Position numbers and translations under genes: made by a program. This document shows positions 1-64,000 of a DNA stretch of 64,000 bases, one piece after another. Source of the DNA: Bacillus sp. Cs-700 (GTDB lineage Bacteria > Bacillota > Bacilli > Bacillales > Guptibacillaceae); NCBI RefSeq assembly GCF_011082085.1, contig NZ_CP041063.1:2046001-2110000 (forward strand), written 5' to 3'. The first letter of the stretch is position 1; the number at the start of each line of letters is the position of its first letter. The notes under the pieces are model-generated. The model did no database searches. It saw only the letters and a list, made by a program, of their open reading frames with translations, and was not told where the DNA came from.

Positions 1-545
1 AGCGCTTCAAGGGATCCAGCGTTCATATTCGCATGCTTCTGACCACCAGGCTGGATAATCATATTACCAATCTCCGCGCTATAGCCATGTTCGCCTTGCA
101 TGAGGCGATTACTTTGCACGTAGCCGCCGCCAACGCCGGTGCTAACTGTTATGTAAAAAGTGCTTTCTCTATCCTTTCCCCCGCCATATAATGCTTCACC
201 AAGCGCAGCGGCATCAGCATCATTGACGAGATATGCGGGGATGCCGATTGCTTCTTCAACCATTGCGGTAATAGGTACATCTTTCCATCCAGGGAGATTA
301 GGAGGGGACACCACGATTCCATCAAATGGATTTAAAGGTCCTGGTGAACCAATCCCAATGGAAACCGCTGAATACGCTTTTTTCACTTCTTTTATTAAAT
401 TGGTCATTCGCTCAATAATCAATTCGTAACCCTGATCGGCTTCTGTCGCTATTTGTTTCACTTGCAGAATCCGTCCGTTCTCATCGACAATCCCAACACG
501 CAGATTTGTACCGCCAAGGTCTACTCCGATATACACGTTTTCCAT
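1..545 (-). CDS. ROK-family sugar kinase (3' part outside the window)
   Basis: The first 181 codons of a ROK (repressor/ORF/kinase) protein; the C-terminus lies beyond base 1. ROK kinases phosphorylate glucose, fructose or amino sugars with ATP in the cytoplasm. The phosphate-binding DLGGTN is at residues 9-14, GIGSPGP at 64-70, the catalytic Asp in VNDAD at about 107-111, and the sugar-contacting His/Glu (EHGYSAEIGN) at 152-161. No N-terminal helix-turn-helix is present, so this is a kinase rather than a repressor. The ATG follows an AGGGAGGT site. The usual CxCGxxGC zinc motif is replaced by HANMNAGS at 171-178: all three cysteines are absent. Substrate unknown. Confidence 0.88.
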   Translation of the reverse strand, partial: MENVYIGVDLGGTNLRVGIVDENGRILQVKQIATEADQGYELIIERMTNLIKEVKKAYSAVSIGIGSPGPLNPFDGIVVSPPNLPGWKDVPITAMVEEAIGIPAYLVNDADAAALGEALYGGGKDRESTFYITVSTGVGGGYVQSNRLMQGEHGYSAEIGNMIIQPGGQKHANMNAGSLEA

Positions 546-754
546 TTTTCTACCTCCCTATCATTCTTTCTTATATCCTACCACGAATCCTTTTGTAAGA
601 AGGAATTGAACGAGAAATGTGAAAAAATCTCCAAGTTTTCTTATGAAAGGACATATAAACTTTAATGCGATTATTGTCATTTTTAAGAAAATTATCCCTA
701 ATCACCCAACCCTCTGCAAAACTAAGAATAAAACGACACAAATCGGTGACTTCA

Positions 755-1345
755 ATGGTTTTTGACGGCATTTTAGTAGCAATTCTCGTCGGTTATTTAA
801 GAAAAGGGAGTTTAAAAGGCTTTGCTTATCTCTCATTTCGAGCTGGATGGATCTTTCCATTGCTACTTTTCATTGAGGTTCTTATCTTTTCCTTTCAATC
901 TACCTACGCATGGATTGGTAAACTAAGCGCACCGCTCTTTATGCTAATTTACATCGTCGGACTAACATTTCTTTGGTTAAATCGAAAAATGAACATTGGG
1001 ATCATGATTCTTTTCATCGGTGTTCTATTAAATTTCATCGTAATGGCTCTAAACGGAGGAAGAATGCCTGCATCTCTTGAATCAGCGAATATTCTAGATC
1101 CTGCTTACGCTGAAGCAATCAAAAATGGACTTTACGGAAAACATGCCGTGTTAACGGATCAAACTGCTCTCTGGTTCCTCGGCGACGTCATTCCGATTAC
1201 GGACCCTTATCCAAAAGATCAGGTAATTAGTATAGGTGACGTGATCATGAATATTGGTATTTTTATTTTCATCCAGCGCGTTATGGTTAAGACCAAACAT
1301 CCAGATACCCTCATCCAAACGCCAGCGCCTCAAAAAGGAACTTGA
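755..1345 (+). CDS. DUF5317 family membrane protein
   Basis: A 196-residue polytopic protein with about five hydrophobic segments. It carries hallmarks I associate with DUF5317: GGRMPASLE in the middle, a following GKHAVLTDQT block, LGDVIPI, and a C-terminal SIGDVIMNIGIFIF. The frame is open from 665, but the upstream 30 codons are basic and unlike the family. The ATG at 755 has a GGTGA site 5 bases upstream and starts directly with the first membrane segment, so I use it. It is the first gene of a three-gene group with a mini-protein and a c-di-GMP enzyme. Function unknown. Confidence 0.75.
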   Translation: MVFDGILVAILVGYLRKGSLKGFAYLSFRAGWIFPLLLFIEVLIFSFQSTYAWIGKLSAPLFMLIYIVGLTFLWLNRKMNIGIMILFIGVLLNFIVMALNGGRMPASLESANILDPAYAEAIKNGLYGKHAVLTDQTALWFLGDVIPITDPYPKDQVISIGDVIMNIGIFIFIQRVMVKTKHPDTLIQTPAPQKGT

Positions 1346-1361
1346 AAGGAGGTGGACATTA

Positions 1362-1463
1362 ATGGAACGGAAAGAGGGAATTAAGCTAACAGGCATCCTT
1401 ACGAATATTGCAATTATTACTACTGCTGTTATCGCACTAACTTCTGGATTTAAATTGGTTTAA
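1362..1463 (+). CDS. 33-residue single-span membrane mini-protein
   Basis: A short ORF with a very strong ribosome binding site (AAAGGAGGTG, 1346-1355) at good spacing. The product starts MERKEGIKLTG and then forms one hydrophobic helix (ILTNIAIITTAVIALTSG). It lies 16 bases after the DUF5317 stop and about 60 bases before the GGDEF/HD-GYP gene, so the three are probably cotranscribed. No family recognised. The size, single membrane span and position next to a sensor-type enzyme would fit a small modulator, but that is inference. Confidence 0.6.
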   Translation: MERKEGIKLTGILTNIAIITTAVIALTSGFKLV

Positions 1464-1523
1464 TCACAAAGGAGAGGCCCTGCTTCTCCTAAAAAACTAA
1501 ATTTAAATGAGAGTGATCGAGAC

Positions 1524-3353
1524 ATGAAGGGCATCTTTCAGAAATTCAATAATGTGGTAAGCGTATATCTTGCACTCACAACAATTGCAGGAAGTTCTAT
1601 TTTCCTTACTCAGTACTTACTGACATTTCATCAAATTAACTGGAGTCTGGCCTTCACGTTCGTAGCGGCAATCCTGTTATTGAATCACTATACAATCCTA
1701 TTGCCACCAAGCGGGAACTCGTTATCGATGGATTCAGCGATTTATCTGGCAGTCCTATTTGTATTTGATCTCCATATGACGCTAACTCTTTTGCTTGTAA
1801 CCTCGATCATCTATGCTTTATACAACAAAAAAGTTGTCTGGTGGAAACATTTATTTAACTTTGCCATTTATAGCTTCATGATCATCGGTGCGTATGAAGT
1901 TTTTATGCTCTCCGGTGAATTAAGCGGCATGCTAACATTTTTCAACGTGGCCTCTTATATGTTTTCTCTGGTCGTGTACTTTAGTTTAAATGTGCTCTTA
2001 ATCGGAGTTTTCTTCCTTTTATCCGCATCAGAAAACTTATATCAAATTGTGCAAGGTATGTTGAAAGAAACGATATCAAGTTATTTCATTACGCTTGGTC
2101 TTTCCTTGATTCTCGTTTTATTAATGCAACAACAGGTCATTCTTGGCATGCTATTGTTTTTATCTGTAGCTGTCGTGCTATCCGTTTCGTTTAAACAGTA
2201 TTTTGAACTTTATCAAGAAGTTTCACAGAAAGCAGATATCGATCATCTCACTGAGCTATACAATCACGGTTATTTCAAGTCACTTTTAGAGGATGAAATA
2301 AAAACCGCAAAAGCCACAGGACAGCCTTTATCCATCGGTTTAATCGATCTTGATGATTTCAAAAAATACAATGATCAGCACGGTCATTTACAGGGCGACA
2401 GACTGTTAAAACACTTCGGTGCCGAACTAAAAAGGAATGCGAAAGATGTGTTTACAGCCGCTCGATATGGCGGAGAAGAATTTGCGCTATTAATGCCGGG
2501 AAAAACAGAACGGGAAGCGTATCACATCATCAATCATCTTCGAAAAGAAGTAAACGACCACTATTTTGAAGGTGTTGAAGTTCTTCCACACGGCTGCTTA
2601 TCTTTCTCAGCGGGCGTTATTCAGTACAATCGGGACATGTATGATTCGTCGGAAGTTCTTGAGAAGGCAGATCAAGCGATGTATTTTTCTAAAACAAAAG
2701 GGAAAAACAACGTTTGTATTTATGATGCGAATCACGTTCTTTCCAAAACGTTTTACAACCATAAAGAAATGGAACTTCTAGAGCAACAATTGAAAATTTT
2801 TCTATCCAAAGATATTTATACGTACAAACATAGTAAACGAGTTCATGAGTATGCAATTGAGTTCAGCAATCGTTTGAATTTGAATGCAAATGATCAGAAA
2901 ACCCTTGTAATGGGTGCCTTAATTCACGATATCGGGAAGCTTGAAATCCCTCGTGAAGTGATCAACAAAAAAGGCAAGCTGACGAAAGACGAATGGGAAA
3001 TGGTTCAGAAGCACGTTACCTGGGGCAGAGAAATTGTGTCGACTAATCGCCAACTCCACGACCTCCTCCCGCTCGTCGAACTGCACCACGAACGTTTTGA
3101 TGGAAAAGGTTATCCTTATGGATTAAGCGGTGAAGAGCTTCCAAAACTTGTACGCATGTTAACGATTATTGATTCGTTTGATGCCATGACAACCGAACGT
3201 CCTTACCAAAGAACAAAATCGATCAGCGAAGCGATTGATGAGCTAAAAAAATGTGCGGGTACTCAGTTTGATCCTGACCTCGTCCGTGAATTTATCAAAG
3301 TCATTAATGAGAATCCCGCTCTTAATGAGAATCCGATTCAGATTACGATTTAA
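1524..3353 (+). CDS. Membrane diguanylate cyclase with HD-GYP phosphodiesterase domain
   Basis: A 609-residue cyclic-di-GMP signalling protein. Residues 1-230 hold about six to eight membrane helices (an MHYT/MASE-like sensor region, family not assigned). A GGDEF domain follows, with the active-site motif RYGGEEF near 313-319. The C-terminal third is an HD-GYP domain with HDIGK near 467 and HHERFDGKGYP near 519, so both synthesis and hydrolysis motifs look intact. The allosteric RxxD I-site that normally precedes GGEEF is absent (KDVFTAARY there), so product inhibition is not expected. The ribosome binding site is weak. A hairpin terminator follows immediately. Confidence 0.92.
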   Translation: MKGIFQKFNNVVSVYLALTTIAGSSIFLTQYLLTFHQINWSLAFTFVAAILLLNHYTILLPPSGNSLSMDSAIYLAVLFVFDLHMTLTLLLVTSIIYALYNKKVVWWKHLFNFAIYSFMIIGAYEVFMLSGELSGMLTFFNVASYMFSLVVYFSLNVLLIGVFFLLSASENLYQIVQGMLKETISSYFITLGLSLILVLLMQQQVILGMLLFLSVAVVLSVSFKQYFELYQEVSQKADIDHLTELYNHGYFKSLLEDEIKTAKATGQPLSIGLIDLDDFKKYNDQHGHLQGDRLLKHFGAELKRNAKDVFTAARYGGEEFALLMPGKTEREAYHIINHLRKEVNDHYFEGVEVLPHGCLSFSAGVIQYNRDMYDSSEVLEKADQAMYFSKTKGKNNVCIYDANHVLSKTFYNHKEMELLEQQLKIFLSKDIYTYKHSKRVHEYAIEFSNRLNLNANDQKTLVMGALIHDIGKLEIPREVINKKGKLTKDEWEMVQKHVTWGREIVSTNRQLHDLLPLVELHHERFDGKGYPYGLSGEELPKLVRMLTIIDSFDAMTTERPYQRTKSISEAIDELKKCAGTQFDPDLVREFIKVINENPALNENPIQITI

Positions 3354-3385
3354 ATAAGCGAATGCCGAGGCATTCGCTTATTTTT
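3353..3385 (+). terminator. Rho-independent terminator after the GGDEF/HD-GYP gene
   Basis: A 13-bp perfect stem (AATAAGCGAATGC / GCATTCGCTTATT) with a CGAG loop, followed by T residues. It begins at the stop codon and lies between two convergent genes, so it may also serve xylB on the minus strand. Confidence 0.85.
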
Positions 3386-4868
3386 ATTGTCGATAAGAAG
3401 TTAACTTTTTACTTAACTCCTTCGTATTTGTATAGACCGATTGATAGATTGGAAACAGTCTACGATACGCCTCCACTCTCTCCTTATTCGGAGTAAATCG
3501 TTCTTTCTCTTTTAAGAATCGCTCACTGCAAGATTCGAGAGACGGAAACCAACCACATCCATACGCTGCGAGCATAGCAGCTCCAAGGGCAGGGCCTTCC
3601 TCCGACTCATATTTAATAATGGTTGCATCAAAAATATCTGCCTGCATTTGAAGCCAGCCTCTGTTTTTTGCACCACCACCAATCGAAACAATTTCATCAA
3701 TCCGTTTTCCGCTCTCTCGAAACTTCACAATCGACTCATGCAACGAAAACGTGATGCCTTCTAATACAGCTTTCACAAAATGTGCTTGCGTATGGGACGT
3801 ATCCATTCCAATGAAACTTCCGCGTATCGCAGCATCAGCATGCGGCGTTCGTTCTCCCGCTAAATACGGGGTAAACAACAGCCCGTTTGCACCAGGTGGA
3901 ATTTCATTAATAGAAGAAAGTAACTTTTCAAATGAAACATCTTCAGCAAACTGTTCTCGGAACCAGCTTAAGCTTTGTCCGGCAGAAAGCGTAACCCCCA
4001 TCGTATAATAAGCATTTGGCTGACTATGATTAAAATAGTGAACGTTCCCATCAAACTCCAGGTTCGCGCTTTCTTCGTATGATAAAATCACACCAGAAGT
4101 GCCAATACTACATAGGGTTCGCCCATTTTTTAAAATCCCCGCTCCAACTGCGCCACATGCATTATCTGCTCCTCCTGCATACACTTTCACACCATCAAGC
4201 CCACGCACAAGATCTTCCTTCACTTTACCAGTCTGTTCGGAAGATTCAACTAATGGCGGGCAAAGTGAAAGGTTGATTCCCGTTTTTTCAGCTACTTCTT
4301 TACTCCATGCTTTTTCTCGTATGTTTAATAAGAGCGTACCAGCTGCATCTGAGTAGTCCATATGTAGGTCGCCTGTTAATTTGAAGCGCACATAATCTTT
4401 TGGCAGAAGAAAGACTTCCGCTTTCTTATAAACATCAGGTTCATTTTCCTTCACCCATAATAATTTTGAAAGAGTCATGCCTTCAAGGGATGGGTTTTTC
4501 GTAATTTCATAGAGTCGCTCTTCTCCCACTCGTTGCTCAATCGCTCGACACTGTTTCGTAGAACGCGTATCATTCCATAAAATCGCTCGGCGAAGCGGCT
4601 GATTTTTTGCATCGAGTAAGACGAGCCCGTGCATTTGCCCTGAAAAGCTAATACCTTCAACCGTAGATGAAGGGAGCTGAGACATTAAATCCTGAAGTGC
4701 AGTAATCGTCTCATTGACCCAGTCCTCTGGATCTTGTTCACTATAGCCAAACTTCGGATTATAGAGTGGATAGCTTCTCGAAGATTCAGCACATATTTGC
4801 CCCTTTTGATCAGCTGCAATCACTTTCACTGCACTTGTTCCAAGATCAATTCCAATCACATAACTCAA
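3384..4868 (-). CDS. xylB: Xylulokinase (FGGY kinase)
   Basis: A 494-residue FGGY carbohydrate kinase that phosphorylates D-xylulose for the pentose phosphate pathway. It has the N-terminal GIDLGTSAVKV phosphate motif (6-16), the XylB-typical SFSGQMHGLV near 75-85, and C-terminal SIGGGAKN and ALGAAMLAA ATP-binding segments. The start is TTG at 4868: AGGAGG at 4877-4882 sits exactly 8 bases away and no ATG fits. No xylose isomerase or xylose regulator is next to it, so the gene stands alone here. Another FGGY substrate cannot be excluded, but length and motifs fit xylulokinase. Confidence 0.88.
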   Translation of the reverse strand: MSYVIGIDLGTSAVKVIAADQKGQICAESSRSYPLYNPKFGYSEQDPEDWVNETITALQDLMSQLPSSTVEGISFSGQMHGLVLLDAKNQPLRRAILWNDTRSTKQCRAIEQRVGEERLYEITKNPSLEGMTLSKLLWVKENEPDVYKKAEVFLLPKDYVRFKLTGDLHMDYSDAAGTLLLNIREKAWSKEVAEKTGINLSLCPPLVESSEQTGKVKEDLVRGLDGVKVYAGGADNACGAVGAGILKNGRTLCSIGTSGVILSYEESANLEFDGNVHYFNHSQPNAYYTMGVTLSAGQSLSWFREQFAEDVSFEKLLSSINEIPPGANGLLFTPYLAGERTPHADAAIRGSFIGMDTSHTQAHFVKAVLEGITFSLHESIVKFRESGKRIDEIVSIGGGAKNRGWLQMQADIFDATIIKYESEEGPALGAAMLAAYGCGWFPSLESCSERFLKEKERFTPNKERVEAYRRLFPIYQSVYTNTKELSKKLTSYRQ

Positions 4869-4924
4869 GCGTATGACCTCCTTTCAATTCCATTCCCAAT
4901 AAAATTTGAAGGATGACGAGTCAA

Positions 4925-5224
4925 TTACCACATCGGCTCGTCACAATCCGTAACATGATAAAAGAACGGTAAAATACCAATCGTAACAATTGCCATTGCA
5001 AGCTCAACCGGCAAAATAATCGAGAGCGAAACGTCAAATGCAAGCATCGGTAGCCAGAGTACCGCAACAATACTCGGAATAACAGCCAGGTTATTCCTTG
5101 TCCTGCGAGTAGGGTACTGTTTACTTCCACAAGACGGACAGCAATCGTATTTTTTAAAGTTAACGACAGCGCGAAAGGTTTCTTTCCACGTCCATTTTGT
5201 TTGACATTGTTGACAGTTAGCCAT
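4925..5224 (-). CDS. CxxC-20-CxxC zinc-binding membrane protein (TIGR04104-like)
   Basis: A 99-residue protein with two CxxC pairs (C4/C7 and C29/C32) separated by about 20 residues, then two hydrophobic helices (about 47-68 and 71-90). This is the layout of the cxxc_20_cxxc family of Bacillales, whose function is unknown. The ATG follows a strong GGGGGGAG site. It sits about 55 bases upstream of xylB on the same strand, but a functional link is not evident. Confidence 0.72.
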   Translation of the reverse strand: MANCQQCQTKWTWKETFRAVVNFKKYDCCPSCGSKQYPTRRTRNNLAVIPSIVAVLWLPMLAFDVSLSIILPVELAMAIVTIGILPFFYHVTDCDEPMW

Positions 5225-5278
5225 CTCTACTCCCCCCTACTCTCTATACGAGTAGCGCTTATTATGGGTTTCAAATTG

Positions 5279-5311
5279 GAAAAAAGCTGACCAAATAGGC
5301 TCAGCTTTTTG
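5279..5311 (-). terminator. Terminator hairpin downstream of pcp
   Basis: AAAAAGCTGA(G)CC paired across a short TATTT loop. Read on the minus strand, the stem ends in a run of T. It lies just after the pcp stop codon. Confidence 0.65.
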
Positions 5312-5320
5312 AGAATAATA

Positions 5321-5938
5321 TTAGTTTTGTACATCCTCTTCTAGGGCATGAATCATAATTTTAATGGCATCTCGAATACTCGTAAACGGAAAACCGGTGT
5401 GTGCCGAATGATGAAGCGTCATCTCAAAAGTAGGTGGCACATGAACAAATCCTGCAGGAATCGTAAGGTCTTTTTGTTCAAGCGCATACAGCACGCTATA
5501 CATGACGTTATTACAAAGGTAGGTTCCAGCCGTATTGGAAATTTCGGCAGGAATGCCATTTTGCATGAGCGCATCCGTCATCCTTTTAATAGGAAGCGTG
5601 GAAAAATAAGCGGCTGGGCCTCCCTCAACAATCGGTTGGTCTTCAGGGGCGTGTCCCGCGTTATCTTCTACACTGTCATTCACGTTAATCGCAATACGTT
5701 CTGGTGTAATTTTCGTCCGATCCGCAGCGAGTCCAAGCATGATCACTGCAACCGGATCACACTGTTCAACATACTCAATCAGCATTTCTGCCGCTCGTTC
5801 ATAATCAACAGGCAGCACACGTGAAATAATTTCATACCCACCAATCATTTCTTCATCCAATTCCATGACAATCTGCTCGGTTGGGTTATGACGATGCTCA
5901 AGAAAAGGTTCAAAACCTGTTAATAGTAAAGGCCTCAT
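5321..5938 (-). CDS. pcp: Pyrrolidone-carboxylate peptidase
   Basis: A 205-residue cysteine peptidase (family C15) that removes N-terminal pyroglutamate from peptides in the cytoplasm. It has the N-terminal LLTGFEPF, a substrate-loop PERIAINVND, the catalytic-Cys block SNTAGTYLCNNVMYSVL and the catalytic-His block GFVHVPP. The frame is open 15 codons further upstream, but the ATG at 5938 has a GGGGAGAG site and gives the usual family start and length (about 205-215). It is a single gene with its own terminator. Confidence 0.92.
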   Translation of the reverse strand: MRPLLLTGFEPFLEHRHNPTEQIVMELDEEMIGGYEIISRVLPVDYERAAEMLIEYVEQCDPVAVIMLGLAADRTKITPERIAINVNDSVEDNAGHAPEDQPIVEGGPAAYFSTLPIKRMTDALMQNGIPAEISNTAGTYLCNNVMYSVLYALEQKDLTIPAGFVHVPPTFEMTLHHSAHTGFPFTSIRDAIKIMIHALEEDVQN

Positions 5939-6048
5939 TTCACTCTCCCCTTTCGCTTTAAACCAATCCTGGTGAAAATACAAATCTTCTACATTACCTT
6001 TCTATTACCTTATTTCATGAGATTTAACCTAGAAATTTTAGTAATTTT

Positions 6049-7722
6049 TTACCACTTCTTCATTTTCTTCACTAGCGTCGAATGATCGATCCCCAATTCT
6101 TTTGCAGCCGAGCGGATAGAGGGGTGTTTCTGAAGAGCATCTTTGATAATACGCTTTTCAAAGTTTCCAACGCGTTCTTTTAATGTAAGAGGCTCACTAC
6201 CTTTTATACGAGAATCTGTAATATGTACGGGTAAGTGGTGTGCTTCGATCGAAATGGCAGGAACAGAAACTACAAGACTTTCGATCATATTTTTTAGTTC
6301 TCTCACGTTCCCGGGCCAACTATAAGCCAGCAAAGCAAGGTGTGTTTCCTTTGTTAATCTTTTTTCAATATGATATTTTGTGCAGTAATAAGAAAAGTAA
6401 TGATCCACTAATACTTCAATATCAGGGACACGCTTACCTAGGGGAGGGATTGAAATCTCAATCACCTGAAGTCTATAATATAGATCCTCTCTGAAGGAAC
6501 CGTTCTGAATTTCGTCTAACAACTTTTTATTAGTAGCCGATATGATTCGAATATCAAGCTTGATCGGCTGACTTCCTCCAATACGATAAAACTCACCATC
6601 TTGTAAAACACGTAGCAATTTCACTTGAAGAGATAGAGGCATTTCTCCTACTTCATCTAGCATAACAGTCCCACCCTGTGCTAATTCTAGCAATCCAAAC
6701 TTCCCATCTTTACGGGCTCCTGTAAAAGCACCTGACTCATAGCCAAATAACTCTGACTCCAGTAAGTGTTCAGGAATAGCACCGCAGTTTACTTTTATAA
6801 ATGCCATATCCTTTCGGTCACTTTCATAATGAATTAAATTTGCTACTACTTCTTTCCCAACTCCTGATTCTCCTGACAGTAAAACACTTGTTGGATACGG
6901 TGCGATTCTTTTAACTTTTTCATATATTTCGTACATCTCATTGCTCCGAAAAATAACCTTCTCAGAGATTCCTTCTACCTGAAGAGAATAACGATTTTGG
7001 TTCAATGCCGAAAACGTTCTGGCTCGGTCAAGCTCTGATCGTAAACTATTTAATTGCGTGATATCCCTTACGCTCGTTACAACTAACTCAATTTCATGAT
7101 TTTCATTAAAAACAGGGCTACCCGTAACAATAACATCCTTTTTATCGCTTATTTTTTGTAGTAATGATATACGCTTTTTTTCTTTTAACACAAGTAATGA
7201 CACTGACTGATCAATATAACCTTCCTCTATTAATTCATTCATATGCCTTCCGATTAGCTCAGACCTTGGAAAACCAGTGATCTCTTCGTAAGCGGAGTTA
7301 ACATAGATCGTAACCCCTTCTTGATCTACAACATATAATCCATCTGTCGAAAACTCAATAATTGACTCAAACTGGCGAAGCAAATCACGATAATGTTTCA
7401 CTTCTGTAATATCTTGTATAACACTAATGACACCGACTAGCTCCTCATTTTTATAGAAGGGCGTTCGATTAACCACACATTCTCTATCGAACAATTCAAG
7501 TCGTTCGCCTATTAAACTATGACCACTTTCAAGAACTTCTTTCACTCTAGTATTCGGAACGATTTTTTGGATATCTGCTCCTTCCCAGTAATGGATACGT
7601 AGAAGGGATTGTGCCGATTTATTCATATATCTAATTCTTTCATTATGATCAACCATCACAATACCATTGTGTAAGGAAGAAAAAATTTCTTCCCACCCTG
7701 TTGTCTTCATTATATTAAGCAA
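6049..7722 (-). CDS. Sigma-54-dependent activator with two PAS domains
   Basis: A 557-residue enhancer-binding protein. Two PAS domains occupy about 10-110 and 115-225. A sigma-54 AAA+ ATPase domain follows, with Walker A GESGVGKE and the sigma-54-contacting loop SGAFTGA (ELFGYESGAFTGARKDG). A Fis-type helix-turn-helix ends the protein (SIRSAAKELGIDHSTLVKKM). There is no response-regulator receiver, so the signal is presumably a small ligand bound by a PAS domain, as in RocR-like proteins. TTG at 7722 has GGGGAAGG just upstream; an ATG at 7710 is the alternative. It is divergent from the lactonase gene, whose promoter is a -24/-12 type, so that pair is the obvious target. Confidence 0.93.
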   Translation of the reverse strand: MLNIMKTTGWEEIFSSLHNGIVMVDHNERIRYMNKSAQSLLRIHYWEGADIQKIVPNTRVKEVLESGHSLIGERLELFDRECVVNRTPFYKNEELVGVISVIQDITEVKHYRDLLRQFESIIEFSTDGLYVVDQEGVTIYVNSAYEEITGFPRSELIGRHMNELIEEGYIDQSVSLLVLKEKKRISLLQKISDKKDVIVTGSPVFNENHEIELVVTSVRDITQLNSLRSELDRARTFSALNQNRYSLQVEGISEKVIFRSNEMYEIYEKVKRIAPYPTSVLLSGESGVGKEVVANLIHYESDRKDMAFIKVNCGAIPEHLLESELFGYESGAFTGARKDGKFGLLELAQGGTVMLDEVGEMPLSLQVKLLRVLQDGEFYRIGGSQPIKLDIRIISATNKKLLDEIQNGSFREDLYYRLQVIEISIPPLGKRVPDIEVLVDHYFSYYCTKYHIEKRLTKETHLALLAYSWPGNVRELKNMIESLVVSVPAISIEAHHLPVHITDSRIKGSEPLTLKERVGNFEKRIIKDALQKHPSIRSAAKELGIDHSTLVKKMKKW

Positions 7723-7739
7723 AAGCCTTCCCCTTTTCC

Positions 7740-7823
7740 GGTGAAATTCTTCAACGCTTGGTGAAATATACCACCACTCAACTATTCACTGTTATACCCA
7801 AAATACCTGCAAAATGGTGAAAA
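7740..7823. promoter_or_regulatory. Possible activator binding region (GGTGAAA direct repeats)
   Basis: GGTGAAAT occurs at 7740-7747 and 7760-7767, exactly 20 bases apart (two helical turns), and GGTGAAAA at 7816-7823. They lie about 60-140 bases upstream of the sigma-54 promoter, the normal distance for an enhancer. The assignment is inference. Confidence 0.35.
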
Positions 7824-7880
7824 AAGTAAACACTCTTCAGCACGTTTTTTAAAGAATCGCTCTATGACAAGCTTCTAAAA

Positions 7881-7896
7881 ATGGCACCAAACTTGC
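7881..7896 (+). promoter_or_regulatory. Sigma-54 (SigL) -24/-12 promoter
   Basis: TGGCAC, 5 bases, TTGCA: an excellent match to the sigma-54 consensus, with the GG and GC doublets 12 bases apart. It lies about 43 bases upstream of the lactonase start codon and directly downstream of a divergent gene for a sigma-54 activator. Confidence 0.85.
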
Positions 7897-7938
7897 AATA
7901 AAAGTAAGTAATCTTAATGAATAATAGGAGGAATGCAC

Positions 7939-8784
7939 ATGAACTTTATTAATCAACACCCGAAGCTGTATGTGATGGATAACGGTTGCATGAGTATGGA
8001 TAAAAACTGGATGATCGCTATGCATAATCCAGCAACAGTAACGAACCCCCATGCCCAAACAGAATTTGTAGAATTCCCAATCTACACTGTTTTAATAGAC
8101 CATCCGGCTGGTAAAATTCTTTTTGATACGGCGTGTAACCCAAATTCAATGGGTCCTGAGGGACGTTGGACAGAAGCGACACAAAAAACTTTTCCTTATA
8201 AAGCGAATGAAGAATGCTATCTCCATAACCGATTAGAGCAATTAAACGTACGGCCTGAAGATATTAAATTCGTAGTCGCTTCCCACTTACACCTCGATCA
8301 CGCCGGATGTCTGGAAATGTTCACAAATGCAACCATCATTGTGCATGAAGACGAATTAAATGGAACTCTTCAGTCTTATGCTCGAAACCAGAAAGAAGGC
8401 GCCTACATATGGGCAGATATCGATGCATGGATCAAAAACAACCTTCAATGGCAAACCATTAAGCGAAATGAAGATAATGTGCAGCTTGCAGATGGAATAA
8501 AAGTCTTAAATTTTGGAAGTGGACATGCGTGGGGAATGATCGGTTTACACGTAGAAATGCCTGAAACTGGTGGAATCATCCTTGCCTCAGATGCCGTCTA
8601 TACAGCAGAAAGCTTTGGACCGCCTATCAAACCACCAGGCATCATTTATGATTCACTAGGTTACGCGGCTTCTGTTGAAAAAATTCGTCGACTAGCTAAG
8701 GAAACAAATAGTCAAGTATGGTTTGGTCATGACTCAAATCAGTTTAATCATTTCCGCAAATCAACAGAAGGTTATTACGAATAA
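7939..8784 (+). CDS. Metallo-beta-lactamase-fold lactonase (AHL/gamma-lactone type)
   Basis: A 281-residue member of the N-acyl homoserine lactonase family (AiiA/AttM-like), a dinuclear zinc hydrolase that opens lactone rings. The metal motif HLHLDH is at 116-121; further ligands are H196 (GSGHAWG), D218 (ASDAVY) and H264 (FGHD). The first in-frame ATG (7933) is only 1 base from AGGAGG (7926-7931); the ATG at 7939 has 7-base spacing and is used. It heads a two-gene unit with an iron alcohol dehydrogenase under a sigma-54 promoter. The pairing recalls lactonase plus hydroxybutyrate dehydrogenase in gamma-butyrolactone catabolism, so the substrate may be a dietary lactone rather than a quorum signal. 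Confidence 0.85.
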   Translation: MNFINQHPKLYVMDNGCMSMDKNWMIAMHNPATVTNPHAQTEFVEFPIYTVLIDHPAGKILFDTACNPNSMGPEGRWTEATQKTFPYKANEECYLHNRLEQLNVRPEDIKFVVASHLHLDHAGCLEMFTNATIIVHEDELNGTLQSYARNQKEGAYIWADIDAWIKNNLQWQTIKRNEDNVQLADGIKVLNFGSGHAWGMIGLHVEMPETGGIILASDAVYTAESFGPPIKPPGIIYDSLGYAASVEKIRRLAKETNSQVWFGHDSNQFNHFRKSTEGYYE

Positions 8785-8796
8785 AGGAGGCCAAAT

Positions 8797-9999
8797 ATGT
8801 CTTTTTCAAAACTTGTTTTCACGCCACTCAGCTTCACCGGCTGGGGTTCACTTGAGCAGCTTTTACCTGAAGTGGAGAAGCATTTACCTGAGCGTATTCT
8901 TGTAGTGACCGATCCCGTTTTAAATGAGATTGGCCTCGTTGATCGCGTTCGACTACCGTTAGAAGATGCAGGATACTCAGTAGATATTTATACCGATACT
9001 AAGCCAGAGCCACCGCTCGCTATTGGGGAAAAGCTCGTCAATTATACGAGAGAAAATAAATATAACCTCGTTATCGGTCTTGGCGGAGGAAGTGCATTAG
9101 ATCTCGCCAAATTAACGGCTGTTTTATCTGCACACGAAGGGCCTGTAAGTGATTATCTCAATTTATCAGGAAGCCGAGAGATTACAAAAAAAGGCCTCCC
9201 AAAAATATTAATTCCAACAACGGCAGGGACTGGTTCTGAAGTAACCAATATCGCAGTGCTATCTCTTGAAACCTCAAAAGATGTCGTTACGCACGACTAC
9301 CTTCTCGCAGATGCCGCCATTGTTGATCCAGAACTCACCCTTTCTGTACCGGCAAAGGTTACCGCCGCAACAGGTGTTGATGCCCTTACCCATGCAATTG
9401 AAGCTTACGTCTCGGTCAACGCGAGCCCTACGACGGATGGACTTGCCTTACAAGCAATCCGGTTAATTAGTCTCTCCATCAGACGCGCCGTTTCTAACGG
9501 GGAGGATCGAGAAGCTCGAATCGATATGAGTCATGGAAGCTATATCGCCGGTCTTGCTTTTTTTAATGCCGGTGTTGCAGGCGTTCATGCCCTCGCTTAT
9601 CCTCTTGGTGGCCAGTTTCATATCGCTCACGGTGATTCCAATGCCGTTCTTCTTCCTTACGTAATGGGATATATTCGAAAAAGCTGTACAAAGCGAATGG
9701 GAGACATTTTGAACGCGCTCGGAGGTAATTCTCAATTTCTTTCAGAAGAGAAAGCTTCCTATGAATGCGTTCGCCAATTAGAAAGACTTGTTAAGGATGT
9801 CGGCATTCCGAGTACACTTGGCGGGTTTAATATTCCAAGTTCAGCACTTGAGTCACTAACTGAAGACGGTCTGAAACAGAATAGACTTCTTGCCAGAAGC
9901 CCGCTTCCTCTTTACGAAGCCGATATTCGCGCGATCTATCAATCTGCCTTTAATGGCGAAGTTGTCGAAGCATCACTTGCAAATGTTCCGCACCCTTAA
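8797..9999 (+). CDS. Iron-containing alcohol dehydrogenase (4-hydroxybutyrate dehydrogenase-like)
   Basis: A 400-residue group III metal-dependent alcohol dehydrogenase. The NAD-binding GGGSALDLAK is at 96-105, TTAGTGSEVT at 141-150, and the metal ligands are D195, H199, H264 and H278 (GVDALTHAIEAY and GVHALAYPLGGQFHIAHGD). It starts 12 bases after the lactonase stop, with AAAGGAGG in front, so the two are cotranscribed from the sigma-54 promoter. A plausible job is oxidation of the hydroxy acid released by the lactonase, but family members act on many short alcohols, so the substrate is open. A long hairpin ends the transcript. Confidence 0.9.
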   Translation: MSFSKLVFTPLSFTGWGSLEQLLPEVEKHLPERILVVTDPVLNEIGLVDRVRLPLEDAGYSVDIYTDTKPEPPLAIGEKLVNYTRENKYNLVIGLGGGSALDLAKLTAVLSAHEGPVSDYLNLSGSREITKKGLPKILIPTTAGTGSEVTNIAVLSLETSKDVVTHDYLLADAAIVDPELTLSVPAKVTAATGVDALTHAIEAYVSVNASPTTDGLALQAIRLISLSIRRAVSNGEDREARIDMSHGSYIAGLAFFNAGVAGVHALAYPLGGQFHIAHGDSNAVLLPYVMGYIRKSCTKRMGDILNALGGNSQFLSEEKASYECVRQLERLVKDVGIPSTLGGFNIPSSALESLTEDGLKQNRLLARSPLPLYEADIRAIYQSAFNGEVVEASLANVPHP

Positions 10000-10000
10000 A

Positions 10001-10045
10001 ATCAATCATAAAAGCCCGCTATTTAAGCGGGCTTTTATGATTGAT
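10001..10045 (+). terminator. Perfect 20-bp inverted repeat ending the lactonase-dehydrogenase operon
   Basis: Arms at 10001-10020 and 10026-10045 pair perfectly over 20 bp around an ATTTA loop, starting 2 bases after the stop codon. There is no long T run after the stem, but its outer part is A/T rich. Confidence 0.7.
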
Positions 10046-10096
10046 AGCTCTCTTGTTAGGGAACACCACTTAAAACGGAAACAGGTGGTGTCATAG

Positions 10097-10264
10097 TTGG
10101 GTTATTTCTTATTACTTATTCTTTCTCTTGCGATCATGATCTTTCTTATAAGAGTTCCGCTAACCGATCGCTTTCCTCCAGCAATTCGCAAAATGGGCGT
10201 GATCTTTCTGGCGTTAATCTCGCTTGTCTTCCTTGCCTTATTAATTGCTTCGTTTATAGGATGA
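10097..10264 (+). CDS. 55-residue two-span membrane protein
   Basis: A small ORF starting at TTG with AGGTGGTG (10083-10090) 6 bases upstream. The product has two hydrophobic helices (residues 2-18 and 35-54) flanking a short polar loop with IRVPLTDRFPPAIRKMG. Third-position base use looks coding, and a strong terminator follows immediately. It lies between two terminators, so it must have its own promoter, which I cannot identify. No family recognised. Confidence 0.5.
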   Translation: MGYFLLLILSLAIMIFLIRVPLTDRFPPAIRKMGVIFLALISLVFLALLIASFIG

Positions 10265-10266
10265 TC

Positions 10267-10313
10267 GAAAAGGCGAAAGTGTCCACTCCGAGTGGACACT
10301 TTCGCCTTTTTGT
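10267..10313. terminator. Bidirectional GTGTCCACT/AGTGGACAC terminator
   Basis: A perfect 20-bp stem (10268-10287 with 10291-10310) with a CCG loop, AAAA on the left and TTTTT on the right. It ends the 55-residue gene on the plus strand and faces the AEC carrier gene on the minus strand. It also forms the first half of the composite repeat described with 10321-10347. Confidence 0.85.
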
Positions 10314-10320
10314 TTGTGAA

Positions 10321-10347
10321 GGGGGTCAGGTTCGAACCTGCCCCCCC
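10321..10347. repeat. GGGGTCAGG palindrome, copy A
   Basis: Arms GGGGGTCAGG and CCTG-CCCCC around TTCGAA. One A is missing from the right arm compared with the other copies. It is 26 bases from the stop codon of the AEC carrier gene and joined by TTTGTTTGTGAA to the GTCC/GGAC hairpin at 10268-10310. Confidence 0.85.
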
Positions 10348-10373
10348 TTTGCCCCCCTTTTAACAACCGCTCT

Positions 10374-11282
10374 TCAAACAAACGTCGTCGCTAAATAAAT
10401 CACCACTGGCATCGTAGCTAAACTCGACACAGTAGATACAAGCGTTGCACTAGAAACGTTTTGAGGTTCCGTATGAAATTGAATGGCGTACATCGTCGTA
10501 TTGGCGGCAGTCGGAGTTGCCGCCATAATGATCATAATTTGCTTTGTCAATGGATCCACAGGCATAAATACAACAATTCCAGCAGCAATAAGCGGCGCAA
10601 TCATTAATTTAAGCGATAGCGCCGTTGATAGCTTTTGCCAATCAATCGCACGCAACCGTATATTGGCAAGCTGCATGCCGAGCGTCACCATAATAACGGG
10701 AATCGCTGCATCCGCTATCAAGTCCACGCCATCACGGATCGTGCCGAGTGGAATTTGTAACCATTGAAACAAAAGACCAACAATGGCACCGTAAACCATC
10801 GGCATTTTTCTCACTGCTCTAAGAGCTGCTTTAATTCCGTCGTGATCTGGACTTCCTTTTGCCGCATAATAGACCCCAAGCGTGCTCATTAACAACTGCT
10901 GTAGCACCATTAGCACAATCGCCGTTTCCATTCCGAGCGTTCCAAATAGAAACAGGACAAGCGGCGTGCCATAATTTCCGTTATTCATAAATGCGCTCGA
11001 CAAAACCAAACCGCACCGTTCTGATTCGGTATAGCCGTATATTTTCGATAAAATGCTGACAAGCCCAATCAGTGCAAAGCACAAACCTAGCATGTAGATC
11101 GATAAATACCCGTAGGACGAATCAATTTTTTGTTCATAGAACGTTCGAAAAACAAGAAGCGGCACGAGCACATATAACGCGAGATTTGAGAGGACCCTCG
11201 TCTCTAATTTTAAAAAGCGCTGCGCAAGATAACCGACGCCAAATACGAAAAAGATCGGTAGCAGTATGGTTATGATCGACAT
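10374..11282 (-). CDS. AEC-family carrier, candidate sulfolactate exporter
   Basis: A 302-residue auxin-efflux-carrier-type permease with about ten membrane helices. It has the family's N-terminal LLPIFFVFGVGYLAQRF, a central NNGNYGTPLVLFLFG and a C-terminal AATPTAANTTMYAIQF. ATG at 11288 is only 1 base from AAGGAG; ATG at 11282 has 7-base spacing and is used. It is the last gene of the sulfoquinovose operon, 88 bases after the aldehyde dehydrogenase. AEC carriers move organic anions such as malate. Since the pathway ends in sulfolactate, which most such bacteria excrete, export of that anion is the natural guess, from context only. Confidence 0.82.
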   Translation of the reverse strand: MSIITILLPIFFVFGVGYLAQRFLKLETRVLSNLALYVLVPLLVFRTFYEQKIDSSYGYLSIYMLGLCFALIGLVSILSKIYGYTESERCGLVLSSAFMNNGNYGTPLVLFLFGTLGMETAIVLMVLQQLLMSTLGVYYAAKGSPDHDGIKAALRAVRKMPMVYGAIVGLLFQWLQIPLGTIRDGVDLIADAAIPVIMVTLGMQLANIRLRAIDWQKLSTALSLKLMIAPLIAAGIVVFMPVDPLTKQIMIIMAATPTAANTTMYAIQFHTEPQNVSSATLVSTVSSLATMPVVIYLATTFV

Positions 11283-11330
11283 CTTCATTCTCCTTCAGCT
11301 TCTAAAAGCGATAGCGTCCTATACAGGATG

Positions 11331-11361
11331 AAAAGGGACCCGATTTCATTCATCGGCTCCC
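11331..11361 (-). terminator. Hairpin between aldehyde dehydrogenase and AEC carrier genes
   Basis: Read on the minus strand: GGGA-g-CCGAT, a 7-base loop, ATCGG-g-TCCC, then TTTTC. The stem has one symmetric internal mismatch. It may partly terminate the operon and lower expression of the carrier. Confidence 0.55.
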
Positions 11362-11370
11362 CTTCTACTC

Positions 11371-12804
11371 TCATCCGTTAAAAACGATAATTTTTTCTTC
11401 CGTCATTTCTTCAATCGCATAGCGTGGACCTTCTTTGCCCGTTCCACTTTTCTTCACACCACCGTATGGCATATGATCAACACGATAGCCTGACGTATCA
11501 TTAATAATGAGCCCACCTACATGAACCTCATTGATCGCTTTTAACGTAAATGCGAGGTCATTCGTAAAGAGTCCAGCTTGAAGACCATACTCTGAATCAT
11601 TCACTCTCGTAATCACTTCATCTGTTGAACGATACGTGCTTACCGCTACGACCGGGCCAAAAACTTCTTGACGACAAACCTTCATATCATCCTTTACATT
11701 CGTCAAAATCGTAGGTTGATAGAAAACGCCATCTCGTTTTCCACCCGTTTCAATTACAGCTCCCTGATCAACTGCTTCTTGTACCCAGCTCTCAACGCGT
11801 ATCGCTTCACGTTCAGCAATCATTGGGCCGATATCAGTCGCCGCTTCCATTGGATCACCTAAAACAAGTCCTTCTGTTACTTCCTTCATTTTTGCAAGAA
11901 ACGGCTCATAAATATCTTCGTGTACATAAACGCGTTGGACTGAAATACATACTTGTCCTGCGTTATTAAAACTTTTTTGAGCAGACTGCGTTGCCGCTGT
12001 CTCAACATCGGCATCATGATGCACAATCGTTGCTGAATTGTTTCCTAGCTCTAATGCTACTTTGCGCAATCCTGCTTTTTCGCGAATATGCTGGCCAACA
12101 CGCGGGCTTCCCGTAAACGTAAACATATTCACATCTTGATTCGAAAGAAGCCATTCGCCTACCGTTGCTCCCTCTCCTGTAATCAGGTTCAGGCGTCCTG
12201 CTGGAAGTCCCGCTTCTTCAAATATTTCCGTTAAAAGAATCGCACAAACCGGCGTCACTTCAGCTGGTTTTAATACCACGCTATTGCCAGCTGCAAGTGC
12301 AGGGCCAATTTTGTGGCACACAAGATTCAGTGGTACGTTAAATGGCGTGATCGCTGCAACAACCCCAATTGGAAAGCGTCTAGTATACGCCTGACGCTGT
12401 TCTGACCCAGGCGCAGCTTCAACCGGAATACCTTCGCCGTGAATTCGCTTCGCTTCTTCTGCCGAAACTTCTAATGTTAAAGCAGCACGACCTACTTCAC
12501 CTTTACACTCCGCTAAAGGCTTTCCAACTTCCTTCGCAAGCACTTCACCAAGCTCATCCTGACGAGCTCGTAGTGTCGCGGCTGCCTTAATCAAAACCGT
12601 GTACCGATCGTAAGGCGAAAAAGGGGTTTTCAATGCTGTCTTAGCCGCTTGCACCGCATCGGTTACATCCTGTTCATCAGCTGTAGCTGTTTTCGCTGCT
12701 ATTTCTTGGGTATATTTGTTTAGCACATCATCTGTTGCTGTTTTTTCTCGCCATTCCCCATTGATGAATAGCCCATAAGTTCGTACTGAAGTTTGTGTAG
12801 CCAC
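11371..12804 (-). CDS. Aldehyde dehydrogenase, probable sulfolactaldehyde dehydrogenase
   Basis: A 477-residue NAD(P)-dependent aldehyde dehydrogenase of the succinate-semialdehyde/lactaldehyde type. It shows the N-terminal GLFINGEW, PFNVPLNLV with FTGSPRVG for the nucleotide, the catalytic Glu in LELGNNSA and the catalytic Cys in NNAGQVCIS. The start is GTG, 11 bases from GGAGG. It lies 20 bases after a class II aldolase in the sulfoquinovose operon. The aldolase should release 3-sulfolactaldehyde, so oxidation to 3-sulfolactate is the expected reaction. Cofactor preference cannot be read here. Confidence 0.88.
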   Translation of the reverse strand: MATQTSVRTYGLFINGEWREKTATDDVLNKYTQEIAAKTATADEQDVTDAVQAAKTALKTPFSPYDRYTVLIKAAATLRARQDELGEVLAKEVGKPLAECKGEVGRAALTLEVSAEEAKRIHGEGIPVEAAPGSEQRQAYTRRFPIGVVAAITPFNVPLNLVCHKIGPALAAGNSVVLKPAEVTPVCAILLTEIFEEAGLPAGRLNLITGEGATVGEWLLSNQDVNMFTFTGSPRVGQHIREKAGLRKVALELGNNSATIVHHDADVETAATQSAQKSFNNAGQVCISVQRVYVHEDIYEPFLAKMKEVTEGLVLGDPMEAATDIGPMIAEREAIRVESWVQEAVDQGAVIETGGKRDGVFYQPTILTNVKDDMKVCRQEVFGPVVAVSTYRSTDEVITRVNDSEYGLQAGLFTNDLAFTLKAINEVHVGGLIINDTSGYRVDHMPYGGVKKSGTGKEGPRYAIEEMTEEKIIVFNG

Positions 12805-12824
12805 GTTAACATCATCCTCCTCTT

Positions 12825-13721
12825 TTATAACGTTACGACCTTTTTACCTGACAAAAGTTCTTCTGCTTTCCCCTGACTACCAAATACGCGAATCTTTTCT
12901 TGTACTTTTTCTTTCATACGTAAACGACCGAGACCAAGTGAACTAGCGAGCACAATATCATCCGGATTTTCTGAAAATGCTTCTTGAACGCCTCTCGTAA
13001 ACGCCTGACGAAGCTCCGTATCTACATTAATTTTTGCAATCCCTAGTGATATCGCCCGTTGCACTTGTTCATCTGGCACATCTGACCCGCCGTGAAGAAC
13101 GACTGGACGCTGAACGGCTTCTACAATCTCCTTTAGTCGTTCAAAACGAAGGTTAGGCGTTTCTTTATAAATCCCGTGAGCGGTTCCTATCGATACGGCA
13201 AGGTAGTCAACATCTGTTGCCTCTACGAAAGCGACGGCTTCTTCTGTTGTTGTAATGAGCGCATCCTTTTCATCAACCGTAATGTCATCTTCCGTTCCAC
13301 CGATTTTACCAATTTCTCCTTCAGATCCAATGCCAAGGGCTCTTGCAATATCGACTACTTTTTTCGTCGTCGCCGTGTTTTCTTCAAAAGATAAACCAGA
13401 CCCATCAAACATGACGGATTGAAAGCCTATTTGCACAGCTTGCATCGTTTGCTCGAACTGACGGCTGTGATCAAGATGAATCGCGACTGGAACATTAAAT
13501 TCTTTTTCATACGTATCGATCAACCCTTTTAATGCTTCCATGCCTAGCGTTTGAATCACCTTTTGTCCTACTTGAATCATAATTGGTGCTTTTTCCTCAG
13601 CAGCAGCTTCAAAAATGGCGAGCACCGTTTCCGCATTATGTGCGCTAAATGCCCCTACCCCATACCCATTTTGAAAAGCATGATCCAGCATTGTTTTTCC
13701 GTTAATAAATGGCATCATCAT
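12825..13721 (-). CDS. Class II aldolase, probable 6-deoxy-6-sulfofructose-1-phosphate aldolase
   Basis: A 298-residue zinc-dependent aldolase of the fructose-bisphosphate/tagatose-bisphosphate family. Zinc and catalytic blocks are HLDHS (82-86), EGEIG (134-138), SIGTAHG near 177-183, VVLHGGSDV and KINVDTELR. Three ATGs are in tandem; AAGGGAG favours the second or third (13718 or 13715), and I keep the longest. It lies between the GntR regulator (9-base gap) and the aldehyde dehydrogenase (20-base gap). In this context it should split sulfofructose-1-phosphate to DHAP and sulfolactaldehyde. A plain sugar bisphosphate substrate is the alternative. Confidence 0.88.
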   Translation of the reverse strand: MMMPFINGKTMLDHAFQNGYGVGAFSAHNAETVLAIFEAAAEEKAPIMIQVGQKVIQTLGMEALKGLIDTYEKEFNVPVAIHLDHSRQFEQTMQAVQIGFQSVMFDGSGLSFEENTATTKKVVDIARALGIGSEGEIGKIGGTEDDITVDEKDALITTTEEAVAFVEATDVDYLAVSIGTAHGIYKETPNLRFERLKEIVEAVQRPVVLHGGSDVPDEQVQRAISLGIAKINVDTELRQAFTRGVQEAFSENPDDIVLASSLGLGRLRMKEKVQEKIRVFGSQGKAEELLSGKKVVTL

Positions 13722-13730
13722 TTCTCCCTT

Positions 13731-14453
13731 CTATCGCTTCAATTCAATATTGTAATGGTACTGATCACTTCGATATTTCGTTTTTGTATATTCGATTGGA
13801 TGGTCATTCAATCCATAGCTGAGACGCGTCATTTCAAGTAGCGCTTCACCCGGACGAATCGCCAATGAATCTGCTTCATCAATCGTGGCATTAATCGCGG
13901 CAATTCGCTCTTTTGCTTTGTTTAAATAAACCTGATAGTTTTCTAGAATTTCATAGTATTTCGCTGTATTTAAATCATGCTGCATAAGTATCTTTCCAAT
14001 TGACTCTGGCCAGCACGTTCGTTCAAGGGCAACAGGCGTCTCATCCGCAAACCGTATGCGTTCAACGAGAAGAATCGGAGCTCCTTCAGCCACTTGAAGC
14101 ATTTCACTTTCATGAAAAAGGTTTTCCTTAAATTCAGCTCGTATCAGTTTGGATGAAGGAACCTGCCCTTTTTCCATTACTTCTTCCGCAAAACCTTTTA
14201 ACTGCCCAAGGTTACCTACCAATTGATGTGGCTTTACGATTGTGCCATGGCCCTGTTTCTTTTCGAGCAAACCATTTTGAACGAGAATCGCAATGGCCTG
14301 CCGAATCGTCGTCCGGCTAACACCAAATTCCTTGATGAGCCCTTGCTCTGTTGGAATAATCGTATTTGGTTTCCACGTTCCACTCTGAATGCGGTCGATC
14401 AGAACATCTTTTATTTGGAGATAAAGCGCCTCTCCGTTCTGATTAATCGACAT
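13731..14453 (-). CDS. GntR/HutC-family regulator of the sulfoquinovose operon
   Basis: A 240-residue transcription factor. A winged helix-turn-helix covers residues 5-72 (IIPTEQGLIKEFGVSRTT, then IRQAIAILVQNGLLEKKQGHGTIV), and a UTRA ligand-binding domain covers about 90-235. The gene overlaps the end of the kinase gene by 11 bases and is followed after 9 bases by the aldolase, so it is made with the enzymes it probably controls. A palindrome with TGATGTTT/AAACATCA arms between the operon's promoter and first gene (21613-21632) is the likely operator. The effector is probably sulfoquinovose or a pathway phosphate. Confidence 0.9.
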   Translation of the reverse strand: MSINQNGEALYLQIKDVLIDRIQSGTWKPNTIIPTEQGLIKEFGVSRTTIRQAIAILVQNGLLEKKQGHGTIVKPHQLVGNLGQLKGFAEEVMEKGQVPSSKLIRAEFKENLFHESEMLQVAEGAPILLVERIRFADETPVALERTCWPESIGKILMQHDLNTAKYYEILENYQVYLNKAKERIAAINATIDEADSLAIRPGEALLEMTRLSYGLNDHPIEYTKTKYRSDQYHYNIELKR

Positions 14454-15606
14454 ACAGTTCAGTCCTTTGTAATGGCGGTGGGTACGACCTAATATCTTCC
14501 CCGATAAGCGGTTTTAGCCATTGATAATATGCTTTCTGATCTTCAATGAACACCTCAGGCATCACTCGTTCTCCAGCAGCCACCACGTTACGAAGTTCAA
14601 TCGGGGTCATCCTTACTGAATAGCGATGGTGAGCATTCCGTTGAATGGAGACCATCACATTTGAAATCCCTTCACGAATCCATTCGCCCCCAACGCTCCC
14701 CACACGATAAGCTTCTTCTCGATCAACGTCCGAAACAACTTCAGAAAAACTTCGCTGATTCATGCCTAAAAGTTCAGCTCTTGTCATGACGTTTAACTCA
14801 CTTTTTAAAAAGCCAGCTACCTCATTGGAAATCCCGCCTAGCACTGTCCTGCCAGCGACATTTCCTCTCGCAACCTGCCCCGTCTTTCCAAAACAAACGC
14901 CTTCACTCACAACGACCGTGGCATACCCAAACCGATTCAATGCGGTGTTAACATTTTCAAGAAGCATTTCTGCTTGAATTGGCCGCTCTGGAATGCCAAT
15001 AAAATGCGGCCCTTCTTCTTCATACTCCTTAAGAAGCCCAGATGCGGCAGCCAGCCACCCAGCATTTCTTCCCATTGTCTCAAGTACACGAACCTTTTCA
15101 AAATTCTGCATGGAAGCGAGGTCGCGGCTCATATCTCGCGTCGCCTGAGCGACATATCGTGCAGAGCTTCCAAAACCAGGGGCATGGTCTGTTCCACCAA
15201 GATCGTTATCCACCGTCTTGGGAAGTCCGATGACTTGAAGGGTGAAACTTTGCCTTCTCGCTTCTGCTTCTACTTTCGCTAACGCCTCCATCGTTCCATT
15301 CCCACCGATAAAAACAAGGACATCGACTCCCTGAGCATGTAGCAGGCGCACACCTTTTTCAATATGCTCATCGGTTAGTGGAAACCGTCCAGAGCCAAGG
15401 CAAGCACCAGGGACATCTCGATGAAGATCAATACGATGTAGCATTTCATCCTTACCGTCTAAATAATTTCCTTGTGCCAATCCTTCATAACCATTTTGTA
15501 TCAACAGCAGAGAATGATCGCGTTTGACCTCGTTCACAAACCCTGCGAGGGTAGCATTAATGACGGCCGTAGGTCCCCCAGCCTGACCAATGGCGACCTT
15601 TTTCAT
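14443..15606 (-). CDS. PFK-A family kinase, probable 6-deoxy-6-sulfofructose kinase
   Basis: A 387-residue 6-phosphofructokinase-type kinase. Family blocks are GQAGGPTAVIN (7-17), LGSGRF (70-75), GGNG (101-104), PKTVDND with the catalytic Asp (129-135), ETMGRNAGW and the C-terminal RAELLGMNQR. It differs from ordinary PFK: the Mg-binding Asp of GGDG is Asn103, and the residue before TVDND is Lys130, as in pyrophosphate-type enzymes, while Gly104 is the ATP-type residue. It sits 14 bases after the isomerase. Phosphorylation of sulfofructose at C1 is the expected step. The phosphate donor is not certain. Confidence 0.87.
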   Translation of the reverse strand: MKKVAIGQAGGPTAVINATLAGFVNEVKRDHSLLLIQNGYEGLAQGNYLDGKDEMLHRIDLHRDVPGACLGSGRFPLTDEHIEKGVRLLHAQGVDVLVFIGGNGTMEALAKVEAEARRQSFTLQVIGLPKTVDNDLGGTDHAPGFGSSARYVAQATRDMSRDLASMQNFEKVRVLETMGRNAGWLAAASGLLKEYEEEGPHFIGIPERPIQAEMLLENVNTALNRFGYATVVVSEGVCFGKTGQVARGNVAGRTVLGGISNEVAGFLKSELNVMTRAELLGMNQRSFSEVVSDVDREEAYRVGSVGGEWIREGISNVMVSIQRNAHHRYSVRMTPIELRNVVAAGERVMPEVFIEDQKAYYQWLKPLIGEDIRSYPPPLQRTELYVD

Positions 15607-15620
15607 GCGACTGTCTCCCT

Positions 15621-16964
15621 TCAGTTCTTCGTATAAATCGTCGTCTTAAGCCCGAGCTGTTTTCCAAGTTCCACGAGCTCATCAGCCACATCATCATAAA
15701 TAATCGCGTAGTGCGGTTCGAAGCCTTCTTCCATTAAGCCATATAACGTGTCATTGATTTCCGTTTCAAGTTCCACTTCAACAGACGTTCCATTGAAACG
15801 CTGTGGCGTATCGAGTGCGTTTCCTCGCATCACAAGCAAGCGATATCCTTCTGGCGTATAGCCAACGCGGAACATCGTCACGCGACCTGGTTTTAATCCA
15901 AATTCCATCGTAAAGCCTAGCTTTCGGTTTGGATGAACGCCTGGGCGTGCACCTTGATCAGGATGGGCGAGTGAATAGGCGCCAGCACCGCAATGCCAAA
16001 ACACAACTGAATTACTCGCTTCATTGACGTGAACCATATCTCCAAGATACGGCGCACTTCCTGTTAGCTGTTGCAGAATAAACATCGATACCGAACCGTG
16101 AATATCGGATTCACACGATGACACAACGCCGTCCTCAGTAAATTGAGAAAGGGTTGAACATGCCGCAGCGCCAAGCTCATTGAAAAAGTCCGGCCAGCAG
16201 CGAATCGCAAGCGCTGAAACGTCTTCTGCATCAATTTGTTCCTGAACATAAGTTGTAAACTGAGCAAATCGCTGTACTGTTTCTTCGTTCCGATTTAGCC
16301 CAATCACCTGTTGCTCTGCTCGTTCAATCGCGCCTTCCCATTTTTCACGAGGTAGCTTGACGCATTCCTCAAATGCTTTGTTTAAATCAAAGTTTTTCAC
16401 CGTAACGCCAAGCTGTTTTTGAAGCGCTTCTTCATCCGTTCCCGAGAAGAAAAAGCCTGGTGGGTGTTCCCCAATCACACCAATCGTAAGACCTTTGAGA
16501 TCTTCAATCACTTTTTGCACTTTAAGTTGAACTTTAATTCTCTTTTGGACTTGCGCCTCATCCCCATTTCCGAATACAAAGCTAAATGGGTGGTTGGCAC
16601 ACCGTAGGACATGACTTGTGCTGTTTCCGCCGGTTAACGAGTTTAAGCGAAGTCTTCCTCCTACACTTGGCTCACGTACGGACCAAACAATCACTGGCGC
16701 TTCCACTTTTTTAATTAACGCTTCAACAAATTCACCATCCGCAAACGTTACGCTCTGATAGATACTTGCAATCACATCATCGCTGTTAACGTTTTCAAGA
16801 AAGGCCTCAAGATCTTCAGGAGACGTAATGATTTCCTCTGGTTCAATCACGTTCTTGGTCACGCTATGCAGAAATTCCGAACTTTTCTTTCGCTGTATCT
16901 CTCCCGCTTCTAGATCAAACGTCTTTCTTCCGATTGGTACGTATAGAATGCTTGTTTTTGGCAC
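15621..16964 (-). CDS. Fucose/arabinose-isomerase-like protein, probable sulfoquinovose isomerase
   Basis: A 447-residue protein of the L-fucose/L-arabinose isomerase superfamily. Evidence is the overall length, CWPDFFNELGAAACSTLSQ, CESDIHGSVSMFILQQLTG and the near-C-terminal VFWHCGAGA followed by HPNRKLGFTMEFGLKPG. Enzymes of this fold convert aldoses to ketoses with a divalent metal. Next to a sulfoquinovosidase and a PFK-type kinase it should convert sulfoquinovose to 6-deoxy-6-sulfofructose. GTG at 16964 is the first possible start; an in-frame stop lies just upstream. The 93-base gap before it is A/T rich and could hold a secondary promoter. Confidence 0.85.
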   Translation of the reverse strand: MPKTSILYVPIGRKTFDLEAGEIQRKKSSEFLHSVTKNVIEPEEIITSPEDLEAFLENVNSDDVIASIYQSVTFADGEFVEALIKKVEAPVIVWSVREPSVGGRLRLNSLTGGNSTSHVLRCANHPFSFVFGNGDEAQVQKRIKVQLKVQKVIEDLKGLTIGVIGEHPPGFFFSGTDEEALQKQLGVTVKNFDLNKAFEECVKLPREKWEGAIERAEQQVIGLNRNEETVQRFAQFTTYVQEQIDAEDVSALAIRCWPDFFNELGAAACSTLSQFTEDGVVSSCESDIHGSVSMFILQQLTGSAPYLGDMVHVNEASNSVVFWHCGAGAYSLAHPDQGARPGVHPNRKLGFTMEFGLKPGRVTMFRVGYTPEGYRLLVMRGNALDTPQRFNGTSVEVELETEINDTLYGLMEEGFEPHYAIIYDDVADELVELGKQLGLKTTIYTKN

Positions 16965-17057
16965 GATTGGTCACAACCTTTCATCTCTGTTTGTTACAAA
17001 TACTATATCATACATTATTATGTTTTAAAATAGGTAGTAACCTTTTATTCCACTCTC

Positions 17058-19103
17058 TTATTGTATTGCCAACGCTGCTTTTCGGAAAACATCTGCATAT
17101 GTTGAGCGTTTACGATAAAAAACCGGTGTTTCACCAATTGGCGCATTCACTTCGACTTGACCACCATTCGTTTCCTTACCAGTCCATAAATGAACCCACT
17201 CATCTTCAGGTAAGTACACGGACCACGTTTCTTTTCCTTCTTCATAAACCGGTGCGACCACCATCTCTGAACCTAGCATATATTGATATTGAATGTTATA
17301 AGAAGCAAGATCATGTTCATACTCCATAAACATCGGACGTTGAATCGGAATCCCTTTTTCAGCGTTCTCTTTGCTTAACGCTTTTAGGTAAGGTTTCAGT
17401 GCTGTATAAACGTTTGTCATTTTCACAAAATGCTCAAGCGTCTCTTCGTCTTGATCAAACTGGAAGCAATCATCAGGACGGTTCCCTTCATGTGTTCGCA
17501 TAACAGGTGTAAATGCCGCCATATCAACCCAGCGAAGCAACAACTCTTTATTCCGCTTGTTGCCATGAAGACTTGTGTAGCCACCGATATCGCTGTGATG
17601 AACGCCATTTCCACTCATCCCAGCAGATAGCGCAGCTGGAATAACGGAAGCAAGACCATCATCAAGACTCCAATCAACACTTTGATCTCCAGCCCATAAC
17701 AATGGACAGTACCCCTGACTCCCTGAATATCCTGCACGCATAAAGTAAACAATATCGCCCCAGCGTCCTGCTTTTTGAACGGCGTTATGATTCACTTTTG
17801 CCCACATCACTGGCCATGCATTATGCATTTTTGTTGCTGGTTCTCCGCTATGAAGCTTTAAGTCTGTTGGCAAATATTCACCAAAATCAGCCATCCATCC
17901 GTCCATTCCAAAATCAATCATGTTCTTTTGGATAACGTCTTCATACCATTCACACGCCGCTTCGTTTGTAAAATCAACGACACCACAATCGAATTCACCG
18001 AAATCAACAACATAATCTCCGCCATCTAAAGCCGTAGCAAGATACCCCTTGTCATAGGCTTCACGGTACAGGTCTCCTTCCACAGCAACATAAGGGTTGA
18101 TGTACCCCATAAAACGAATGCCTTTTTCCTTCCATTCCTTCACTTTTTGATCAAGTTCAGGATACTCCTCCGGATTCCATTTCCAGTTCCACATCAATCG
18201 TTTCCCAAAAGACGTCACACGCTTCCCTTGCCAGTCCTGACACCAAATAGCTCCGATTTTCATTCCTTTTTCAATCGCGCGATCAATTTTACTTTGAACG
18301 TGTTCCGTTCCGCCCTGCATGCCAAGCCAGATTCCATCAAACGTCCAATCTGGAAGCTCAGGTTGCCGACCGAGACGAGCGGTTAGTTTTTCAACGAGAT
18401 CTTTATACGTCTGTCCTGTTTCAAACAAAATCGAAGCCGGTGCTTCCCAAATGTGAAGCTCATGAAAATCGTCTCGCTGAAAATCGAAGTCAGCGAAAGC
18501 CGTCGTCTCAACATGACAGTAGTATTTATTCGTAGATACATAGGTTGGCTGGGGATAATTCGTATTGTAATAGTCGCCACCAGCTTGATCTTTCACGTCG
18601 GCTTGCCAGGTGGTATAAGTCGATTTATTCCGTCCTACCCCAGGCTCTGACGTCCAGAGTGGGAAGTTCTTTCCTCTTAAATTGAAATAGGAAAGCTGTT
18701 CCCCACACCCGTAAATTTTCTCATCGGCATCAGCGGCAACGCGTAACCAGAAACGATTAAACAGAGGATCTACGAGCTCAAACGATACGCGCAGACCTTC
18801 TTTGTCTTGCTTTAATACCATTGTTAACAGCTCGTGATCATGAGAGAAGTGACGAAATCCGATGCGACACGTCTCTCCTTCATACCGTACGGTTGCATAG
18901 CGAAGAGCTACTCGTTCCACAACATAATCTTTTATTTTAAAATTTCCTCTGTACATATCAATCGTTTCTTCACCGCTACCAACGAAAATAAATGGTTGGG
19001 CTGGTGAATGACGAAACAGTAAGCGACCGTCCAGATGAACGTCAAATTCTTCTCCATTTTGCTTCACTTCAAAACTTGGTTTGATCGTTTTTGTATTTAA
19101 CAT
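17058..19103 (-). CDS. GH31 sulfoquinovosidase (YihQ-type)
   Basis: A 681-residue alpha-glycosidase releasing sulfoquinovose from sulfoquinovosyl glycerol and related glycosides. It follows the E. coli YihQ sequence closely as I remember it, and all key residues are present with a constant offset of one: Q263, Q289, R302, W305 and Y509 (the QQRWY sulfonate-recognition set), nucleophile D406 in MADFGEY and acid/base D473 in WAGDQSVDW. The diagnostic stretches QDWQGKRVTSFGKR and MWNWKWN are there. No signal peptide is seen, so it works in the cytoplasm on imported glycoside. It lies 24 bases after the symporter. Ordinary alpha-glucosidase activity is unlikely given the QQRWY set. Confidence 0.96.
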   Translation of the reverse strand: MLNTKTIKPSFEVKQNGEEFDVHLDGRLLFRHSPAQPFIFVGSGEETIDMYRGNFKIKDYVVERVALRYATVRYEGETCRIGFRHFSHDHELLTMVLKQDKEGLRVSFELVDPLFNRFWLRVAADADEKIYGCGEQLSYFNLRGKNFPLWTSEPGVGRNKSTYTTWQADVKDQAGGDYYNTNYPQPTYVSTNKYYCHVETTAFADFDFQRDDFHELHIWEAPASILFETGQTYKDLVEKLTARLGRQPELPDWTFDGIWLGMQGGTEHVQSKIDRAIEKGMKIGAIWCQDWQGKRVTSFGKRLMWNWKWNPEEYPELDQKVKEWKEKGIRFMGYINPYVAVEGDLYREAYDKGYLATALDGGDYVVDFGEFDCGVVDFTNEAACEWYEDVIQKNMIDFGMDGWMADFGEYLPTDLKLHSGEPATKMHNAWPVMWAKVNHNAVQKAGRWGDIVYFMRAGYSGSQGYCPLLWAGDQSVDWSLDDGLASVIPAALSAGMSGNGVHHSDIGGYTSLHGNKRNKELLLRWVDMAAFTPVMRTHEGNRPDDCFQFDQDEETLEHFVKMTNVYTALKPYLKALSKENAEKGIPIQRPMFMEYEHDLASYNIQYQYMLGSEMVVAPVYEEGKETWSVYLPEDEWVHLWTGKETNGGQVEVNAPIGETPVFYRKRSTYADVFRKAALAIQ

Positions 19104-19127
19104 GATTTCCCCCTACATTTTTACCGT

Positions 19128-20909
19128 TTATGCGCTTCTAAATTTCTTTTCAGCGTTAACTGCTTCTTCATGCTTCCTTGTAACAAATCCAGAGTATTTT
19201 TTATTCCATGATTTAAGGGCAAGAAGGTAACAAATTCCTCCAACGACAGCCGTTCCTAAGATCGCTGGCCAGAACCATCCAGAAACCATTCCTCCTGCGT
19301 AGGCAAATCCAATTGGTGAGAAGAGAATGTAGACCATCACGACAAGACTAATAAGAACAACAGATACTGGAATCGTAAACTTCCACGGCACCATGTCCAC
19401 CTTTGGATTCGCTCGGAACTCATACGCTTCAGGAAGAGGACGAATGCGTCCAACGACCATCATGATCGTAACCTCAATAAGGAAAAGGATGGCTGAAATA
19501 TGAATAAAGTTCATCGTAATTTCAATGTTAAACAGCTGGTTTAATCCCCATACAAGCATGTAGTACGTAATCACGTGGAAAATAATTGCTATTTTCGCTC
19601 CAAGTGCAGGGATGCGTTTTGAAACAATCCCAACAAGAACAATGGCAATAATCGGGATGTTAAAAAAGCCTGTAAAGCGGCGAATCAAATCCCACAATCC
19701 ATCCGGTGCGTTCATAAGCATTGGCGCAATAAAGAAAGAGACAAGCGCGAGAACGCTTCCAAAATATTTACTAACATTGATCAGCTGGCGATCTGAAGCG
19801 TTTTTGTTAATACCAGCTTTGTATACATCAAGCGCAAACATCGTTGCCGCACTGTTTAACAGTGAGTTGAAACTTGAGAACACGGCGCCTAGAAGCACAG
19901 CTAGAAAGAGTCCAGACATAAACGTCGGTAGCAGATTCGACACAACCGTTGGATAAGCGAGATCCACTGGATCCATTGAGCTTCCATAGAGATGGAAAGC
20001 AATAACCCCTGGAATCATCATCATAAACGGAACCGTTAATTTATAAAATCCAGAGAGCAGAACCCCTTTTTGACCTTCTGCAAGGTTCTTCGCACCAAGC
20101 GTTCGCTGAATCACGTACTGATTTGTTCCCCAGTAGAACATGTTCATAAAAATCATTCCGGTAAAAATGGTTGAAAACGGGACAGAATCTGTACTGGATC
20201 CTATCGCATTTAACTTCTCAGGATTTTCCGTGGTAATCGTTTTGATTCCTTCTAACATATCACCGTTTCCAAGGGCAAAAAAGCCGAGTATGGGAACGAT
20301 TAAGCCAATAAAGAGAAGCCCTATTCCGTTCAACGTATCGGATACCGCTACCGCTTTTAACCCACCAAAGATGGCATAGATGGCGCCGATAATTCCAATA
20401 ACCCAAATGACGAGCCAGACAGACGATTCAAATGAAATCCCGAGTAGCTCTGGTACATCAAAAAGACGAAGAATCGCAAGTGCCCCAGAATACAAAACGG
20501 AAGGAATTGTGACAAACATATATCCAAGCATAAACAGGATAACCGTGTATCTGCGAACGCTTTCATCATAACGTTTACTTAAAAACTCAGGTAACGTTGA
20601 AAACGCACCGCCAAGATAGCGGGGTAGCAAGATAAGCGCCATGATGACAATGGCGAACGCTGCTGTCACTTCCCATGCCATGTTGGAAAGGTTCGTTCGA
20701 TAGGCTTGTCCATTCAAACCGATTAACTGTTCGGCAGATAAGTTTGTAAGTAAAAGAGAACCTGCAATAAATCCACCCGTTAACCCTCGACCTGCAAGAA
20801 AGTAACCATCTGAGTCATTAACGGAATTTCTAGTTTTTAAGTATGAAACCCACGCGACGAGCGCCATAAAGAAGACGCATGAAAGTAATGTAAACGTGAT
20901 ACCCGACAT
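19128..20909 (-). CDS. Solute:sodium symporter (SSS family), candidate sulfoquinovoside importer
   Basis: A 593-residue SSS-family permease with about 14 membrane helices, starting MSGITFTLLSCVFF and containing LAGRGLTGGFIAGSLLLTNLSAEQ, GGLKAVAVSDTLNG and WGTNQYVIQRTLGAK, as in sodium/sugar symporters. It starts after AAGGAGG and lies 14 bases downstream of the DUF4867 gene and 24 bases upstream of the sulfoquinovosidase. It therefore most likely brings in sulfoquinovose or sulfoquinovosyl glycerol. Substrate assignment rests on context. Confidence 0.9.
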   Translation of the reverse strand: MSGITFTLLSCVFFMALVAWVSYLKTRNSVNDSDGYFLAGRGLTGGFIAGSLLLTNLSAEQLIGLNGQAYRTNLSNMAWEVTAAFAIVIMALILLPRYLGGAFSTLPEFLSKRYDESVRRYTVILFMLGYMFVTIPSVLYSGALAILRLFDVPELLGISFESSVWLVIWVIGIIGAIYAIFGGLKAVAVSDTLNGIGLLFIGLIVPILGFFALGNGDMLEGIKTITTENPEKLNAIGSSTDSVPFSTIFTGMIFMNMFYWGTNQYVIQRTLGAKNLAEGQKGVLLSGFYKLTVPFMMMIPGVIAFHLYGSSMDPVDLAYPTVVSNLLPTFMSGLFLAVLLGAVFSSFNSLLNSAATMFALDVYKAGINKNASDRQLINVSKYFGSVLALVSFFIAPMLMNAPDGLWDLIRRFTGFFNIPIIAIVLVGIVSKRIPALGAKIAIIFHVITYYMLVWGLNQLFNIEITMNFIHISAILFLIEVTIMMVVGRIRPLPEAYEFRANPKVDMVPWKFTIPVSVVLISLVVMVYILFSPIGFAYAGGMVSGWFWPAILGTAVVGGICYLLALKSWNKKYSGFVTRKHEEAVNAEKKFRSA

Positions 20910-20923
20910 AAGGTTGTCCTCCT

Positions 20924-21589
20924 TTATTCCTTGCTGTAAGCAACTGTTATATTTTCACCGACAATTCCGTCGTGAGCGCCTAGCGACATAAATCGTTCAT
21001 GCTCAGGATGAGCAAGGAGCCATTTATTTTTCATAAAAAGGAGCGGATCCTGTCCTTTTCGAGCATCTTCTAATGGCGTATTCGTTCCTTCTGGCAAAAT
21101 CACCGTACATTTGAATCCTTCATCGCTCACTTTACAAGGAGCAAGGTGAAGCGTTGTTTGAAACATTTCAATCGCGGTACCCGCTGGAACATAAAACGCC
21201 TTTATATTCTTCACATCGTATGTATGATTTGTAATGTCATTCGTATGTCCTAGAAGGAGCACAAAATCCGTAATAGCAACGTTAATTTCACTTCCCTTAT
21301 GAAATTCAAGGCCACCTAACGCGGAATTTTTCCCGTTACAGTACCCAATCTGTACTGGCATCCCTCCATAGTAGCTGTTTTCAACGAACGCTTTAAGCGA
21401 CTCCGCTTCAAGCTCTTCTTTTGAAGGAACGTAGTGATTTCCCTGTTCAGGAATTTTCGTCTCTTTCATTGACTCCGCTATCTGCTCATATGGAAAATCT
21501 AAAAGAACCTTCCCGTACGTTTGAAAAGCTTCAGAATCTACTGACTGCACATGTAAATGGGGATTAAACTCTCGTAACATTTCAATCAT
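20924..21589 (-). CDS. DUF4867 family protein, first gene of the sulfoquinovose operon
   Basis: A 221-residue soluble protein of DUF4867. Its middle has a cupin-like run of short beta-type segments (GGLEFHKGSEINVAITDFVLLLG, with HTYDVKNIKAFYVPAGTAIEMF next to it). The start at 21589 has GGAGGTG at 6-base spacing. I recall that DUF4867 genes accompany the transaldolase-type sulfoquinovose clusters of Firmicutes (there called SftX) without a known activity. Its presence here in a kinase/aldolase-type cluster suggests a role common to both, such as sugar mutarotation or isomerisation. That role is unproven. Confidence 0.82.
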   Translation of the reverse strand: MIEMLREFNPHLHVQSVDSEAFQTYGKVLLDFPYEQIAESMKETKIPEQGNHYVPSKEELEAESLKAFVENSYYGGMPVQIGYCNGKNSALGGLEFHKGSEINVAITDFVLLLGHTNDITNHTYDVKNIKAFYVPAGTAIEMFQTTLHLAPCKVSDEGFKCTVILPEGTNTPLEDARKGQDPLLFMKNKWLLAHPEHERFMSLGAHDGIVGENITVAYSKE

Positions 21590-21612
21590 TTTCGCACCTC
21601 CGATATAAGTAG

Positions 21613-21632
21613 TGATGTTTAATGAAACATCA
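21613..21632. promoter_or_regulatory. Operator palindrome for the sulfoquinovose operon
   Basis: A perfect inverted repeat, arms TGATGTTT and AAACATCA around AATG, lying between the -10 box and the ribosome binding site of the DUF4867 gene (about +8 to +27). The position suits repression by the operon's GntR/UTRA protein. Confidence 0.65.
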
Positions 21633-21646
21633 TAACCTTTTATCAC

Positions 21647-21676
21647 ATTATATTGTAAACGCATTCATAAATGCAA
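21647..21676 (-). promoter_or_regulatory. SigA promoter of the sulfoquinovose operon
   Basis: On the minus strand: -35 TTGCAT (21671-21676), 18-base spacer, -10 TATAAT (21647-21652). Transcription should start near 21640, followed by the operator and the DUF4867 ribosome binding site. Confidence 0.75.
21653..21667. promoter_or_regulatory. cre site (CcpA) within the sulfoquinovose promoter
   Basis: TTGTAAACGCATTCA fits the cre consensus WTGNAANCGNWNNCA at every fixed position. It fills the spacer between -35 and -10, so CcpA binding would block RNA polymerase when preferred sugars are present. Confidence 0.75.
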
Positions 21677-21709
21677 TAGTTTTTTTGAAATTATCAGTAT
21701 TTTCGTAAT

Positions 21710-21735
21710 GGGGGTCAGGTTCGAACCTGACCCCC
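21710..21735. repeat. GGGGTCAGG palindrome, copy B
   Basis: A perfect 26-bp palindrome with a TTCGAA core and GGGGGTCAGG/CCTGACCCCC arms. It lies 14 bases after the stop codon of the TcaA-like gene and upstream of the sulfoquinovose promoter. No GTCC/GGAC hairpin accompanies this copy. Confidence 0.9.
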
Positions 21736-21749
21736 GCTACGCTACCACT

Positions 21750-23159
21750 TTAATAAACTACAGCATTCGTTAAATCAACACGCTCCACTTCTTCTCGGCT
21801 ATCAATCAACCATTTCCCTCCGTTTTTCACAAGTTTATAGTGAAAACCACTTGAGGTAACTTCGGTCTTTACGTTGCTTTCACCTCGCTCATGATTCGCT
21901 GAATCCATCGTAACGAGAACGTCGATTTCTGCTTTCTTTCCAGATGAATCGATAAATAAGCTGTCCAGATCAAAGGCAGCTTCCACAACCTCTCCAGTAA
22001 AAGCGGCATTATTTTCTCTGACAGACTGGAAGCGCTCTTCAAAATACGATTGTAACTCTGGCGTTAAGTTTGAAAAGTACTCTGTTTCAAGATTTTCATA
22101 AGCATAGATCCAGTCATTTAAGTACGTATTAACAGCGGAAATGATCAGATCTGTTTCATCTTGATCCTGCACCACTTCTGGCTGATCAGCAGCTATTTCT
22201 TTTTCGATCACGGCAGGTTCGCGATAATCGATTGAAAAGAACGGAGCTTCCCCTTCAAAATGAACGGAAGGGCTTTTCACAACGCCTGCTTCAAACGTTT
22301 TCTCTGCATGCATGACGACAGATCCGTCCGTTGGATAAGGACCGATTTCTCCTTCTCCGGCATCACCTACCGCGATGCCAGTGTCTTTTCCATTTATAAA
22401 TAACCGAGCATCTTCATAGTTTGAATCTGGCATCACAAAGGCCCCATTAATAGGCAAATCGACCTGCACTGTTTCATCAGATGGAACGAGTTCGATCTCC
22501 GCTTCTCCACGCATGGTGTACCCTTCATTCTCTAATTTTGTTTCAAAATGATAGCTTCCCGGTAGAAATGGCCCGATTTTTTTCCCGTCTTCTCCAATCG
22601 CTCCGCTCTCTTCTTTATTAATGAAGAGCGTTGTTTTATTGAATTGCGTTCCTACCTCTACATAGATCGGGGCAGGAGCTATCTCGTAATCCTTGAACAT
22701 ATAAAAAGCCTTCCCATCTTCCCTTAACGTCATTTGAAGCAGCAAGCTTTCGTTCGGTTTGATAAGTGTATGATCGCTTAAGGCTCTTGCCTGTCTCTCC
22801 AAATCTTGAATAAGAAGCGCTCGTTGGTCAGGAAGATCTTTTAAAAGCGAGACAAAACTCGCAAGTTCAGCTTCCTGTGAAAGCAATGGATTTTTGTCAG
22901 GAATGAACTTCCCAATCGCCTTGTAATCCTCTTCCAAAAGCGCATCGTGAAACTGCTCCACTGTTCGCTCAGGAGAAGTGATCCATTTTAGCGTTACAAA
23001 ACTACCAATCAGAACAAGGAGAACCCCTCCAACGATTCCTCCCCATATAAGCCATCTCGATTTCGTTAATGGCGTTTCCCTCGTTCTCGCTACTTTCTGT
23101 CCGCACTTAACGCAAAACGCTCCAGCCTCGCTCCTCTTACACTGATTACACCAATTCAT
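21750..23159 (-). CDS. TcaA-like zinc-ribbon membrane protein
   Basis: A 469-residue protein with an N-terminal zinc ribbon (CNQC...CVKCG, residues 4-19), one membrane helix (about 36-58) and a large outer part. The outer part contains two or three TcaA-type beta domains (for example YEDARLFINGKDTGI) and a C-terminal NTF2-like domain (about 325-465, ending YKLVKNGGKWLIDS). TcaA relatives affect cell-wall antibiotic tolerance in staphylococci. ATG at 23159 has GGAGGTGGG just upstream; the frame upstream is non-coding. It is divergent from two further zinc-ribbon genes. Confidence 0.8.
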   Translation of the reverse strand: MNWCNQCKRSEAGAFCVKCGQKVARTRETPLTKSRWLIWGGIVGGVLLVLIGSFVTLKWITSPERTVEQFHDALLEEDYKAIGKFIPDKNPLLSQEAELASFVSLLKDLPDQRALLIQDLERQARALSDHTLIKPNESLLLQMTLREDGKAFYMFKDYEIAPAPIYVEVGTQFNKTTLFINKEESGAIGEDGKKIGPFLPGSYHFETKLENEGYTMRGEAEIELVPSDETVQVDLPINGAFVMPDSNYEDARLFINGKDTGIAVGDAGEGEIGPYPTDGSVVMHAEKTFEAGVVKSPSVHFEGEAPFFSIDYREPAVIEKEIAADQPEVVQDQDETDLIISAVNTYLNDWIYAYENLETEYFSNLTPELQSYFEERFQSVRENNAAFTGEVVEAAFDLDSLFIDSSGKKAEIDVLVTMDSANHERGESNVKTEVTSSGFHYKLVKNGGKWLIDSREEVERVDLTNAVVY

Positions 23160-23337
23160 CTTCCCACCTCCGCCCATTATTCCAAATCATATGGGAGAGA
23201 TTTCTAATTATGACTGCTATTCCACATCGATTTTTAACATGATTTAGAACTTTTATCATATCTATGAAAAGGTCGAGAAAAGCACTCGTTCGCCTCTGTC
23301 CTATAAAGAGCGAACAGAAGCAAGGAGGAGATGGGAC

Positions 23338-23820
23338 ATGTCGGATCTACAAACGAAAATAGGCGGAGGTTTGTCAAAGCTTCAAGATGGCCTAAACCAA
23401 GGAAAAACGAAACTCCAAACGGCACAGGAAGTTTCTCAGCTAAAGAAGCATGCAAGTGATGCTGCTTCAAATCGCACAAAAATCATCACCCAGCTTGGGG
23501 AACTCACCTATCGTCTCATTCGGAGAGGTGAGGTCGAGCATAACGAATTAAACGAACAAGCGGAACGCCTTCATTCTTACGATTTAGAGCTATACCAGGC
23601 CAATCATGCCCTAAGCCAACTGCAAAAGGAATCGACTGGACATGTTTGTGATTGTGGGGCCACTCTTCAAGAAGAAGATACGTTTTGTGGTAGCTGCGGC
23701 AATAAAGTTCAAATGGCAGAACCTCCTTTAACGTTAGCAACCCAACCATGCGAAAAATGTAAGGAGGAAATACCTGAATCTGCTCAATTTTGCGGTTGTT
23801 GCGGTTCGAAAAACGGCTAG
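23338..23820 (+). CDS. Coiled-coil protein with two zinc ribbons
   Basis: A 160-residue cytoplasmic protein. Residues 1-100 are helical, with heptad-like spacing of hydrophobics. Two zinc ribbons follow: CDCG...CGSCG (about 108-125) and CEKC...CGCCG (about 141-156). The ATG follows AAGGAGGAG. It is cotranscribed with the next gene, whose AGGAGG overlaps this stop codon. No specific family recognised; the ribbons suggest protein-protein contacts rather than DNA binding. Confidence 0.75.
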   Translation: MSDLQTKIGGGLSKLQDGLNQGKTKLQTAQEVSQLKKHASDAASNRTKIITQLGELTYRLIRRGEVEHNELNEQAERLHSYDLELYQANHALSQLQKESTGHVCDCGATLQEEDTFCGSCGNKVQMAEPPLTLATQPCEKCKEEIPESAQFCGCCGSKNG

Positions 23821-23832
23821 GAGGTGTTCGTT

Positions 23833-25389
23833 ATGTACTGTACAACTTGCGGGAACGAGGTGCCTTTCCCAGACAATTACTGCCCATATGACGGCACATT
23901 TCAGCTACACTCCAAGCAAACGAATGTCACACCTGGTGCAACACCAAAGTTTTGTTCCGATTGCGGAACGTCAAATAGTGGAAATTACCAATACTGCATT
24001 CAGTGTGGCTCCTTCCAACTCACACTCCTTCCATTTAAATCTGAACAGGGGAAAGAAAAAGTCGTCGCGCCAAGCGCCATTCCCGATCTCAGCGGCATCA
24101 ATAAAAGATTAGCCATTATCTGCGCCTTTCTTGCTTTTCTTGCTGTTGGCATCATGTCCTTTGTTGTATCAGAAGGATTTCAGCAACAGGCTGCGACTTT
24201 CCAAGAAAGAGTAAATGAATTAACCGGTTTGACGCCAACAGAAATAGCAAATGATTTTTATTATGATTACGGTACTGAAAACCCGCCATTAACCGATCCC
24301 TTCTTTGGAATGACCGATTATTGGATGGCTGCTCATCTCCTTAATTCAACACTTTCCTTCAATTTAACAGAAGCTGGTGAGCGATTTGGAGGGGACCTCG
24401 AGCTTCAGTCTGGCCTGCTGATCCTGCTTTTCCTGCCCCTTATTTCACTACTGATCGCCGGTTATCTGTACGGGCGAAGAGCATCAGGGACGTTTCAACA
24501 CTATTGGATATCTTCACTTTTAATCGGACTTGTTTATGGCGTGCTAACGGCACTGATCGCTCTAATCGCAGGATTCCAATTCGGTGCTTCAGCACAAGAT
24601 AGCGGTATGGTTGCAAGTTTGGCGATCGAAAACAACTATCCGTTCATAAAAGCTTTCTTTGCTGCATTTTTCCTAGGGACAATCTTTTCGTTTATTGGTA
24701 GTTTGTATGGAAGTGGTACGATGAAACAACTAACTTCTTCTCCATTAAAAGAAAGTATAAGGACGATCCTATTCGGAATTTCACTTTCAATTGCCGTCAT
24801 GGTTCTATTACTCTATCGTTTCATGTCTGACGCTAACCCTTTTCTTAGCTTTGACGACATTCCTGCAACCTATTTCCTAATCATCGTGTTTCAAGGCGGA
24901 TTTCTTCTATGGAATACGCTCAACCTTTCTTCTCTTACGTTAGATATGAACATACTAGATGAGAAAATGCAGGTGATGTATTCAGCTCTTGGCGGAATAA
25001 AAATGGAAACAAATGATCCTTTTTCACTCTTTAGCTTCCTATCAAATAATCCAGGTAACCTAAAACTCTATATGATCATCGGGTTGCTCATCCCAATTGG
25101 TTTATTCCTATGGGCAGGGTACAGGCTACATCAGGGAGGCGCCATTCAACTTCATCGGATTGTCGTCTTCGGTTTGCTATATGCTTTTATGATGTCTTTA
25201 TTAACTGCTGGTTTAAATACTGGATTCACATTTAAATTAGATTTCTCAGCTAGAGAATTTCAAGACATGACAGACGTACCATATCTTTTTATTGGTTCCT
25301 CTGCCATTGCGACATTCTTCAAATGCTTAATCTTTTCAACATTTCTCGCGATTTGCGGCGCTTATTGGAAGAAACGGAAAGTGGATTGA
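23833..25389 (+). CDS. Zinc-ribbon polytopic membrane protein
   Basis: A 518-residue protein with two N-terminal zinc ribbons (CTTCG...YCPYDG at 3-21 and CSDCG...YCIQCG around 40-60), then about eight membrane helices from residue 90 to the C-terminus. A GTG lies at 23824 inside the ribosome binding site; the ATG at 23833, 8 bases from AGGAGG, is the better start. Similar zinc-ribbon membrane proteins are common in Bacillaceae next to TcaA-like genes. Function unknown, possibly envelope stress. Confidence 0.72.
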   Translation: MYCTTCGNEVPFPDNYCPYDGTFQLHSKQTNVTPGATPKFCSDCGTSNSGNYQYCIQCGSFQLTLLPFKSEQGKEKVVAPSAIPDLSGINKRLAIICAFLAFLAVGIMSFVVSEGFQQQAATFQERVNELTGLTPTEIANDFYYDYGTENPPLTDPFFGMTDYWMAAHLLNSTLSFNLTEAGERFGGDLELQSGLLILLFLPLISLLIAGYLYGRRASGTFQHYWISSLLIGLVYGVLTALIALIAGFQFGASAQDSGMVASLAIENNYPFIKAFFAAFFLGTIFSFIGSLYGSGTMKQLTSSPLKESIRTILFGISLSIAVMVLLLYRFMSDANPFLSFDDIPATYFLIIVFQGGFLLWNTLNLSSLTLDMNILDEKMQVMYSALGGIKMETNDPFSLFSFLSNNPGNLKLYMIIGLLIPIGLFLWAGYRLHQGGAIQLHRIVVFGLLYAFMMSLLTAGLNTGFTFKLDFSAREFQDMTDVPYLFIGSSAIATFFKCLIFSTFLAICGAYWKKRKVD

Positions 25390-25395
25390 GCGAGC

Positions 25396-25426
25396 GTCCG
25401 CTGTGGGTGGACTTTTGAGGTTTTTT
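25396..25426 (+). terminator. Terminator after the zinc-ribbon genes
   Basis: A GTCCGC/GTGGAC stem (25396-25412) followed by TTTTGAGGTTTTTT. It begins 6 bases after the stop codon and also forms the hairpin half of composite repeat copy C. Confidence 0.65.
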
Positions 25427-25432
25427 GTTTGC

Positions 25433-25464
25433 GAAGGGGGTCAGGCTCGAGCCTGACCCCCTTC
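25433..25464. repeat. GGGGTCAGG palindrome, copy C (CTCGAG core)
   Basis: A perfect 32-bp palindrome: the arms extend to GAAGGGGGTCAGG and the core is CTCGAG instead of TTCGAA. It lies 14 bases after the stop codon of the M24-type gene and 20 bases from a GTCC/GGAC hairpin, with TTTTTTGTTTGCGAA between. Confidence 0.9.
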
Positions 25465-25478
25465 CCTCCTTCACCTAT

Positions 25479-26558
25479 CTACCTCTCCAACACCGCATTC
25501 CGCACATACGTAACGCCCTCTACCTCTATCTCTTGATACACCCATTCACCGGTATACGTCGCAAATTCAAGGCCCTCATCGGTGAGAAGAACCGTGTCTT
25601 CCGACTTTACACCTGGCAAAGAAGGATTCCATGCGTAGGCTTGATTGAGGACAATCTTATGTGGCGTTTCCGGATTCGCGAGGAATTCGCGTGAATTAAA
25701 TCCGGTTAATCCACCCTGATGAAGAAGTTTCCAGTCATCTGGGAAGCCTTGCTCCGCATATTCTGCAATACCCTCTTGAATCACTTCCCCAGCCGTGGCT
25801 CCAACTTTTGTAGCATGATTCATCACGCTATCAATCCTTGCAACCGCAGCGCTATGCTGACGCAATTCTTCTGGCAGTTCGCCGAAGTACACGAGTCGCG
25901 TTACGTTCGCAACAAGACCCGCTTCTTCTGCACAAATGACGATCATCGCATGACGATCAAGCTTCTTCTTAGTTGGAATCGGATGGCGATAGCGATAGAT
26001 GCGTTCATCTGTTGCAACAAGAAGCACCTGAATCGACATCCCACCCGCAAGAATCTTCGTAGCTAGATGTGCTTCAATTTCTTTTTCCGTTTGACCAGGT
26101 TTAATTTCACGGCACGTCTCTTCCACCGCTTTGGCAGCTTTTTGACACAGATTGCGGTAACGCTCACGTTCATATGCTGTCAAAACAGAGCGGTATTTCC
26201 CTAACTCTTCATCAACCACATCCCAATCAGCATAAGGCATGTCAGCTGCCATCCGCTTTCCAGACGTTACCGATTCAATTAAATGCTCAGCAGGTTTGTA
26301 CCAATCATCAGACAGCACCTCAAAAGAAAACGACAGATCGGAACATTCTTCTTCTACTATTCGGCGCTCTTCCATTTTCGACGTAACAAGATACGCCTGC
26401 TCACGCGTGATAATCCAGTCAGCTACGCCTGCTTCCATCGTCTGAACGATATAATTCGTATTCCCGCCTGTGATCCAAGAGAAATTGTTCCGCCTTCTAA
26501 GTAAGATGCCATCATATCCCTGTTCTTCTAAAAATAACCGTACCTTCTCAATACTCAT
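25479..26558 (-). CDS. M24 (aminopeptidase P-like) fold protein with degenerate metal site
   Basis: A 359-residue protein with an N-terminal creatinase-type domain (NNFSWITGG at 24-32) and a C-terminal pita-bread domain. In true M24 peptidases five residues bind metal (D, D, H, E, E). Here the first Asp position is V207, the second is N218 (ANVTR for sDiTR), H280 and E320 (KSEDTV) remain, and the third position is N311 (WNP for vEP). A metal-dependent peptidase is therefore unlikely; a creatinase-like metal-free hydrolase is possible. It overlaps galE by ATGA, so it is translationally coupled to the galactose operon. Its role there is unknown. Confidence 0.78.
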   Translation of the reverse strand: MSIEKVRLFLEEQGYDGILLRRRNNFSWITGGNTNYIVQTMEAGVADWIITREQAYLVTSKMEERRIVEEECSDLSFSFEVLSDDWYKPAEHLIESVTSGKRMAADMPYADWDVVDEELGKYRSVLTAYERERYRNLCQKAAKAVEETCREIKPGQTEKEIEAHLATKILAGGMSIQVLLVATDERIYRYRHPIPTKKKLDRHAMIVICAEEAGLVANVTRLVYFGELPEELRQHSAAVARIDSVMNHATKVGATAGEVIQEGIAEYAEQGFPDDWKLLHQGGLTGFNSREFLANPETPHKIVLNQAYAWNPSLPGVKSEDTVLLTDEGLEFATYTGEWVYQEIEVEGVTYVRNAVLER

Positions 26559-27547
26559 GACTGATCGCCATACCCTTCAGGATGATTTTGATGCCAGCTC
26601 CACGCGTGCGCAACAATTTGCGAAAGCTCTGGATAGACAGGCTTCCATCCAAGTTCATTCATCGCTTTCGACGACGAAGCAATTAATGTCGCTGGATCTC
26701 CAGCACGACGCGGCGCTACTTCTGCCTCAATCGCCTTCTCTGTCACGCTACGACACGTATCAATCACTTCTTTCACCGTAAATCCTTTGCCATTGCCAAG
26801 GTTATAAATGCCGCTTTCGTTCGTTTCTTTCATCTTTTTCAACGCAAGGTAGTGAGCCTGCGCAAGGTCAAGCACATGAATATAATCACGGACACACGTG
26901 CCATCTTTCGTATCATAATCATCACCAAAAATCGAGACTTTCTCGCGCTGACCAAGCGCCGTCTGAAGGACGATTGGAATGAGATGGGATTCTGGTTGAT
27001 GATCTTCCCCAATTTTCCCTTCTGGATCGGCACCAGCTGCATTAAAGTAGCGAAGCAAACTTGATTTTAAGCCGTAAGCATCATCACACCAGCGCAACAT
27101 TTTCTCAATCGCAAGCTTCGTCTCTCCATAGGGATTCGTTGGATTCGTCACATCGTCTTCTTCAATCGGCGTTCTCTCTGGGTTTCCGTAAGTGGCAGCC
27201 GTCGATGAGAACACGATGTATTTCACATCATGTTCAACGAGTTTTGATACAAGTACCTGGGAACCCGCTACGTTATTTCGATAATATTCAAGCGGGTTTG
27301 TTACGCTTTCTCCAACAAGTGAACTCGCAGCAAAGTGAATGACAGAGTCAATATCGTGATCCGCGAAGATTTGATCGATCACTTTTCCGTCTGTTAAATC
27401 CCCTTTATACAAAGGAACGTTAAGCACAGCTTGTTCATGTCCTTTTGTTAGGTTATCAAGCACGACAACATCTTCATTCTGCTCTTGTAAATACATAACC
27501 GTATGGCTCCCGATATATCCGGCACCACCAGTGACTAAAATCGCCAT
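26555..27547 (-). CDS. galE: UDP-glucose 4-epimerase (galactose operon copy)
   Basis: A 330-residue short-chain dehydrogenase-fold epimerase interconverting UDP-galactose and UDP-glucose. It has the NAD-binding [10 protein letters not shown] (6-15), catalytic SSTAATYG with the partner YGETK, and LRYFNAAGA. It closes the Leloir set with galK and galT in the same operon. A second, more distant galE lies at 42954-43997 near the teichoic acid genes, so this copy is the catabolic one. Confidence 0.95.
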   Translation of the reverse strand: MAILVTGGAGYIGSHTVMYLQEQNEDVVVLDNLTKGHEQAVLNVPLYKGDLTDGKVIDQIFADHDIDSVIHFAASSLVGESVTNPLEYYRNNVAGSQVLVSKLVEHDVKYIVFSSTAATYGNPERTPIEEDDVTNPTNPYGETKLAIEKMLRWCDDAYGLKSSLLRYFNAAGADPEGKIGEDHQPESHLIPIVLQTALGQREKVSIFGDDYDTKDGTCVRDYIHVLDLAQAHYLALKKMKETNESGIYNLGNGKGFTVKEVIDTCRSVTEKAIEAEVAPRRAGDPATLIASSSKAMNELGWKPVYPELSQIVAHAWSWHQNHPEGYGDQS

Positions 27548-27606
27548 ATTTTCCCCTCCAATTAAAGTATTACTCGTCGAATACGATCGATATTTCCCGG
27601 AAAATA

Positions 27607-29616
27607 CTAGTTAAGCTTCAGCACATAGGAACCAAGCGGCGCAACTGTCATTTCTCCTAGGTATTCCTCGTGTGAAACTGCATCTACCCACGTACCATCA
27701 GGAAGTGTAAGTGAACCATCATGATCGGTCGAATGGTTTACAACAGATAAAAATATCGCTCCATCTTCTCCTGTACGTGTAACTGCTTCCACGTTTTCAC
27801 TTGAACGAATCGTCGTTACATCCGTTTCTTTGAAAACTTCTGCATAAAGAGCGTCCATTATCTCTTCTTCAAGGGCCGATCCGATGTAGTACACCGTTCC
27901 TTTTCCATACTTGTTTTTCGTAATAGCCGCGGTTTTTTCATAGAAACAATCGCGATATTCAGCAAGCACTTCTGCTGTTGTTGGTTCAACGAGATCGCAC
28001 CAAATGGAAGCGACAGAGTTAACACCTTTAAGCGCTCCCTGCACCCCTTCAACCTCATTGTTTTGACCAAGCTGAAGCGATTCATATTCATTGATTTCAA
28101 CACCCGCCAGCTCACGTAGTGCGCCTGGAAGCGTATCTTCTACGACAAAATTGTTCTGTTCTTTCACCCCTGCGCGATAAGAAAGGATCACGGTGCCACC
28201 TTGCTCCGCAAAGCGTGAGATTTTCTCATTCACTGCTGGATCCGTTAGGAAATAAACCGGTACAACAAGCACTTTATATCCATCAAGATGGCTTTCTTTT
28301 GTTACGATGTCCGTCATCGCATTCATGCGATGAGCAGGACTGTAAAAGCGTAGGAACTCTTGCTTGTATTCAAACGCATTGCTTTGCGGCTGAATGCCCC
28401 ACGCCCAGGCGTTTTCAACATCATAATAAACCGCTACATCCGCACAATATTTCGATGCAATCCACTCATCTCCAAACACGCTCAGGGAATCGATCACTTC
28501 TTTTACTTCATTGTATTTGCGCTTTGGTTTCCCATCATGGTCCAGAACACCATGACAAAACTCTTCGGTTCCAAAACGAGCGGCGCGCCAGCGGAAGTAC
28601 ACAATCGCTTCAGCACCGCGAGCAATTGCCTGATACGTCCAAAGCTTAATATGACCAGGACGAGGCAAGTAACCGATGCGGCTCCACCCCTGCGCTCCTG
28701 AAAGTTCTTCCATTACCCAAAAACCTTTACCATTTTTTGAAGAGCGACAAAGATCATGCTGATGCGCAATTGCTGCTGGCACAATCGGCTCAGGTAACCC
28801 GCCCCAAACCGGGTAGTTATCGAACGAAATAAAATCAAGCTCTTTTGACATATCCCACTGATTAATCGCTTGATCGGTATAAACAAAGTTATGCGTAATC
28901 CACTGATCAGAGCGAATATGCTTTCGAAGAAGATCAGTTTGAAGCTTATTGTAAGATGTATACGCATCCGCACAGAAACGATCAAAATCGAGAAGCAGGC
29001 TCGGATTATGCTCCTGGAACACTTTACGTGGCACAGGAATTTGGGACCACGATGTATAGGTTTGACTCCAGAAGACGGTACCCCACGCTTCGTTTAACTC
29101 ATCTAGCGTTCTATATTTTTGCTGTAGCCACACTTGAAACGCCTGCTGATCAACATCGCCATAGCTACGATCAGATTTTTCATGACCATATTCATTGTCT
29201 ACTTGCCAACCGATAATTCCTTCATGCTGACCGTAGCGCTTTGCCATTTCTTCTACAATTTTTGCTGAAAACTGACGGTAGACTTCGCTGTTTACTGTAT
29301 AGTGACGTCTTGCTCCGAAGGAAATAACCGTACCATTCGGATCGACAGGTAAAATTTCCGGGTATTTTTCACACATCCAAGCAGGTGGTGTTGCTGTCGG
29401 TGTTCCAAGCACCACTTTGATCCCGTTCTTCGTCATTAAGTCAATCGCTTCATCATAAAGTGCAAAATCATACGTCCCTTCCTCAGGCTCCATCAGCTGC
29501 CAACCAAATTCAGCGATGCGCACAACATTCACACCAAGTTCTTTCATTAATCTAACATCTTCACTCCAGCGTTCTTTCGGCCACTGTTCTGGGTAATAAT
29601 CGACACCTACATACAT
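27607..29616 (-). CDS. GH42 beta-galactosidase
   Basis: A 669-residue family 42 glycosidase. It starts MYVGVDYYPEQWP, has the acid/base Glu in WQVDNEYG and the nucleophile Glu in VMEELSGAQGW, and carries the C-terminal trimerisation and beta domains of full-length family members. ATG at 29616 follows AAAGGAGC; upstream codons are non-coding. No signal peptide, so it acts in the cytoplasm on imported beta-galactosides, probably galacto-oligosaccharides. It lies between galT and galE. Confidence 0.94.
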   Translation of the reverse strand: MYVGVDYYPEQWPKERWSEDVRLMKELGVNVVRIAEFGWQLMEPEEGTYDFALYDEAIDLMTKNGIKVVLGTPTATPPAWMCEKYPEILPVDPNGTVISFGARRHYTVNSEVYRQFSAKIVEEMAKRYGQHEGIIGWQVDNEYGHEKSDRSYGDVDQQAFQVWLQQKYRTLDELNEAWGTVFWSQTYTSWSQIPVPRKVFQEHNPSLLLDFDRFCADAYTSYNKLQTDLLRKHIRSDQWITHNFVYTDQAINQWDMSKELDFISFDNYPVWGGLPEPIVPAAIAHQHDLCRSSKNGKGFWVMEELSGAQGWSRIGYLPRPGHIKLWTYQAIARGAEAIVYFRWRAARFGTEEFCHGVLDHDGKPKRKYNEVKEVIDSLSVFGDEWIASKYCADVAVYYDVENAWAWGIQPQSNAFEYKQEFLRFYSPAHRMNAMTDIVTKESHLDGYKVLVVPVYFLTDPAVNEKISRFAEQGGTVILSYRAGVKEQNNFVVEDTLPGALRELAGVEINEYESLQLGQNNEVEGVQGALKGVNSVASIWCDLVEPTTAEVLAEYRDCFYEKTAAITKNKYGKGTVYYIGSALEEEIMDALYAEVFKETDVTTIRSSENVEAVTRTGEDGAIFLSVVNHSTDHDGSLTLPDGTWVDAVSHEEYLGEMTVAPLGSYVLKLN

Positions 29617-29688
29617 TGTGTTAGCTCCTTTTGCTGTTTTGTAGTTTACATTCAATGTGAAAAGAAGCTCACCAGAATCGGCAAGCTC

Positions 29689-31221
29689 TTATTTGTTTAA
29701 ATGGGTGTTAAGTGCATCTATAAATCGGTCAAAAGCTTTTTGACCGGATGCCGTTCGTTTAAAGACACCTGCATGACTTAAAATATCAGAGAAGATCAGT
29801 CCAACCTCATCTCGCAACCGCACCTGTACATTGGAAGAGTTCAAATCTTGATATTTTTCAAGAAGGGTTTTCGCCCATTCAAGATGCTTGTTGATCCGTT
29901 CATCGCTTTCGATTTTTGTTAGCGGATTTTCACCACTGAGAGATTCACCAAGTAAGTGAAGCTCTTCTTGTAGTCGACCTGGAAGCACGGCTAGTCCCAT
30001 CACTTCAATTAATCCGATGTTTTCTTTCTTAATATGATGCACTTCCGCATGTGGATGAAACAGTCCCATCGGATGCTCTTTTGTTGTGCGATTGTTTCGC
30101 AGCACAAGATCAAGTTCATAGAAGTCGCCATTCCGACGAGCGATCGGTGTGATTGTGTTATGCGGCTCTTCCTCTGTAAACGCAAGAACCTCAGCACGCT
30201 CATCGCTATATCTCTTCCAGAACTGAAGAATCGAATCGGCAACTTCACCAAGCTCTTCACGGTCGGTGCTTTGGAGACGTAATACCGACATCGGCCATTT
30301 CACAACACCAGCGGTGACATTCGGATAAGCTGATAAGACAACTAAGCGCTCCATCTCTGCTTTTGCCATCGGGAAATCGTGCTTTCCTCCCTGAAAATGA
30401 TCATGACTTAAAATTGACCCGCCAACGATGGGCAGATCTGCATTCGAGCCGACAAAGTAGTGAGGAAACTTCCCAACGAATTCAAGCAGGCGATCAAACG
30501 TGCCCCTCGAAATGTTCATTGGTTCATGTTCACCATATAAGACAATCGCATGCTCGTTGTAATAAACGTATGGAGAATACTGCAAATACCACTGCTTCTC
30601 TTCAAGCGTGACAGGAATCATCCGAAGGTTTTGTCGCGCCGGATGATTGATTCGTCCCGCATAGCCTACGTTCTCTTTACAAAGCAAGCATTCAGGATAG
30701 CCGCTTGACTTCATCGTTTTTGCAGCGGCAATGGCTTTCGGATCTTTCTCTGGTTTGGAAAGGTTAATGGTGATTTCCAACTCACCATAGGCTGTTTTCG
30801 TTAGCCATTCCTCGTTTTTCGCAATGCGATCCGTACGAATGTAGTGGACATCTTTTGAATAGTGATAAAAGTTACCCGTTGCTACTTCAGGGCCATCATG
30901 CTCATAAGCCGTTTCGAATTTCCCAATTACGCCTGATGGTCTCTCTGTTAAACACCCCATGATTTTCGTATCCAACAAATCACGATAAGTGACCGTATTT
31001 TCAACGAGTCTTCCGTTTTCATAAGCCCAATCTAAAATTTCATCTAAAATGGTAACGGGGCTGTCAGGAATATCGGAAGGAACAACGCTTGGATCACTCT
31101 CTTCAAGTTGTAGTACTTCAAGAATTTGATTTCGAACATATGATAAATCCCACTCATGAATCAGATGCTTATTCAACCCATATTGGAGGAGACGGTTAAT
31201 CTCTTTGTCTATGCTTCTCAT
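29689..31221 (-). CDS. galT: Galactose-1-phosphate uridylyltransferase, class II
   Basis: A 510-residue enzyme exchanging UMP between UDP-glucose and galactose-1-phosphate. It belongs to the Firmicutes class II type, longer than the E. coli form. Visible blocks are SGYPECLLCKENVGYAGR, NHPARQNLR, SILSHDHFQGGKH, the substrate-binding HNTITPIAR and HPHAEVHHIKKENIGLIE. The ATG at 31221 has GGAG at 7-base spacing. It lies 25 bases downstream of galK in the galactoside operon. Confidence 0.95.
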   Translation of the reverse strand: MRSIDKEINRLLQYGLNKHLIHEWDLSYVRNQILEVLQLEESDPSVVPSDIPDSPVTILDEILDWAYENGRLVENTVTYRDLLDTKIMGCLTERPSGVIGKFETAYEHDGPEVATGNFYHYSKDVHYIRTDRIAKNEEWLTKTAYGELEITINLSKPEKDPKAIAAAKTMKSSGYPECLLCKENVGYAGRINHPARQNLRMIPVTLEEKQWYLQYSPYVYYNEHAIVLYGEHEPMNISRGTFDRLLEFVGKFPHYFVGSNADLPIVGGSILSHDHFQGGKHDFPMAKAEMERLVVLSAYPNVTAGVVKWPMSVLRLQSTDREELGEVADSILQFWKRYSDERAEVLAFTEEEPHNTITPIARRNGDFYELDLVLRNNRTTKEHPMGLFHPHAEVHHIKKENIGLIEVMGLAVLPGRLQEELHLLGESLSGENPLTKIESDERINKHLEWAKTLLEKYQDLNSSNVQVRLRDEVGLIFSDILSHAGVFKRTASGQKAFDRFIDALNTHLNK

Positions 31222-31246
31222 GGTTTCTCTCCACTCCTCTCCAGAA

Positions 31247-32425
31247 TCACAGCGCTTCTGAAAGCTGATTGATCTCTCTTGCCCCTGCCCCAATTTCCAC
31301 AACGTAAAATTCAGGTGTTAAACCCGTTTTCTCTTTATAGGTTTTCGCAACATTTGTTTGGAATGAATCCAAAAATTGATTTTCAACAATGCTAATTGTA
31401 CAGCCGCCAAACCCTGCTCCAGTCATACGCGAGCCGATGACACCTTCTTCTGCCCAGGCCGCTTCAACTAAAGCATCAAGCTCAAGACCCGTCACTTCAT
31501 AATCATCACGCAAGGAAACGTGCGACTCATTCATTAATTGACCAAATGCGTCAAATTCGCCAGCTTTTAGCCTTTTGGCTGCTTCAATCGTACGAGCGTT
31601 TTCATAAACTGCATGCTTCGCACGTTTCTGATCAATCGGATTTGTAATGTGCTGCTTATTTGCTTCAAATGATTCAACCGTCAGATCACCTAGTGACTCA
31701 ATCTGGAGGTGCTCCTGAAGCTGACTCAATGCACGTTCACATTCAGAACGGCGCTCATTATATTTTGAATCAGCTAGTCCTCTTCGTTTATTTGTATTCG
31801 AGATAACAAGCGAAGCATTTTCAAGAACAACCGGGCTGTAGGTATATTCAAGCGTGTTGCAATCAAGAAGGACAGCCGCGTCTTCTTTCCCCATCCCAAT
31901 GGCAAATTGGTCCATAATCCCACAGTTCACGCCAACAAACTCATTTTCCGCACGCTGACTCATTTTGACCATTTCAACCATCTTAAGATGAAGGTCATTT
32001 AATTCATTTAATAAGACGGCCGTCGCTAGTTCGATGGATGCCGATGAAGATAATCCAGCTCCATTTGGAATATTGCCAAAGTAAAGCACGTCAAATCCGC
32101 TCACCGCATATCCTGATTCTTTCATAATTGAGACAACGCCTTTTGGATAGTTCGCCCAGTCATCTTTCTCATCATAAATGAGCTCCTCCAGATCGACGGT
32201 TATGACGCCCTGATCTTCAAAATTCATGGAATAAAAACGAACGAAGGAATCTTCTCGTTTTCTTGCAACGGCATAAGTCCCAATACTAAGCGAGCACGGA
32301 AAAACGTGGCCCCCATTATAATCCGTATGTTCGCCAATTAAATTGACGCGACCTGGCGAGAAGAAGCTTCTAATCTCGCCACCTTCTCCATACACCTTAC
32401 GAAAATGTGCATTTAGCGATTTCAT
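31247..32425 (-). CDS. galK: Galactokinase
   Basis: A 392-residue GHMP kinase phosphorylating galactose at C1. It has the galactokinase signature GRVNLIGEHTDYNGG near 25-40, the ATP loop PNGAGLSSSAS and the C-terminal SRMTGAGFGGC. ATG at 32425 has GGGTGA upstream; GTG at 32434 (three codons longer) is possible. It follows the LacI regulator by 19 bases and precedes galT by 25. Confidence 0.95.
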   Translation of the reverse strand: MKSLNAHFRKVYGEGGEIRSFFSPGRVNLIGEHTDYNGGHVFPCSLSIGTYAVARKREDSFVRFYSMNFEDQGVITVDLEELIYDEKDDWANYPKGVVSIMKESGYAVSGFDVLYFGNIPNGAGLSSSASIELATAVLLNELNDLHLKMVEMVKMSQRAENEFVGVNCGIMDQFAIGMGKEDAAVLLDCNTLEYTYSPVVLENASLVISNTNKRRGLADSKYNERRSECERALSQLQEHLQIESLGDLTVESFEANKQHITNPIDQKRAKHAVYENARTIEAAKRLKAGEFDAFGQLMNESHVSLRDDYEVTGLELDALVEAAWAEEGVIGSRMTGAGFGGCTISIVENQFLDSFQTNVAKTYKEKTGLTPEFYVVEIGAGAREINQLSEAL

Positions 32426-32444
32426 TTTTTTCACCCGGCCTTGT

Positions 32445-33434
32445 TTATTTACTGCTTTTTCGCAGTTTCAATTTTGTCGACATCGTTACTTTTTTAGCTA
32501 CTTTTCTTCTCAAAAGACGCTCCATTAAAAGTCCGACTGCTGTTTCACCCATTAATTCGGTATACACTTTTACAGTGCTTAATGCGGGATAAACGTATTT
32601 TGAGACGCTAATGTCGTTTACGCCAATTAAGCTGACGCGCTCAGGGACAGCTACTCCATTTTCATGAAGAGCGCGGAGACATCCAATTGCCATCGTGTCA
32701 TTTCCTACAAAGAATGCGGTTGGAAGCTCTTCGCCAAGCTCTTCAATCGCTCGATTCATAAGTGAATAGCCATCATCCACCGTAAAGGATCCTGTATAGA
32801 CGTATGCTTCGTGATCTTGATCGCGGTCTGTCAGATACCGTTTGAACGTCAGCTCGCGTTCATCAACAATTACAGCACTAGCATCCCGAAACGTTTCTCT
32901 TCCACCAATGTAACCAATTCGCTCATGACCTTTACTCGTAAAATAGTCGAGTACTTTTTTTGTTGCCTTTTCAAAGTCGACGACAACGGCATCGTACCGT
33001 TCGTTATCTGGATCATAGTCAACAAAAACAATGTTAGGCGTTACTTTATTTAATGAAGCAATTTCATCACTACTAAACTTACCAACGGCAATCATGCCCT
33101 GAATGTTTTCTTTCTCTAGCTCCTCATAGTTATCTTTAAAAATTTTCACGAGTTCAAGTCGCTCTTCCTGACAGCGTTGCTCTACGCCAAGTCGAATCGA
33201 CATATAATACAGGTCGTTCAACTCTTCCTTTTCCGTATACCAGTGAATGATTGCGATTTTTGGTGTAAGTGACTTCTTTCCGCGCTTCTTACTGTAAGAG
33301 AGCTCTTCCGCCACTTCAAAAATTCGCTTTTTCGTATCATCTGAAACAGATAACGTTTCATCATAGTTGAGGACGCGTGAAACGGTCGATGTCGAACATT
33401 TCACTTTTTGTGCGATGTCCTTAATCGTTGCCAT
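32445..33434 (-). CDS. LacI/GalR-family regulator of the galactoside operon
   Basis: A 329-residue repressor. The helix-turn-helix and hinge are at residues 1-60 (ATIKDIAQKVKCSTSTVSRVLN), followed by a periplasmic-binding-like effector domain. Of several tandem ATGs, 33434 gives proper spacing from AAAAAGG and the usual MATIKDIA start. It lies inside the operon between GH36 and galK. The palindromes AGTAAATRTTTACT next to the two upstream promoters are probable operators. The effector is probably galactose or a galactoside. Confidence 0.92.
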   Translation of the reverse strand: MATIKDIAQKVKCSTSTVSRVLNYDETLSVSDDTKKRIFEVAEELSYSKKRGKKSLTPKIAIIHWYTEKEELNDLYYMSIRLGVEQRCQEERLELVKIFKDNYEELEKENIQGMIAVGKFSSDEIASLNKVTPNIVFVDYDPDNERYDAVVVDFEKATKKVLDYFTSKGHERIGYIGGRETFRDASAVIVDERELTFKRYLTDRDQDHEAYVYTGSFTVDDGYSLMNRAIEELGEELPTAFFVGNDTMAIGCLRALHENGVAVPERVSLIGVNDISVSKYVYPALSTVKVYTELMGETAVGLLMERLLRRKVAKKVTMSTKLKLRKSSK

Positions 33435-33450
33435 GGCCATCATCCTTTTT

Positions 33451-35649
33451 TTATTCTGCTTTTAAGTAAAACACCTTCGATTGAAAGTCCCCACCGCGCT
33501 CAGCTTGCTCGCCGTTCGCTCCGTTAAATTCAATTGGAAGCGGCAGACCGTGCGACATCAGTTCATCTCCGAAATAAACCACTCCATCAACATCGTAAGC
33601 GCGATCTTTTGCTAAACCTCTCACTTTCAAAAATTGATTCGTAAGTGGGTTTGGCGTGCTTGATGCTTTATACCAGCCTACAAGTGCTTCTTTTTGATCG
33701 CCTGACACGATCATCCAGGCCGTTTCATTGCTTTCAAACGGACTTTGCAACCTGATAAATTCGCCATCACGAACGAGGTGACGCAGTGACTGATAGCGTT
33801 TAATTTGGGCTTTCACAATTTCTTTTTCATCATTTGATAGGCTAGAAGGATCCAACTCATACCCAAACGTCCCAAAGTACGCCACATCCGCTCGCATAGA
33901 AAGAGGTGTTTCTCGAAGCGTTTGGTGATTCGGAACGGCTGAGACATGAGACCCCATACTATAAATCGGATAAGCCATGGATGTGCCGTACTGAATTTTC
34001 AACCGCTCCACTGCATCTGTATCATCACTTGCCCAAGCTTGTGGTGCATAATAGAGGAGAGCCGGATCAAAACGCCCACCGCCACCAGCACACGATTCAA
34101 ACAATACATTTGGAAACTCTGATGTTAAGCGTTCATAAAGATCATAGACACCTAGAATGTAGAGATGGAAAAACTCACCCTGGCGCTCTAAACCTGCAGA
34201 GTAGGCCTCCGTAATGTTTCGATTCATATCCCACTTGATATAATCCAGGTTTGTCGCCTTAATGATCGCCTTCATTCGTTCAAAAATGTAGTCAACAACT
34301 TCCGCTCGCGTATAATCAAGCACCCGCTGATTGCGCCCTAGCGTAACGTGTTCACCAGGAATCCCTACTGCCCATTCCGGGTGCTCTCGGAACAAATCAC
34401 TATCAGGACTAATCATTTCCGGCTCAAACCATAACCCAAATTGAAGTCCAGTGCTCTTTACTTTTTCAGCAAGAGAAGCAATGCCATCTGGCAACTTTTC
34501 TAAGTCAACCGTCCAGTCCCCAAGAGACGAGCGGTCGTTGTTCCTTTTTCCAAACCAACCATCATCGAGAACGAACAGTTCAACCCCAAGTTCTTTTGCT
34601 TCCTTCGCAAAATGAATCAACTTCTCTTCATTAAAATCAAAATATGTCGCTTCCCAGTTATTAATCAGGACAGGACGTTCTTTGTTCTTCCACTGCTCGC
34701 TTATAAGCTGTTGGCGATACAGGCGATGGAACGTCTGACTCATTCCGTTCATCCCTTGATCTGAATAAACCATGATCGCTTCCGGTGTTTGGAATGTTTC
34801 GCCCGGACTAAGATGCCATTGAAAACCTAATGGATGAATTCCCAGTTGCACGCGCGTGACATCGTAGTGATCGACTTCTGCTTGCGCAAGAAAATTCCCG
34901 CTGTATACGAACTGAAAACCAAGCACTTCTCCCGTATGCTCAGTCGCATCTGAAGTTTTTAAAGCAAGAAACGGGTTATGGTGATGAGAACTTGCTCCTC
35001 GTATGCTCGAAATCGACTGAATTCCTTGCTCTAACTTTCTCGTCTTCACGTGACGTTCGCGTGCCCATGTACCTGAGAGGTGCACCATTTCCATATCAGC
35101 TTGAGGCAAATCAACCGACAGCGACATCATTCGATCAATGGAAATTTCAACATCCGTTTTGTTTATCAGGCGAGCGTTTCGAGCGATCACCGCTTCATTT
35201 TCAAAAATCGTATAGCTAAGTTCTAACTCTACCTGCTGATACGAATCTTCCAACACAACGAGGAGCGTCTCTGCTTCGTCTGCGTTTGCATACGTTGCCG
35301 GCAAATCTTTCAAACGAGGTTTTCCTTTCACCACTTCATGCGATTTGTACACAAAGTTCGCAATCGGCTTCTGACCCGATACCATAAAGGCAGGTTCTCT
35401 AAAATCACCTTTCCCATAGACAGGATACTCCTGTTGAATCGTTTCAAGCGAAAAAGCTGCATCGTCTTCATACGTATGACAGCTAGCCGGTGTTGGGTTG
35501 TTTGTTCTCTGAAAATGACGATAATCGCGATCACGAAGCGCTTTTCCGAAATACAAATGACCTAACTGTCCATTTTTTAAAATGTGAAAGATGTAGCTGA
35601 TTTTTCCATTTGTAAGATGAAACTGCTGTTGATTAACGAGAATGCTCAT
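33451..35649 (-). CDS. GH36 alpha-galactosidase
   Basis: A 732-residue family 36 glycosidase that removes alpha-1,6-galactose from melibiose, raffinose or digalactosyl glycerol. It has DDGWFGKRNND, the nucleophile Asp in IKWDMNRNITE, ESCAGGGGRFD and the acid/base Asp in WASDDTDA. The family's N-terminal beta-supersandwich and C-terminal domain are both present. Three starts are possible; ATG at 35649 gives the best spacing from AAAGGA. No signal peptide. It lies 13 bases downstream of the GH35 gene. Confidence 0.95.
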   Translation of the reverse strand: MSILVNQQQFHLTNGKISYIFHILKNGQLGHLYFGKALRDRDYRHFQRTNNPTPASCHTYEDDAAFSLETIQQEYPVYGKGDFREPAFMVSGQKPIANFVYKSHEVVKGKPRLKDLPATYANADEAETLLVVLEDSYQQVELELSYTIFENEAVIARNARLINKTDVEISIDRMMSLSVDLPQADMEMVHLSGTWARERHVKTRKLEQGIQSISSIRGASSHHHNPFLALKTSDATEHTGEVLGFQFVYSGNFLAQAEVDHYDVTRVQLGIHPLGFQWHLSPGETFQTPEAIMVYSDQGMNGMSQTFHRLYRQQLISEQWKNKERPVLINNWEATYFDFNEEKLIHFAKEAKELGVELFVLDDGWFGKRNNDRSSLGDWTVDLEKLPDGIASLAEKVKSTGLQFGLWFEPEMISPDSDLFREHPEWAVGIPGEHVTLGRNQRVLDYTRAEVVDYIFERMKAIIKATNLDYIKWDMNRNITEAYSAGLERQGEFFHLYILGVYDLYERLTSEFPNVLFESCAGGGGRFDPALLYYAPQAWASDDTDAVERLKIQYGTSMAYPIYSMGSHVSAVPNHQTLRETPLSMRADVAYFGTFGYELDPSSLSNDEKEIVKAQIKRYQSLRHLVRDGEFIRLQSPFESNETAWMIVSGDQKEALVGWYKASSTPNPLTNQFLKVRGLAKDRAYDVDGVVYFGDELMSHGLPLPIEFNGANGEQAERGGDFQSKVFYLKAE

Positions 35650-35662
35650 TGCCATCGATCCT

Positions 35663-37381
35663 TTATCCAAGTTTAGGTTCGTTCATTAATGTAACGCTAC
35701 TTGCCGTGTGTCCCTCTAATTCGAGAACAACGATTTCATTTTCACCTTCGTTCAAAAGGGGGCCTGGCAAGTAGAGACGCTGCTGTGGTCCCATCGTCTG
35801 CCAGTAGCGTCCAAGGTTAAATCCGTTAATATACACATTGCCTTTTGTAAATCCTTCCAAATCAACAAATGTATCATAGCATTGATCAACCGTGAATGTG
35901 CCCTTCAGATATTTAGGATAACGCTCGCCTGCTGTGTACGTCTTAGGAAGGCGGTCGCCTTCAATCTTCATCATTTCCCAGTCGAACCAATATTGATTGT
36001 TTAACCAGAGATTCTGCACAATCCCTTTCTGATCAGACAAGTGCTTGCCGTAATTCACTCGACCCAGGTTTTCAACAAGAATTTCAAATGTGTTTTCCTC
36101 ATCCGGGAAAGGAATCATCACCGATTTTGTCTCATCATTTACGGAAACTGTTGCTTCCTGTATTCCATTCACATAAATAAAAGCTCTGTCACGAATTGGC
36201 GTTGTATCAAGCTCTAATGTTCCCGTCTCATGAATCATTGTACGATAAAGCGTATACCCAAAGTTCTGGTCAAGCTTTTCCATGCTAAGTGGTGTCACAT
36301 ACTCTACTTTCGTTCCTACATCTTGAAGGACGTCGAATAGGCTGACACTCTCCGTTAGCTGCACTTCACCATAGTTTTTCGTCTCAACTTTCGAAACACC
36401 TTCAACCGAAACGTCCGCTACGCTTTTCAACACATCTGCCATAGCAAGATATTTGTCTGTCACATCTCCCCATTCTGTTAGAAGAGAATCATAGTCATAG
36501 CTCGTAATCGTTGGGGCATATTGCTCATAATGATTCGCCCCATTGTAGAACCCAAAATTCGTGCCACCGTGGAACATATAGAAGTTAACTGAAGCCCCCA
36601 TGTCCATCAGTTTCTGGAATACCTCAGCTGCTTCCTTTGCATCACGCGTGTGATGTTCACCGCTCCAATGATCAAACCAACCAATCCAGAATTCCGCTAC
36701 CATTTTTGGGGAATCTGGTTTCATAGATTCAAGTACTGCAAAGGCTTCTTCTGGTCTAGATCCGAAATTGAGCGTCGTCACGACATTCTCCATTGAACCT
36801 TGCTTAATGAAATCTGGTCCGTCTGAAGTGAAATAAAACGTATCAATGCCGTGCTTCTCATATTGTTCTTTATGGAAAGAAAGATAGTTCTGATCATTCC
36901 CATAAGCGCCATACTCATTTTCAATTTGAAACGCGATGACCGGACCACCATTTTTTTGTAAAAATGGCTTCAGTCGCGGAAGAAGTTCATTGAAATAATC
37001 TTCTACGTGGTTTAGAAAAGCAGGATGACTACAGCGAAGTGCCATATCATCCTGTTTTAGTAACCATGAGGGGAGACCCCCCATTTCCCACTCTGCGCAA
37101 ATATAAGGAGACGGCCTTAGAATGACGTAAAGTCCGATTTCTTGTGCTTCAGCTATGAACCGCTCCACGTCAGCCATTCCTTCAAATTGAAACTGACCTT
37201 TCTTCGGTTCATGAAAGTTCCATGGGATATACGTTTCTACTGTATTCAACCCGAGTGCCTTCAGCTTTTGAAGGCGATCTCTCCAATACTCAGGGACAAC
37301 CCTGAAGTAATGGAGACCTCCTGAAAGGATTTGAAATGGTACGTCGTTTAGGTAAAATTGGTTCTTTCTCGCTTCCAGCAT
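35663..37381 (-). CDS. GH35 beta-galactosidase
   Basis: A 572-residue family 35 glycosidase. It has the N-terminal LSGGLHYFRVVPEYW, the acid/base Glu in FQIENEYGAYG, the nucleophile Glu in VAEFWIGWFDHW, and a C-terminal jelly-roll ending NIGRYW-like (FNLGRYWQTMGPQ). The ATG follows AGGAGGAGG at 8 bases. No signal peptide, so it is cytoplasmic. It is the first enzyme gene after the two permeases. With the GH42 enzyme it gives the operon two unrelated beta-galactosidases, probably for different linkages or aglycones. Confidence 0.95.
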   Translation of the reverse strand: MLEARKNQFYLNDVPFQILSGGLHYFRVVPEYWRDRLQKLKALGLNTVETYIPWNFHEPKKGQFQFEGMADVERFIAEAQEIGLYVILRPSPYICAEWEMGGLPSWLLKQDDMALRCSHPAFLNHVEDYFNELLPRLKPFLQKNGGPVIAFQIENEYGAYGNDQNYLSFHKEQYEKHGIDTFYFTSDGPDFIKQGSMENVVTTLNFGSRPEEAFAVLESMKPDSPKMVAEFWIGWFDHWSGEHHTRDAKEAAEVFQKLMDMGASVNFYMFHGGTNFGFYNGANHYEQYAPTITSYDYDSLLTEWGDVTDKYLAMADVLKSVADVSVEGVSKVETKNYGEVQLTESVSLFDVLQDVGTKVEYVTPLSMEKLDQNFGYTLYRTMIHETGTLELDTTPIRDRAFIYVNGIQEATVSVNDETKSVMIPFPDEENTFEILVENLGRVNYGKHLSDQKGIVQNLWLNNQYWFDWEMMKIEGDRLPKTYTAGERYPKYLKGTFTVDQCYDTFVDLEGFTKGNVYINGFNLGRYWQTMGPQQRLYLPGPLLNEGENEIVVLELEGHTASSVTLMNEPKLG

Positions 37382-37393
37382 AACAGCCTCCTC

Positions 37394-38293
37394 CTATTTC
37401 AAGGCGCTTCCGAGCATACCTGAAATAAATTGTTTTTGCAGGGTTAAGAAGAATGCGATGATCGGAACAGTCGCTAAGGTAACGCCCATCATCACTTGAC
37501 CGTAGTCGATATAAGAGAGTCCCATTAAGCTAGAAAGCGCAACAGGGAATGTGTACATGTCGTTCGTGTTCAACACAACGAGCGGCCACATAAAGTTGTT
37601 CCACTGCGTCATGAATAGGAAGATCGATGCAGCTGCTAGAGCCGGTCGCATCGACGGAATCACGATTGAAATGAAGATACGTGTTTCACTCGCACCATCA
37701 AGACGCGCTGACTCCATCAATTCTGTTGGGAACGCCAGGAAGTTCTGTCTTAACAAGAAAATCGCAAATGGGAAACAAAGTTGCGGTGCAATAACCGCGA
37801 AGTACGTGTTTAATAGATTAAAGTCAGACATCATTTGGAACAAAGGAATCAATGTTGCCTGGTAAGGAATCATCATCGATAGCAAGAATGCAGTAAAGAT
37901 GAATTTTTTTCCTTTGAAGTTGTACTTCGCTAGAACGTAGGCTGCGCTCGCACAGACGGCAAGGGCAATGACTACATAAAGTCCTGAGACGAAGAGTGAG
38001 TTAAATAGAACTCTGAATATACCAATCGATTCATTTAAGTTCGTTAAATTCGTCATAAACTGATCGCCAGGTAAAAGCGTTGGCGGGTTAGTAAACATTT
38101 TACTAGAGTCATTCGTTGCCCCGATAAACATCCAATAGAACGGGAAGATCGAAACAACTAGGAAAATACTAAGAAGCGTATACATCCAAACAGCTTTTAG
38201 CTTATTTTTCTTTTTCTTCGGTTTTTTTTGTTGCCTTTCAGCAAGGGTGAGTTTATTTGTCGACTGTTCAATTACCTCTAGGTTCTTAGCCAT
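37394..38293 (-). CDS. Galactoside ABC transporter permease (MalG/GanQ type)
   Basis: A 299-residue inner-membrane permease of the CUT1 sugar transporter family. A basic cytoplasmic N-terminus is followed by six membrane helices, with the EAA-type ATPase-docking loop at ESARLDGASETRIFISIVIPSMRP. It overlaps the partner permease by one base (TAATG), so the pair is coupled. No ATPase gene is in the operon. As in Bacillus subtilis, a shared MsmX-type ATPase elsewhere is presumably used. Confidence 0.92.
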   Translation of the reverse strand: MAKNLEVIEQSTNKLTLAERQQKKPKKKKNKLKAVWMYTLLSIFLVVSIFPFYWMFIGATNDSSKMFTNPPTLLPGDQFMTNLTNLNESIGIFRVLFNSLFVSGLYVVIALAVCASAAYVLAKYNFKGKKFIFTAFLLSMMIPYQATLIPLFQMMSDFNLLNTYFAVIAPQLCFPFAIFLLRQNFLAFPTELMESARLDGASETRIFISIVIPSMRPALAAASIFLFMTQWNNFMWPLVVLNTNDMYTFPVALSSLMGLSYIDYGQVMMGVTLATVPIIAFFLTLQKQFISGMLGSALK

Positions 38294-39144
38294 TAATCAT
38301 CACCTGCTATCTTGAATTGGATAATGGAGAGAATACCTACCATGACAACTACCGCGTATGCAATAGCGGAAGCATAGCCGAAGTCAAAGTATTCAAATCC
38401 ACTTTGATAAATATATAGTCCAAGGGTCATCGTTGAATCTGCTGGTCCACCACCTGTTAAGTTGAACGGTTCATCGAATAGCTGAAGCGTTCCAATTGTG
38501 GATAGGATACCGGCAAAAAGAATAACGGGTTTTAGTTGTGGAACGGTAATATAGAAAAATTGCTTAAACTTATTGGCGCCATCAAGAGAAGCAGCCTCAT
38601 ATAAATCTTCTGGAATGTTTTGTAGAGCAGCTAGGAAAATAACCATGTTATATCCTGTCCATCTCCACGTCATGGCGATAATGATCGAAGCTTTCGCCCA
38701 AAACGGATCGGATAGCCACGGAATTGCTGTAATCCCAATGTAGCTTAGCGCTGTATTAATAATTCCTTCTTCTTGAAGCATAATCGAAAACAAGATCGAG
38801 TAGGCTACAAGCGATGTAACAGCTGGAAGGAAGAAGGATACGCGGAAGAATCCTTTTAGCTTTAACAGCTGGTTGTTCAACACATTGGCTAGTACCATTG
38901 CAAGAATGATCATAACTGGGACTTGAACAACAAAGATAATGAATGTGTTTTGCATCGCCGTCCAGAAAATATCATCGTTCCAGAGGCGCGTATAGTTTTT
39001 CAATCCTGCAAAAACGTATTCTCCACCCACGCGTTCCTGAAAACTTAAAACGAAGGAAGCGATAATTGGATAGACGGTAAATGCTAGGAAAAGCAGAATG
39101 GCCGGAGCTGCGAATAAATATGGAAAACGTTTCGCTCGATTCAT
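38293..39144 (-). CDS. Galactoside ABC transporter permease (MalF/GanP type)
   Basis: A 283-residue CUT1 permease with six membrane helices, starting MNRAKRFPYLFAAPAILLFL and carrying the docking loop EAASLDGANKFKQFFYITVPQLKP and the GGPADSTMTLGLYIY segment before the last helices. It lies 61 bases after the binding-protein gene. The ATG follows AAGGTGGG. Confidence 0.92.
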   Translation of the reverse strand: MNRAKRFPYLFAAPAILLFLAFTVYPIIASFVLSFQERVGGEYVFAGLKNYTRLWNDDIFWTAMQNTFIIFVVQVPVMIILAMVLANVLNNQLLKLKGFFRVSFFLPAVTSLVAYSILFSIMLQEEGIINTALSYIGITAIPWLSDPFWAKASIIIAMTWRWTGYNMVIFLAALQNIPEDLYEAASLDGANKFKQFFYITVPQLKPVILFAGILSTIGTLQLFDEPFNLTGGGPADSTMTLGLYIYQSGFEYFDFGYASAIAYAVVVMVGILSIIQFKIAGDD

Positions 39145-39205
39145 GAATATCCCACCTTAGCATGACAGGGGTTGAAATGAATCAACCCCTGATAATTTCT
39201 GTAGC

Positions 39206-40486
39206 TTATTGAATACGGTTTTTCAAACGATCTTCTGAAGCTTTTAACGCTTCTTCAATGGCTTTGCCATTTGCGATTTCAGACTGTGCTTTCACAGCTT
39301 CATCTTTCGCTACAGCATAGTCTCCTGTGTAGTTAACAGAAGGAATGCTATCCATTTCGTCAGCAAGTAGGCTCCAAATCGGCTGATTGTTAAAGAACTC
39401 AACTTCTTTTGTAAAAGCTTCGTTATCGTAAATCGTGTTCAATGAAGGGAACAAGCCGCCTTCCATTGCTGATAATTGAACATCTTTATTTGTCGAGAAG
39501 AATTCCATAAAGTCATAAGCAAGATCAGCGTTGTTACTCGCACTAGGAATCATGTAGTTACTTCCACCTAGGTTCGATGCGCGATTTCCGCCCTCTTCAA
39601 ATGCTGGAAGCTGAATTAATCCCCATTTACCTGATGTATCTTTACCCTGTTGTGTAATGGAACCGTATAACCATGCACCAGATGGAGCTGTCGCCACATC
39701 GCCGCTCGTCATCGCACTGATCCATGCATCCCAACCAACTGTTTCTTTGACAAGACCTTCTTCGTTAAGCGTCTGTTGTACTTTCATTGCCTTTTTTGAT
39801 TCTTCTGAAGTAAGAGCAACCTTCTTATCGTCATCAAAGTAGAATGTTCCCTGCTGATTCAACATCATGCGGTAAAGACCGTCATCACCGTTAAGATCCA
39901 AACCGATCATCGCTTTATCTGTTTTTTCTTTAATGGTTTTACCAGCTTGGATGTAGTCATCCCACGTTTTAATATCTTCCGCATTCACGCCAGCTTCTTC
40001 AAAGATATCCGTACGGTAAAATACGCCAGTTGGTCCACCGTCAAACGGGAATCCGTACATCGCGCCGTCTTTTGAAACAAGCTCTGTCTTATAAGATGGG
40101 AAGCTATCTTTCATTTCATCAAAGCCTTTATCGGAAACGTTTACAAAAGCGTCCGGAAAAGCACTCATATACCCTTGAACGCGATCATCTTCCACAAGAA
40201 CAATATCTGGTAAACCTTTACCTCCTGCTTGAAGACCCGTTGTTAGTTTCGAGTAAACATCATCAGTACCCATTTCAACAACTTCAAGTTCAAAATCTGG
40301 GTTTTCTTCTTTAAATTTCTTAGCTGCTTCTTCAAGCACCGGCACGTTAATATTCCAAGCCCAAGCTGTTACTTTATTGCTGTCACCTGAACCTTCGTCC
40401 TCGCTTCCACCATTCCCACACGCCGCAAGAAACAGACTCAACACAAGCATCATACTTATACTAACTAGACCCGTTACCTTCTTCAT
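39206..40486 (-). CDS. Galactoside-binding lipoprotein 1
   Basis: A 426-residue extracytoplasmic binding protein with a lipoprotein signal peptide (lipobox LAAC, Cys near 23), followed by an acidic linker and a CUT1 binding fold. It begins KVTAWAWNINVPVLEEAA and ends DRLKNRIQ. It is directly upstream of the two permeases. By eye about three quarters of its mature sequence is identical to the lipoprotein encoded at 40727-42016, so the two come from a recent duplication. It has its own promoter, operator and cre site. Confidence 0.93.
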   Translation of the reverse strand: MKKVTGLVSISMMLVLSLFLAACGNGGSEDEGSGDSNKVTAWAWNINVPVLEEAAKKFKEENPDFELEVVEMGTDDVYSKLTTGLQAGGKGLPDIVLVEDDRVQGYMSAFPDAFVNVSDKGFDEMKDSFPSYKTELVSKDGAMYGFPFDGGPTGVFYRTDIFEEAGVNAEDIKTWDDYIQAGKTIKEKTDKAMIGLDLNGDDGLYRMMLNQQGTFYFDDDKKVALTSEESKKAMKVQQTLNEEGLVKETVGWDAWISAMTSGDVATAPSGAWLYGSITQQGKDTSGKWGLIQLPAFEEGGNRASNLGGSNYMIPSASNNADLAYDFMEFFSTNKDVQLSAMEGGLFPSLNTIYDNEAFTKEVEFFNNQPIWSLLADEMDSIPSVNYTGDYAVAKDEAVKAQSEIANGKAIEEALKASEDRLKNRIQ

Positions 40487-40530
40487 CGACTACCCCTCCA
40501 ATTAATTACTGAAAACTTTTAAAATTCATA

Positions 40531-40545
40531 ATGAAAGCGTCTACA
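40531..40545. promoter_or_regulatory. cre site before lipoprotein 1
   Basis: ATGAAAGCGTCTACA matches the cre consensus at all fixed positions but one. It lies downstream of the -10 box, between the transcription start and the start codon, a typical roadblock position for CcpA. Confidence 0.6.
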
Positions 40546-40551
40546 CTTAAT

Positions 40552-40580
40552 AGAATAGTCGAAGAGGTAAACAGAGTCAA
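40552..40580 (-). promoter_or_regulatory. SigA promoter of the galactoside transporter operon
   Basis: Minus strand: -35 TTGACT (40575-40580), 17-base spacer, -10 TATTCT (40552-40557). The same arrangement occurs before lipoprotein 2. Confidence 0.75.
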
Positions 40581-40604
40581 GTAAATGTTTACTAAAAGTT
40601 TACT
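40580..40604. promoter_or_regulatory. LacI-type operator at promoter 1
   Basis: The palindrome AGTAAATGTTTACT (40580-40593) touches the -35 box, followed 3 bases later by a half site AGTTTACT (40597-40604). The layout is shared base for base in spacing with 42111-42136, which points to one regulator for both promoters. Confidence 0.65.
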
Positions 40605-40643
40605 AGTTTATTTACCTGCCAATTAATGGAGGTTTATACAAAG

Positions 40644-40676
40644 AAGAAAGTGTCCATCTGTGACGGACACTTTCTT
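40644..40676 (-). terminator. Terminator between the two lipoprotein genes
   Basis: A 12-bp stem AAGAAAGTGTCC / GGACACTTTCTT around a 9-base loop. It serves lipoprotein gene 2 on the minus strand and is also the hairpin half of composite repeat copy D. Confidence 0.75.
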
Positions 40677-40692
40677 GCTTTTGTCTTTATGA

Positions 40693-40716
40693 GGGGTCTG
40701 GTTCGAACCTGACCCC
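40693..40716. repeat. GGGGTCAGG palindrome, copy D
   Basis: GGGGTCTGG and CCTGACCCC arms around TTCGAA, with one mismatch (T for A) in the left arm. It lies 10 bases after the stop codon of lipoprotein gene 2 and 16 bases from the GTCC/GGAC hairpin. Confidence 0.85.
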
Positions 40717-40726
40717 CCCCGTACCA

Positions 40727-42016
40727 CTATTGAATGCGATTCTTCAATCGATCTTCCGCTGCTTTATACGCCTCTTCAATCGATTTCTTATCGTTCATCA
40801 CTTCAGATTGCGCTTTAATGGACTCGTCGCTTGCAAGCGCATAATTCCCTGTGTAGTTAACAGAAGGAATGTCATTCATTTCACTCGCAAATAGCTCCCA
40901 GATCGGCTGATTACTAAAGAATTCCACATCTTTCGTGAAAGCTTCACTTTCATAAATCGTATTCAGCGTTGGGAATAAACCATTATCCATCGCCGTTAAC
41001 TGAACATCTTCACTTGTCGTAAAGAATTCCATGAAATCATACGCCATGTCCTGGTTTTTACTCGCACTAGTAATCACATAGTTACTACCACCAAGGTTTG
41101 CTGCGCGATTTCCGTCTTCTTCAAATGCAGGAAGCTTAAACACACCCCAGTTACCTTCTGTGTCTTTCGCCTGTTGTGTAATTGAACCACTTAACCATGC
41201 TCCAGATGGAGCTGTTGCCACATCGCCTTGAGCCATAGCACTAATCCAAGCATCCCAGCCCACTGTATCTTTCACTAGGCCTTCTTCTTTCATCATTTTT
41301 ACTTTCTCTGCTGCCATTTTAGATTCTTCAGAAGTGAAATTCACGTTCTTCTCATCATCAAAATAGAACGTACCTTGCTGCGTCATCATCATCCGATAAA
41401 GACCGTCATCTCCGTTCAAATCAAGGCCAAGCATTGCTTTGCCTGTCGCTTCTTTAATTTTTTTACCAGCATCAATAAAGTCATCCCACGTCTTAATATC
41501 GTCAGGATTCACACCAGCTTCTTCAAAATAATCGGTGCGGTAAAACACGCCTGTTGGTCCACCATCAAACGGGAAGCCATACATCGCTCCGTCTTTTGAA
41601 AGAAGATCTGTTTTATAAGTAGGAAAGCTGTCTTTGCTATCATCAAATCCCTTATCCGATACATTTACAAATGCATCAGGAAATGTTTCCATATAACCCT
41701 GGATCCGATCATCCTCTACAAGAACGATATCCGGCAATCCTTTCCCTCCAGCTTGCAACCCAGTCGTTAACTTTGAATAAACGTCTTCTCGACCAAGTTC
41801 CACAACTTCTAGTTCAAAATCAGGGTTTTCTTCTTTAAACTTCTCGGCCGCTTCTTCAAGAACTGGAACGTTAATGTTCCAAGCCCATGCCGTAACTTTC
41901 TTTCCACTACTTTCTCCATCACTTGCTCCATCCCCCGAGCTATTGTTACTAGAACAAGCACCGAGAACCAACATTAGAATGAGTAAAATACTTACTCGAC
42001 CCATTACCTTTCTCAC
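40727..42016 (-). CDS. Galactoside-binding lipoprotein 2 (paralogue)
   Basis: A 429-residue lipoprotein (lipobox LGAC). The mature sequence parallels lipoprotein 1 from KVTAWAWNINVPVLEEAA to the identical C-terminal DRLKNRIQ. The frame is open upstream, but GTG at 42016 is 7 bases from AGGAGG and gives a proper signal peptide. A terminator follows, so it is made alone and probably feeds the same permeases. It may extend the ligand range or raise binding capacity. Confidence 0.92.
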   Translation of the reverse strand: MRKVMGRVSILLILMLVLGACSSNNSSGDGASDGESSGKKVTAWAWNINVPVLEEAAEKFKEENPDFELEVVELGREDVYSKLTTGLQAGGKGLPDIVLVEDDRIQGYMETFPDAFVNVSDKGFDDSKDSFPTYKTDLLSKDGAMYGFPFDGGPTGVFYRTDYFEEAGVNPDDIKTWDDFIDAGKKIKEATGKAMLGLDLNGDDGLYRMMMTQQGTFYFDDEKNVNFTSEESKMAAEKVKMMKEEGLVKDTVGWDAWISAMAQGDVATAPSGAWLSGSITQQAKDTEGNWGVFKLPAFEEDGNRAANLGGSNYVITSASKNQDMAYDFMEFFTTSEDVQLTAMDNGLFPTLNTIYESEAFTKDVEFFSNQPIWELFASEMNDIPSVNYTGNYALASDESIKAQSEVMNDKKSIEEAYKAAEDRLKNRIQ

Positions 42017-42060
42017 CTTAACCCCTCCTGTTTGTTTACTAAACAATACCGAAAAAGAAA

Positions 42061-42075
42061 ATGAAAGCGCATTCA
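42061..42075. promoter_or_regulatory. cre site before lipoprotein 2
   Basis: ATGAAAGCGCATTCA, nearly palindromic around CG, lies between the -10 box and the start codon, as in the paralogous upstream region. Confidence 0.65.
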
Positions 42076-42082
42076 TGTTTTT

Positions 42083-42111
42083 AGATTAAGGTACAAAGGC
42101 CTGATAGTCAA
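42083..42111 (-). promoter_or_regulatory. SigA promoter of lipoprotein 2
   Basis: Minus strand: -35 TTGACT (42106-42111), 17-base spacer, -10 TAATCT (42083-42088). Confidence 0.75.
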
Positions 42112-42136
42112 GTAAATATTTACTGATTAGTTTACT
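42111..42136. promoter_or_regulatory. LacI-type operator at promoter 2
   Basis: The perfect palindrome AGTAAATATTTACT (42111-42124) abuts the -35 box, and the half site AGTTTACT is at 42129-42136. It mirrors 40580-40604. Confidence 0.65.
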
Positions 42137-42206
42137 TTAACGTCAAAAAACTCCACCTCTATAAAATAGTTAAGTAGAGTGTTTTCATAGAAGGACAAAT
42201 GTCTTT

Positions 42207-42238
42207 GAGGGGGGTCAGGTTCGAACCTGACCCCCCTC
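42207..42238. repeat. GGGGTCAGG palindrome, copy E
   Basis: A perfect 32-bp palindrome with arms GAGGGGGGTCAGG and a TTCGAA core, 8 bases after the methyltransferase stop codon. A degenerate hairpin AAGGAC/GTCTTT (42191-42206) abuts it. Confidence 0.9.
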
Positions 42239-42246
42239 TCAATCCA

Positions 42247-42804
42247 CTACACTACCGCCGTTACACCATAAACAGCCTCATGAAAATGATGAACCACTGG
42301 CTCAAGACCATTTTCTTCAAAGATCTCCTTCATTTTCTGTGAAGAAATCCGCTCGTGAAGGGGAGGACCCATTTCCATTTCAATGGCTTCCCATTCGAGC
42401 ACGAGTATTTTCTTTCCCGGCTTAACAATTCGCTTAAATTCTTGAAAAGCTTTCTTGAGGTCAGGTACTTCATGAATGACAAAAGCAGCAACAGCTTTAT
42501 CCGCTACCTGATCGGCCAGGTTAATTTGTTCAAGACTACTGACAATGTAATCGATATTCTCCACTTCTATCGCACGTTTTTTAAGAAGATCTAACATCTG
42601 CTTCTCAATATCAACCGCATAGACCTTTTCAGCCACTTCCGCTAACGGCAATGTAAAATACCCATTCCCCGCGCCAAAATCAGCTACATGATCGGTAATC
42701 GTTACGTCAAGATGAGCTATAACTTGTTCAGGTGAGATGATTTCCTTTCGCTTCGGATCAAGAAGTCGATCCGCCTTTCCCGGTTTAAATCGTTTCCCGG
42801 CCAT
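42247..42804 (-). CDS. Class I SAM-dependent methyltransferase
   Basis: A 185-residue Rossmann-fold methyltransferase. The SAM-binding motif I is VADFGAGNGYFTLPLA (about 40-55), the acidic motif II is YAVDIE (63-68), and AAFVIHEVPD fits motif IV. The ATG follows AAGGAGG. The substrate cannot be told from sequence. It is a single gene between the galactoside operon and galE2. Confidence 0.88.
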   Translation of the reverse strand: MAGKRFKPGKADRLLDPKRKEIISPEQVIAHLDVTITDHVADFGAGNGYFTLPLAEVAEKVYAVDIEKQMLDLLKKRAIEVENIDYIVSSLEQINLADQVADKAVAAFVIHEVPDLKKAFQEFKRIVKPGKKILVLEWEAIEMEMGPPLHERISSQKMKEIFEENGLEPVVHHFHEAVYGVTAVV

Positions 42805-42882
42805 GGTGAAAACCTCCTTAGAATTTCTTCAAATAATTGAATACCACTATAGGTATTATAACAAGAATGCTTCATCCACACA

Positions 42883-42911
42883 CAAAAGCCCGCTCTATGA
42901 AAGAGCGAGCA
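42883..42911 (-). terminator. Terminator hairpin downstream of galE2
   Basis: On the minus strand GCTCGCTCT pairs with AGAGCGGGC (one mismatch) and is followed by TTTTGTGTG. It lies beyond repeat copy F. Confidence 0.7.
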
Positions 42912-42918
42912 TTACAAT

Positions 42919-42974
42919 GTCCTTTATAGAGGGACAGTTGTTTGTGTTGGGGGTCAGGTTCGAACCTGACCCCT
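42919..42974. repeat. GGGGTCAGG palindrome, copy F, with its GTCC/GGAC hairpin
   Basis: TGTCC (42919-42923) pairs with GGACA (42933-42937); after GTTGTTTGTGTT comes a perfect 24-bp palindrome (42951-42974, core TTCGAA). The palindrome overlaps the 3' end of galE2 and supplies its stop codon. Confidence 0.88.
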
Positions 42975-43997
42975 TCGAAGACGACCCTCTTGATAACCAT
43001 CTGGATTCTCCGACTGCCAGCGCCACGTGTCGCGACACATTTCTTCAATGCCTTTCGCTGCTTTCCATCCAAGCTCGGTTTCAGCTTTCGTTGGATCAGC
43101 GTAACATTCTCCGATATCACCAGGACGGCGTGGTGCAATCGAATACTTTACTTCTTTTCCTGTTGCTTCTTCAAAAGCCTTTACCATTTGAAGCACGCTA
43201 TAGCCGTTACCCGTCCCAAGGTTATACGCTTCAACACCTGTCGTACCTAGAATATGCTCAAGGGCTTTTAGATGGCCATTCGCTAGATCTTCAACATGAA
43301 TGTAATCACGTACGCCCGTACCGTCAGCTGTATGATAATCATCACCAAACACGCTAAGCTGTTCAAGCTTTCCAACAGCTACCTGACTAATATATGGCAT
43401 CAAGTTGTTAGGAATCCCGTTTGGGTCTTCTCCAATACGCCCGCTGATGTGAGCACCGATTGGATTGAAATAGCGAAGAAGGGCAATGCTCCAGTTTGAA
43501 TCTGCCACGTGAAGGTCACGAAGAATTTGTTCAATCATAAGCTTCGTTTGGCCATAAGGATTCGTCGCACTTAACGGCGCTTCTTCTGTAATGGGCATCA
43601 CGTCTGGCATCCCATATACAGTGGCCGAAGAGCTGAAGACAATATTCCTTACGTTATATTTCTCCATCACTTCACACAGAACGAACGTCCCTGTTAAGTT
43701 ATTGTGATAATAATGAAGCGGCATTGAAACTGATTCACCGACCGCTTTCAAGCCTGCAAAATGAATAACCGCTTCAATGTCATTTTCTTCAAATACCTTT
43801 CCTAACGAAGCACGATCAAGGAGATCTACCTCATATATAGGAAAATCTCTCTCTGTTAATTCTTTCACACGATCAAGCGACTCCATCTTACTATTCGAAA
43901 AGTTATCAACGACAACAATATCAGAACCGTGATCAAGTAACTGCACACACGTATGGCTTCCAATGTATCCAGCACCGCCTGTTACTAAAATAGCCAT
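42954..43997 (-). CDS. galE: UDP-glucose 4-epimerase, second copy
   Basis: A 347-residue epimerase with [11 protein letters not shown] (6-16), catalytic SSSATVYG and YGQTK, and [10 protein letters not shown]. It is next to the teichoic acid export genes but separated by a terminator, so it is probably a biosynthetic or housekeeping copy supplying UDP-galactose. The last residues (GQVRT) and the TGA are encoded by palindromic repeat copy F. The natural end of the protein is therefore altered, though only after the conserved fold. The two GalE proteins differ widely, so this is not a recent duplicate. Confidence 0.93.
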
Positions 43998-44082
43998 TCT
44001 TAATCCCCCACTTCTTATGATTTCACCAAAAAATTCCTTCTCATCATATCACATTCATTCCCCTAAATTCATCGCAAATAAT

Positions 44083-44111
44083 GAAAAAATCGCTCTCTAC
44101 TGAGAGCGATT
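44083..44111 (-). terminator. Terminator of the teichoic acid export genes
   Basis: A perfect 10-bp stem AATCGCTCTC / GAGAGCGATT; on the minus strand it runs into TTTTTT. It lies 20 bases after the tagH stop codon. Confidence 0.85.
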
Positions 44112-44131
44112 CTGTTAAAGAGAACAGCAAA

Positions 44132-44980
44132 TCATCTAAACAATAGCCTAGACTTCTTACGTTTCCCTTTTTCTTCTGAATCAGCAGCTAAAAGGCCTTC
44201 CTGCTTCTTCATTCCTTCTTCTTTAAAACGGCGTTTTTCTTCCTTTGACCACGATTTGTATTCTTTAATAAAGGCTTCATACTTCGGCATGATATCCTTC
44301 ATCGGTCCATACTCACGGATCGTACCATGTTCAAGCCAGATTGCTTTATTACAAAACTTCTTCATCTGGCCATTCGAGTGACTAACGAAGAAAATCGTCT
44401 TGCCTCGTTCTTTAAACTCTTCCATCTTTACAAGACATTTATCAGCAAATGTTTTGTCACCAACGGAAAGTGCCTCATCGACAATCAGAACATCCGGATC
44501 TACGCTAATTGAAATCGAAAATCCAAGACGTGATTTCATACCGCTAGAGTATTTTTTAACAGGCATATCAATAAATTTACCAATATCGGCAAACTCAATA
44601 ATATCAGGCTTCATTTTTTCAATTACGTCCTTTTTATAGCCCATCATGAGAAGCTTTAACTCAATGTTCTCACGACCTGTTAATTCTTTATTTAATCCGG
44701 CCGAAACGGCGATTAGAGAAACATCACCTTTAACGTCAATTTCCCCGCTCGTTGGTGGAGTAATGTTGGCAACCAGATTAGAGAACGTTGATTTCCCTGA
44801 TCCGTTAACCCCAATAATGCCAACAACGTCGCCTTCTCCTGCTTCAAAAGTCAAGTCACGGATGGCGTAAAAATCCTCACCGTAACCTCCAGGAAGAAGG
44901 ATGTCCTTCAGCTTATCGGAGTTCTGCCTGTGCATTTTATATTTTTTCGTAATCCCATTTAATTTAACTGAATAGCTCAT
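44132..44980 (-). CDS. tagH: Teichoic acid export ABC ATPase
   Basis: A 282-residue ATPase that powers export of undecaprenyl-linked wall teichoic acid with TagG. Walker A is GVNGSGKST, the signature is KKYSSGMKSRL, and Walker B is DVLIVDEALSVGD; the family marker VSAGLNKELTGRENI is present. It is much shorter than B. subtilis TagH (about 527 residues), lacking the membrane-anchored outer extension, and ends in a basic tail. It lies 15 bases after tagG. Confidence 0.93.
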   Translation of the reverse strand: MSYSVKLNGITKKYKMHRQNSDKLKDILLPGGYGEDFYAIRDLTFEAGEGDVVGIIGVNGSGKSTFSNLVANITPPTSGEIDVKGDVSLIAVSAGLNKELTGRENIELKLLMMGYKKDVIEKMKPDIIEFADIGKFIDMPVKKYSSGMKSRLGFSISISVDPDVLIVDEALSVGDKTFADKCLVKMEEFKERGKTIFFVSHSNGQMKKFCNKAIWLEHGTIREYGPMKDIMPKYEAFIKEYKSWSKEEKRRFKEEGMKKQEGLLAADSEEKGKRKKSRLLFR

Positions 44981-44995
44981 AAACGACAGTCCTTA

Positions 44996-45799
44996 TTAAA
45001 TATAGTCTACGAAATGACTCTTGAACTTCATATGCAGGTAGGAACCAATCATCAATAACAGCACAACAACCACCCAATAATAAAGTGTGTATTGAAGCGT
45101 CTGATGAACCCAGCCCATGCCGAGAAGTGCATCTCTGTAGCCTTCCACTATATAGTATAGCGGATTAAGTTTCATCCCAACCTGGATAAATCCAGGTAAA
45201 TCATCAATTGTCCAAAGAATCGGTGTTAAATAAAGGAACATCCGTATAAATGACTGAAGCATTTTGTGTACATCTCTCACAATTGTCGATAATGTTGACG
45301 TAATAAGAGAGATCGCAAAGATTAAAATAATTAATGAAAACATGTAATAAGGCAATTGAATTAAGTGCCACGATAAACCCTGACCGGTTAGTAACACGGC
45401 TGCAAAATAAATACCGAGAAGAATCAAGTGCTGGTAAAAGACCGACATGATCACAAAACTCGGAATTGTACTCATAGGGAAGTTCATTTTCGATACCATC
45501 GAAATCCTGGTATAAATCGATTTTGATCCTTGAATAACAGCTGGGTTAAAGAAGAACCAAACTACAAGACCAGCAGACATCCATAGCACAAAGGGAACCC
45601 CGTCAACAGGATTACCATTACGGATTCCAAATCCAAATACAAACCAGTAAATACTCATTTGAAACAGAGGATTGAGAATTTCCCAGACCATACCAAGATA
45701 GTTGTTGCTATTTGTACTTTTCACTTGATAAACCGAAAGTCGATTTATTAAGTAAAAGTTACTTACTTGTTCTTTTAAAACTGCAATCATCGAATTCAT
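44996..45799 (-). CDS. tagG: Teichoic acid export ABC permease
   Basis: A 267-residue ABC-2 type permease with six membrane helices (starting at LGMVWEILNPLFQMSIYWFVFG). It forms the channel for polymer flipping with TagH. It lies 2 bases after the CDP-glycerol transferase gene and 15 before tagH. Confidence 0.93.
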   Translation of the reverse strand: MNSMIAVLKEQVSNFYLINRLSVYQVKSTNSNNYLGMVWEILNPLFQMSIYWFVFGFGIRNGNPVDGVPFVLWMSAGLVVWFFFNPAVIQGSKSIYTRISMVSKMNFPMSTIPSFVIMSVFYQHLILLGIYFAAVLLTGQGLSWHLIQLPYYMFSLIILIFAISLITSTLSTIVRDVHKMLQSFIRMFLYLTPILWTIDDLPGFIQVGMKLNPLYYIVEGYRDALLGMGWVHQTLQYTLYYWVVVVLLLMIGSYLHMKFKSHFVDYI

Positions 45800-45801
45800 G
45801 C

Positions 45802-47004
45802 TTATTTTGCCTCACTAACAAAAATTTGGTCAACAACCTTTTTGGTAGCAGATCCTCCTTCGAGGTAACAATACGTATGATAGAAATCGTTATACTTCTC
45901 CTCGAATGCGCCAAAACCCTCAATTTCAAACGTTTGAATGGCCTTCAACACTTCTGCGGTTGTTGTCACTACAGGACCCGGTGCTTCAACTTCTAAATCA
46001 AAGTAGAAGCCACGCAATTTGTCTCGATATGAAGCGAGATCGTAGGTAAAGAAAATGATCGGTCTTCTTAAATTCGCATAATCGAAAAAGACTGAAGAAT
46101 AATCCGTGATTAAGACGTCTGACATTAAGTAAAGGTCGTTTACGTCGACACCTACAGATAAATCATAGACAAAACCCTCATATGGAGAAAGGTCAAATTG
46201 CTCTGCAATCAAGTAGTGCATCCTTAACACAATAACATACTCATCACCGATTTCACGTCTTAACATATCTAAATCCAATTTTAAATCATGCTTGTATTTG
46301 CCCGGCTGATAGAATTCATCATCTCGCCAAGTCGGCGCATAAAGAACCACTTTTTTATGCGTTGGAATGCTGTACTCCGCTTTTAATGCGGCAATTCCGT
46401 TTTCATCATTTTCAAGATGCAGACGATCATTACGGGGATAACCCGATTCAATCATGTTTTTCTTAAAACCAAATGCTCGCTCAAAAATTTCTGTTGAGTA
46501 GCGGTTAGGTGAAATAAGATAATCCCACTTCGCCGCTTCCTTATAGAAATTATCCTTATAAGAAAGCGTATTTGTCCCAGGCATGTGTACCTCGTCCATA
46601 TCTCCAGCAAGCTTCTTAAGCGGCGTTCCATGCCACGTTTGCACGTAAACAGTGTGCGATGGCTTTGGAATCCAAAGGGACATTCGACTATTCGTTACCC
46701 AATAACGAGCACGAGCCATCAGGTAAAACCACTTTAGTGAAAAACGCCTTACAGTAGGTATACCCTTTTTGCGGAATAAATCAGCATGTGACTCTTCAAC
46801 GCTCCAAATCATTTCAAGGTTATAATTGTGCTCGACAAGATATTCGTAGATCGCTCTTGGATTACAGCTATATTGTTTTCCAGAAAAGCTTTCGAATATC
46901 ACAAGTCGCTTATTTGCAGGAAACCGACCTAATGCCACGAAAAGAAGTCGACTAAATGCCTTCATCAATGGATATATTTTCATCATCTTTAATAGCTTTT
47001 TCAT
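45802..47004 (-). CDS. CDP-glycerol glycerophosphotransferase (TagB/TagF family)
   Basis: A 400-residue peripheral membrane enzyme adding glycerol-phosphate to the lipid-linked teichoic acid. Family blocks are QTWHGTPLKKLA, the catalytic-region YAPTWRDDEF, LRMHYL and ITDYSSVFFDYA. The length fits a primase (TagB) better than the large polymerase. It shares much of its sequence with the C-terminal half of the next gene. A basic, amphipathic N-terminus fits membrane contact. It is coupled to tagG. Confidence 0.88.
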   Translation of the reverse strand: MKKLLKMMKIYPLMKAFSRLLFVALGRFPANKRLVIFESFSGKQYSCNPRAIYEYLVEHNYNLEMIWSVEESHADLFRKKGIPTVRRFSLKWFYLMARARYWVTNSRMSLWIPKPSHTVYVQTWHGTPLKKLAGDMDEVHMPGTNTLSYKDNFYKEAAKWDYLISPNRYSTEIFERAFGFKKNMIESGYPRNDRLHLENDENGIAALKAEYSIPTHKKVVLYAPTWRDDEFYQPGKYKHDLKLDLDMLRREIGDEYVIVLRMHYLIAEQFDLSPYEGFVYDLSVGVDVNDLYLMSDVLITDYSSVFFDYANLRRPIIFFTYDLASYRDKLRGFYFDLEVEAPGPVVTTTAEVLKAIQTFEIEGFGAFEEKYNDFYHTYCYLEGGSATKKVVDQIFVSEAK

Positions 47005-47061
47005 GAAATGGACACCTTACCCCTGACAAATAGTAGATTCAATTGAAATGCCCTCTCGCTT

Positions 47062-47113
47062 TAAAAAACAGGATAGTGCCATTTCGCCTTTATCAGCGGC
47101 AGTACCCTGTTTC
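47062..47113 (-). terminator. Hairpin between the two glycerophosphotransferase genes
   Basis: On the minus strand AAACAGG pairs with CCTGTTT across an inner TGCC/GGCA stem and is followed by TTTT. It probably lowers readthrough into the downstream teichoic acid genes. Confidence 0.55.
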
Positions 47114-47125
47114 TTAAATGTGCAT

Positions 47126-49285
47126 CTACACTTCAGCTTTTTCGGGTTCAAACACCCTGTTAATCACTTTCTTAGCTGCATGCCCATCATCAAGATGGCA
47201 ATATTTATCGTAAAATGCATTAAATTTACTTTCGTACTCTAGCTCAATTCTTTCAAGATTTTCAATGGCATCAAGAACGCCCTCTGATGTTTTCAACAAT
47301 GGGCCAGGTGCTTCATTTTCAAAATCCATATAAAATCCGCGCAGTGAATCGCGATATTTTTCGATGTCATAAGTGAAGAAAAGAATCGGACGACGCAGGT
47401 TTGCGTAATCAAAGAATACAGATGAATAATCAGTAATCAACACATCTGATAGCAAATAAAGCTCCGCAATATCGCCATAGTCAGAAAGGTTGTAAACAAA
47501 ATCACTCATACCTGTTGTATCGATGTGCTCAGCAACTAAATAGTGCATTCGGAGGGCAATCACATACTGATCTCCTAAACGCTCCTGCATTTTCTTTAGA
47601 TCCAGCTTTAAATCAAATTTATATTGACCTTTCCCATGAAACTCATCATCCCGCCACGTTGGCGCATAAAGAATAACCTTCTTATCTGCCGGAATACCAA
47701 GCTTTGTTTTGATTTCCTGCTGTCGGTTTTTCTTTTCTTCTTCTGGAAGGTAAAGAATATCATTTCTCGGATAGCCAACATCAAGCATTTCTTTTCCAAA
47801 CTTGAATGCTCTTCTAAAGATCTGCGAAGAATAATCATTCGGTGAAACAAGGTAGTCCCATTTTTGGGCTTCGTTATAAAAATTCCGCTTATACTTTTCT
47901 GTTGTGGTACCCGGCATACGGACTTCTTTCATATCAGCCGCAAGCTTCTTAAGGGGCGTACCGTGCCACGTTTGCAAGTACACCGTTTCAGGACGTTTAA
48001 TAGCAAAATTCGGCATTCTGGCGTTCGATACCCAGTATTTCGCCGTTGCCAAATGATAATAATAGGCTGGACTTAATCGACGAACCTGCTTCGGATTACC
48101 CGGGATGTCCTTTTTCTGCTTATCATAAACCCATAAATAGTCGTATTTCTGGTTGCTTTTCAACAGCTCTTCATAAATGTAGCGAGGACTATCAGAGTAG
48201 CCTTTGCCGCCAAAGCTTTCAAGCAACACTTTTCGCTCTTTCATTGGCATTTTCACAAGGACTGTTCGGTAGAGCTGACGCATGAGTAAGTGCTTTTTCC
48301 TTAACGCTCTTCGCCACTGTCTTAAGCGAACGCGAAACTTCATTGACTTCAGAACGGCTTCCTTCTTACCTTTTTGGAGGAGGCGATGTTCTCTTCGCTC
48401 AACTAAATTTCTTCGCTTTATTCTTCCTGGGGCCACGAGGGCAAGACAGTTTTTTAAAGCTGTAAAGTGATCAAATAAAACAGATGGTTCTTTCGTCGCT
48501 TTATTCGTAATACTTTTTGAGTAATAGTTCAACAAAAGCAAGTCCAAATAACGGCTAATGCTTTTCGTTTCGCCATAAGACAGCTTCATTTTGTGATAAA
48601 TATAAAATAAGTCAGGTAACTTCTCCTCAACCGAATGCAACATTAAAGTTGGATGATCAATTGGATCGTAGCATTCTCCTTTTAAATAAGTTGGAACTCC
48701 TGAAATCATCGGAATTTCTTCCGAATTCACAATAACAGGTATGGAGAATGATAAATCCGCGTAAAACGTTGCTTCTTCATCAAAACGAAGCTGATGATTT
48801 TCAATAAAGTCTTTGCGAATTAGAAAGTTCGTCGCACTTCTGCGGCGAAGAGCTTTAATCTTTCTACTGCCTCTTAATCTCCGTAGGTGGTAAGAATCTT
48901 CTCCAATTTCTGTAGGAATGTCAATTTTACCAGCTTTAAAGATAGACGCACCAATAAGATGGTCTTCTCCAACATTGCTTAGAAGAAGTTCCAGTGTATA
49001 TGGGGCAAGGTAATCGTCACCGTCCATAAAATAGATGAACTCATTGGAAGCATGGTCAATTCCCATATTGCGCGCTTTTGAGACACCAACATTTGTGTCT
49101 AAATGATAGCAGCTTAGTCTTGGGTCATGATAATGCTCGATGATTTCTTTACTACGATCAGTTGAAGCGTCATTGATCAGGATAATCTCAAAATCCTGAT
49201 AAGACTGCTGAAGCAAAGAATCAAGGCATTTTTGAATATAATCTTGTTTATTATAAACGGTTACTATTACACTAATTTGTCCCAT
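47126..49285 (-). CDS. Two-domain GT2 glycosyltransferase - CDP-glycerol glycerophosphotransferase
   Basis: A 719-residue fusion. Residues 1-280 are a GT-A glycosyltransferase 2 domain (ISVIVTVYNKQDYIQKCL, NDASTDRS, DGDDYLAP). A basic linker follows at about 300-340, then a TagF-type polymerase domain with QTWHGTPLKKLA, YAPTWRDDEF, LRMHYL and ITDYSSVFFDYA. ATG at 49285 is 5 bases from AGGGA. It would both decorate or prime and extend a glycerol-phosphate polymer. Similar fusions exist in Firmicutes teichoic acid clusters, but the sugar is not predictable. It lies 47 bases after tagD. Confidence 0.88.
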   Translation of the reverse strand: MGQISVIVTVYNKQDYIQKCLDSLLQQSYQDFEIILINDASTDRSKEIIEHYHDPRLSCYHLDTNVGVSKARNMGIDHASNEFIYFMDGDDYLAPYTLELLLSNVGEDHLIGASIFKAGKIDIPTEIGEDSYHLRRLRGSRKIKALRRRSATNFLIRKDFIENHQLRFDEEATFYADLSFSIPVIVNSEEIPMISGVPTYLKGECYDPIDHPTLMLHSVEEKLPDLFYIYHKMKLSYGETKSISRYLDLLLLNYYSKSITNKATKEPSVLFDHFTALKNCLALVAPGRIKRRNLVERREHRLLQKGKKEAVLKSMKFRVRLRQWRRALRKKHLLMRQLYRTVLVKMPMKERKVLLESFGGKGYSDSPRYIYEELLKSNQKYDYLWVYDKQKKDIPGNPKQVRRLSPAYYYHLATAKYWVSNARMPNFAIKRPETVYLQTWHGTPLKKLAADMKEVRMPGTTTEKYKRNFYNEAQKWDYLVSPNDYSSQIFRRAFKFGKEMLDVGYPRNDILYLPEEEKKNRQQEIKTKLGIPADKKVILYAPTWRDDEFHGKGQYKFDLKLDLKKMQERLGDQYVIALRMHYLVAEHIDTTGMSDFVYNLSDYGDIAELYLLSDVLITDYSSVFFDYANLRRPILFFTYDIEKYRDSLRGFYMDFENEAPGPLLKTSEGVLDAIENLERIELEYESKFNAFYDKYCHLDDGHAAKKVINRVFEPEKAEV

Positions 49286-49332
49286 CACAATCCCTAGCAC
49301 CCCAACTATTTATTCTCAAATTCTATGACTGC

Positions 49333-49728
49333 TTAGCCGTTAGATACAAGCAACTCTTTCTTGATTTTAGTTGTTGAAATCCCTGCCGTACGAGGAAGAT
49401 AAACAACTTCACAATGATCTTTCAAGAAGTCAAATTTGCCTTCCCAATCATCGCCCATTACGAAAATATCAACATCGTTATTTTTAACATCATCTACTTT
49501 TTGTTCCCAGTGTTCTTCAGGAATAACTTCATCTACATAGCGAATCGCTTCTAAAATCACTTTACGATTTTCGTAGCTATGATACGCCTTTTTATTTTTA
49601 AGTTCGTTAAATTCATCAGTTGAAATGGCTACAATCAGATAGTCGCCAAGATCCTTTGCTCTCTTTAATAAATTAATATGTCCCCAATGCAATAAATCAA
49701 ACGTACCGTAAGTCAAAACCTTCTTCAT
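49333..49728 (-). CDS. tagD: Glycerol-3-phosphate cytidylyltransferase
   Basis: A 131-residue nucleotidyltransferase making CDP-glycerol from CTP and glycerol-3-phosphate for teichoic acid. It has GTFDLLHWGHINLL (8-21) and the C-terminal RTAGISTTKIK signature; length is as usual (about 129-132). The ATG follows GGAGGGG. It starts the minus-strand run of polymer genes. Confidence 0.96.
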   Translation of the reverse strand: MKKVLTYGTFDLLHWGHINLLKRAKDLGDYLIVAISTDEFNELKNKKAYHSYENRKVILEAIRYVDEVIPEEHWEQKVDDVKNNDVDIFVMGDDWEGKFDFLKDHCEVVYLPRTAGISTTKIKKELLVSNG

Positions 49729-49859
49729 TTCGACCCCTCCAGTTATTAGTGTTTAATAGTTTTTTTAACGAGACACGAATTAACATACAATTTACAATTT
49801 TTAATAATACTTAACATCATGCGCGCTTAATTTGTTTTATAATAGATTTGTACTCAAGT

Positions 49860-50633
49860 CTATTCTTTATCAAATGAGCGTGATGTAATAATAACGCGCA
49901 GGCCTGTCTTTATCACAAGCATGGCGAGGAAAAAGGATATATAGTAAAGTAGAAACTCTGCGCCTGTTACCTGTTCAATTAAAACAATGAACACAGCTGT
50001 AACATAAAAGCCAGGTAGGCCAAGCAGAACAGCTACAATATCAAAAAACAGTGAACCATCTCGAATCGAATTCACAGGATCCTGAGTGGTCGATTGCGAC
50101 ATCGTTAACTTCGTTAGCTGGTATGCAATTGGAACGAGTAATGCCATGATAATCGCTACAATCGTCACATAGATTATTGTCATTTCGAGTAGATTTACAT
50201 CAAGCATCCCAGCTTGTCTTAAGACAGTTAAAATCATCGATAAAAAGACCGGCAATGCTGCAGCTTGTATAATAATGTCGATATAATACCCTTTTGATGA
50301 CGTTTGTTTCGTAATTCTAGCAACTTCACCATCAACACAATCAAAAAGATAACCAATATTATAAAACAACGCGGCAAATACAATCGATAAAGGTGTAGCA
50401 ATCATTAGCGATAAGCCTGAGATAATCATAAAGAATGCACTCATCCAGCTTACCGTATTTGGTTTTATACGCATTTTAATAAACAAAATGGTAATATAAA
50501 TCGAAATTCGACGCAGTACATACCATGACCATAAATCTTCTTTATAACTTAACGTTTGAGACTGCTTTCGATAAGAAAGAATCGTCTCATTATCAAGAAA
50601 TGTGGTCGGTAGTAATTCTTGCCCATTTTTCAT
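49860..50633 (-). CDS. CDP-alcohol phosphatidyltransferase family protein
   Basis: A 257-residue membrane protein with about six helices and the CDP-alcohol phosphotransferase motif at residues 98-123: D98, D101-G102, A105-R106, G115 and D119 are in place. The fourth, catalytic-base Asp is Gln123 (YYIDIIIQ). The first 41 bases overlap the preceding glycosyltransferase gene. It probably acts on lipid-linked wall intermediates or makes an unusual phospholipid, but the changed residue makes activity uncertain. Confidence 0.8.
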   Translation of the reverse strand: MKNGQELLPTTFLDNETILSYRKQSQTLSYKEDLWSWYVLRRISIYITILFIKMRIKPNTVSWMSAFFMIISGLSLMIATPLSIVFAALFYNIGYLFDCVDGEVARITKQTSSKGYYIDIIIQAAALPVFLSMILTVLRQAGMLDVNLLEMTIIYVTIVAIIMALLVPIAYQLTKLTMSQSTTQDPVNSIRDGSLFFDIVAVLLGLPGFYVTAVFIVLIEQVTGAEFLLYYISFFLAMLVIKTGLRVIITSRSFDKE

Positions 50634-51648
50634 GACCGGTCTTCACCTTCCAGTATTGTTTGCTAAAGTATCCGCCTACTAGTCCTAGGCCCCTCGAAAA
50701 GTGGAGCAGAAAGAACTGCATCACCGTAGGAAAGTATGCACGGAAACCATGTTGTTTGATAACGCCTAGTGAAGAAACACCGATCATCATCAGGTAAATT
50801 GCAACTAATGAGAGTAACCCGATTAAAAAAGCATCATTAAAGAGTGCTCCAATTCCAAGACCTGTCCCTGTAAGAAATGCCATCAAGGGAGCAAGCTGTC
50901 GAAATCTCATTACACCTTTTGTACTTCTAGAAGCAATAATACCCCATTTTCCATCTGCATAAGACTTTTGAACAAATGTCTTCACACTATCTCTAGCAAA
51001 ATAAGTGGAAGCTATATCACTAGACAAATAAAACTTTCCGCCTCGATTTCTAACCCTCGCATGAAATTCTATATCTTCACTTCTTCTTAAATTTTCGTTG
51101 AACAATCCGGCTTTTTGGAATACTTCACGCTTGTAAGCACCATACGGAACCGTGTCTACAAGTCCTTCCCATTTGCTGGAGCTTTTTGTAATGCGGAACA
51201 TTGAGTTCCCGACTCCCATTGGATGTGAGTAAACATACGCATTAATTGTTCCCCAAAAACCTTTCCCTTCCGTTCGAATAACGCCTCCGACGCAGTCCAT
51301 ATTTGGCTTGCGTTGAATTAAGTCATAGTAACCTTCAAGGAAATCTTTAGGGATCATCGTATGCCCGTCTACCCTTAAAATGTACTTTCCTTTTGCATTC
51401 TGGATAGCAAGATTCCATCCTGTAGGTAAGGTTTCTTTCGGATTTTCAAATAGTCGAATTCTTCCCGGATTCTTAAGACTAACATCTTCTATAATATCTT
51501 TCGTTCGATCGGACGACATTCCATCAACTACTAGAATTTCATATGAATGCTGAGGAAACTCCTGTTGCAAGACACCTTCCAGCAACTTTCGTATATACCT
51601 CTCTTCATTCTTCACGACGAGAAGCACGGAAAAGAACAATTCTTTCAT
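50593..51648 (-). CDS. Membrane glycosyltransferase family 2 (ExoA-like)
   Basis: A 351-residue GT2 enzyme. A GT-A domain (SVLLVVKNEERYIRKLL, VVDGMSSDRT, LRVDGHTMIP, then RRSEDIEF as acceptor/base region) is followed by two or three C-terminal membrane helices (about 250-320). It resembles ExoA-type succinoglycan glucosyltransferases. It overlaps the next gene by 41 bases, so the two are coupled. Probably it glycosylates a wall polymer or lipid; sugar donor unknown. Confidence 0.85.
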   Translation of the reverse strand: MKELFFSVLLVVKNEERYIRKLLEGVLQQEFPQHSYEILVVDGMSSDRTKDIIEDVSLKNPGRIRLFENPKETLPTGWNLAIQNAKGKYILRVDGHTMIPKDFLEGYYDLIQRKPNMDCVGGVIRTEGKGFWGTINAYVYSHPMGVGNSMFRITKSSSKWEGLVDTVPYGAYKREVFQKAGLFNENLRRSEDIEFHARVRNRGGKFYLSSDIASTYFARDSVKTFVQKSYADGKWGIIASRSTKGVMRFRQLAPLMAFLTGTGLGIGALFNDAFLIGLLSLVAIYLMMIGVSSLGVIKQHGFRAYFPTVMQFFLLHFSRGLGLVGGYFSKQYWKVKTGHEKWARITTDHIS

Positions 51649-52478
51649 TTCTTTTCATCCCTTCACAACTTCGCCTTATCTCTTTTTTCTCTCTATGAGA
51701 CTATTTTTTTCAATAAATCTTTTCAATCTAATACTTAAGTATACATGAATTCGATTGAATAATCATTGTAAAAATAAGGAAAAAGCAGTTTATTTTCTTT
51801 CAATTGTGTGAACAATCTCTGCTAGATTCTTCACGTTCTCACGTCAAAAAAGCTAAGACTGACTGATCGTGGATTAATGAGAAAACTAGGTTCATTACGT
51901 TTAAACGATGCTGTCGCTATCGCTTCTTCGCAACATATGACACCCTTCGTCACATCCCGGTAAATTGTGGCCCTCAATTCGCTTGTAATAAATGCCTATT
52001 TAGTGAATGAGATCGTGCTTATAGACAAACATAAAGCCAACGCATACTTTTAAACCAAAATGGGAATAGGGTCATTTAGAATAATAAGTTCAATTGTTTA
52101 GACAGACTACTCATCAAAACAATGGAGCTTACTTCTTTAATCAACCTCAATTAATAAGTCACGAACATGCAATTATTCTTCAATACCCTTCTTGTATGAA
52201 ATAAAACTATACAAAGGTAGCGAGGGATTTGCGTAAAACGGGATTTAGTGTGTTTCATCTTAACATTTCATGATTGAGAAGGATACCGACTATTGTTGTC
52301 GAAAATTCTGTAATAGCGGCATTCACAATAAACAAAACGTATCTGAAGCCTCTAAGCACTCCGTACTACGTGCATTTTGCTAGGTTGTGAAAAAGCAGGA
52401 AAAAAGTCGGGAAATATGTTAATATTAGTAAGCACTTATATGGATTTTGAAATCAATTAGTTACTGGGAGGATTCAAC
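51649..52478. other. 830-base intergenic region between divergent glycosyltransferase and gtaB genes
   Basis: A/T-rich and frequently stopped in all frames. No convincing gene, RNA or repeat was found. It must hold promoters for both flanking genes, but no good -35/-10 pair stands out. The length and mixed composition could mean a decayed gene, though I recognise no remnant. Confidence 0.4.
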
Positions 52479-53369
52479 ATGAGAGTAAGGAAGGCTATTA
52501 TACCTGCCGCTGGTCTTGGAACAAGGTTCTTACCGGCAACTAAGGCACAGCCAAAAGAAATGCTACCAATCGTGGACAAGCCAACGATTCAATATATTGT
52601 AGAAGAAGCTGTTGCTGCTGGAATTGAAGATATTATCATCGTGAGCGGTCGCGGAAAGCGCGCAATTGAAGACCATTTTGACAAATCCTACGAGCTTGAA
52701 GAAACGCTTATTAAGAAGCAAAAAGAAGCGATGTTAAAAGAAGTTCAGCAAATATCTAATTTAGCTAACATTCATTATATACGTCAAAAAGAACCAAAAG
52801 GCCTTGGACATGCGATTAACTGCGCAAGTCGTTTTATCGGTAATGAGCCTTTCGCAGTTCTCCTTGGAGACGACATTGTCAAATCAGAGCAGCCATGTAT
52901 TGGCCAGCTCATGGATAGCTACAACCGTTACCGTACTTCAATTGTAGGTGTTCAACAAGTTGCGGACGAAGCCGTATCAAAATACGGGATTATCGCTCCT
53001 AAAGGAGAACAAATCGACAATGGGATTATCCCCATTAAATCTCTTGTTGAGAAACCTTCCCTTGAAGACGCACCGTCTAATTATGCGATTTTAGGACGTT
53101 ACATTCTCACTCCTGAAATATTCTCCATTCTTGAAAACCTACCTAAAGGCGCTGGTGGAGAAATTCAACTGACAGATGCGATTAAAGTATTGAATGAACA
53201 GCAAGCCGTTTTTGCTCATGAATTCGAAGGCCAGCGTTACGATGTTGGTGATAAATTTGGTTTCATTAAAGCAACCGTCGATTTTGCTCTAACACGTCCA
53301 GATCTTCAAAAAGATGTGATGAACTACCTAAAACAAGTAGTTGATCAAGAATTAACGACTAAAAAATAA
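52479..53369 (+). CDS. gtaB: UTP-glucose-1-phosphate uridylyltransferase
   Basis: A 296-residue enzyme making UDP-glucose for teichoic acid glucosylation, glycolipids and galactose recycling. It has the N-terminal [27 protein letters not shown]... block, LGDDIV and VEKP. The ATG follows GGGAGG. UDP-glucose is also the GalT cosubstrate and the GalE product, linking this gene to both galactose and wall sections. Confidence 0.95.
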
Positions 53370-53405
53370 AGAAGTCTTTTTGAGCCCTTGAAGCTCTGAT
53401 TCAAT

Positions 53406-53450
53406 AAAAGCCGCGATTTTCTCCCAAAGAGAATCGCGGCTTTTATTATT
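53406..53450. terminator. Bidirectional terminator between gtaB and the DUF4870 gene
   Basis: AAAAGCCGCGAT(T)TTCTC pairs with GAGAATCGCGGCTTTT (one bulge) around CCAAA, flanked by A and T runs. It separates two convergent genes. Confidence 0.88.
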
Positions 53451-53823
53451 TCATTTTCGCTAACTGCTTTTCCGAGAAGTCGCCAGCGATTGGAAGCTTA
53501 TAGTGATTTCCCTGATAGGCTTTTACCATTAAAACAATCCAAACAATTAAGCTAAGAGGAGGTAAAATCAGAACAGAAACGATTGTACCAATAACAGGAA
53601 CAACATTTAACACAAGACTTATAACGAAGAATGCTCCGAACACAACAATTGATTGCATGGCGTGGAAGCGAACGAACTTGTTTTCTTTTTCGATTAACAA
53701 AAAAATAATTCCAGTGACAAATCCTAACACATAGGTCAACAGTCCTGCGACGTTTTCCTCCAATCCGCTTGAAGTTTTTCGTGGGGTTGGCGTCATTTTT
53801 TCTGGATTATTCCCTGCCTCCAC
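53446..53823 (-). CDS. DUF4870 (Tic20-like) membrane protein
   Basis: A 125-residue protein with a short polar N-terminus and three to four membrane helices. It carries the family pattern ENVAGLLTYVLGFVTGIIFLLIE, KFVRFHAMQSIVVF and VWIVLMVKAYQG. The start is GTG, 7 bases from GGGAGG. Function unknown; such proteins are common in Bacillaceae. Confidence 0.85.
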   Translation of the reverse strand: MEAGNNPEKMTPTPRKTSSGLEENVAGLLTYVLGFVTGIIFLLIEKENKFVRFHAMQSIVVFGAFFVISLVLNVVPVIGTIVSVLILPPLSLIVWIVLMVKAYQGNHYKLPIAGDFSEKQLAKMK

Positions 53824-53895
53824 AGCAATTCCTCCCTTATCTTGTAAATTCAGAATATTGTATAAATTAATTTTATCAAAAGCAGGAATTTGGGG

Positions 53896-53917
53896 GTAGT
53901 ATACGAAAGTATACTAC
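53896..53917. promoter_or_regulatory. 22-bp palindrome upstream of the LuxR-type regulator
   Basis: Perfect 9-bp arms GTAGTATAC / GTATACTAC around GAAA, ending 44 bases before the start codon. Its size suits a LuxR-type dimer, so autoregulation is likely but inferred. Confidence 0.5.
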
Positions 53918-53961
53918 TTAGACAAAATTCGAGTAATCTTTTATAGCGGAGTGTGATACGG

Positions 53962-55935
53962 ATGGTCCTTCCAGATAACCCCAATCATGATCAAAGTCAG
54001 ATGAAGGCTTTTCCATTTAATATTACGAGAGAAAAAGAATTAGCTAGCTTCTCTCGCCTACTAGACCATAGTGGAAGTGGTATTCTTTCAGTCTATGGCC
54101 AACCAGGTACCGGGAAAAGCGAATTAATGACTCACTATCAAAAAGAAGCTACGGATCGTGGCGTCGTTTTTTATCTTGTTAATGCGCAATATTCAAAAGC
54201 AGAGCCATCTGCTTTTCTTCAACTATTGCTTGACCAGATGGGCGCCTCCAACGTATACATTTCACCACTTGAAGCCATTCATATGCACATCCAACATCTA
54301 GAGAAACAAGGAATTCGCTTTGTCATTGCGATTGATTCCTACGAACGATTTGAAAAGTTAGATGAATGGTTTAGACAGTCCTTTCTTCCTTCGCTACCAT
54401 CTTCCAGCATTCTCATTTTCAGCGGTCGTAAGCAGCTTAATTCATCCTGGAGAGCGTCAATCTGGTATCCCTTTATCACAACGATTGAGTTAAATGGATT
54501 TAGTATGGGCCAATTCGATTCGGTGTTCCAAACATTGGATCCGGAGCTCATACAGCTAGCCTGGCAATTTTCAAGCGGTAATCCTTATGCCTTATCGCTC
54601 TGTGTGCAGAAATTAAATGAAACACAAGAGTGGAATGAAAGCGATGAACAAAAAATTTATCGTACCGTTGTAAAGGAATGGCTTAGTGAACTTGAAGATG
54701 ATCACCTCCTTCCTTACATAGAGGTGGCATCAATCGGTCGCTACATTCAGCAGGAAAAACTTGAGGTAATGCTTAATCAATCGATATCACGAAAAGATTT
54801 TGAAGCGCTCATCTCTCTTTCCTTTTTTGAAGAAACGGAGGCCGGCTGGCAGTTAAATACACTTTTCCAACGCGCCATGCGAGATGACCTCAAAAGAAGA
54901 AAGCCCTTTTATTATCATCAGCTCTGGAAGCGCGCTTTGCTTTATTGTCGTTCCTTTTTCAATCATGATCGAATAGTGGATTCTACGGAAATTAGTGAGT
55001 TTTTTTATTTGCTAGGTGAACCGATGATGCGAGCCTCATTATTTGATCATGAAACGTTATCAACGTACACGATGACTTCAGCGAGTCAAGATGACTGGAG
55101 TGAGATCCTTCCTTATTTAGAAGAGAATGCTCTTGTCAAAAAAGACTTGAATGCTTCGTTTGTGAATGATCAAAGTGAGCATACGTTCCAATACTTCATT
55201 TCTAAAAATAACAACCAGGAATCGGCTTTTATGACAAAAGAAATGATTGAGTCCGTAGGTATTCACCACGTGAAGCTGCTTCGACAAAGGGATGGAATCG
55301 TCAATGGAATTGCTTTCTTGCTGCCCATTCAGTCAAACTCGCTTAGAAAATTGCAAAGCAGTCCTGTGACAAGAAGTTATTTTAAGAGGATCTCTCCCGC
55401 TGAAGAAAAGCGCATTCTTTCACAAGATACACCATCCGGTTGGGTGATTCGATACTTAGGCGTGAAAAACCCCAAACAGATGGAAGATCGAAAAGCACTT
55501 CTTTACCACCTTCTTCCGCTTGTGTTAACTGAGGGGATTCTCGTTGCTTCAACGCCCCTTCCTTTTTATCAAGATTTATTAGAACAGTTTCGATTTAATG
55601 AAATTCCAGAAGCGATGCATTTTGATTATGGCCCTGATCGACCTTCTAAAACATATGAGCTTGATTTACGAAATGCTCGGCTCTCTCACTATCTTGAAAC
55701 GTTCGCAAATGCTCTTGGTGTTAATCTATCTGAAACGCCGCAACACCGCTTTCAATTCACTGCTCGTGAGCAGGAAGTAGTTTCACTTGTGATACAAGGA
55801 TATTCTAATGCCAAGCTAGCACAGACTCTTTCTTTAAGCGAAGTGACAATTAAAAAACATCTTAGCCGTATTTATGAGAAAACCGGTGTAAAAAACCGGA
55901 CTCAGCTTACGCGAGTGATGCTTGAAAGAAAATAA
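53962..55935 (+). CDS. ATPase-LuxR transcriptional regulator
   Basis: A 657-residue regulator. An N-terminal AAA/STAND-type ATPase has Walker A GQPGTGKSE (about 45-53) and a Walker B-like FVIAIDSYE near 125. A central region of about 300 residues has no recognised fold. A C-terminal LuxR helix-turn-helix contains FTAREQEVVSLVIQGYSN, LAQTLSLSEVTIKKHLSRIY and KTGVKNRTQL. ATG at 53962 is used; GTG at 53953 is too close to GGAG. It is smaller than classical MalT-type LAL proteins. Target and signal unknown. Confidence 0.85.
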   Translation: MVLPDNPNHDQSQMKAFPFNITREKELASFSRLLDHSGSGILSVYGQPGTGKSELMTHYQKEATDRGVVFYLVNAQYSKAEPSAFLQLLLDQMGASNVYISPLEAIHMHIQHLEKQGIRFVIAIDSYERFEKLDEWFRQSFLPSLPSSSILIFSGRKQLNSSWRASIWYPFITTIELNGFSMGQFDSVFQTLDPELIQLAWQFSSGNPYALSLCVQKLNETQEWNESDEQKIYRTVVKEWLSELEDDHLLPYIEVASIGRYIQQEKLEVMLNQSISRKDFEALISLSFFEETEAGWQLNTLFQRAMRDDLKRRKPFYYHQLWKRALLYCRSFFNHDRIVDSTEISEFFYLLGEPMMRASLFDHETLSTYTMTSASQDDWSEILPYLEENALVKKDLNASFVNDQSEHTFQYFISKNNNQESAFMTKEMIESVGIHHVKLLRQRDGIVNGIAFLLPIQSNSLRKLQSSPVTRSYFKRISPAEEKRILSQDTPSGWVIRYLGVKNPKQMEDRKALLYHLLPLVLTEGILVASTPLPFYQDLLEQFRFNEIPEAMHFDYGPDRPSKTYELDLRNARLSHYLETFANALGVNLSETPQHRFQFTAREQEVVSLVIQGYSNAKLAQTLSLSEVTIKKHLSRIYEKTGVKNRTQLTRVMLERK

Positions 55936-55942
55936 TGGCGCA

Positions 55943-55966
55943 GGGGTCAGGTACGTACCTGACCCC
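55943..55966. repeat. GGGGTCAGG palindrome, copy G (TACGTA core)
   Basis: A perfect 24-bp palindrome with a TACGTA core, 7 bases after the stop codon of the LuxR-type gene. It is the only copy following a plus-strand gene and has no GTCC/GGAC hairpin. Confidence 0.9.
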
Positions 55967-55989
55967 CGCCGCTTTAAAGAGGTGAACCA

Positions 55990-56556
55990 ATGAAGCAAAC
56001 AGAGATCTATCTCGTTCGTCATGCGCACTCGACCTACTCACCAGATGAGTATGGTCGTGGATTATCGTCCAATGGCCAACACGACCAGAAATTGGTCACG
56101 GACCAGATGACTGAAAAGCACGTCGACATCATTCTTTCTAGTCCATATAAGCGAGCGATTCAAACAGTTGAAGGCATCGCTCTACAGCACAATAAGGATA
56201 TTCAACTGATTGAAGCATTTAAAGAAAGAACGCTCGCCGGAAAGTCGGTTGAAAATTTCCAGGAAGCAATAGAAACCGTTTGGCTTAATGAATCCTATGC
56301 ACACCCAGGTGGTGAATCAAACGAAGAAGCGCGTAATCGCGGCATTGATGCACTGAAGGATGTGCTAAAAACATATGAAGGAAAAAGCATCGTCATTGGA
56401 ACTCATGGAAATTTGCTTGCGTTAATCATGAGACATTTCAATCAGAAGTACGATATCACCTTTTGGCGTAGTCTGGATATGCCTGATGTGTATTGCCTGA
56501 CATTTGAAGAAGAAACCTTGGTAAACATCGAAAGAATATGGGAGAGAGCAAACTAA
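55990..56556 (+). CDS. Histidine phosphatase family protein
   Basis: A 188-residue member of the phosphoglycerate mutase/phosphatase branch. The phospho-histidine motif is LVRHAHS (8-14), followed by SSPYKRAIQT, the GGES-like catalytic region and GTHGNLL near 136-142 with the second catalytic His. The ATG follows GAGGTG. Substrate unknown. A terminator follows directly. Confidence 0.9.
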   Translation: MKQTEIYLVRHAHSTYSPDEYGRGLSSNGQHDQKLVTDQMTEKHVDIILSSPYKRAIQTVEGIALQHNKDIQLIEAFKERTLAGKSVENFQEAIETVWLNESYAHPGGESNEEARNRGIDALKDVLKTYEGKSIVIGTHGNLLALIMRHFNQKYDITFWRSLDMPDVYCLTFEEETLVNIERIWERAN

Positions 56557-56586
56557 AACGACGGCGAACTCGCCGTCGTTTTCTTA
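56555..56586 (+). terminator. Terminator of the histidine phosphatase gene
   Basis: A 12-bp stem AAAACGACGGCG / CGCCGTCGTTTT with an AACT loop, followed by TTTTC, overlapping the stop codon. Confidence 0.9.
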
Positions 56587-56597
56587 TCGTTCTTTGG

Positions 56598-57095
56598 TTA
56601 CTCCAATAACCCTTCTTCCTTAAGCTTCTCTTCTACACTGCCTGTAATATTTCGGTTACTCGCATTTTCCGGACCCTTTCCGTGAAAGTCGTCACTGCAG
56701 TGTGACTGTGTTAAGTAAAAAGCATTATAAAGCAAGCGCCGATCCGCTATAGTAATGCCGCTATTCGGGAACAGATACGTGCAATTTGTCTCGATGGGGG
56801 TACGCTTATCTTTTTGATCAACGTAATAAAACTCATCTGTTACTCCCCCATATTCCATATCTTCCGTTGATGTTAAGTACGTGCCATCCTGATCATAAGG
56901 GACCACCGTAAAACCTTTTTCTTTTTTTAACTTAGGTGCGCCTTCTACGTTATAAATAACGATCAATTTCCCTTCAAAACCTTCCGGAACGAGATGAATT
57001 GTATCGGTTGTTTCATGTTGAACCGATGCCTGTGATGAACAAGAAGCCGTCACGACGATCACTAGACTTAAAACAAGCAGCCTGAGCCAATACAT
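56598..57095 (-). CDS. Secreted lipoprotein (DUF6843-like)
   Basis: A 165-residue lipoprotein with lipobox TASC (Cys near 19). The mature part begins LVPEGFEGKLIVIYN and has several short beta segments, as in DUF6843 proteins I recall from Bacillales. Two later cysteines (in ETNCTYLF and SHCSDD) could form a disulfide. Function unknown. Confidence 0.7.
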   Translation of the reverse strand: MYWLRLLVLSLVIVVTASCSSQASVQHETTDTIHLVPEGFEGKLIVIYNVEGAPKLKKEKGFTVVPYDQDGTYLTSTEDMEYGGVTDEFYYVDQKDKRTPIETNCTYLFPNSGITIADRRLLYNAFYLTQSHCSDDFHGKGPENASNRNITGSVEEKLKEEGLLE

Positions 57096-57272
57096 TCGCT
57101 TCCCCCCTGACCATTTATACCCTTATTTCTTTTCGACGGTGACTGCCTAACTTCCTTCAATTGCGGGATTTTACGGGAGGAGGGAATCAGAATGAGTCGC
57201 TTAGTCTTGTGACCTTACGATGAAAATGCTTCAATCCTATTACATTACGCAACGAATCTAAGAGTACTGAAG

Positions 57273-57306
57273 AAATAAAAAAAACCCGCTTCCTAATCGA
57301 AGCGGG
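57273..57306 (-). terminator. Terminator of the cystine carrier gene
   Basis: On the minus strand CCCGCTTC pairs with GAAGCGGG and is followed by a run of eight T. It lies 12 bases after the stop codon. Confidence 0.9.
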
Positions 57307-57318
57307 ATCCCTCTTTCT

Positions 57319-58713
57319 TTATACAGCAATATCTTTTTCAATTGCCTTCGAATCGTTAAATTTATCATGATTAAATTTCCCAAGAATACGGGAAGTGAGC
57401 GTTCCTGATGTCATTGCACCGTTTACGTTAAGAGCCGTACGTCCCATATCAATGAGAGGCTCCACAGAAATAAGAAGTCCTGCTAAGTAAACAGGTAAGT
57501 TCATTGAAGAAAGGACGATCAATGCTGCAAAAGTAGCTCCGCCGCCAACACCAGCGACGCCAAATGAACTAATGCCTACGATAAGCACAAGCTGAATTAA
57601 AAATCCTGGGCTAAGCGGATCGATGCCAACTGTTGGCGCGATCATCACTGCGAGCATCGCAGGATAAATGCCTGCGCAACCATTTTGACCGATCGTAGCG
57701 CCAAACGAAGCTGACATGTTCGCTGTACCTTCATCAACACCAAGGCTATTTTTCTGTGCAGAAATATTCAACGGAATTGTCCCTGCGCTTGAGCGTGATG
57801 TAAAAGCAAATGTAAGAACAGGTAGAACCTTTTTCAAATACGTAAGTGGATTTAATCCACCAGTTGCAATCAAAATTAAATGAATGATAAACATCACAAG
57901 TAAGGCGAGATATGATGCGAGAACGAATTTTCCAAGTTCAAGAATTCCAGCTACGTTCGTCTGAGCTACTGTTGTTGCCATTAAGCCCATAATTCCAAAA
58001 GGAGTTAAACGGAGAACAAGCGTAACGATACGCATCACGATTGCATAAACCGCATTAACACCCTTCGTGAAAACGGCCGCTTGCTCAGGATTTTTCCGTC
58101 GTACGCCAAGCGCCGCAACCCCTACAATTGCTGAGAAAATAACGACCGCAATCGTTGAAGTTGGGCGAGCTCCAGTCATATCTTCAAACGGATTGGCTGG
58201 AATGAAAGCAAGAATCTTATCTGGAGTACTCATATCCTTCACGCTACCAAGCGTTTCTTCTAGGTAACTTCCTCGGTCCTGCTCTGCCTGACCTGCTTCA
58301 ATTTGCTCGGCATTTAAGTCAAAAACAAGTGAACTTCCGACGCCCACAATTGCCGCAACCATTGCAGTGGAAACAAGAATACCAATGATCCAACCTGACA
58401 TCTTTCCAAGCTCTGACGTCTTCTCAAGATTTGTAATCGATTGAATGATCGAAACCATAACGAGTGGAATAACAATCATCATGAGCAAGCGAACGTATCC
58501 GCTTCCTACAATGCTATACCAATCGGATGTTTGACTAACAATCTCCGAACTAGCACCAAACGCAATTTGTAAGTAAACCCCAAGCGCTACACCGAAACCT
58601 AATCCGGCAAAAACCCGCTTACTAAAAGATACATGCTTCTGCTGCATCTTAATTAATACACCAATAAGAACAAGTAAAATAGCAATATTCACAATAACTA
58701 AAAATGTATCCAC
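57319..58713 (-). CDS. tcyP: L-cystine symporter (DAACS family)
   Basis: A 464-residue sodium- or proton-coupled carrier with about eight helices plus two hairpin loops. It has TSRSSAGTIPLNI, GATIGQNGCAGIYPAML, and GVGGGATFAAL with MGRTALNVNGAM near the C-terminus, as in TcyP. The start is GTG after GAGGGGG. Cystine uptake would feed cysteine and methionine pools; a metQNI importer lies nearby. No convincing CymR box was seen upstream. Confidence 0.9.
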   Translation of the reverse strand: MDTFLVIVNIAILLVLIGVLIKMQQKHVSFSKRVFAGLGFGVALGVYLQIAFGASSEIVSQTSDWYSIVGSGYVRLLMMIVIPLVMVSIIQSITNLEKTSELGKMSGWIIGILVSTAMVAAIVGVGSSLVFDLNAEQIEAGQAEQDRGSYLEETLGSVKDMSTPDKILAFIPANPFEDMTGARPTSTIAVVIFSAIVGVAALGVRRKNPEQAAVFTKGVNAVYAIVMRIVTLVLRLTPFGIMGLMATTVAQTNVAGILELGKFVLASYLALLVMFIIHLILIATGGLNPLTYLKKVLPVLTFAFTSRSSAGTIPLNISAQKNSLGVDEGTANMSASFGATIGQNGCAGIYPAMLAVMIAPTVGIDPLSPGFLIQLVLIVGISSFGVAGVGGGATFAALIVLSSMNLPVYLAGLLISVEPLIDMGRTALNVNGAMTSGTLTSRILGKFNHDKFNDSKAIEKDIAV

Positions 58714-58911
58714 ACTGAATTCCCCCTCTTTATTATCATCTATAGACCAAACTTTATAATCCTTATAAGTTTAGTCGGCATTAATCTAAAATACTACCAT
58801 ATTGTGGCACTGTCAAGCAGAACCGTCGTATTGGTGCCTGTCACTACCCGATAATTGTCGAATGGGTAAAAGACTGAGAAAATCTCCTTCTTAAGGATGA
58901 GATAAAAACCG

Positions 58912-58926
58912 AACCGGTGGCCGGTT
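58912..58926 (+). promoter_or_regulatory. Leader hairpin before the mini-ORF pair
   Basis: AACCGG pairs with CCGGTT around TGG. A second possible pairing, TCGTTTC with GAAACGA, would reach the first mini-ORF's ribosome binding site. A regulatory role is possible but unproven. Confidence 0.35.
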
Positions 58927-58986
58927 TATTTCGTTTCGTTGCGGCGTAGAATGAAAGTAACAAAAGAAACGAAGGAGGCGCTTCTG

Positions 58987-59034
58987 ATGGAAAACATTTA
59001 TGTGCTCGAACAAGAAATTATCAACCGCCGCTAA
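58987..59034 (+). CDS. 15-residue mini-ORF (MENIYVLEQEIINRR)
   Basis: ATG preceded by GAAGGAGGCG at good spacing; 15 codons then TAA. It is the first of two mini-ORFs with strong ribosome binding sites ahead of a terminator. It could be a leader peptide controlling the second ORF or a small protein itself. No family recognised. Confidence 0.4.
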   Translation: MENIYVLEQEIINRR

Positions 59035-59062
59035 CATCTAAATCTTATAAGGAGGAATTTCT

Positions 59063-59182
59063 ATGACAATCTTATTGCTTATCAAGAACGTCTTTAAAAC
59101 AAACCCTCATGAGCAGGAGCACCTACGCGATCACCATAATCGACACCTTGATCTGCTCGCAAGGTCTCCTTACCATAGCTAG
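59063..59182 (+). CDS. 39-residue mini-protein
   Basis: ATG preceded by AAGGAGGAA at ideal spacing. The product begins MTILLLIKNVFKTNP, a short amphipathic/hydrophobic start, and continues as a His-rich charged tail (HEQEHLRDHHNRHLDLLA). The stop is 2 bases before a terminator stem. Two consecutive consensus ribosome binding sites and a dedicated terminator argue that this is a real transcript. Function unknown. Confidence 0.5.
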   Translation: MTILLLIKNVFKTNPHEQEHLRDHHNRHLDLLARSPYHS

Positions 59183-59183
59183 C

Positions 59184-59220
59184 CCCCTGGATGTTGAACG
59201 CAGCCAGGGGACTTTTTCTT
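59184..59220 (+). terminator. Terminator of the mini-ORF transcript
   Basis: CCCCTGG pairs with CCAGGGG across a 13-base loop and is followed by ACTTTTTCTTTC. It lies directly after the 39-residue ORF. Confidence 0.8.
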
Positions 59221-59236
59221 TCATTTTGGGATCAGC

Positions 59237-60334
59237 TCAGCTTAACGTCAGTTGCAAAGCTTCTAATCCCAGGATCGCTTCAATAACATCACTTTTCGAA
59301 ACAGGTGAAGCTGTTGGAAAGTGAATCGACTCTCCTTCTTTCGTCGCGTATTCAGCAATCACATCACCGACGCTTTCCACATTTGCTGATGCAACCCCCA
59401 GTGACTCTAATGAGAGCGGCAAACCAATTTGCTCATAGAAAGAAAACAATCCTCTTACTTCCGCCCACTCCCCTTCTAGGACAAGCTGTACTAAAATACC
59501 ATATGCAACCTTTTCTCCATGAAGAAAGGAATGTGCTTCTGTAACATGCGTTAGCCCATTATGAATCGAATGTGCTCCAGCAATTCGTCCATAGCGATCA
59601 CCAAGGCCGCCTACCATTCCTCCTGATAAAAGATTCGTTTCAACGACGCGGATAAACGCATCGCTCAAATGACCTTTTTGCTGATCTTTAACCGCTTGTT
59701 CACCATCCTTCACAAGTACATCGCGGCAGCTTTTAGCAACCTCGTATGCTAATTGTACAGAAACAGGCGTTGAAGGTAGCCCTTCAATTAACACTCTCGC
59801 TTCATACCATTTGGCAAGCGTGTCACCAATTCCCGCTCGTAAATAAGCGATTGGCGATTGCAAAAGAATTTCAGGCTCTACAAGAACAAGATATGTACTT
59901 CTGGGAAAAATAGTATACGTAATAAATTCACCTTCATCTGAATACTTCACGCTAAGTGGTGTTGTCGCCGCGCAAGTAGAAGCAAGCGTTGGCACGAGTG
60001 CTACGTCTTTATTCATTTCGTGACCAACAGCTTTGGCGACATCGAGAACTTTTCCGCCCCCGACACCTAAAATCAAATCAGCCTCGTGAATGCTTGCTAA
60101 TTCAGCTTGTCTTGCAATTTCTGTTTCAGAACATTCGCCATTGTATGTAGAGTACGCTGTATGAAAATCAGATAAATCTGGGAAATATTCTTGAGCCGCC
60201 TCCCAGGAGCGATGCCCTGAAAGAATAAATACCTTCTCAAACCGTCCTTCTTGAAGAAGCCGAGGTAACTCTTGAAGCACGCCCGATCGACATTCATAGT
60301 GCCCAGGGGTTGCTCTTACTTGTATCGATTCCAA
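59237..60334 (-). CDS. Iron-containing alcohol/2-hydroxy-acid dehydrogenase (YbdH/GldA-like)
   Basis: A 365-residue dehydrogenase of the glycerol dehydrogenase/HcxA branch. It has the N-terminal RATPGHYECRSGVL, the nucleotide-binding GVGGGKVLDVAKAVG, PTLASTCAATTPLSV, metal ligands in AGIGDTLAKWYEA, and His-containing GAHSIHNGLTH and HSFLHGEKVAYG. It is the last gene after metQ-metN-metI and an FMN enzyme (12-base gap). E. coli YbdH (HcxA) reduces 2-oxo acids and lies beside a methionine aminotransferase gene, so a 2-oxo/2-hydroxy acid linked to methionine is a reasonable substrate guess. Confidence 0.85.
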   Translation of the reverse strand: MESIQVRATPGHYECRSGVLQELPRLLQEGRFEKVFILSGHRSWEAAQEYFPDLSDFHTAYSTYNGECSETEIARQAELASIHEADLILGVGGGKVLDVAKAVGHEMNKDVALVPTLASTCAATTPLSVKYSDEGEFITYTIFPRSTYLVLVEPEILLQSPIAYLRAGIGDTLAKWYEARVLIEGLPSTPVSVQLAYEVAKSCRDVLVKDGEQAVKDQQKGHLSDAFIRVVETNLLSGGMVGGLGDRYGRIAGAHSIHNGLTHVTEAHSFLHGEKVAYGILVQLVLEGEWAEVRGLFSFYEQIGLPLSLESLGVASANVESVGDVIAEYATKEGESIHFPTASPVSKSDVIEAILGLEALQLTLS

Positions 60335-60346
60335 TTTTCATTCCTC

Positions 60347-61453
60347 CTAAGCTTGCTGAATCCATTCTTTGTTTAATTCTTTTAATGAAGAAACTCCCGC
60401 TAACGATAATGAGATAAAGAAATCTTCTTTAAGCTGTCTTAACACTTGTTGGATCCCTACTTCTCCATTTACCGCGAGTCCATAAAGATAAGGACGGCCA
60501 ACAAAGACAGCGTCAGCCCCAAGCGCAAGCGCCTTAACAATGTCAGCTCCACGTCGAATCCCACTATCAAACAAGATCGTCAGCTCATCACCGACTTCCT
60601 TTTTAATAGAAGAAAGAGCATCAAGAGAGGCAATACAGCCATCTAGCTGACGCCCTCCGTGATTGGAAACAACAATCCCTTCGATGCCAAATTCTGCAGC
60701 TGTCCGGGCATCCTCTGCACTCAATATTCCTTTTAAATAGATGGGAAGCGACGTAATGCTTCTCAAATATGCAATGTCCTCCCAACAGAGAGAAGGTTTA
60801 TAGAAAACCTTTTTCATTTCATCTAAAAAAGAAGCATTCTCCGACCGGCTCACTCGTTCGTTGAACACGGGATCAGCTTCATAGTTTGCAACTCCCTTAC
60901 CAAGAAGAAAAGGAGAATAACGATTGGTGCGATCGCGCTCACGATAGCCAAGCATCGCCATATCTACCGTGATAACAATGGCAGAGTATCCTGCCGTCTC
61001 GGCTCGCTCTACCAAACTTTTAGCGATAGCAGGATCATTCGGATAGTACAATTGAAACCACCTAACGCCACGAGTTTCTGATGCAATCTCTTCCATTGAA
61101 TAAGAAGATACGGTGCTTGATACAAACGGGAGATTTTCTTTCGCAGCAGCCCGAGCTGTCGCAAGCTCCCCCTGTTCATGAACTATCCCCTGCATCCCAA
61201 TCGGCGCAAGTAAAATCGGTGCCGCAATTTCAGTTCCATTCACCTTCACTTGTGTTGAAAGATGCGACACATCTGTTAAAAAACGAGGGACGATCTTCCA
61301 CTGTTCAAACGCCTGTCGATTCGCCCGAAGCGTTTCCTCAACTCCAGCGCCACTTTGCACATAATCAAAAACGTCATTGGGTAATTTTCTTTGCGCCAAT
61401 TTTTCCAGCTGCTCATACTGAACAGGAAAAGTTGTTTCAGTTATTGTTTCCAT
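60347..61453 (-). CDS. FMN-dependent alpha-hydroxy-acid dehydrogenase/oxidase
   Basis: A 368-residue TIM-barrel flavoenzyme of the glycolate oxidase/lactate oxidase family, oxidising L-2-hydroxy acids to 2-oxo acids. It has APILLAPIGMQGIVH, the FMN-site SSTVSSYSMEE, the catalytic His/Arg motif SNHGGRQLDG and DSGIRRGADIVKALALGADAV-type phosphate loop. It lies 18 bases downstream of metI. In this operon the substrate could be the hydroxy analogue of methionine, with lactate as the plain alternative. Confidence 0.9.
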   Translation of the reverse strand: METITETTFPVQYEQLEKLAQRKLPNDVFDYVQSGAGVEETLRANRQAFEQWKIVPRFLTDVSHLSTQVKVNGTEIAAPILLAPIGMQGIVHEQGELATARAAAKENLPFVSSTVSSYSMEEIASETRGVRWFQLYYPNDPAIAKSLVERAETAGYSAIVITVDMAMLGYRERDRTNRYSPFLLGKGVANYEADPVFNERVSRSENASFLDEMKKVFYKPSLCWEDIAYLRSITSLPIYLKGILSAEDARTAAEFGIEGIVVSNHGGRQLDGCIASLDALSSIKKEVGDELTILFDSGIRRGADIVKALALGADAVFVGRPYLYGLAVNGEVGIQQVLRQLKEDFFISLSLAGVSSLKELNKEWIQQA

Positions 61454-61470
61454 GATAATCCCCCTTCCTG

Positions 61471-62145
61471 TTAATCTTTTTTCAAACGAGCAGAAAGAAT
61501 GTTACCAAACGACTGAAGCCCCTGAACAAGGACAATGAGCAGAAAGACCGTCACGTACATCACATCAACTTCATACCGCAAATGCCCATAGCGGTAAGCA
61601 AGGTCTCCAAGTCCACCTGCGCCAACAAGTCCAGCCATGGCCGTTGCCCCAATGAGTCCGATCGTAGCAATCGTTAACCCGAGCACAATCGAGGATCGCG
61701 ATTCTCTAACTAGAACGTGCCAAATAATGTGTCTCGTTTTGACACCCATCGCTTCATACGCTTCAACAACTCCGCGATCTACTTCAAGTAAAGCAGATTC
61801 CATCAGCCTCGCAATGTATGGAGCTGTAAAAACAACGAGCGGCACAATCACGCCTTTTACACCGATTGTTGTACCTGCGATCATTTTCGTAAAAGGTAAA
61901 ATGAAAAAGAGTAGAATAATGAATGGAATCGACCTGATTACATTAATAACCGCATTTAGTAAACGGAAAAGAACCTTGTTTTCAAGTGCTTTTTCAGGGC
62001 GTGTTAAAACGAGTAACACACCTAGCGGAAGCCCAATTAATACCGAGATCAGGAGGGAAATCCCAACCATCTGAAACGTTTCTATAATGGCACTCCAAAT
62101 ATCTGCTCCCCAAAGGTCGAGGAATTCCGAAACTTTAGCTGACAT
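61471..62145 (-). CDS. metI: Methionine ABC transporter permease
   Basis: A 224-residue permease with five membrane helices and the EAA loop EAYEAMGVKTRHIIWHVLVRES. ATG at 62145 has AGGAGG 9 bases upstream and overlaps the end of metN by 11 bases; longer frames upstream are not supported. It forms the MetNI importer for D/L-methionine. Confidence 0.93.
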   Translation of the reverse strand: MSAKVSEFLDLWGADIWSAIIETFQMVGISLLISVLIGLPLGVLLVLTRPEKALENKVLFRLLNAVINVIRSIPFIILLFFILPFTKMIAGTTIGVKGVIVPLVVFTAPYIARLMESALLEVDRGVVEAYEAMGVKTRHIIWHVLVRESRSSIVLGLTIATIGLIGATAMAGLVGAGGLGDLAYRYGHLRYEVDVMYVTVFLLIVLVQGLQSFGNILSARLKKD

Positions 62146-63169
62146 GTGCTTCCACCTCCTGTACATATCCTTCGACGACAACACCGCTTTCTTCTAAAAA
62201 GGCGACAGCTCGATCCGCTTCATCTGCATTACCTTCCAAATGGACGACAAGTCTGCCAAACGGCTGATCCTTTAGCTGCGTAATATTCCCAGCTAAAATG
62301 GACGGATACACATCGAACTTTTTACTAACATGCGCAAGCGCCGGACTTCCTGAACGCTCGCCAATAAAGGAAAGGTTCACGATCTGACCGCTTTCTTTTA
62401 AACGGGTAACGAGCGACTCTGGAAGCTCATCTTGGAAAAGCGACTGGACAAACCGTTTTGCCGTGGATGTCTCAGGTTGACTAAAGATATCAACCACTCT
62501 GCCTTGTTCAATCACTTTTCCATTCTCCATCACAGCGACTTCATGACAAATTTTTTGCACCACATTCATTTCATGCGTAATTAGTAAAATCGTAATCCCA
62601 AAATCACGATTAATTTGTTCCAATAGCGCTAAAATGGACTCGGTTGTATCAGGATCAAGCGCGCTTGTCGCCTCGTCACATAGAAGCACTTCAGGTTCAT
62701 GAGCAAGTGCACGCGCAATCGCAACACGTTGTTTCTGACCTCCAGAGAGCTGAGAAGGATAAGCATCGCGCTTATCCGATAACCCAACAATCTTTAAATA
62801 TTTATCCACGCGATTCTCTATTTCTTTTTTCGGCACGCCTGTTAACTTTAGCGGAATTGCAATGTTCTGGTGAACCGTACCTGTTTTTAACAAGTTAAAC
62901 GATTGAAAGATCATGCCAATCCGCTGCCGCGTTTTTTGAAGCTTACCAGTTGATAAAGAAGTGAGCTCAACATCATTGATAAATACTTTTCCATCCGTCG
63001 GTCTCTCCAAAAGATTGACCATGCGGACAAGCGTACTTTTTCCAGCACCACTGTAACCAATGACGCCATAGATGCTTCCTTTTTCAACCTGTAGAGAAAC
63101 ATCGTCGACGGCCTTTGTTACCGTCTCACCACTTTTATACGTTTTTGTTATGTTTTCTAATCGAATCAT
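62135..63169 (-). CDS. metN: Methionine ABC transporter ATPase
   Basis: A 344-residue ATPase: Walker A GYSGAGKST, signature LSGGQKQR, Walker B VLLCDEATSALD, and a C-terminal NIL (methionine-sensing) domain from about 265. ATG at 63169, 8 bases from GAGGAG, is preferred over the GTG three codons upstream. It is 21 bases downstream of metQ. Confidence 0.95.
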   Translation of the reverse strand: MIRLENITKTYKSGETVTKAVDDVSLQVEKGSIYGVIGYSGAGKSTLVRMVNLLERPTDGKVFINDVELTSLSTGKLQKTRQRIGMIFQSFNLLKTGTVHQNIAIPLKLTGVPKKEIENRVDKYLKIVGLSDKRDAYPSQLSGGQKQRVAIARALAHEPEVLLCDEATSALDPDTTESILALLEQINRDFGITILLITHEMNVVQKICHEVAVMENGKVIEQGRVVDIFSQPETSTAKRFVQSLFQDELPESLVTRLKESGQIVNLSFIGERSGSPALAHVSKKFDVYPSILAGNITQLKDQPFGRLVVHLEGNADEADRAVAFLEESGVVVEGYVQEVEAHVS

Positions 63170-63190
63170 CGTATTCACTCCTCTTTCGAA

Positions 63191-64000
63191 TTACCAGGAT
63201 GGAACTACAGACTTTGCAAATTCTTCTTGAACAAAATCTTTCACTTCATCCGTATGATAGTAGTCCACTAATTTTTGAATACGTTCATCTTCTGTATTCT
63301 CTTCTTTCGTCGCGATCACATTTACCCACGGGGAATCATCAGCCTCCATCTCAAGTGAATCTTCTTTCGGAACGCGTCCGCTTTCCATCGCGTAGTTTGT
63401 ATTAATTGCCGCGATCGCAAGCTCTTCCAACTGTCTAGGAATTTGAGAAGCTTCCAATGGAATGAATTCTAGATTTAATGGGTTCTTTTCAATATCCTTA
63501 ATCGTTGCTTCTACTCCAACGCCTTCTTTTAATTCAATAAGACCAGCTTTCTCAAAGAGTTGTAATGCTCTTGGCTCTCCAGTTGAATGGTTTGGTAAAC
63601 CAACTTTATCTCCATCTTTCAATTCATCAAGGCTTTTATATTGATCCGAATAAATCCCCATTGGAAAATTAATCGTGGACGCAACTTTTGTAAGATCTAA
63701 GCCTCTTTCTTGCACGAAATCATTTAAGTACGGTTCTGTTTGAAACACGTTCGCATCAAGTTCCCCTTCATCAAGCGCCGTGTTCGGCATCACGTAATCA
63801 TTAAATGCGATCACTTCGATCTCAAATCCATCTTCCGCTGCCACTTCCTTTACTTTATTCATCACATCTTCATGTGGCCCGGCCGTTACGCCAACCTTCA
63901 GTGGACCCTCTTCTTCAGAACCCCCTGACGCCTCGTTTCCTGAACAAGCTGCCAAAAAGACTAATAGTAGTGCTCCTAGTAAATAGAATGATTTCTTCAT
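63191..64000 (-). CDS. metQ: Methionine-binding lipoprotein
   Basis: A 269-residue lipoprotein (lipobox LAAC, Cys at 19) of the MetQ/NlpA family, with KVGVTAGPHEDVM, NVFQTEPYL, and the C-terminal VNVIATKEEN. The start codon is the last three bases of the window, so the promoter and any SAM riboswitch or T-box are outside. The gene order metQ-metN-metI is followed by two hydroxy-acid enzymes on the same strand. Confidence 0.95.
   Translation of the reverse strand: MKKSFYLLGALLLVFLAACSGNEASGGSEEEGPLKVGVTAGPHEDVMNKVKEVAAEDGFEIEVIAFNDYVMPNTALDEGELDANVFQTEPYLNDFVQERGLDLTKVASTINFPMGIYSDQYKSLDELKDGDKVGLPNHSTGEPRALQLFEKAGLIELKEGVGVEATIKDIEKNPLNLEFIPLEASQIPRQLEELAIAAINTNYAMESGRVPKEDSLEMEADDSPWVNVIATKEENTEDERIQKLVDYYHTDEVKDFVQEEFAKSVVPSW

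What the first reader, a model, noticed from the sequence alone, without database searches (positions are those of the whole stretch)
10374..21589. Complete sulfoquinovose catabolic operon of the kinase/aldolase (sulfo-EMP2) type in a Bacillaceae
Nine consecutive minus-strand genes give a full pathway: symporter, GH31 sulfoquinovosidase, isomerase, PFK-type kinase, class II aldolase, aldehyde dehydrogenase and anion carrier, plus a GntR regulator and a DUF4867 protein. The GH31 enzyme carries the full QQRWY sulfonate-recognition set (Q263, Q289, R302, W305, Y509) with D406/D473 catalysts, each one residue offset from E. coli YihQ as I recall it. The steps would be sulfoquinovoside to sulfoquinovose, sulfofructose, sulfofructose-1-phosphate, DHAP plus sulfolactaldehyde, then exported sulfolactate. 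I recall sulfo-EMP2 from Arthrobacter and Alkalicoccus urumqiensis; most Firmicutes described use a transaldolase route, which is absent here.
Basis: partly seen in the sequence, partly recalled or inferred. Interest (0 to 1): 0.85.

Follow-up and report, generated by a model that had tools for sequence, protein, structure and literature searches.

The report
Sulfoquinovose-degrading operon, kinase/aldolase type
This is a full set of genes with which a Bacillus relative probably eats the sulfur-containing sugar of plant membranes; the pathway is already known, and this is one more clear example of it.

Summary
Nine consecutive minus-strand genes (21589 down to 10374) form a sulfo-EMP2 operon: SqvB (DUF4867), SSS symporter, GH31 sulfoquinovosidase, SqvD, SqiK, GntR, SqiA, sulfolactaldehyde dehydrogenase, AEC-type carrier. 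SqvD passes the NCBIfam sulfoquinovose isomerase cut-off (810.7 vs 700 bits). The named GH31 sulfonate and catalytic residues are present. The dehydrogenase has the H164/N280 pair of B. megaterium SlaB. The pathway is published (Bacillus/Alkalicoccus urumqiensis), so this is a new member of a known kind. One correction: Arthrobacter is reported with sulfo-EMP. Additions: 8 of 8 genus genomes searched carry the cluster. Of 31 other order-level regions, 19 are sulfo-EMP2, 11 sulfo-transaldolase, 1 unclassed; many of both kinds share one gene order, differing by sqiK+sqiA versus sqvA, and many share an operator-like site. Two Paenibacillus species encode both modules. SqiK falls in the PPi-phosphofructokinase branch but has the glycine linked to ATP use and altered 6-phosphate-site residues. 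All biochemistry is inferred; nothing was assayed.

The parts
20924..21589 (-). sqvB, DUF4867 cupin; proposed ring-opening/mutarotase helper, role unproven
   Evidence: PF16161 258.5 bits; 2His-2Glu metal set E120/H122/E126/H173 (numbered from the longer ORF start 21664) conserved in 48 of 48 aligned; solved relative 9gyy, B. megaterium SqvB; start
19128..20909 (-). SSS-family Na+/solute symporter, probable SQ or SQ-glycerol importer
   Evidence: PF00474; NF007790 727.9 bits over cut-off 401; a relative was seen in 21 of the 30 classed order-level clusters
17058..19103 (-). GH31 sulfoquinovosidase (yihQ type)
   Evidence: Nearest solved: 8r56, 6pnr, YihQ 5aed; Q263/Q289/R302/W305/Y509 and D406/D473, each kept in 45 or 46 of 46 rows
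15621..16964 (-). sqvD, sulfoquinovose isomerase
   Evidence: NF048012 810.7 bits, cut-off 700
14443..15606 (-). sqiK, PfkA-superfamily 6-deoxy-6-sulfofructose kinase
   Evidence: PF00365; next to sqvD; N103-G104, K130, R173, R276, M282, R285; nearest solved PPi-PFKs 3hno and 3k2q by sequence and fold
13731..14453 (-). GntR/HutC-type regulator; overlaps sqiK by 11 bases
   Evidence: PF00392 + PF07702; relatives in both sulfo-EMP2 and sulfo-TAL operons
12825..13721 (-). sqiA, class II (metal) sulfofructose-1-phosphate aldolase
   Evidence: PF01116; best solved relatives 8q57/8q58; H82/H85/H182/H210 conserved in 42 of 42
11371..12804 (-). slaB, sulfolactaldehyde dehydrogenase (GTG start)
   Evidence: PF00171; H164/N280 as in B. 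megaterium SlaB, C286; H164 in 53 of 53, N280 in 49 of 53, C286 in 53 of 53
10374..11288 (-). AEC-family membrane carrier, probable sulfolactate exporter (by position only)
   Evidence: PF03547 95.8 bits; a relative in 25 of the 30 classed order-level clusters
21625..21640 (-). operator-like 16-mer AAAGGTTATGATGTTT (2 mismatches to AAAGGTNNNNACCTTT)
   Evidence: Pattern at up to 2 mismatches in 29 of 48 upstream regions against 55 of 902 control windows
21654..21667 (-). cre-like 14-mer TGAATGCGTTTACA between -35 and -10 (possible CcpA site)
   Evidence: 1 mismatch to the recalled cre consensus; up to 1 mismatch in 15 of 48 regions against 47 of 902 controls
21647..21676 (-). promoter-like TTGCAT-18-TATAAT; the -35 is weak and the scanner did not list it
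   Evidence: read from the sequence; not listed
10268..10310 (.). 20-pair hairpin with T tail, probable terminator (listed on the + strand; near-perfect palindrome, so it may serve both directions)

Best explanation
A catabolic operon for sulfoquinovose by the sulfo-EMP2 route. The symporter brings in sulfoquinovosyl glycerol or sulfoquinovose; GH31 releases sulfoquinovose; SqvD (perhaps helped by SqvB) makes 6-deoxy-6-sulfofructose; SqiK phosphorylates it at C1, probably with ATP; SqiA splits it into DHAP, which enters glycolysis, and sulfolactaldehyde; SlaB oxidises that to sulfolactate, which the AEC carrier exports. The GntR protein probably represses one promoter ahead of sqvB until a pathway sugar binds, and CcpA may add glucose repression. 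Shown: gene content, families and residues. Inferred from characterised relatives: each reaction. Inference only: import and export substrates, the phosphate donor, the operator and catabolite control.
For: Family and cut-off results; GH31 residues and nearest solved relatives; SlaB residue pair; SqvB metal set; published description of the pathway; the cluster in 8 of 8 genus genomes searched, in one gene order; only one transaldolase in the genome, away from the operon; operator-like site shared with relatives.
Against: No assay or growth test. SqiK and SqiA match no sulfo-specific NCBIfam model: their best hits are ordinary PPi-PFK and FBP-aldolase models, so their specificity rests on context and residues. 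SlaB's best NCBIfam hit is a lactaldehyde dehydrogenase, under its cut-off. No mutarotase activity was detected for a DUF4867 protein in a published test. The operator pattern was taken from these same sequences, so its count is partly circular; it is missing at that stringency from 19 of 48 regions, both hybrids among them.
Confidence: 0.93

Rival explanations
1. The operon serves another 6-sulfo sugar (for example sulfofucose or sulforhamnose) as main substrate, with the same enzyme kinds.
For: The isomerase has a fucose-isomerase C-terminal domain; sulfofucose catabolism is published in another bacterium (listing and start of abstract only).
Against: SqvD passes the sulfoquinovose isomerase equivalog cut-off; GH31 has the full sulfoquinovosidase residue set.
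Confidence: 0.04
2. The kinase and aldolase act on ordinary sugar phosphates, and sulfofructose is cleaved by the genome's transaldolase instead.
For: Best NCBIfam hits of both are ordinary sugar-phosphate enzymes; one transaldolase exists in the genome.
Against: That transaldolase is only 38% identical to SqvA and not linked; a separate PfkA exists; at two PfkA sites that I recall as 6-phosphate contacts, R162 and H249, SqiK has K and M.
Confidence: 0.03

Closest known systems
Sulfo-EMP2 of Bacillus (Alkalicoccus) urumqiensis and Megamonas rupellensis (Liu 2021, seen only through passages of reviews PMC9594981 and PMC12890257)
   Same: SqvD, SqiK, SqiA, SqvB, GH31; oxidation of sulfolactaldehyde to sulfolactate as in the aerobic bacilli
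   Different: Different genus; the urumqiensis sequences were not compared directly
Sulfo-TAL (sulfo-SFT) operon of Bacillus megaterium type
   Same: 8 of 11 fetched order-level sulfo-TAL regions have the order sqvB-symporter-GH31-sqvD-gntR-slaB-AEC, as has the window once sqiK and sqiA are left out; operator-like site in 9 of 12
   Different: Has transaldolase SqvA first and lacks sqiK and sqiA
Sulfo-EMP of E. coli and Arthrobacter
   Same: Same intermediates
   Different: YihS, YihV and YihT belong to other families
PPi-phosphofructokinases of the PRK14072 kind (3hno, 3k2q)
   Same: Nearest solved relatives of SqiK by sequence and fold; SqiK passes the NF010675 cut-off, 335.8 vs 273; lysine at the K124 site
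   Different: Glycine at the 104 site in 45 of 45 operon-linked rows (other relatives: D 43, G 20 of 63), invariant R173 (5 of 63 elsewhere), M or I at the H249 site

Membership tests
sulfo-EMP2 pathway | SqvD-type sulfoquinovose isomerase | tested here: met
   NF048012 810.7 bits, cut-off 700
sulfo-EMP2 pathway | PfkA-family (PF00365) kinase in the cluster | tested here: met
   PF00365 172.1 bits, a second PFK besides the genome's other one
sulfo-EMP2 pathway | Class II (PF01116) aldolase with metal-binding histidines | tested here: met
   PF01116 325.4 bits; four histidines conserved in 42 of 42; their role as metal ligands is recalled
sulfo-EMP2 pathway | Sulfolactaldehyde dehydrogenase or reductase | tested here: met
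   PF00171, H164/N280; by family and residues only
sulfo-EMP2 pathway | No transaldolase in the cluster (versus sulfo-TAL) | tested here: met
   none in the window's operon; single unlinked genome copy
sulfo-EMP2 pathway | SqiK phosphorylates sulfofructose and SqiA cleaves the product | not testable with these tools
   needs enzymes
GH31 sulfoquinovosidase | Sulfonate-recognition and catalytic residues | tested here: met
   Q263, Q289, R302, W305, Y509, D406, D473; that these are the recognition residues is recalled and is as the finding states
sulfo-TAL pathway (considered) | SqvA transaldolase in the cluster | tested here: not met
ATP-dependent sulfofructose kinase (donor) | ATP rather than PPi as donor | tested here: inconclusive
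   glycine at the 104 site suggests ATP, lysine at the 124 site occurs in all 63 other relatives too; the meaning of these positions is recalled

The most novel reading that the evidence does not exclude
In Bacilli the sulfofructose-splitting step is an exchangeable cassette: sqvA or sqiK+sqiA sits in one fixed sulfoquinovose operon under one GntR regulator and operator, has been swapped more than once, and some Paenibacillus encode both routes in one operon. SqiK arose from the PPi-phosphofructokinase branch, uses ATP, and recognises the sulfonate with R173 in place of lost 6-phosphate contacts.
Probability: 0.45. Interest if true: 0.42.

Novelty: new member of a known kind. Interest (0 to 1): 0.27.

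Why it matters
[quoted passage not shown] The case adds a genus with the sulfo-EMP2 route and shows that the route is common among the isomerase-bearing genomes sampled from this order. The side-by-side operons offer a natural system to ask why a cell uses a kinase/aldolase or a transaldolase for the same step.

Tried and rejected
Rejected: the DUF4867 start at 21664, because promoter-like and operator-like sequences lie at or downstream of it. Nothing found: Rfam gathering search of 5500-27000 gave 0 hits; no solved relative of SqvD by sequence up to E = 1; no tRNA in the window. Not useful: a paper search on phosphofructokinase gatekeeper residues returned 75 papers, the 12 listed being off-topic. 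The automatic scans found about as many sites as shuffles (promoters 20 against mean 19.8, sd 4.4; terminators 13 against 10.6, sd 3.4) and did not list the promoter-like site I describe.

Against the cassette idea: in the SqvD-only tree (56 rows) transaldolase rows need 4 changes, 2 forced by starred branches, but in the SqvD+GntR+SlaB tree (48 rows) 2 changes with only 1 forced; the one-clade test gave p-AU 0.045, borderline and named after the first tree was seen, and two of the 12 transaldolase rows are long branches. So 'more than once' is suggested, not shown.

Dropped from the joint tree besides: L062, L063, L041, L156-L159, L077, L149, and loci in which one of the three genes was not found. 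L041 could not be classed because a stretch beside the operon reads N. Of the 35 genomes with a hit, the window's own and 31 others were examined; G081, G218 and G238 were not fetched. L062 is counted as sulfo-TAL although its SqvD is only 33% identical and under the family cut-off. A first random-window control for the operator (97 of 839) could overlap the sites themselves and was replaced by one that cannot (55 of 902, from 46 of the 48 loci). The 45 SqiK rows include the duplicate pair L150/L077 and four distant clusters (L156-L159), in which position 282 is I in 3 of 4; the 63 'other' rows are the remaining best hits of a capped list, not a balanced sample.
Full report
What is there. Nine adjacent minus-strand genes run from 21589 down to 10374. 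In order of transcription they encode a DUF4867 protein, an SSS symporter, a GH31 enzyme, an SqvD-type isomerase, a PfkA-superfamily kinase, a GntR/UTRA regulator, a class II aldolase, an aldehyde dehydrogenase and an AEC-family carrier. Coding regions are tight: gntR overlaps the kinase gene by 11 bases. A 20-pair hairpin with a T tail lies just beyond the last gene at 10268-10310. The next gene upstream (21750-23177) is a TcaA/YvbJ-like protein with no evident link.

Identity of each enzyme. The isomerase scores 810.7 bits against NCBIfam's sulfoquinovose isomerase, cut-off 700. The GH31 enzyme is closest to solved enzymes 8r56, 6pnr (an accession given in PMC11968277, whose abstract reports the structure of E. 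rectale SftG) and E. coli YihQ. Q263, Q289, R302, W305, Y509, D406 and D473 are all present, and each is kept in 45 or 46 of the 46 enzymes aligned. The dehydrogenase has H164 and N280, the pair that PMC10599462 (passages) gives for B. megaterium SlaB in place of two arginines of RlGabD; H164 is kept in 53 of 53 rows, N280 in 49 of 53. The DUF4867 protein keeps the two-histidine two-glutamate metal set of B. megaterium SqvB in 48 of 48 rows; a published test found no mutarotase activity for a relative (PMC11968277, passages). The aldolase is closest to solved chains 8q57 and 8q58, which I recall, but did not read, to be SqiA structures; four histidines are kept in 42 of 42 rows.

The kinase. 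The genome has two PFK-family genes: a PfkA elsewhere, and this one. By sequence and by predicted fold (mean pLDDT 86.4, 16-row alignment) the nearest solved structures are two PPi-dependent phosphofructokinases, 3hno and 3k2q. I aligned 45 operon-linked kinases with 63 other relatives and with the genome's own PfkA. At the PfkA G104 site all 45 have glycine, against D 43 and G 20 of the 63 others; at the G124 site all 45 and all 63 have lysine. From recalled biochemistry, glycine at 104 goes with ATP, so I predict ATP as donor. Of the PfkA residues that I recall as substrate-phosphate contacts, R243 and R252 are kept (R276, R285 in 45 of 45), while the R162 site is Q in 31 and K in 10 of 45 (K in the window), and the H249 site is M in 42 and I in 3. 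An arginine two residues on from the R162 site (R173) is invariant in 45 of 45 but found in 5 of 63 others. That makes R173 a candidate sulfonate contact. This is sequence evidence only; I did not locate it in a bound structure.

Relatives. In 249 genomes drawn from the order, 35 had an SqvD-family hit and 31 passed the cut-off; 8 of 8 genomes of the window's genus had it, the one same-family genome of another genus did not. Besides the window I fetched regions from 31 of the other 34 genomes with a hit, plus one distant paralogue. Of these 31, 19 are sulfo-EMP2 (kinase and aldolase), 11 sulfo-TAL (transaldolase), 1 could not be classed; none was seen with both modules. 12 of the 19 show the window's whole gene order, and 8 of the 11 show the same order with sqvA in front and without sqiK and sqiA; the rest lack a detected symporter, GH31, DUF4867 or AEC gene or are rearranged. 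In named genomes, clusters with both kinase and aldolase were seen in Halobacillus, Oceanobacillus, Fictibacillus, Marinococcus, Sporosarcina, Bacillus solitudinis and Paenibacillus, among others; that scan kept the best 80 of at least 577 confirmed relatives, so it is not a census. Published neighbourhood work already counts 23 of 127 DUF4867 neighbours as sulfo-EMP2 type and draws a Halobacillus faecis cluster (PMC11968277, passages).

Hybrids and swaps. Paenibacillus ginsengihumi (L073, seen again as L154) and P. alkaliterrae (L074) have sqvA, sqiK and sqiA in one run of genes without stops inside; in their SqvA the lysine aligned with K89 is kept, K89 being the Schiff-base residue of SqvA named in PMC12890257 (passage). 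The reviews' passages mention sulfo-EMP/EMP2 hybrids, and a transketolase/transaldolase case is listed. I saw no report of a transaldolase plus kinase/aldolase operon in the listings (8 papers; 1 paper; 12 papers), but I read only passages of five of those papers and no supplements. Trees place the transaldolase operons among kinase operons, but whether there was more than one swap is borderline (see Tried and rejected).

Control. Upstream of sqvB lies TTGCAT-18-TATAAT with a cre-like 14-mer in the spacer, followed by AAAGGTTATGATGTTT. A palindromic pattern AAAGGTNNNNACCTTT, first seen in a sulfo-TAL region, is matched with up to 2 mismatches in 29 of 48 upstream regions (9 of 12 sulfo-TAL, 20 of 34 sulfo-EMP2, 0 of 2 hybrid), against 55 of 902 AT-matched control windows; the cre-like pattern with up to 1 mismatch in 15 of 48 against 47 of 902. 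Relatedness inflates these counts. The likeliest reading is one GntR operator kept across both operon types.

Verdict. It is a new member of a published pathway. For the genus I found no report: a search for sulfoquinovose with the genus names gave 16 papers, and the 10 listed hold no 'sulfoquinovose'; 6 were not seen. Its value is as a clear example and as a set of testable predictions on the kinase and on cassette exchange.

Noticed in passing
window 26555-40486, minus strand: A galactoside/Leloir block (galE-like epimerase, GH42, galT, galK, LacI, GH36, GH35, ABC transporter) lies next door. Its GH36 gene is 17.5-19 kb from sqvD in 5 of 8 genus genomes, 413 kb away in one and absent in two; outside the genus the nearest is 33 kb in one of 8 genomes. 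Speculation: a neighbourhood for head groups of thylakoid galactolipids and sulfolipid.
   Followed up: partly
window 6049-9999: A PrdR-like sigma-54 activator, an AhlS-family N-acyl homoserine lactonase (561.7 bits, cut-off 475) and an iron alcohol dehydrogenase. The lactonase has only weak matches (E 1e-6 or worse, or just under) in the 15 other genomes searched, so it looks recently acquired.
   Followed up: partly
L156-L159 (L158 is the same contig as L087): Distant clusters with SqvD at 42-44%, kinase 40-42%, aldolase 49-51% and dehydrogenase 55-57% identity, with no DUF4867 detected and, except L156, no GH31. They may serve another sulfosugar.
   Followed up: no
L066 (Bacillus solitudinis) 18548-19312: Two short pieces of a second SqiK-like gene in the same region as a full-length one, perhaps a decayed duplicate.
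   Followed up: no
L065 (Sporosarcina cascadiensis): A sulfo-EMP2 operon 67-88% identical, gene by gene, to the window's in a different family, sister to the window's genus in the joint tree; possible horizontal transfer.
   Followed up: no
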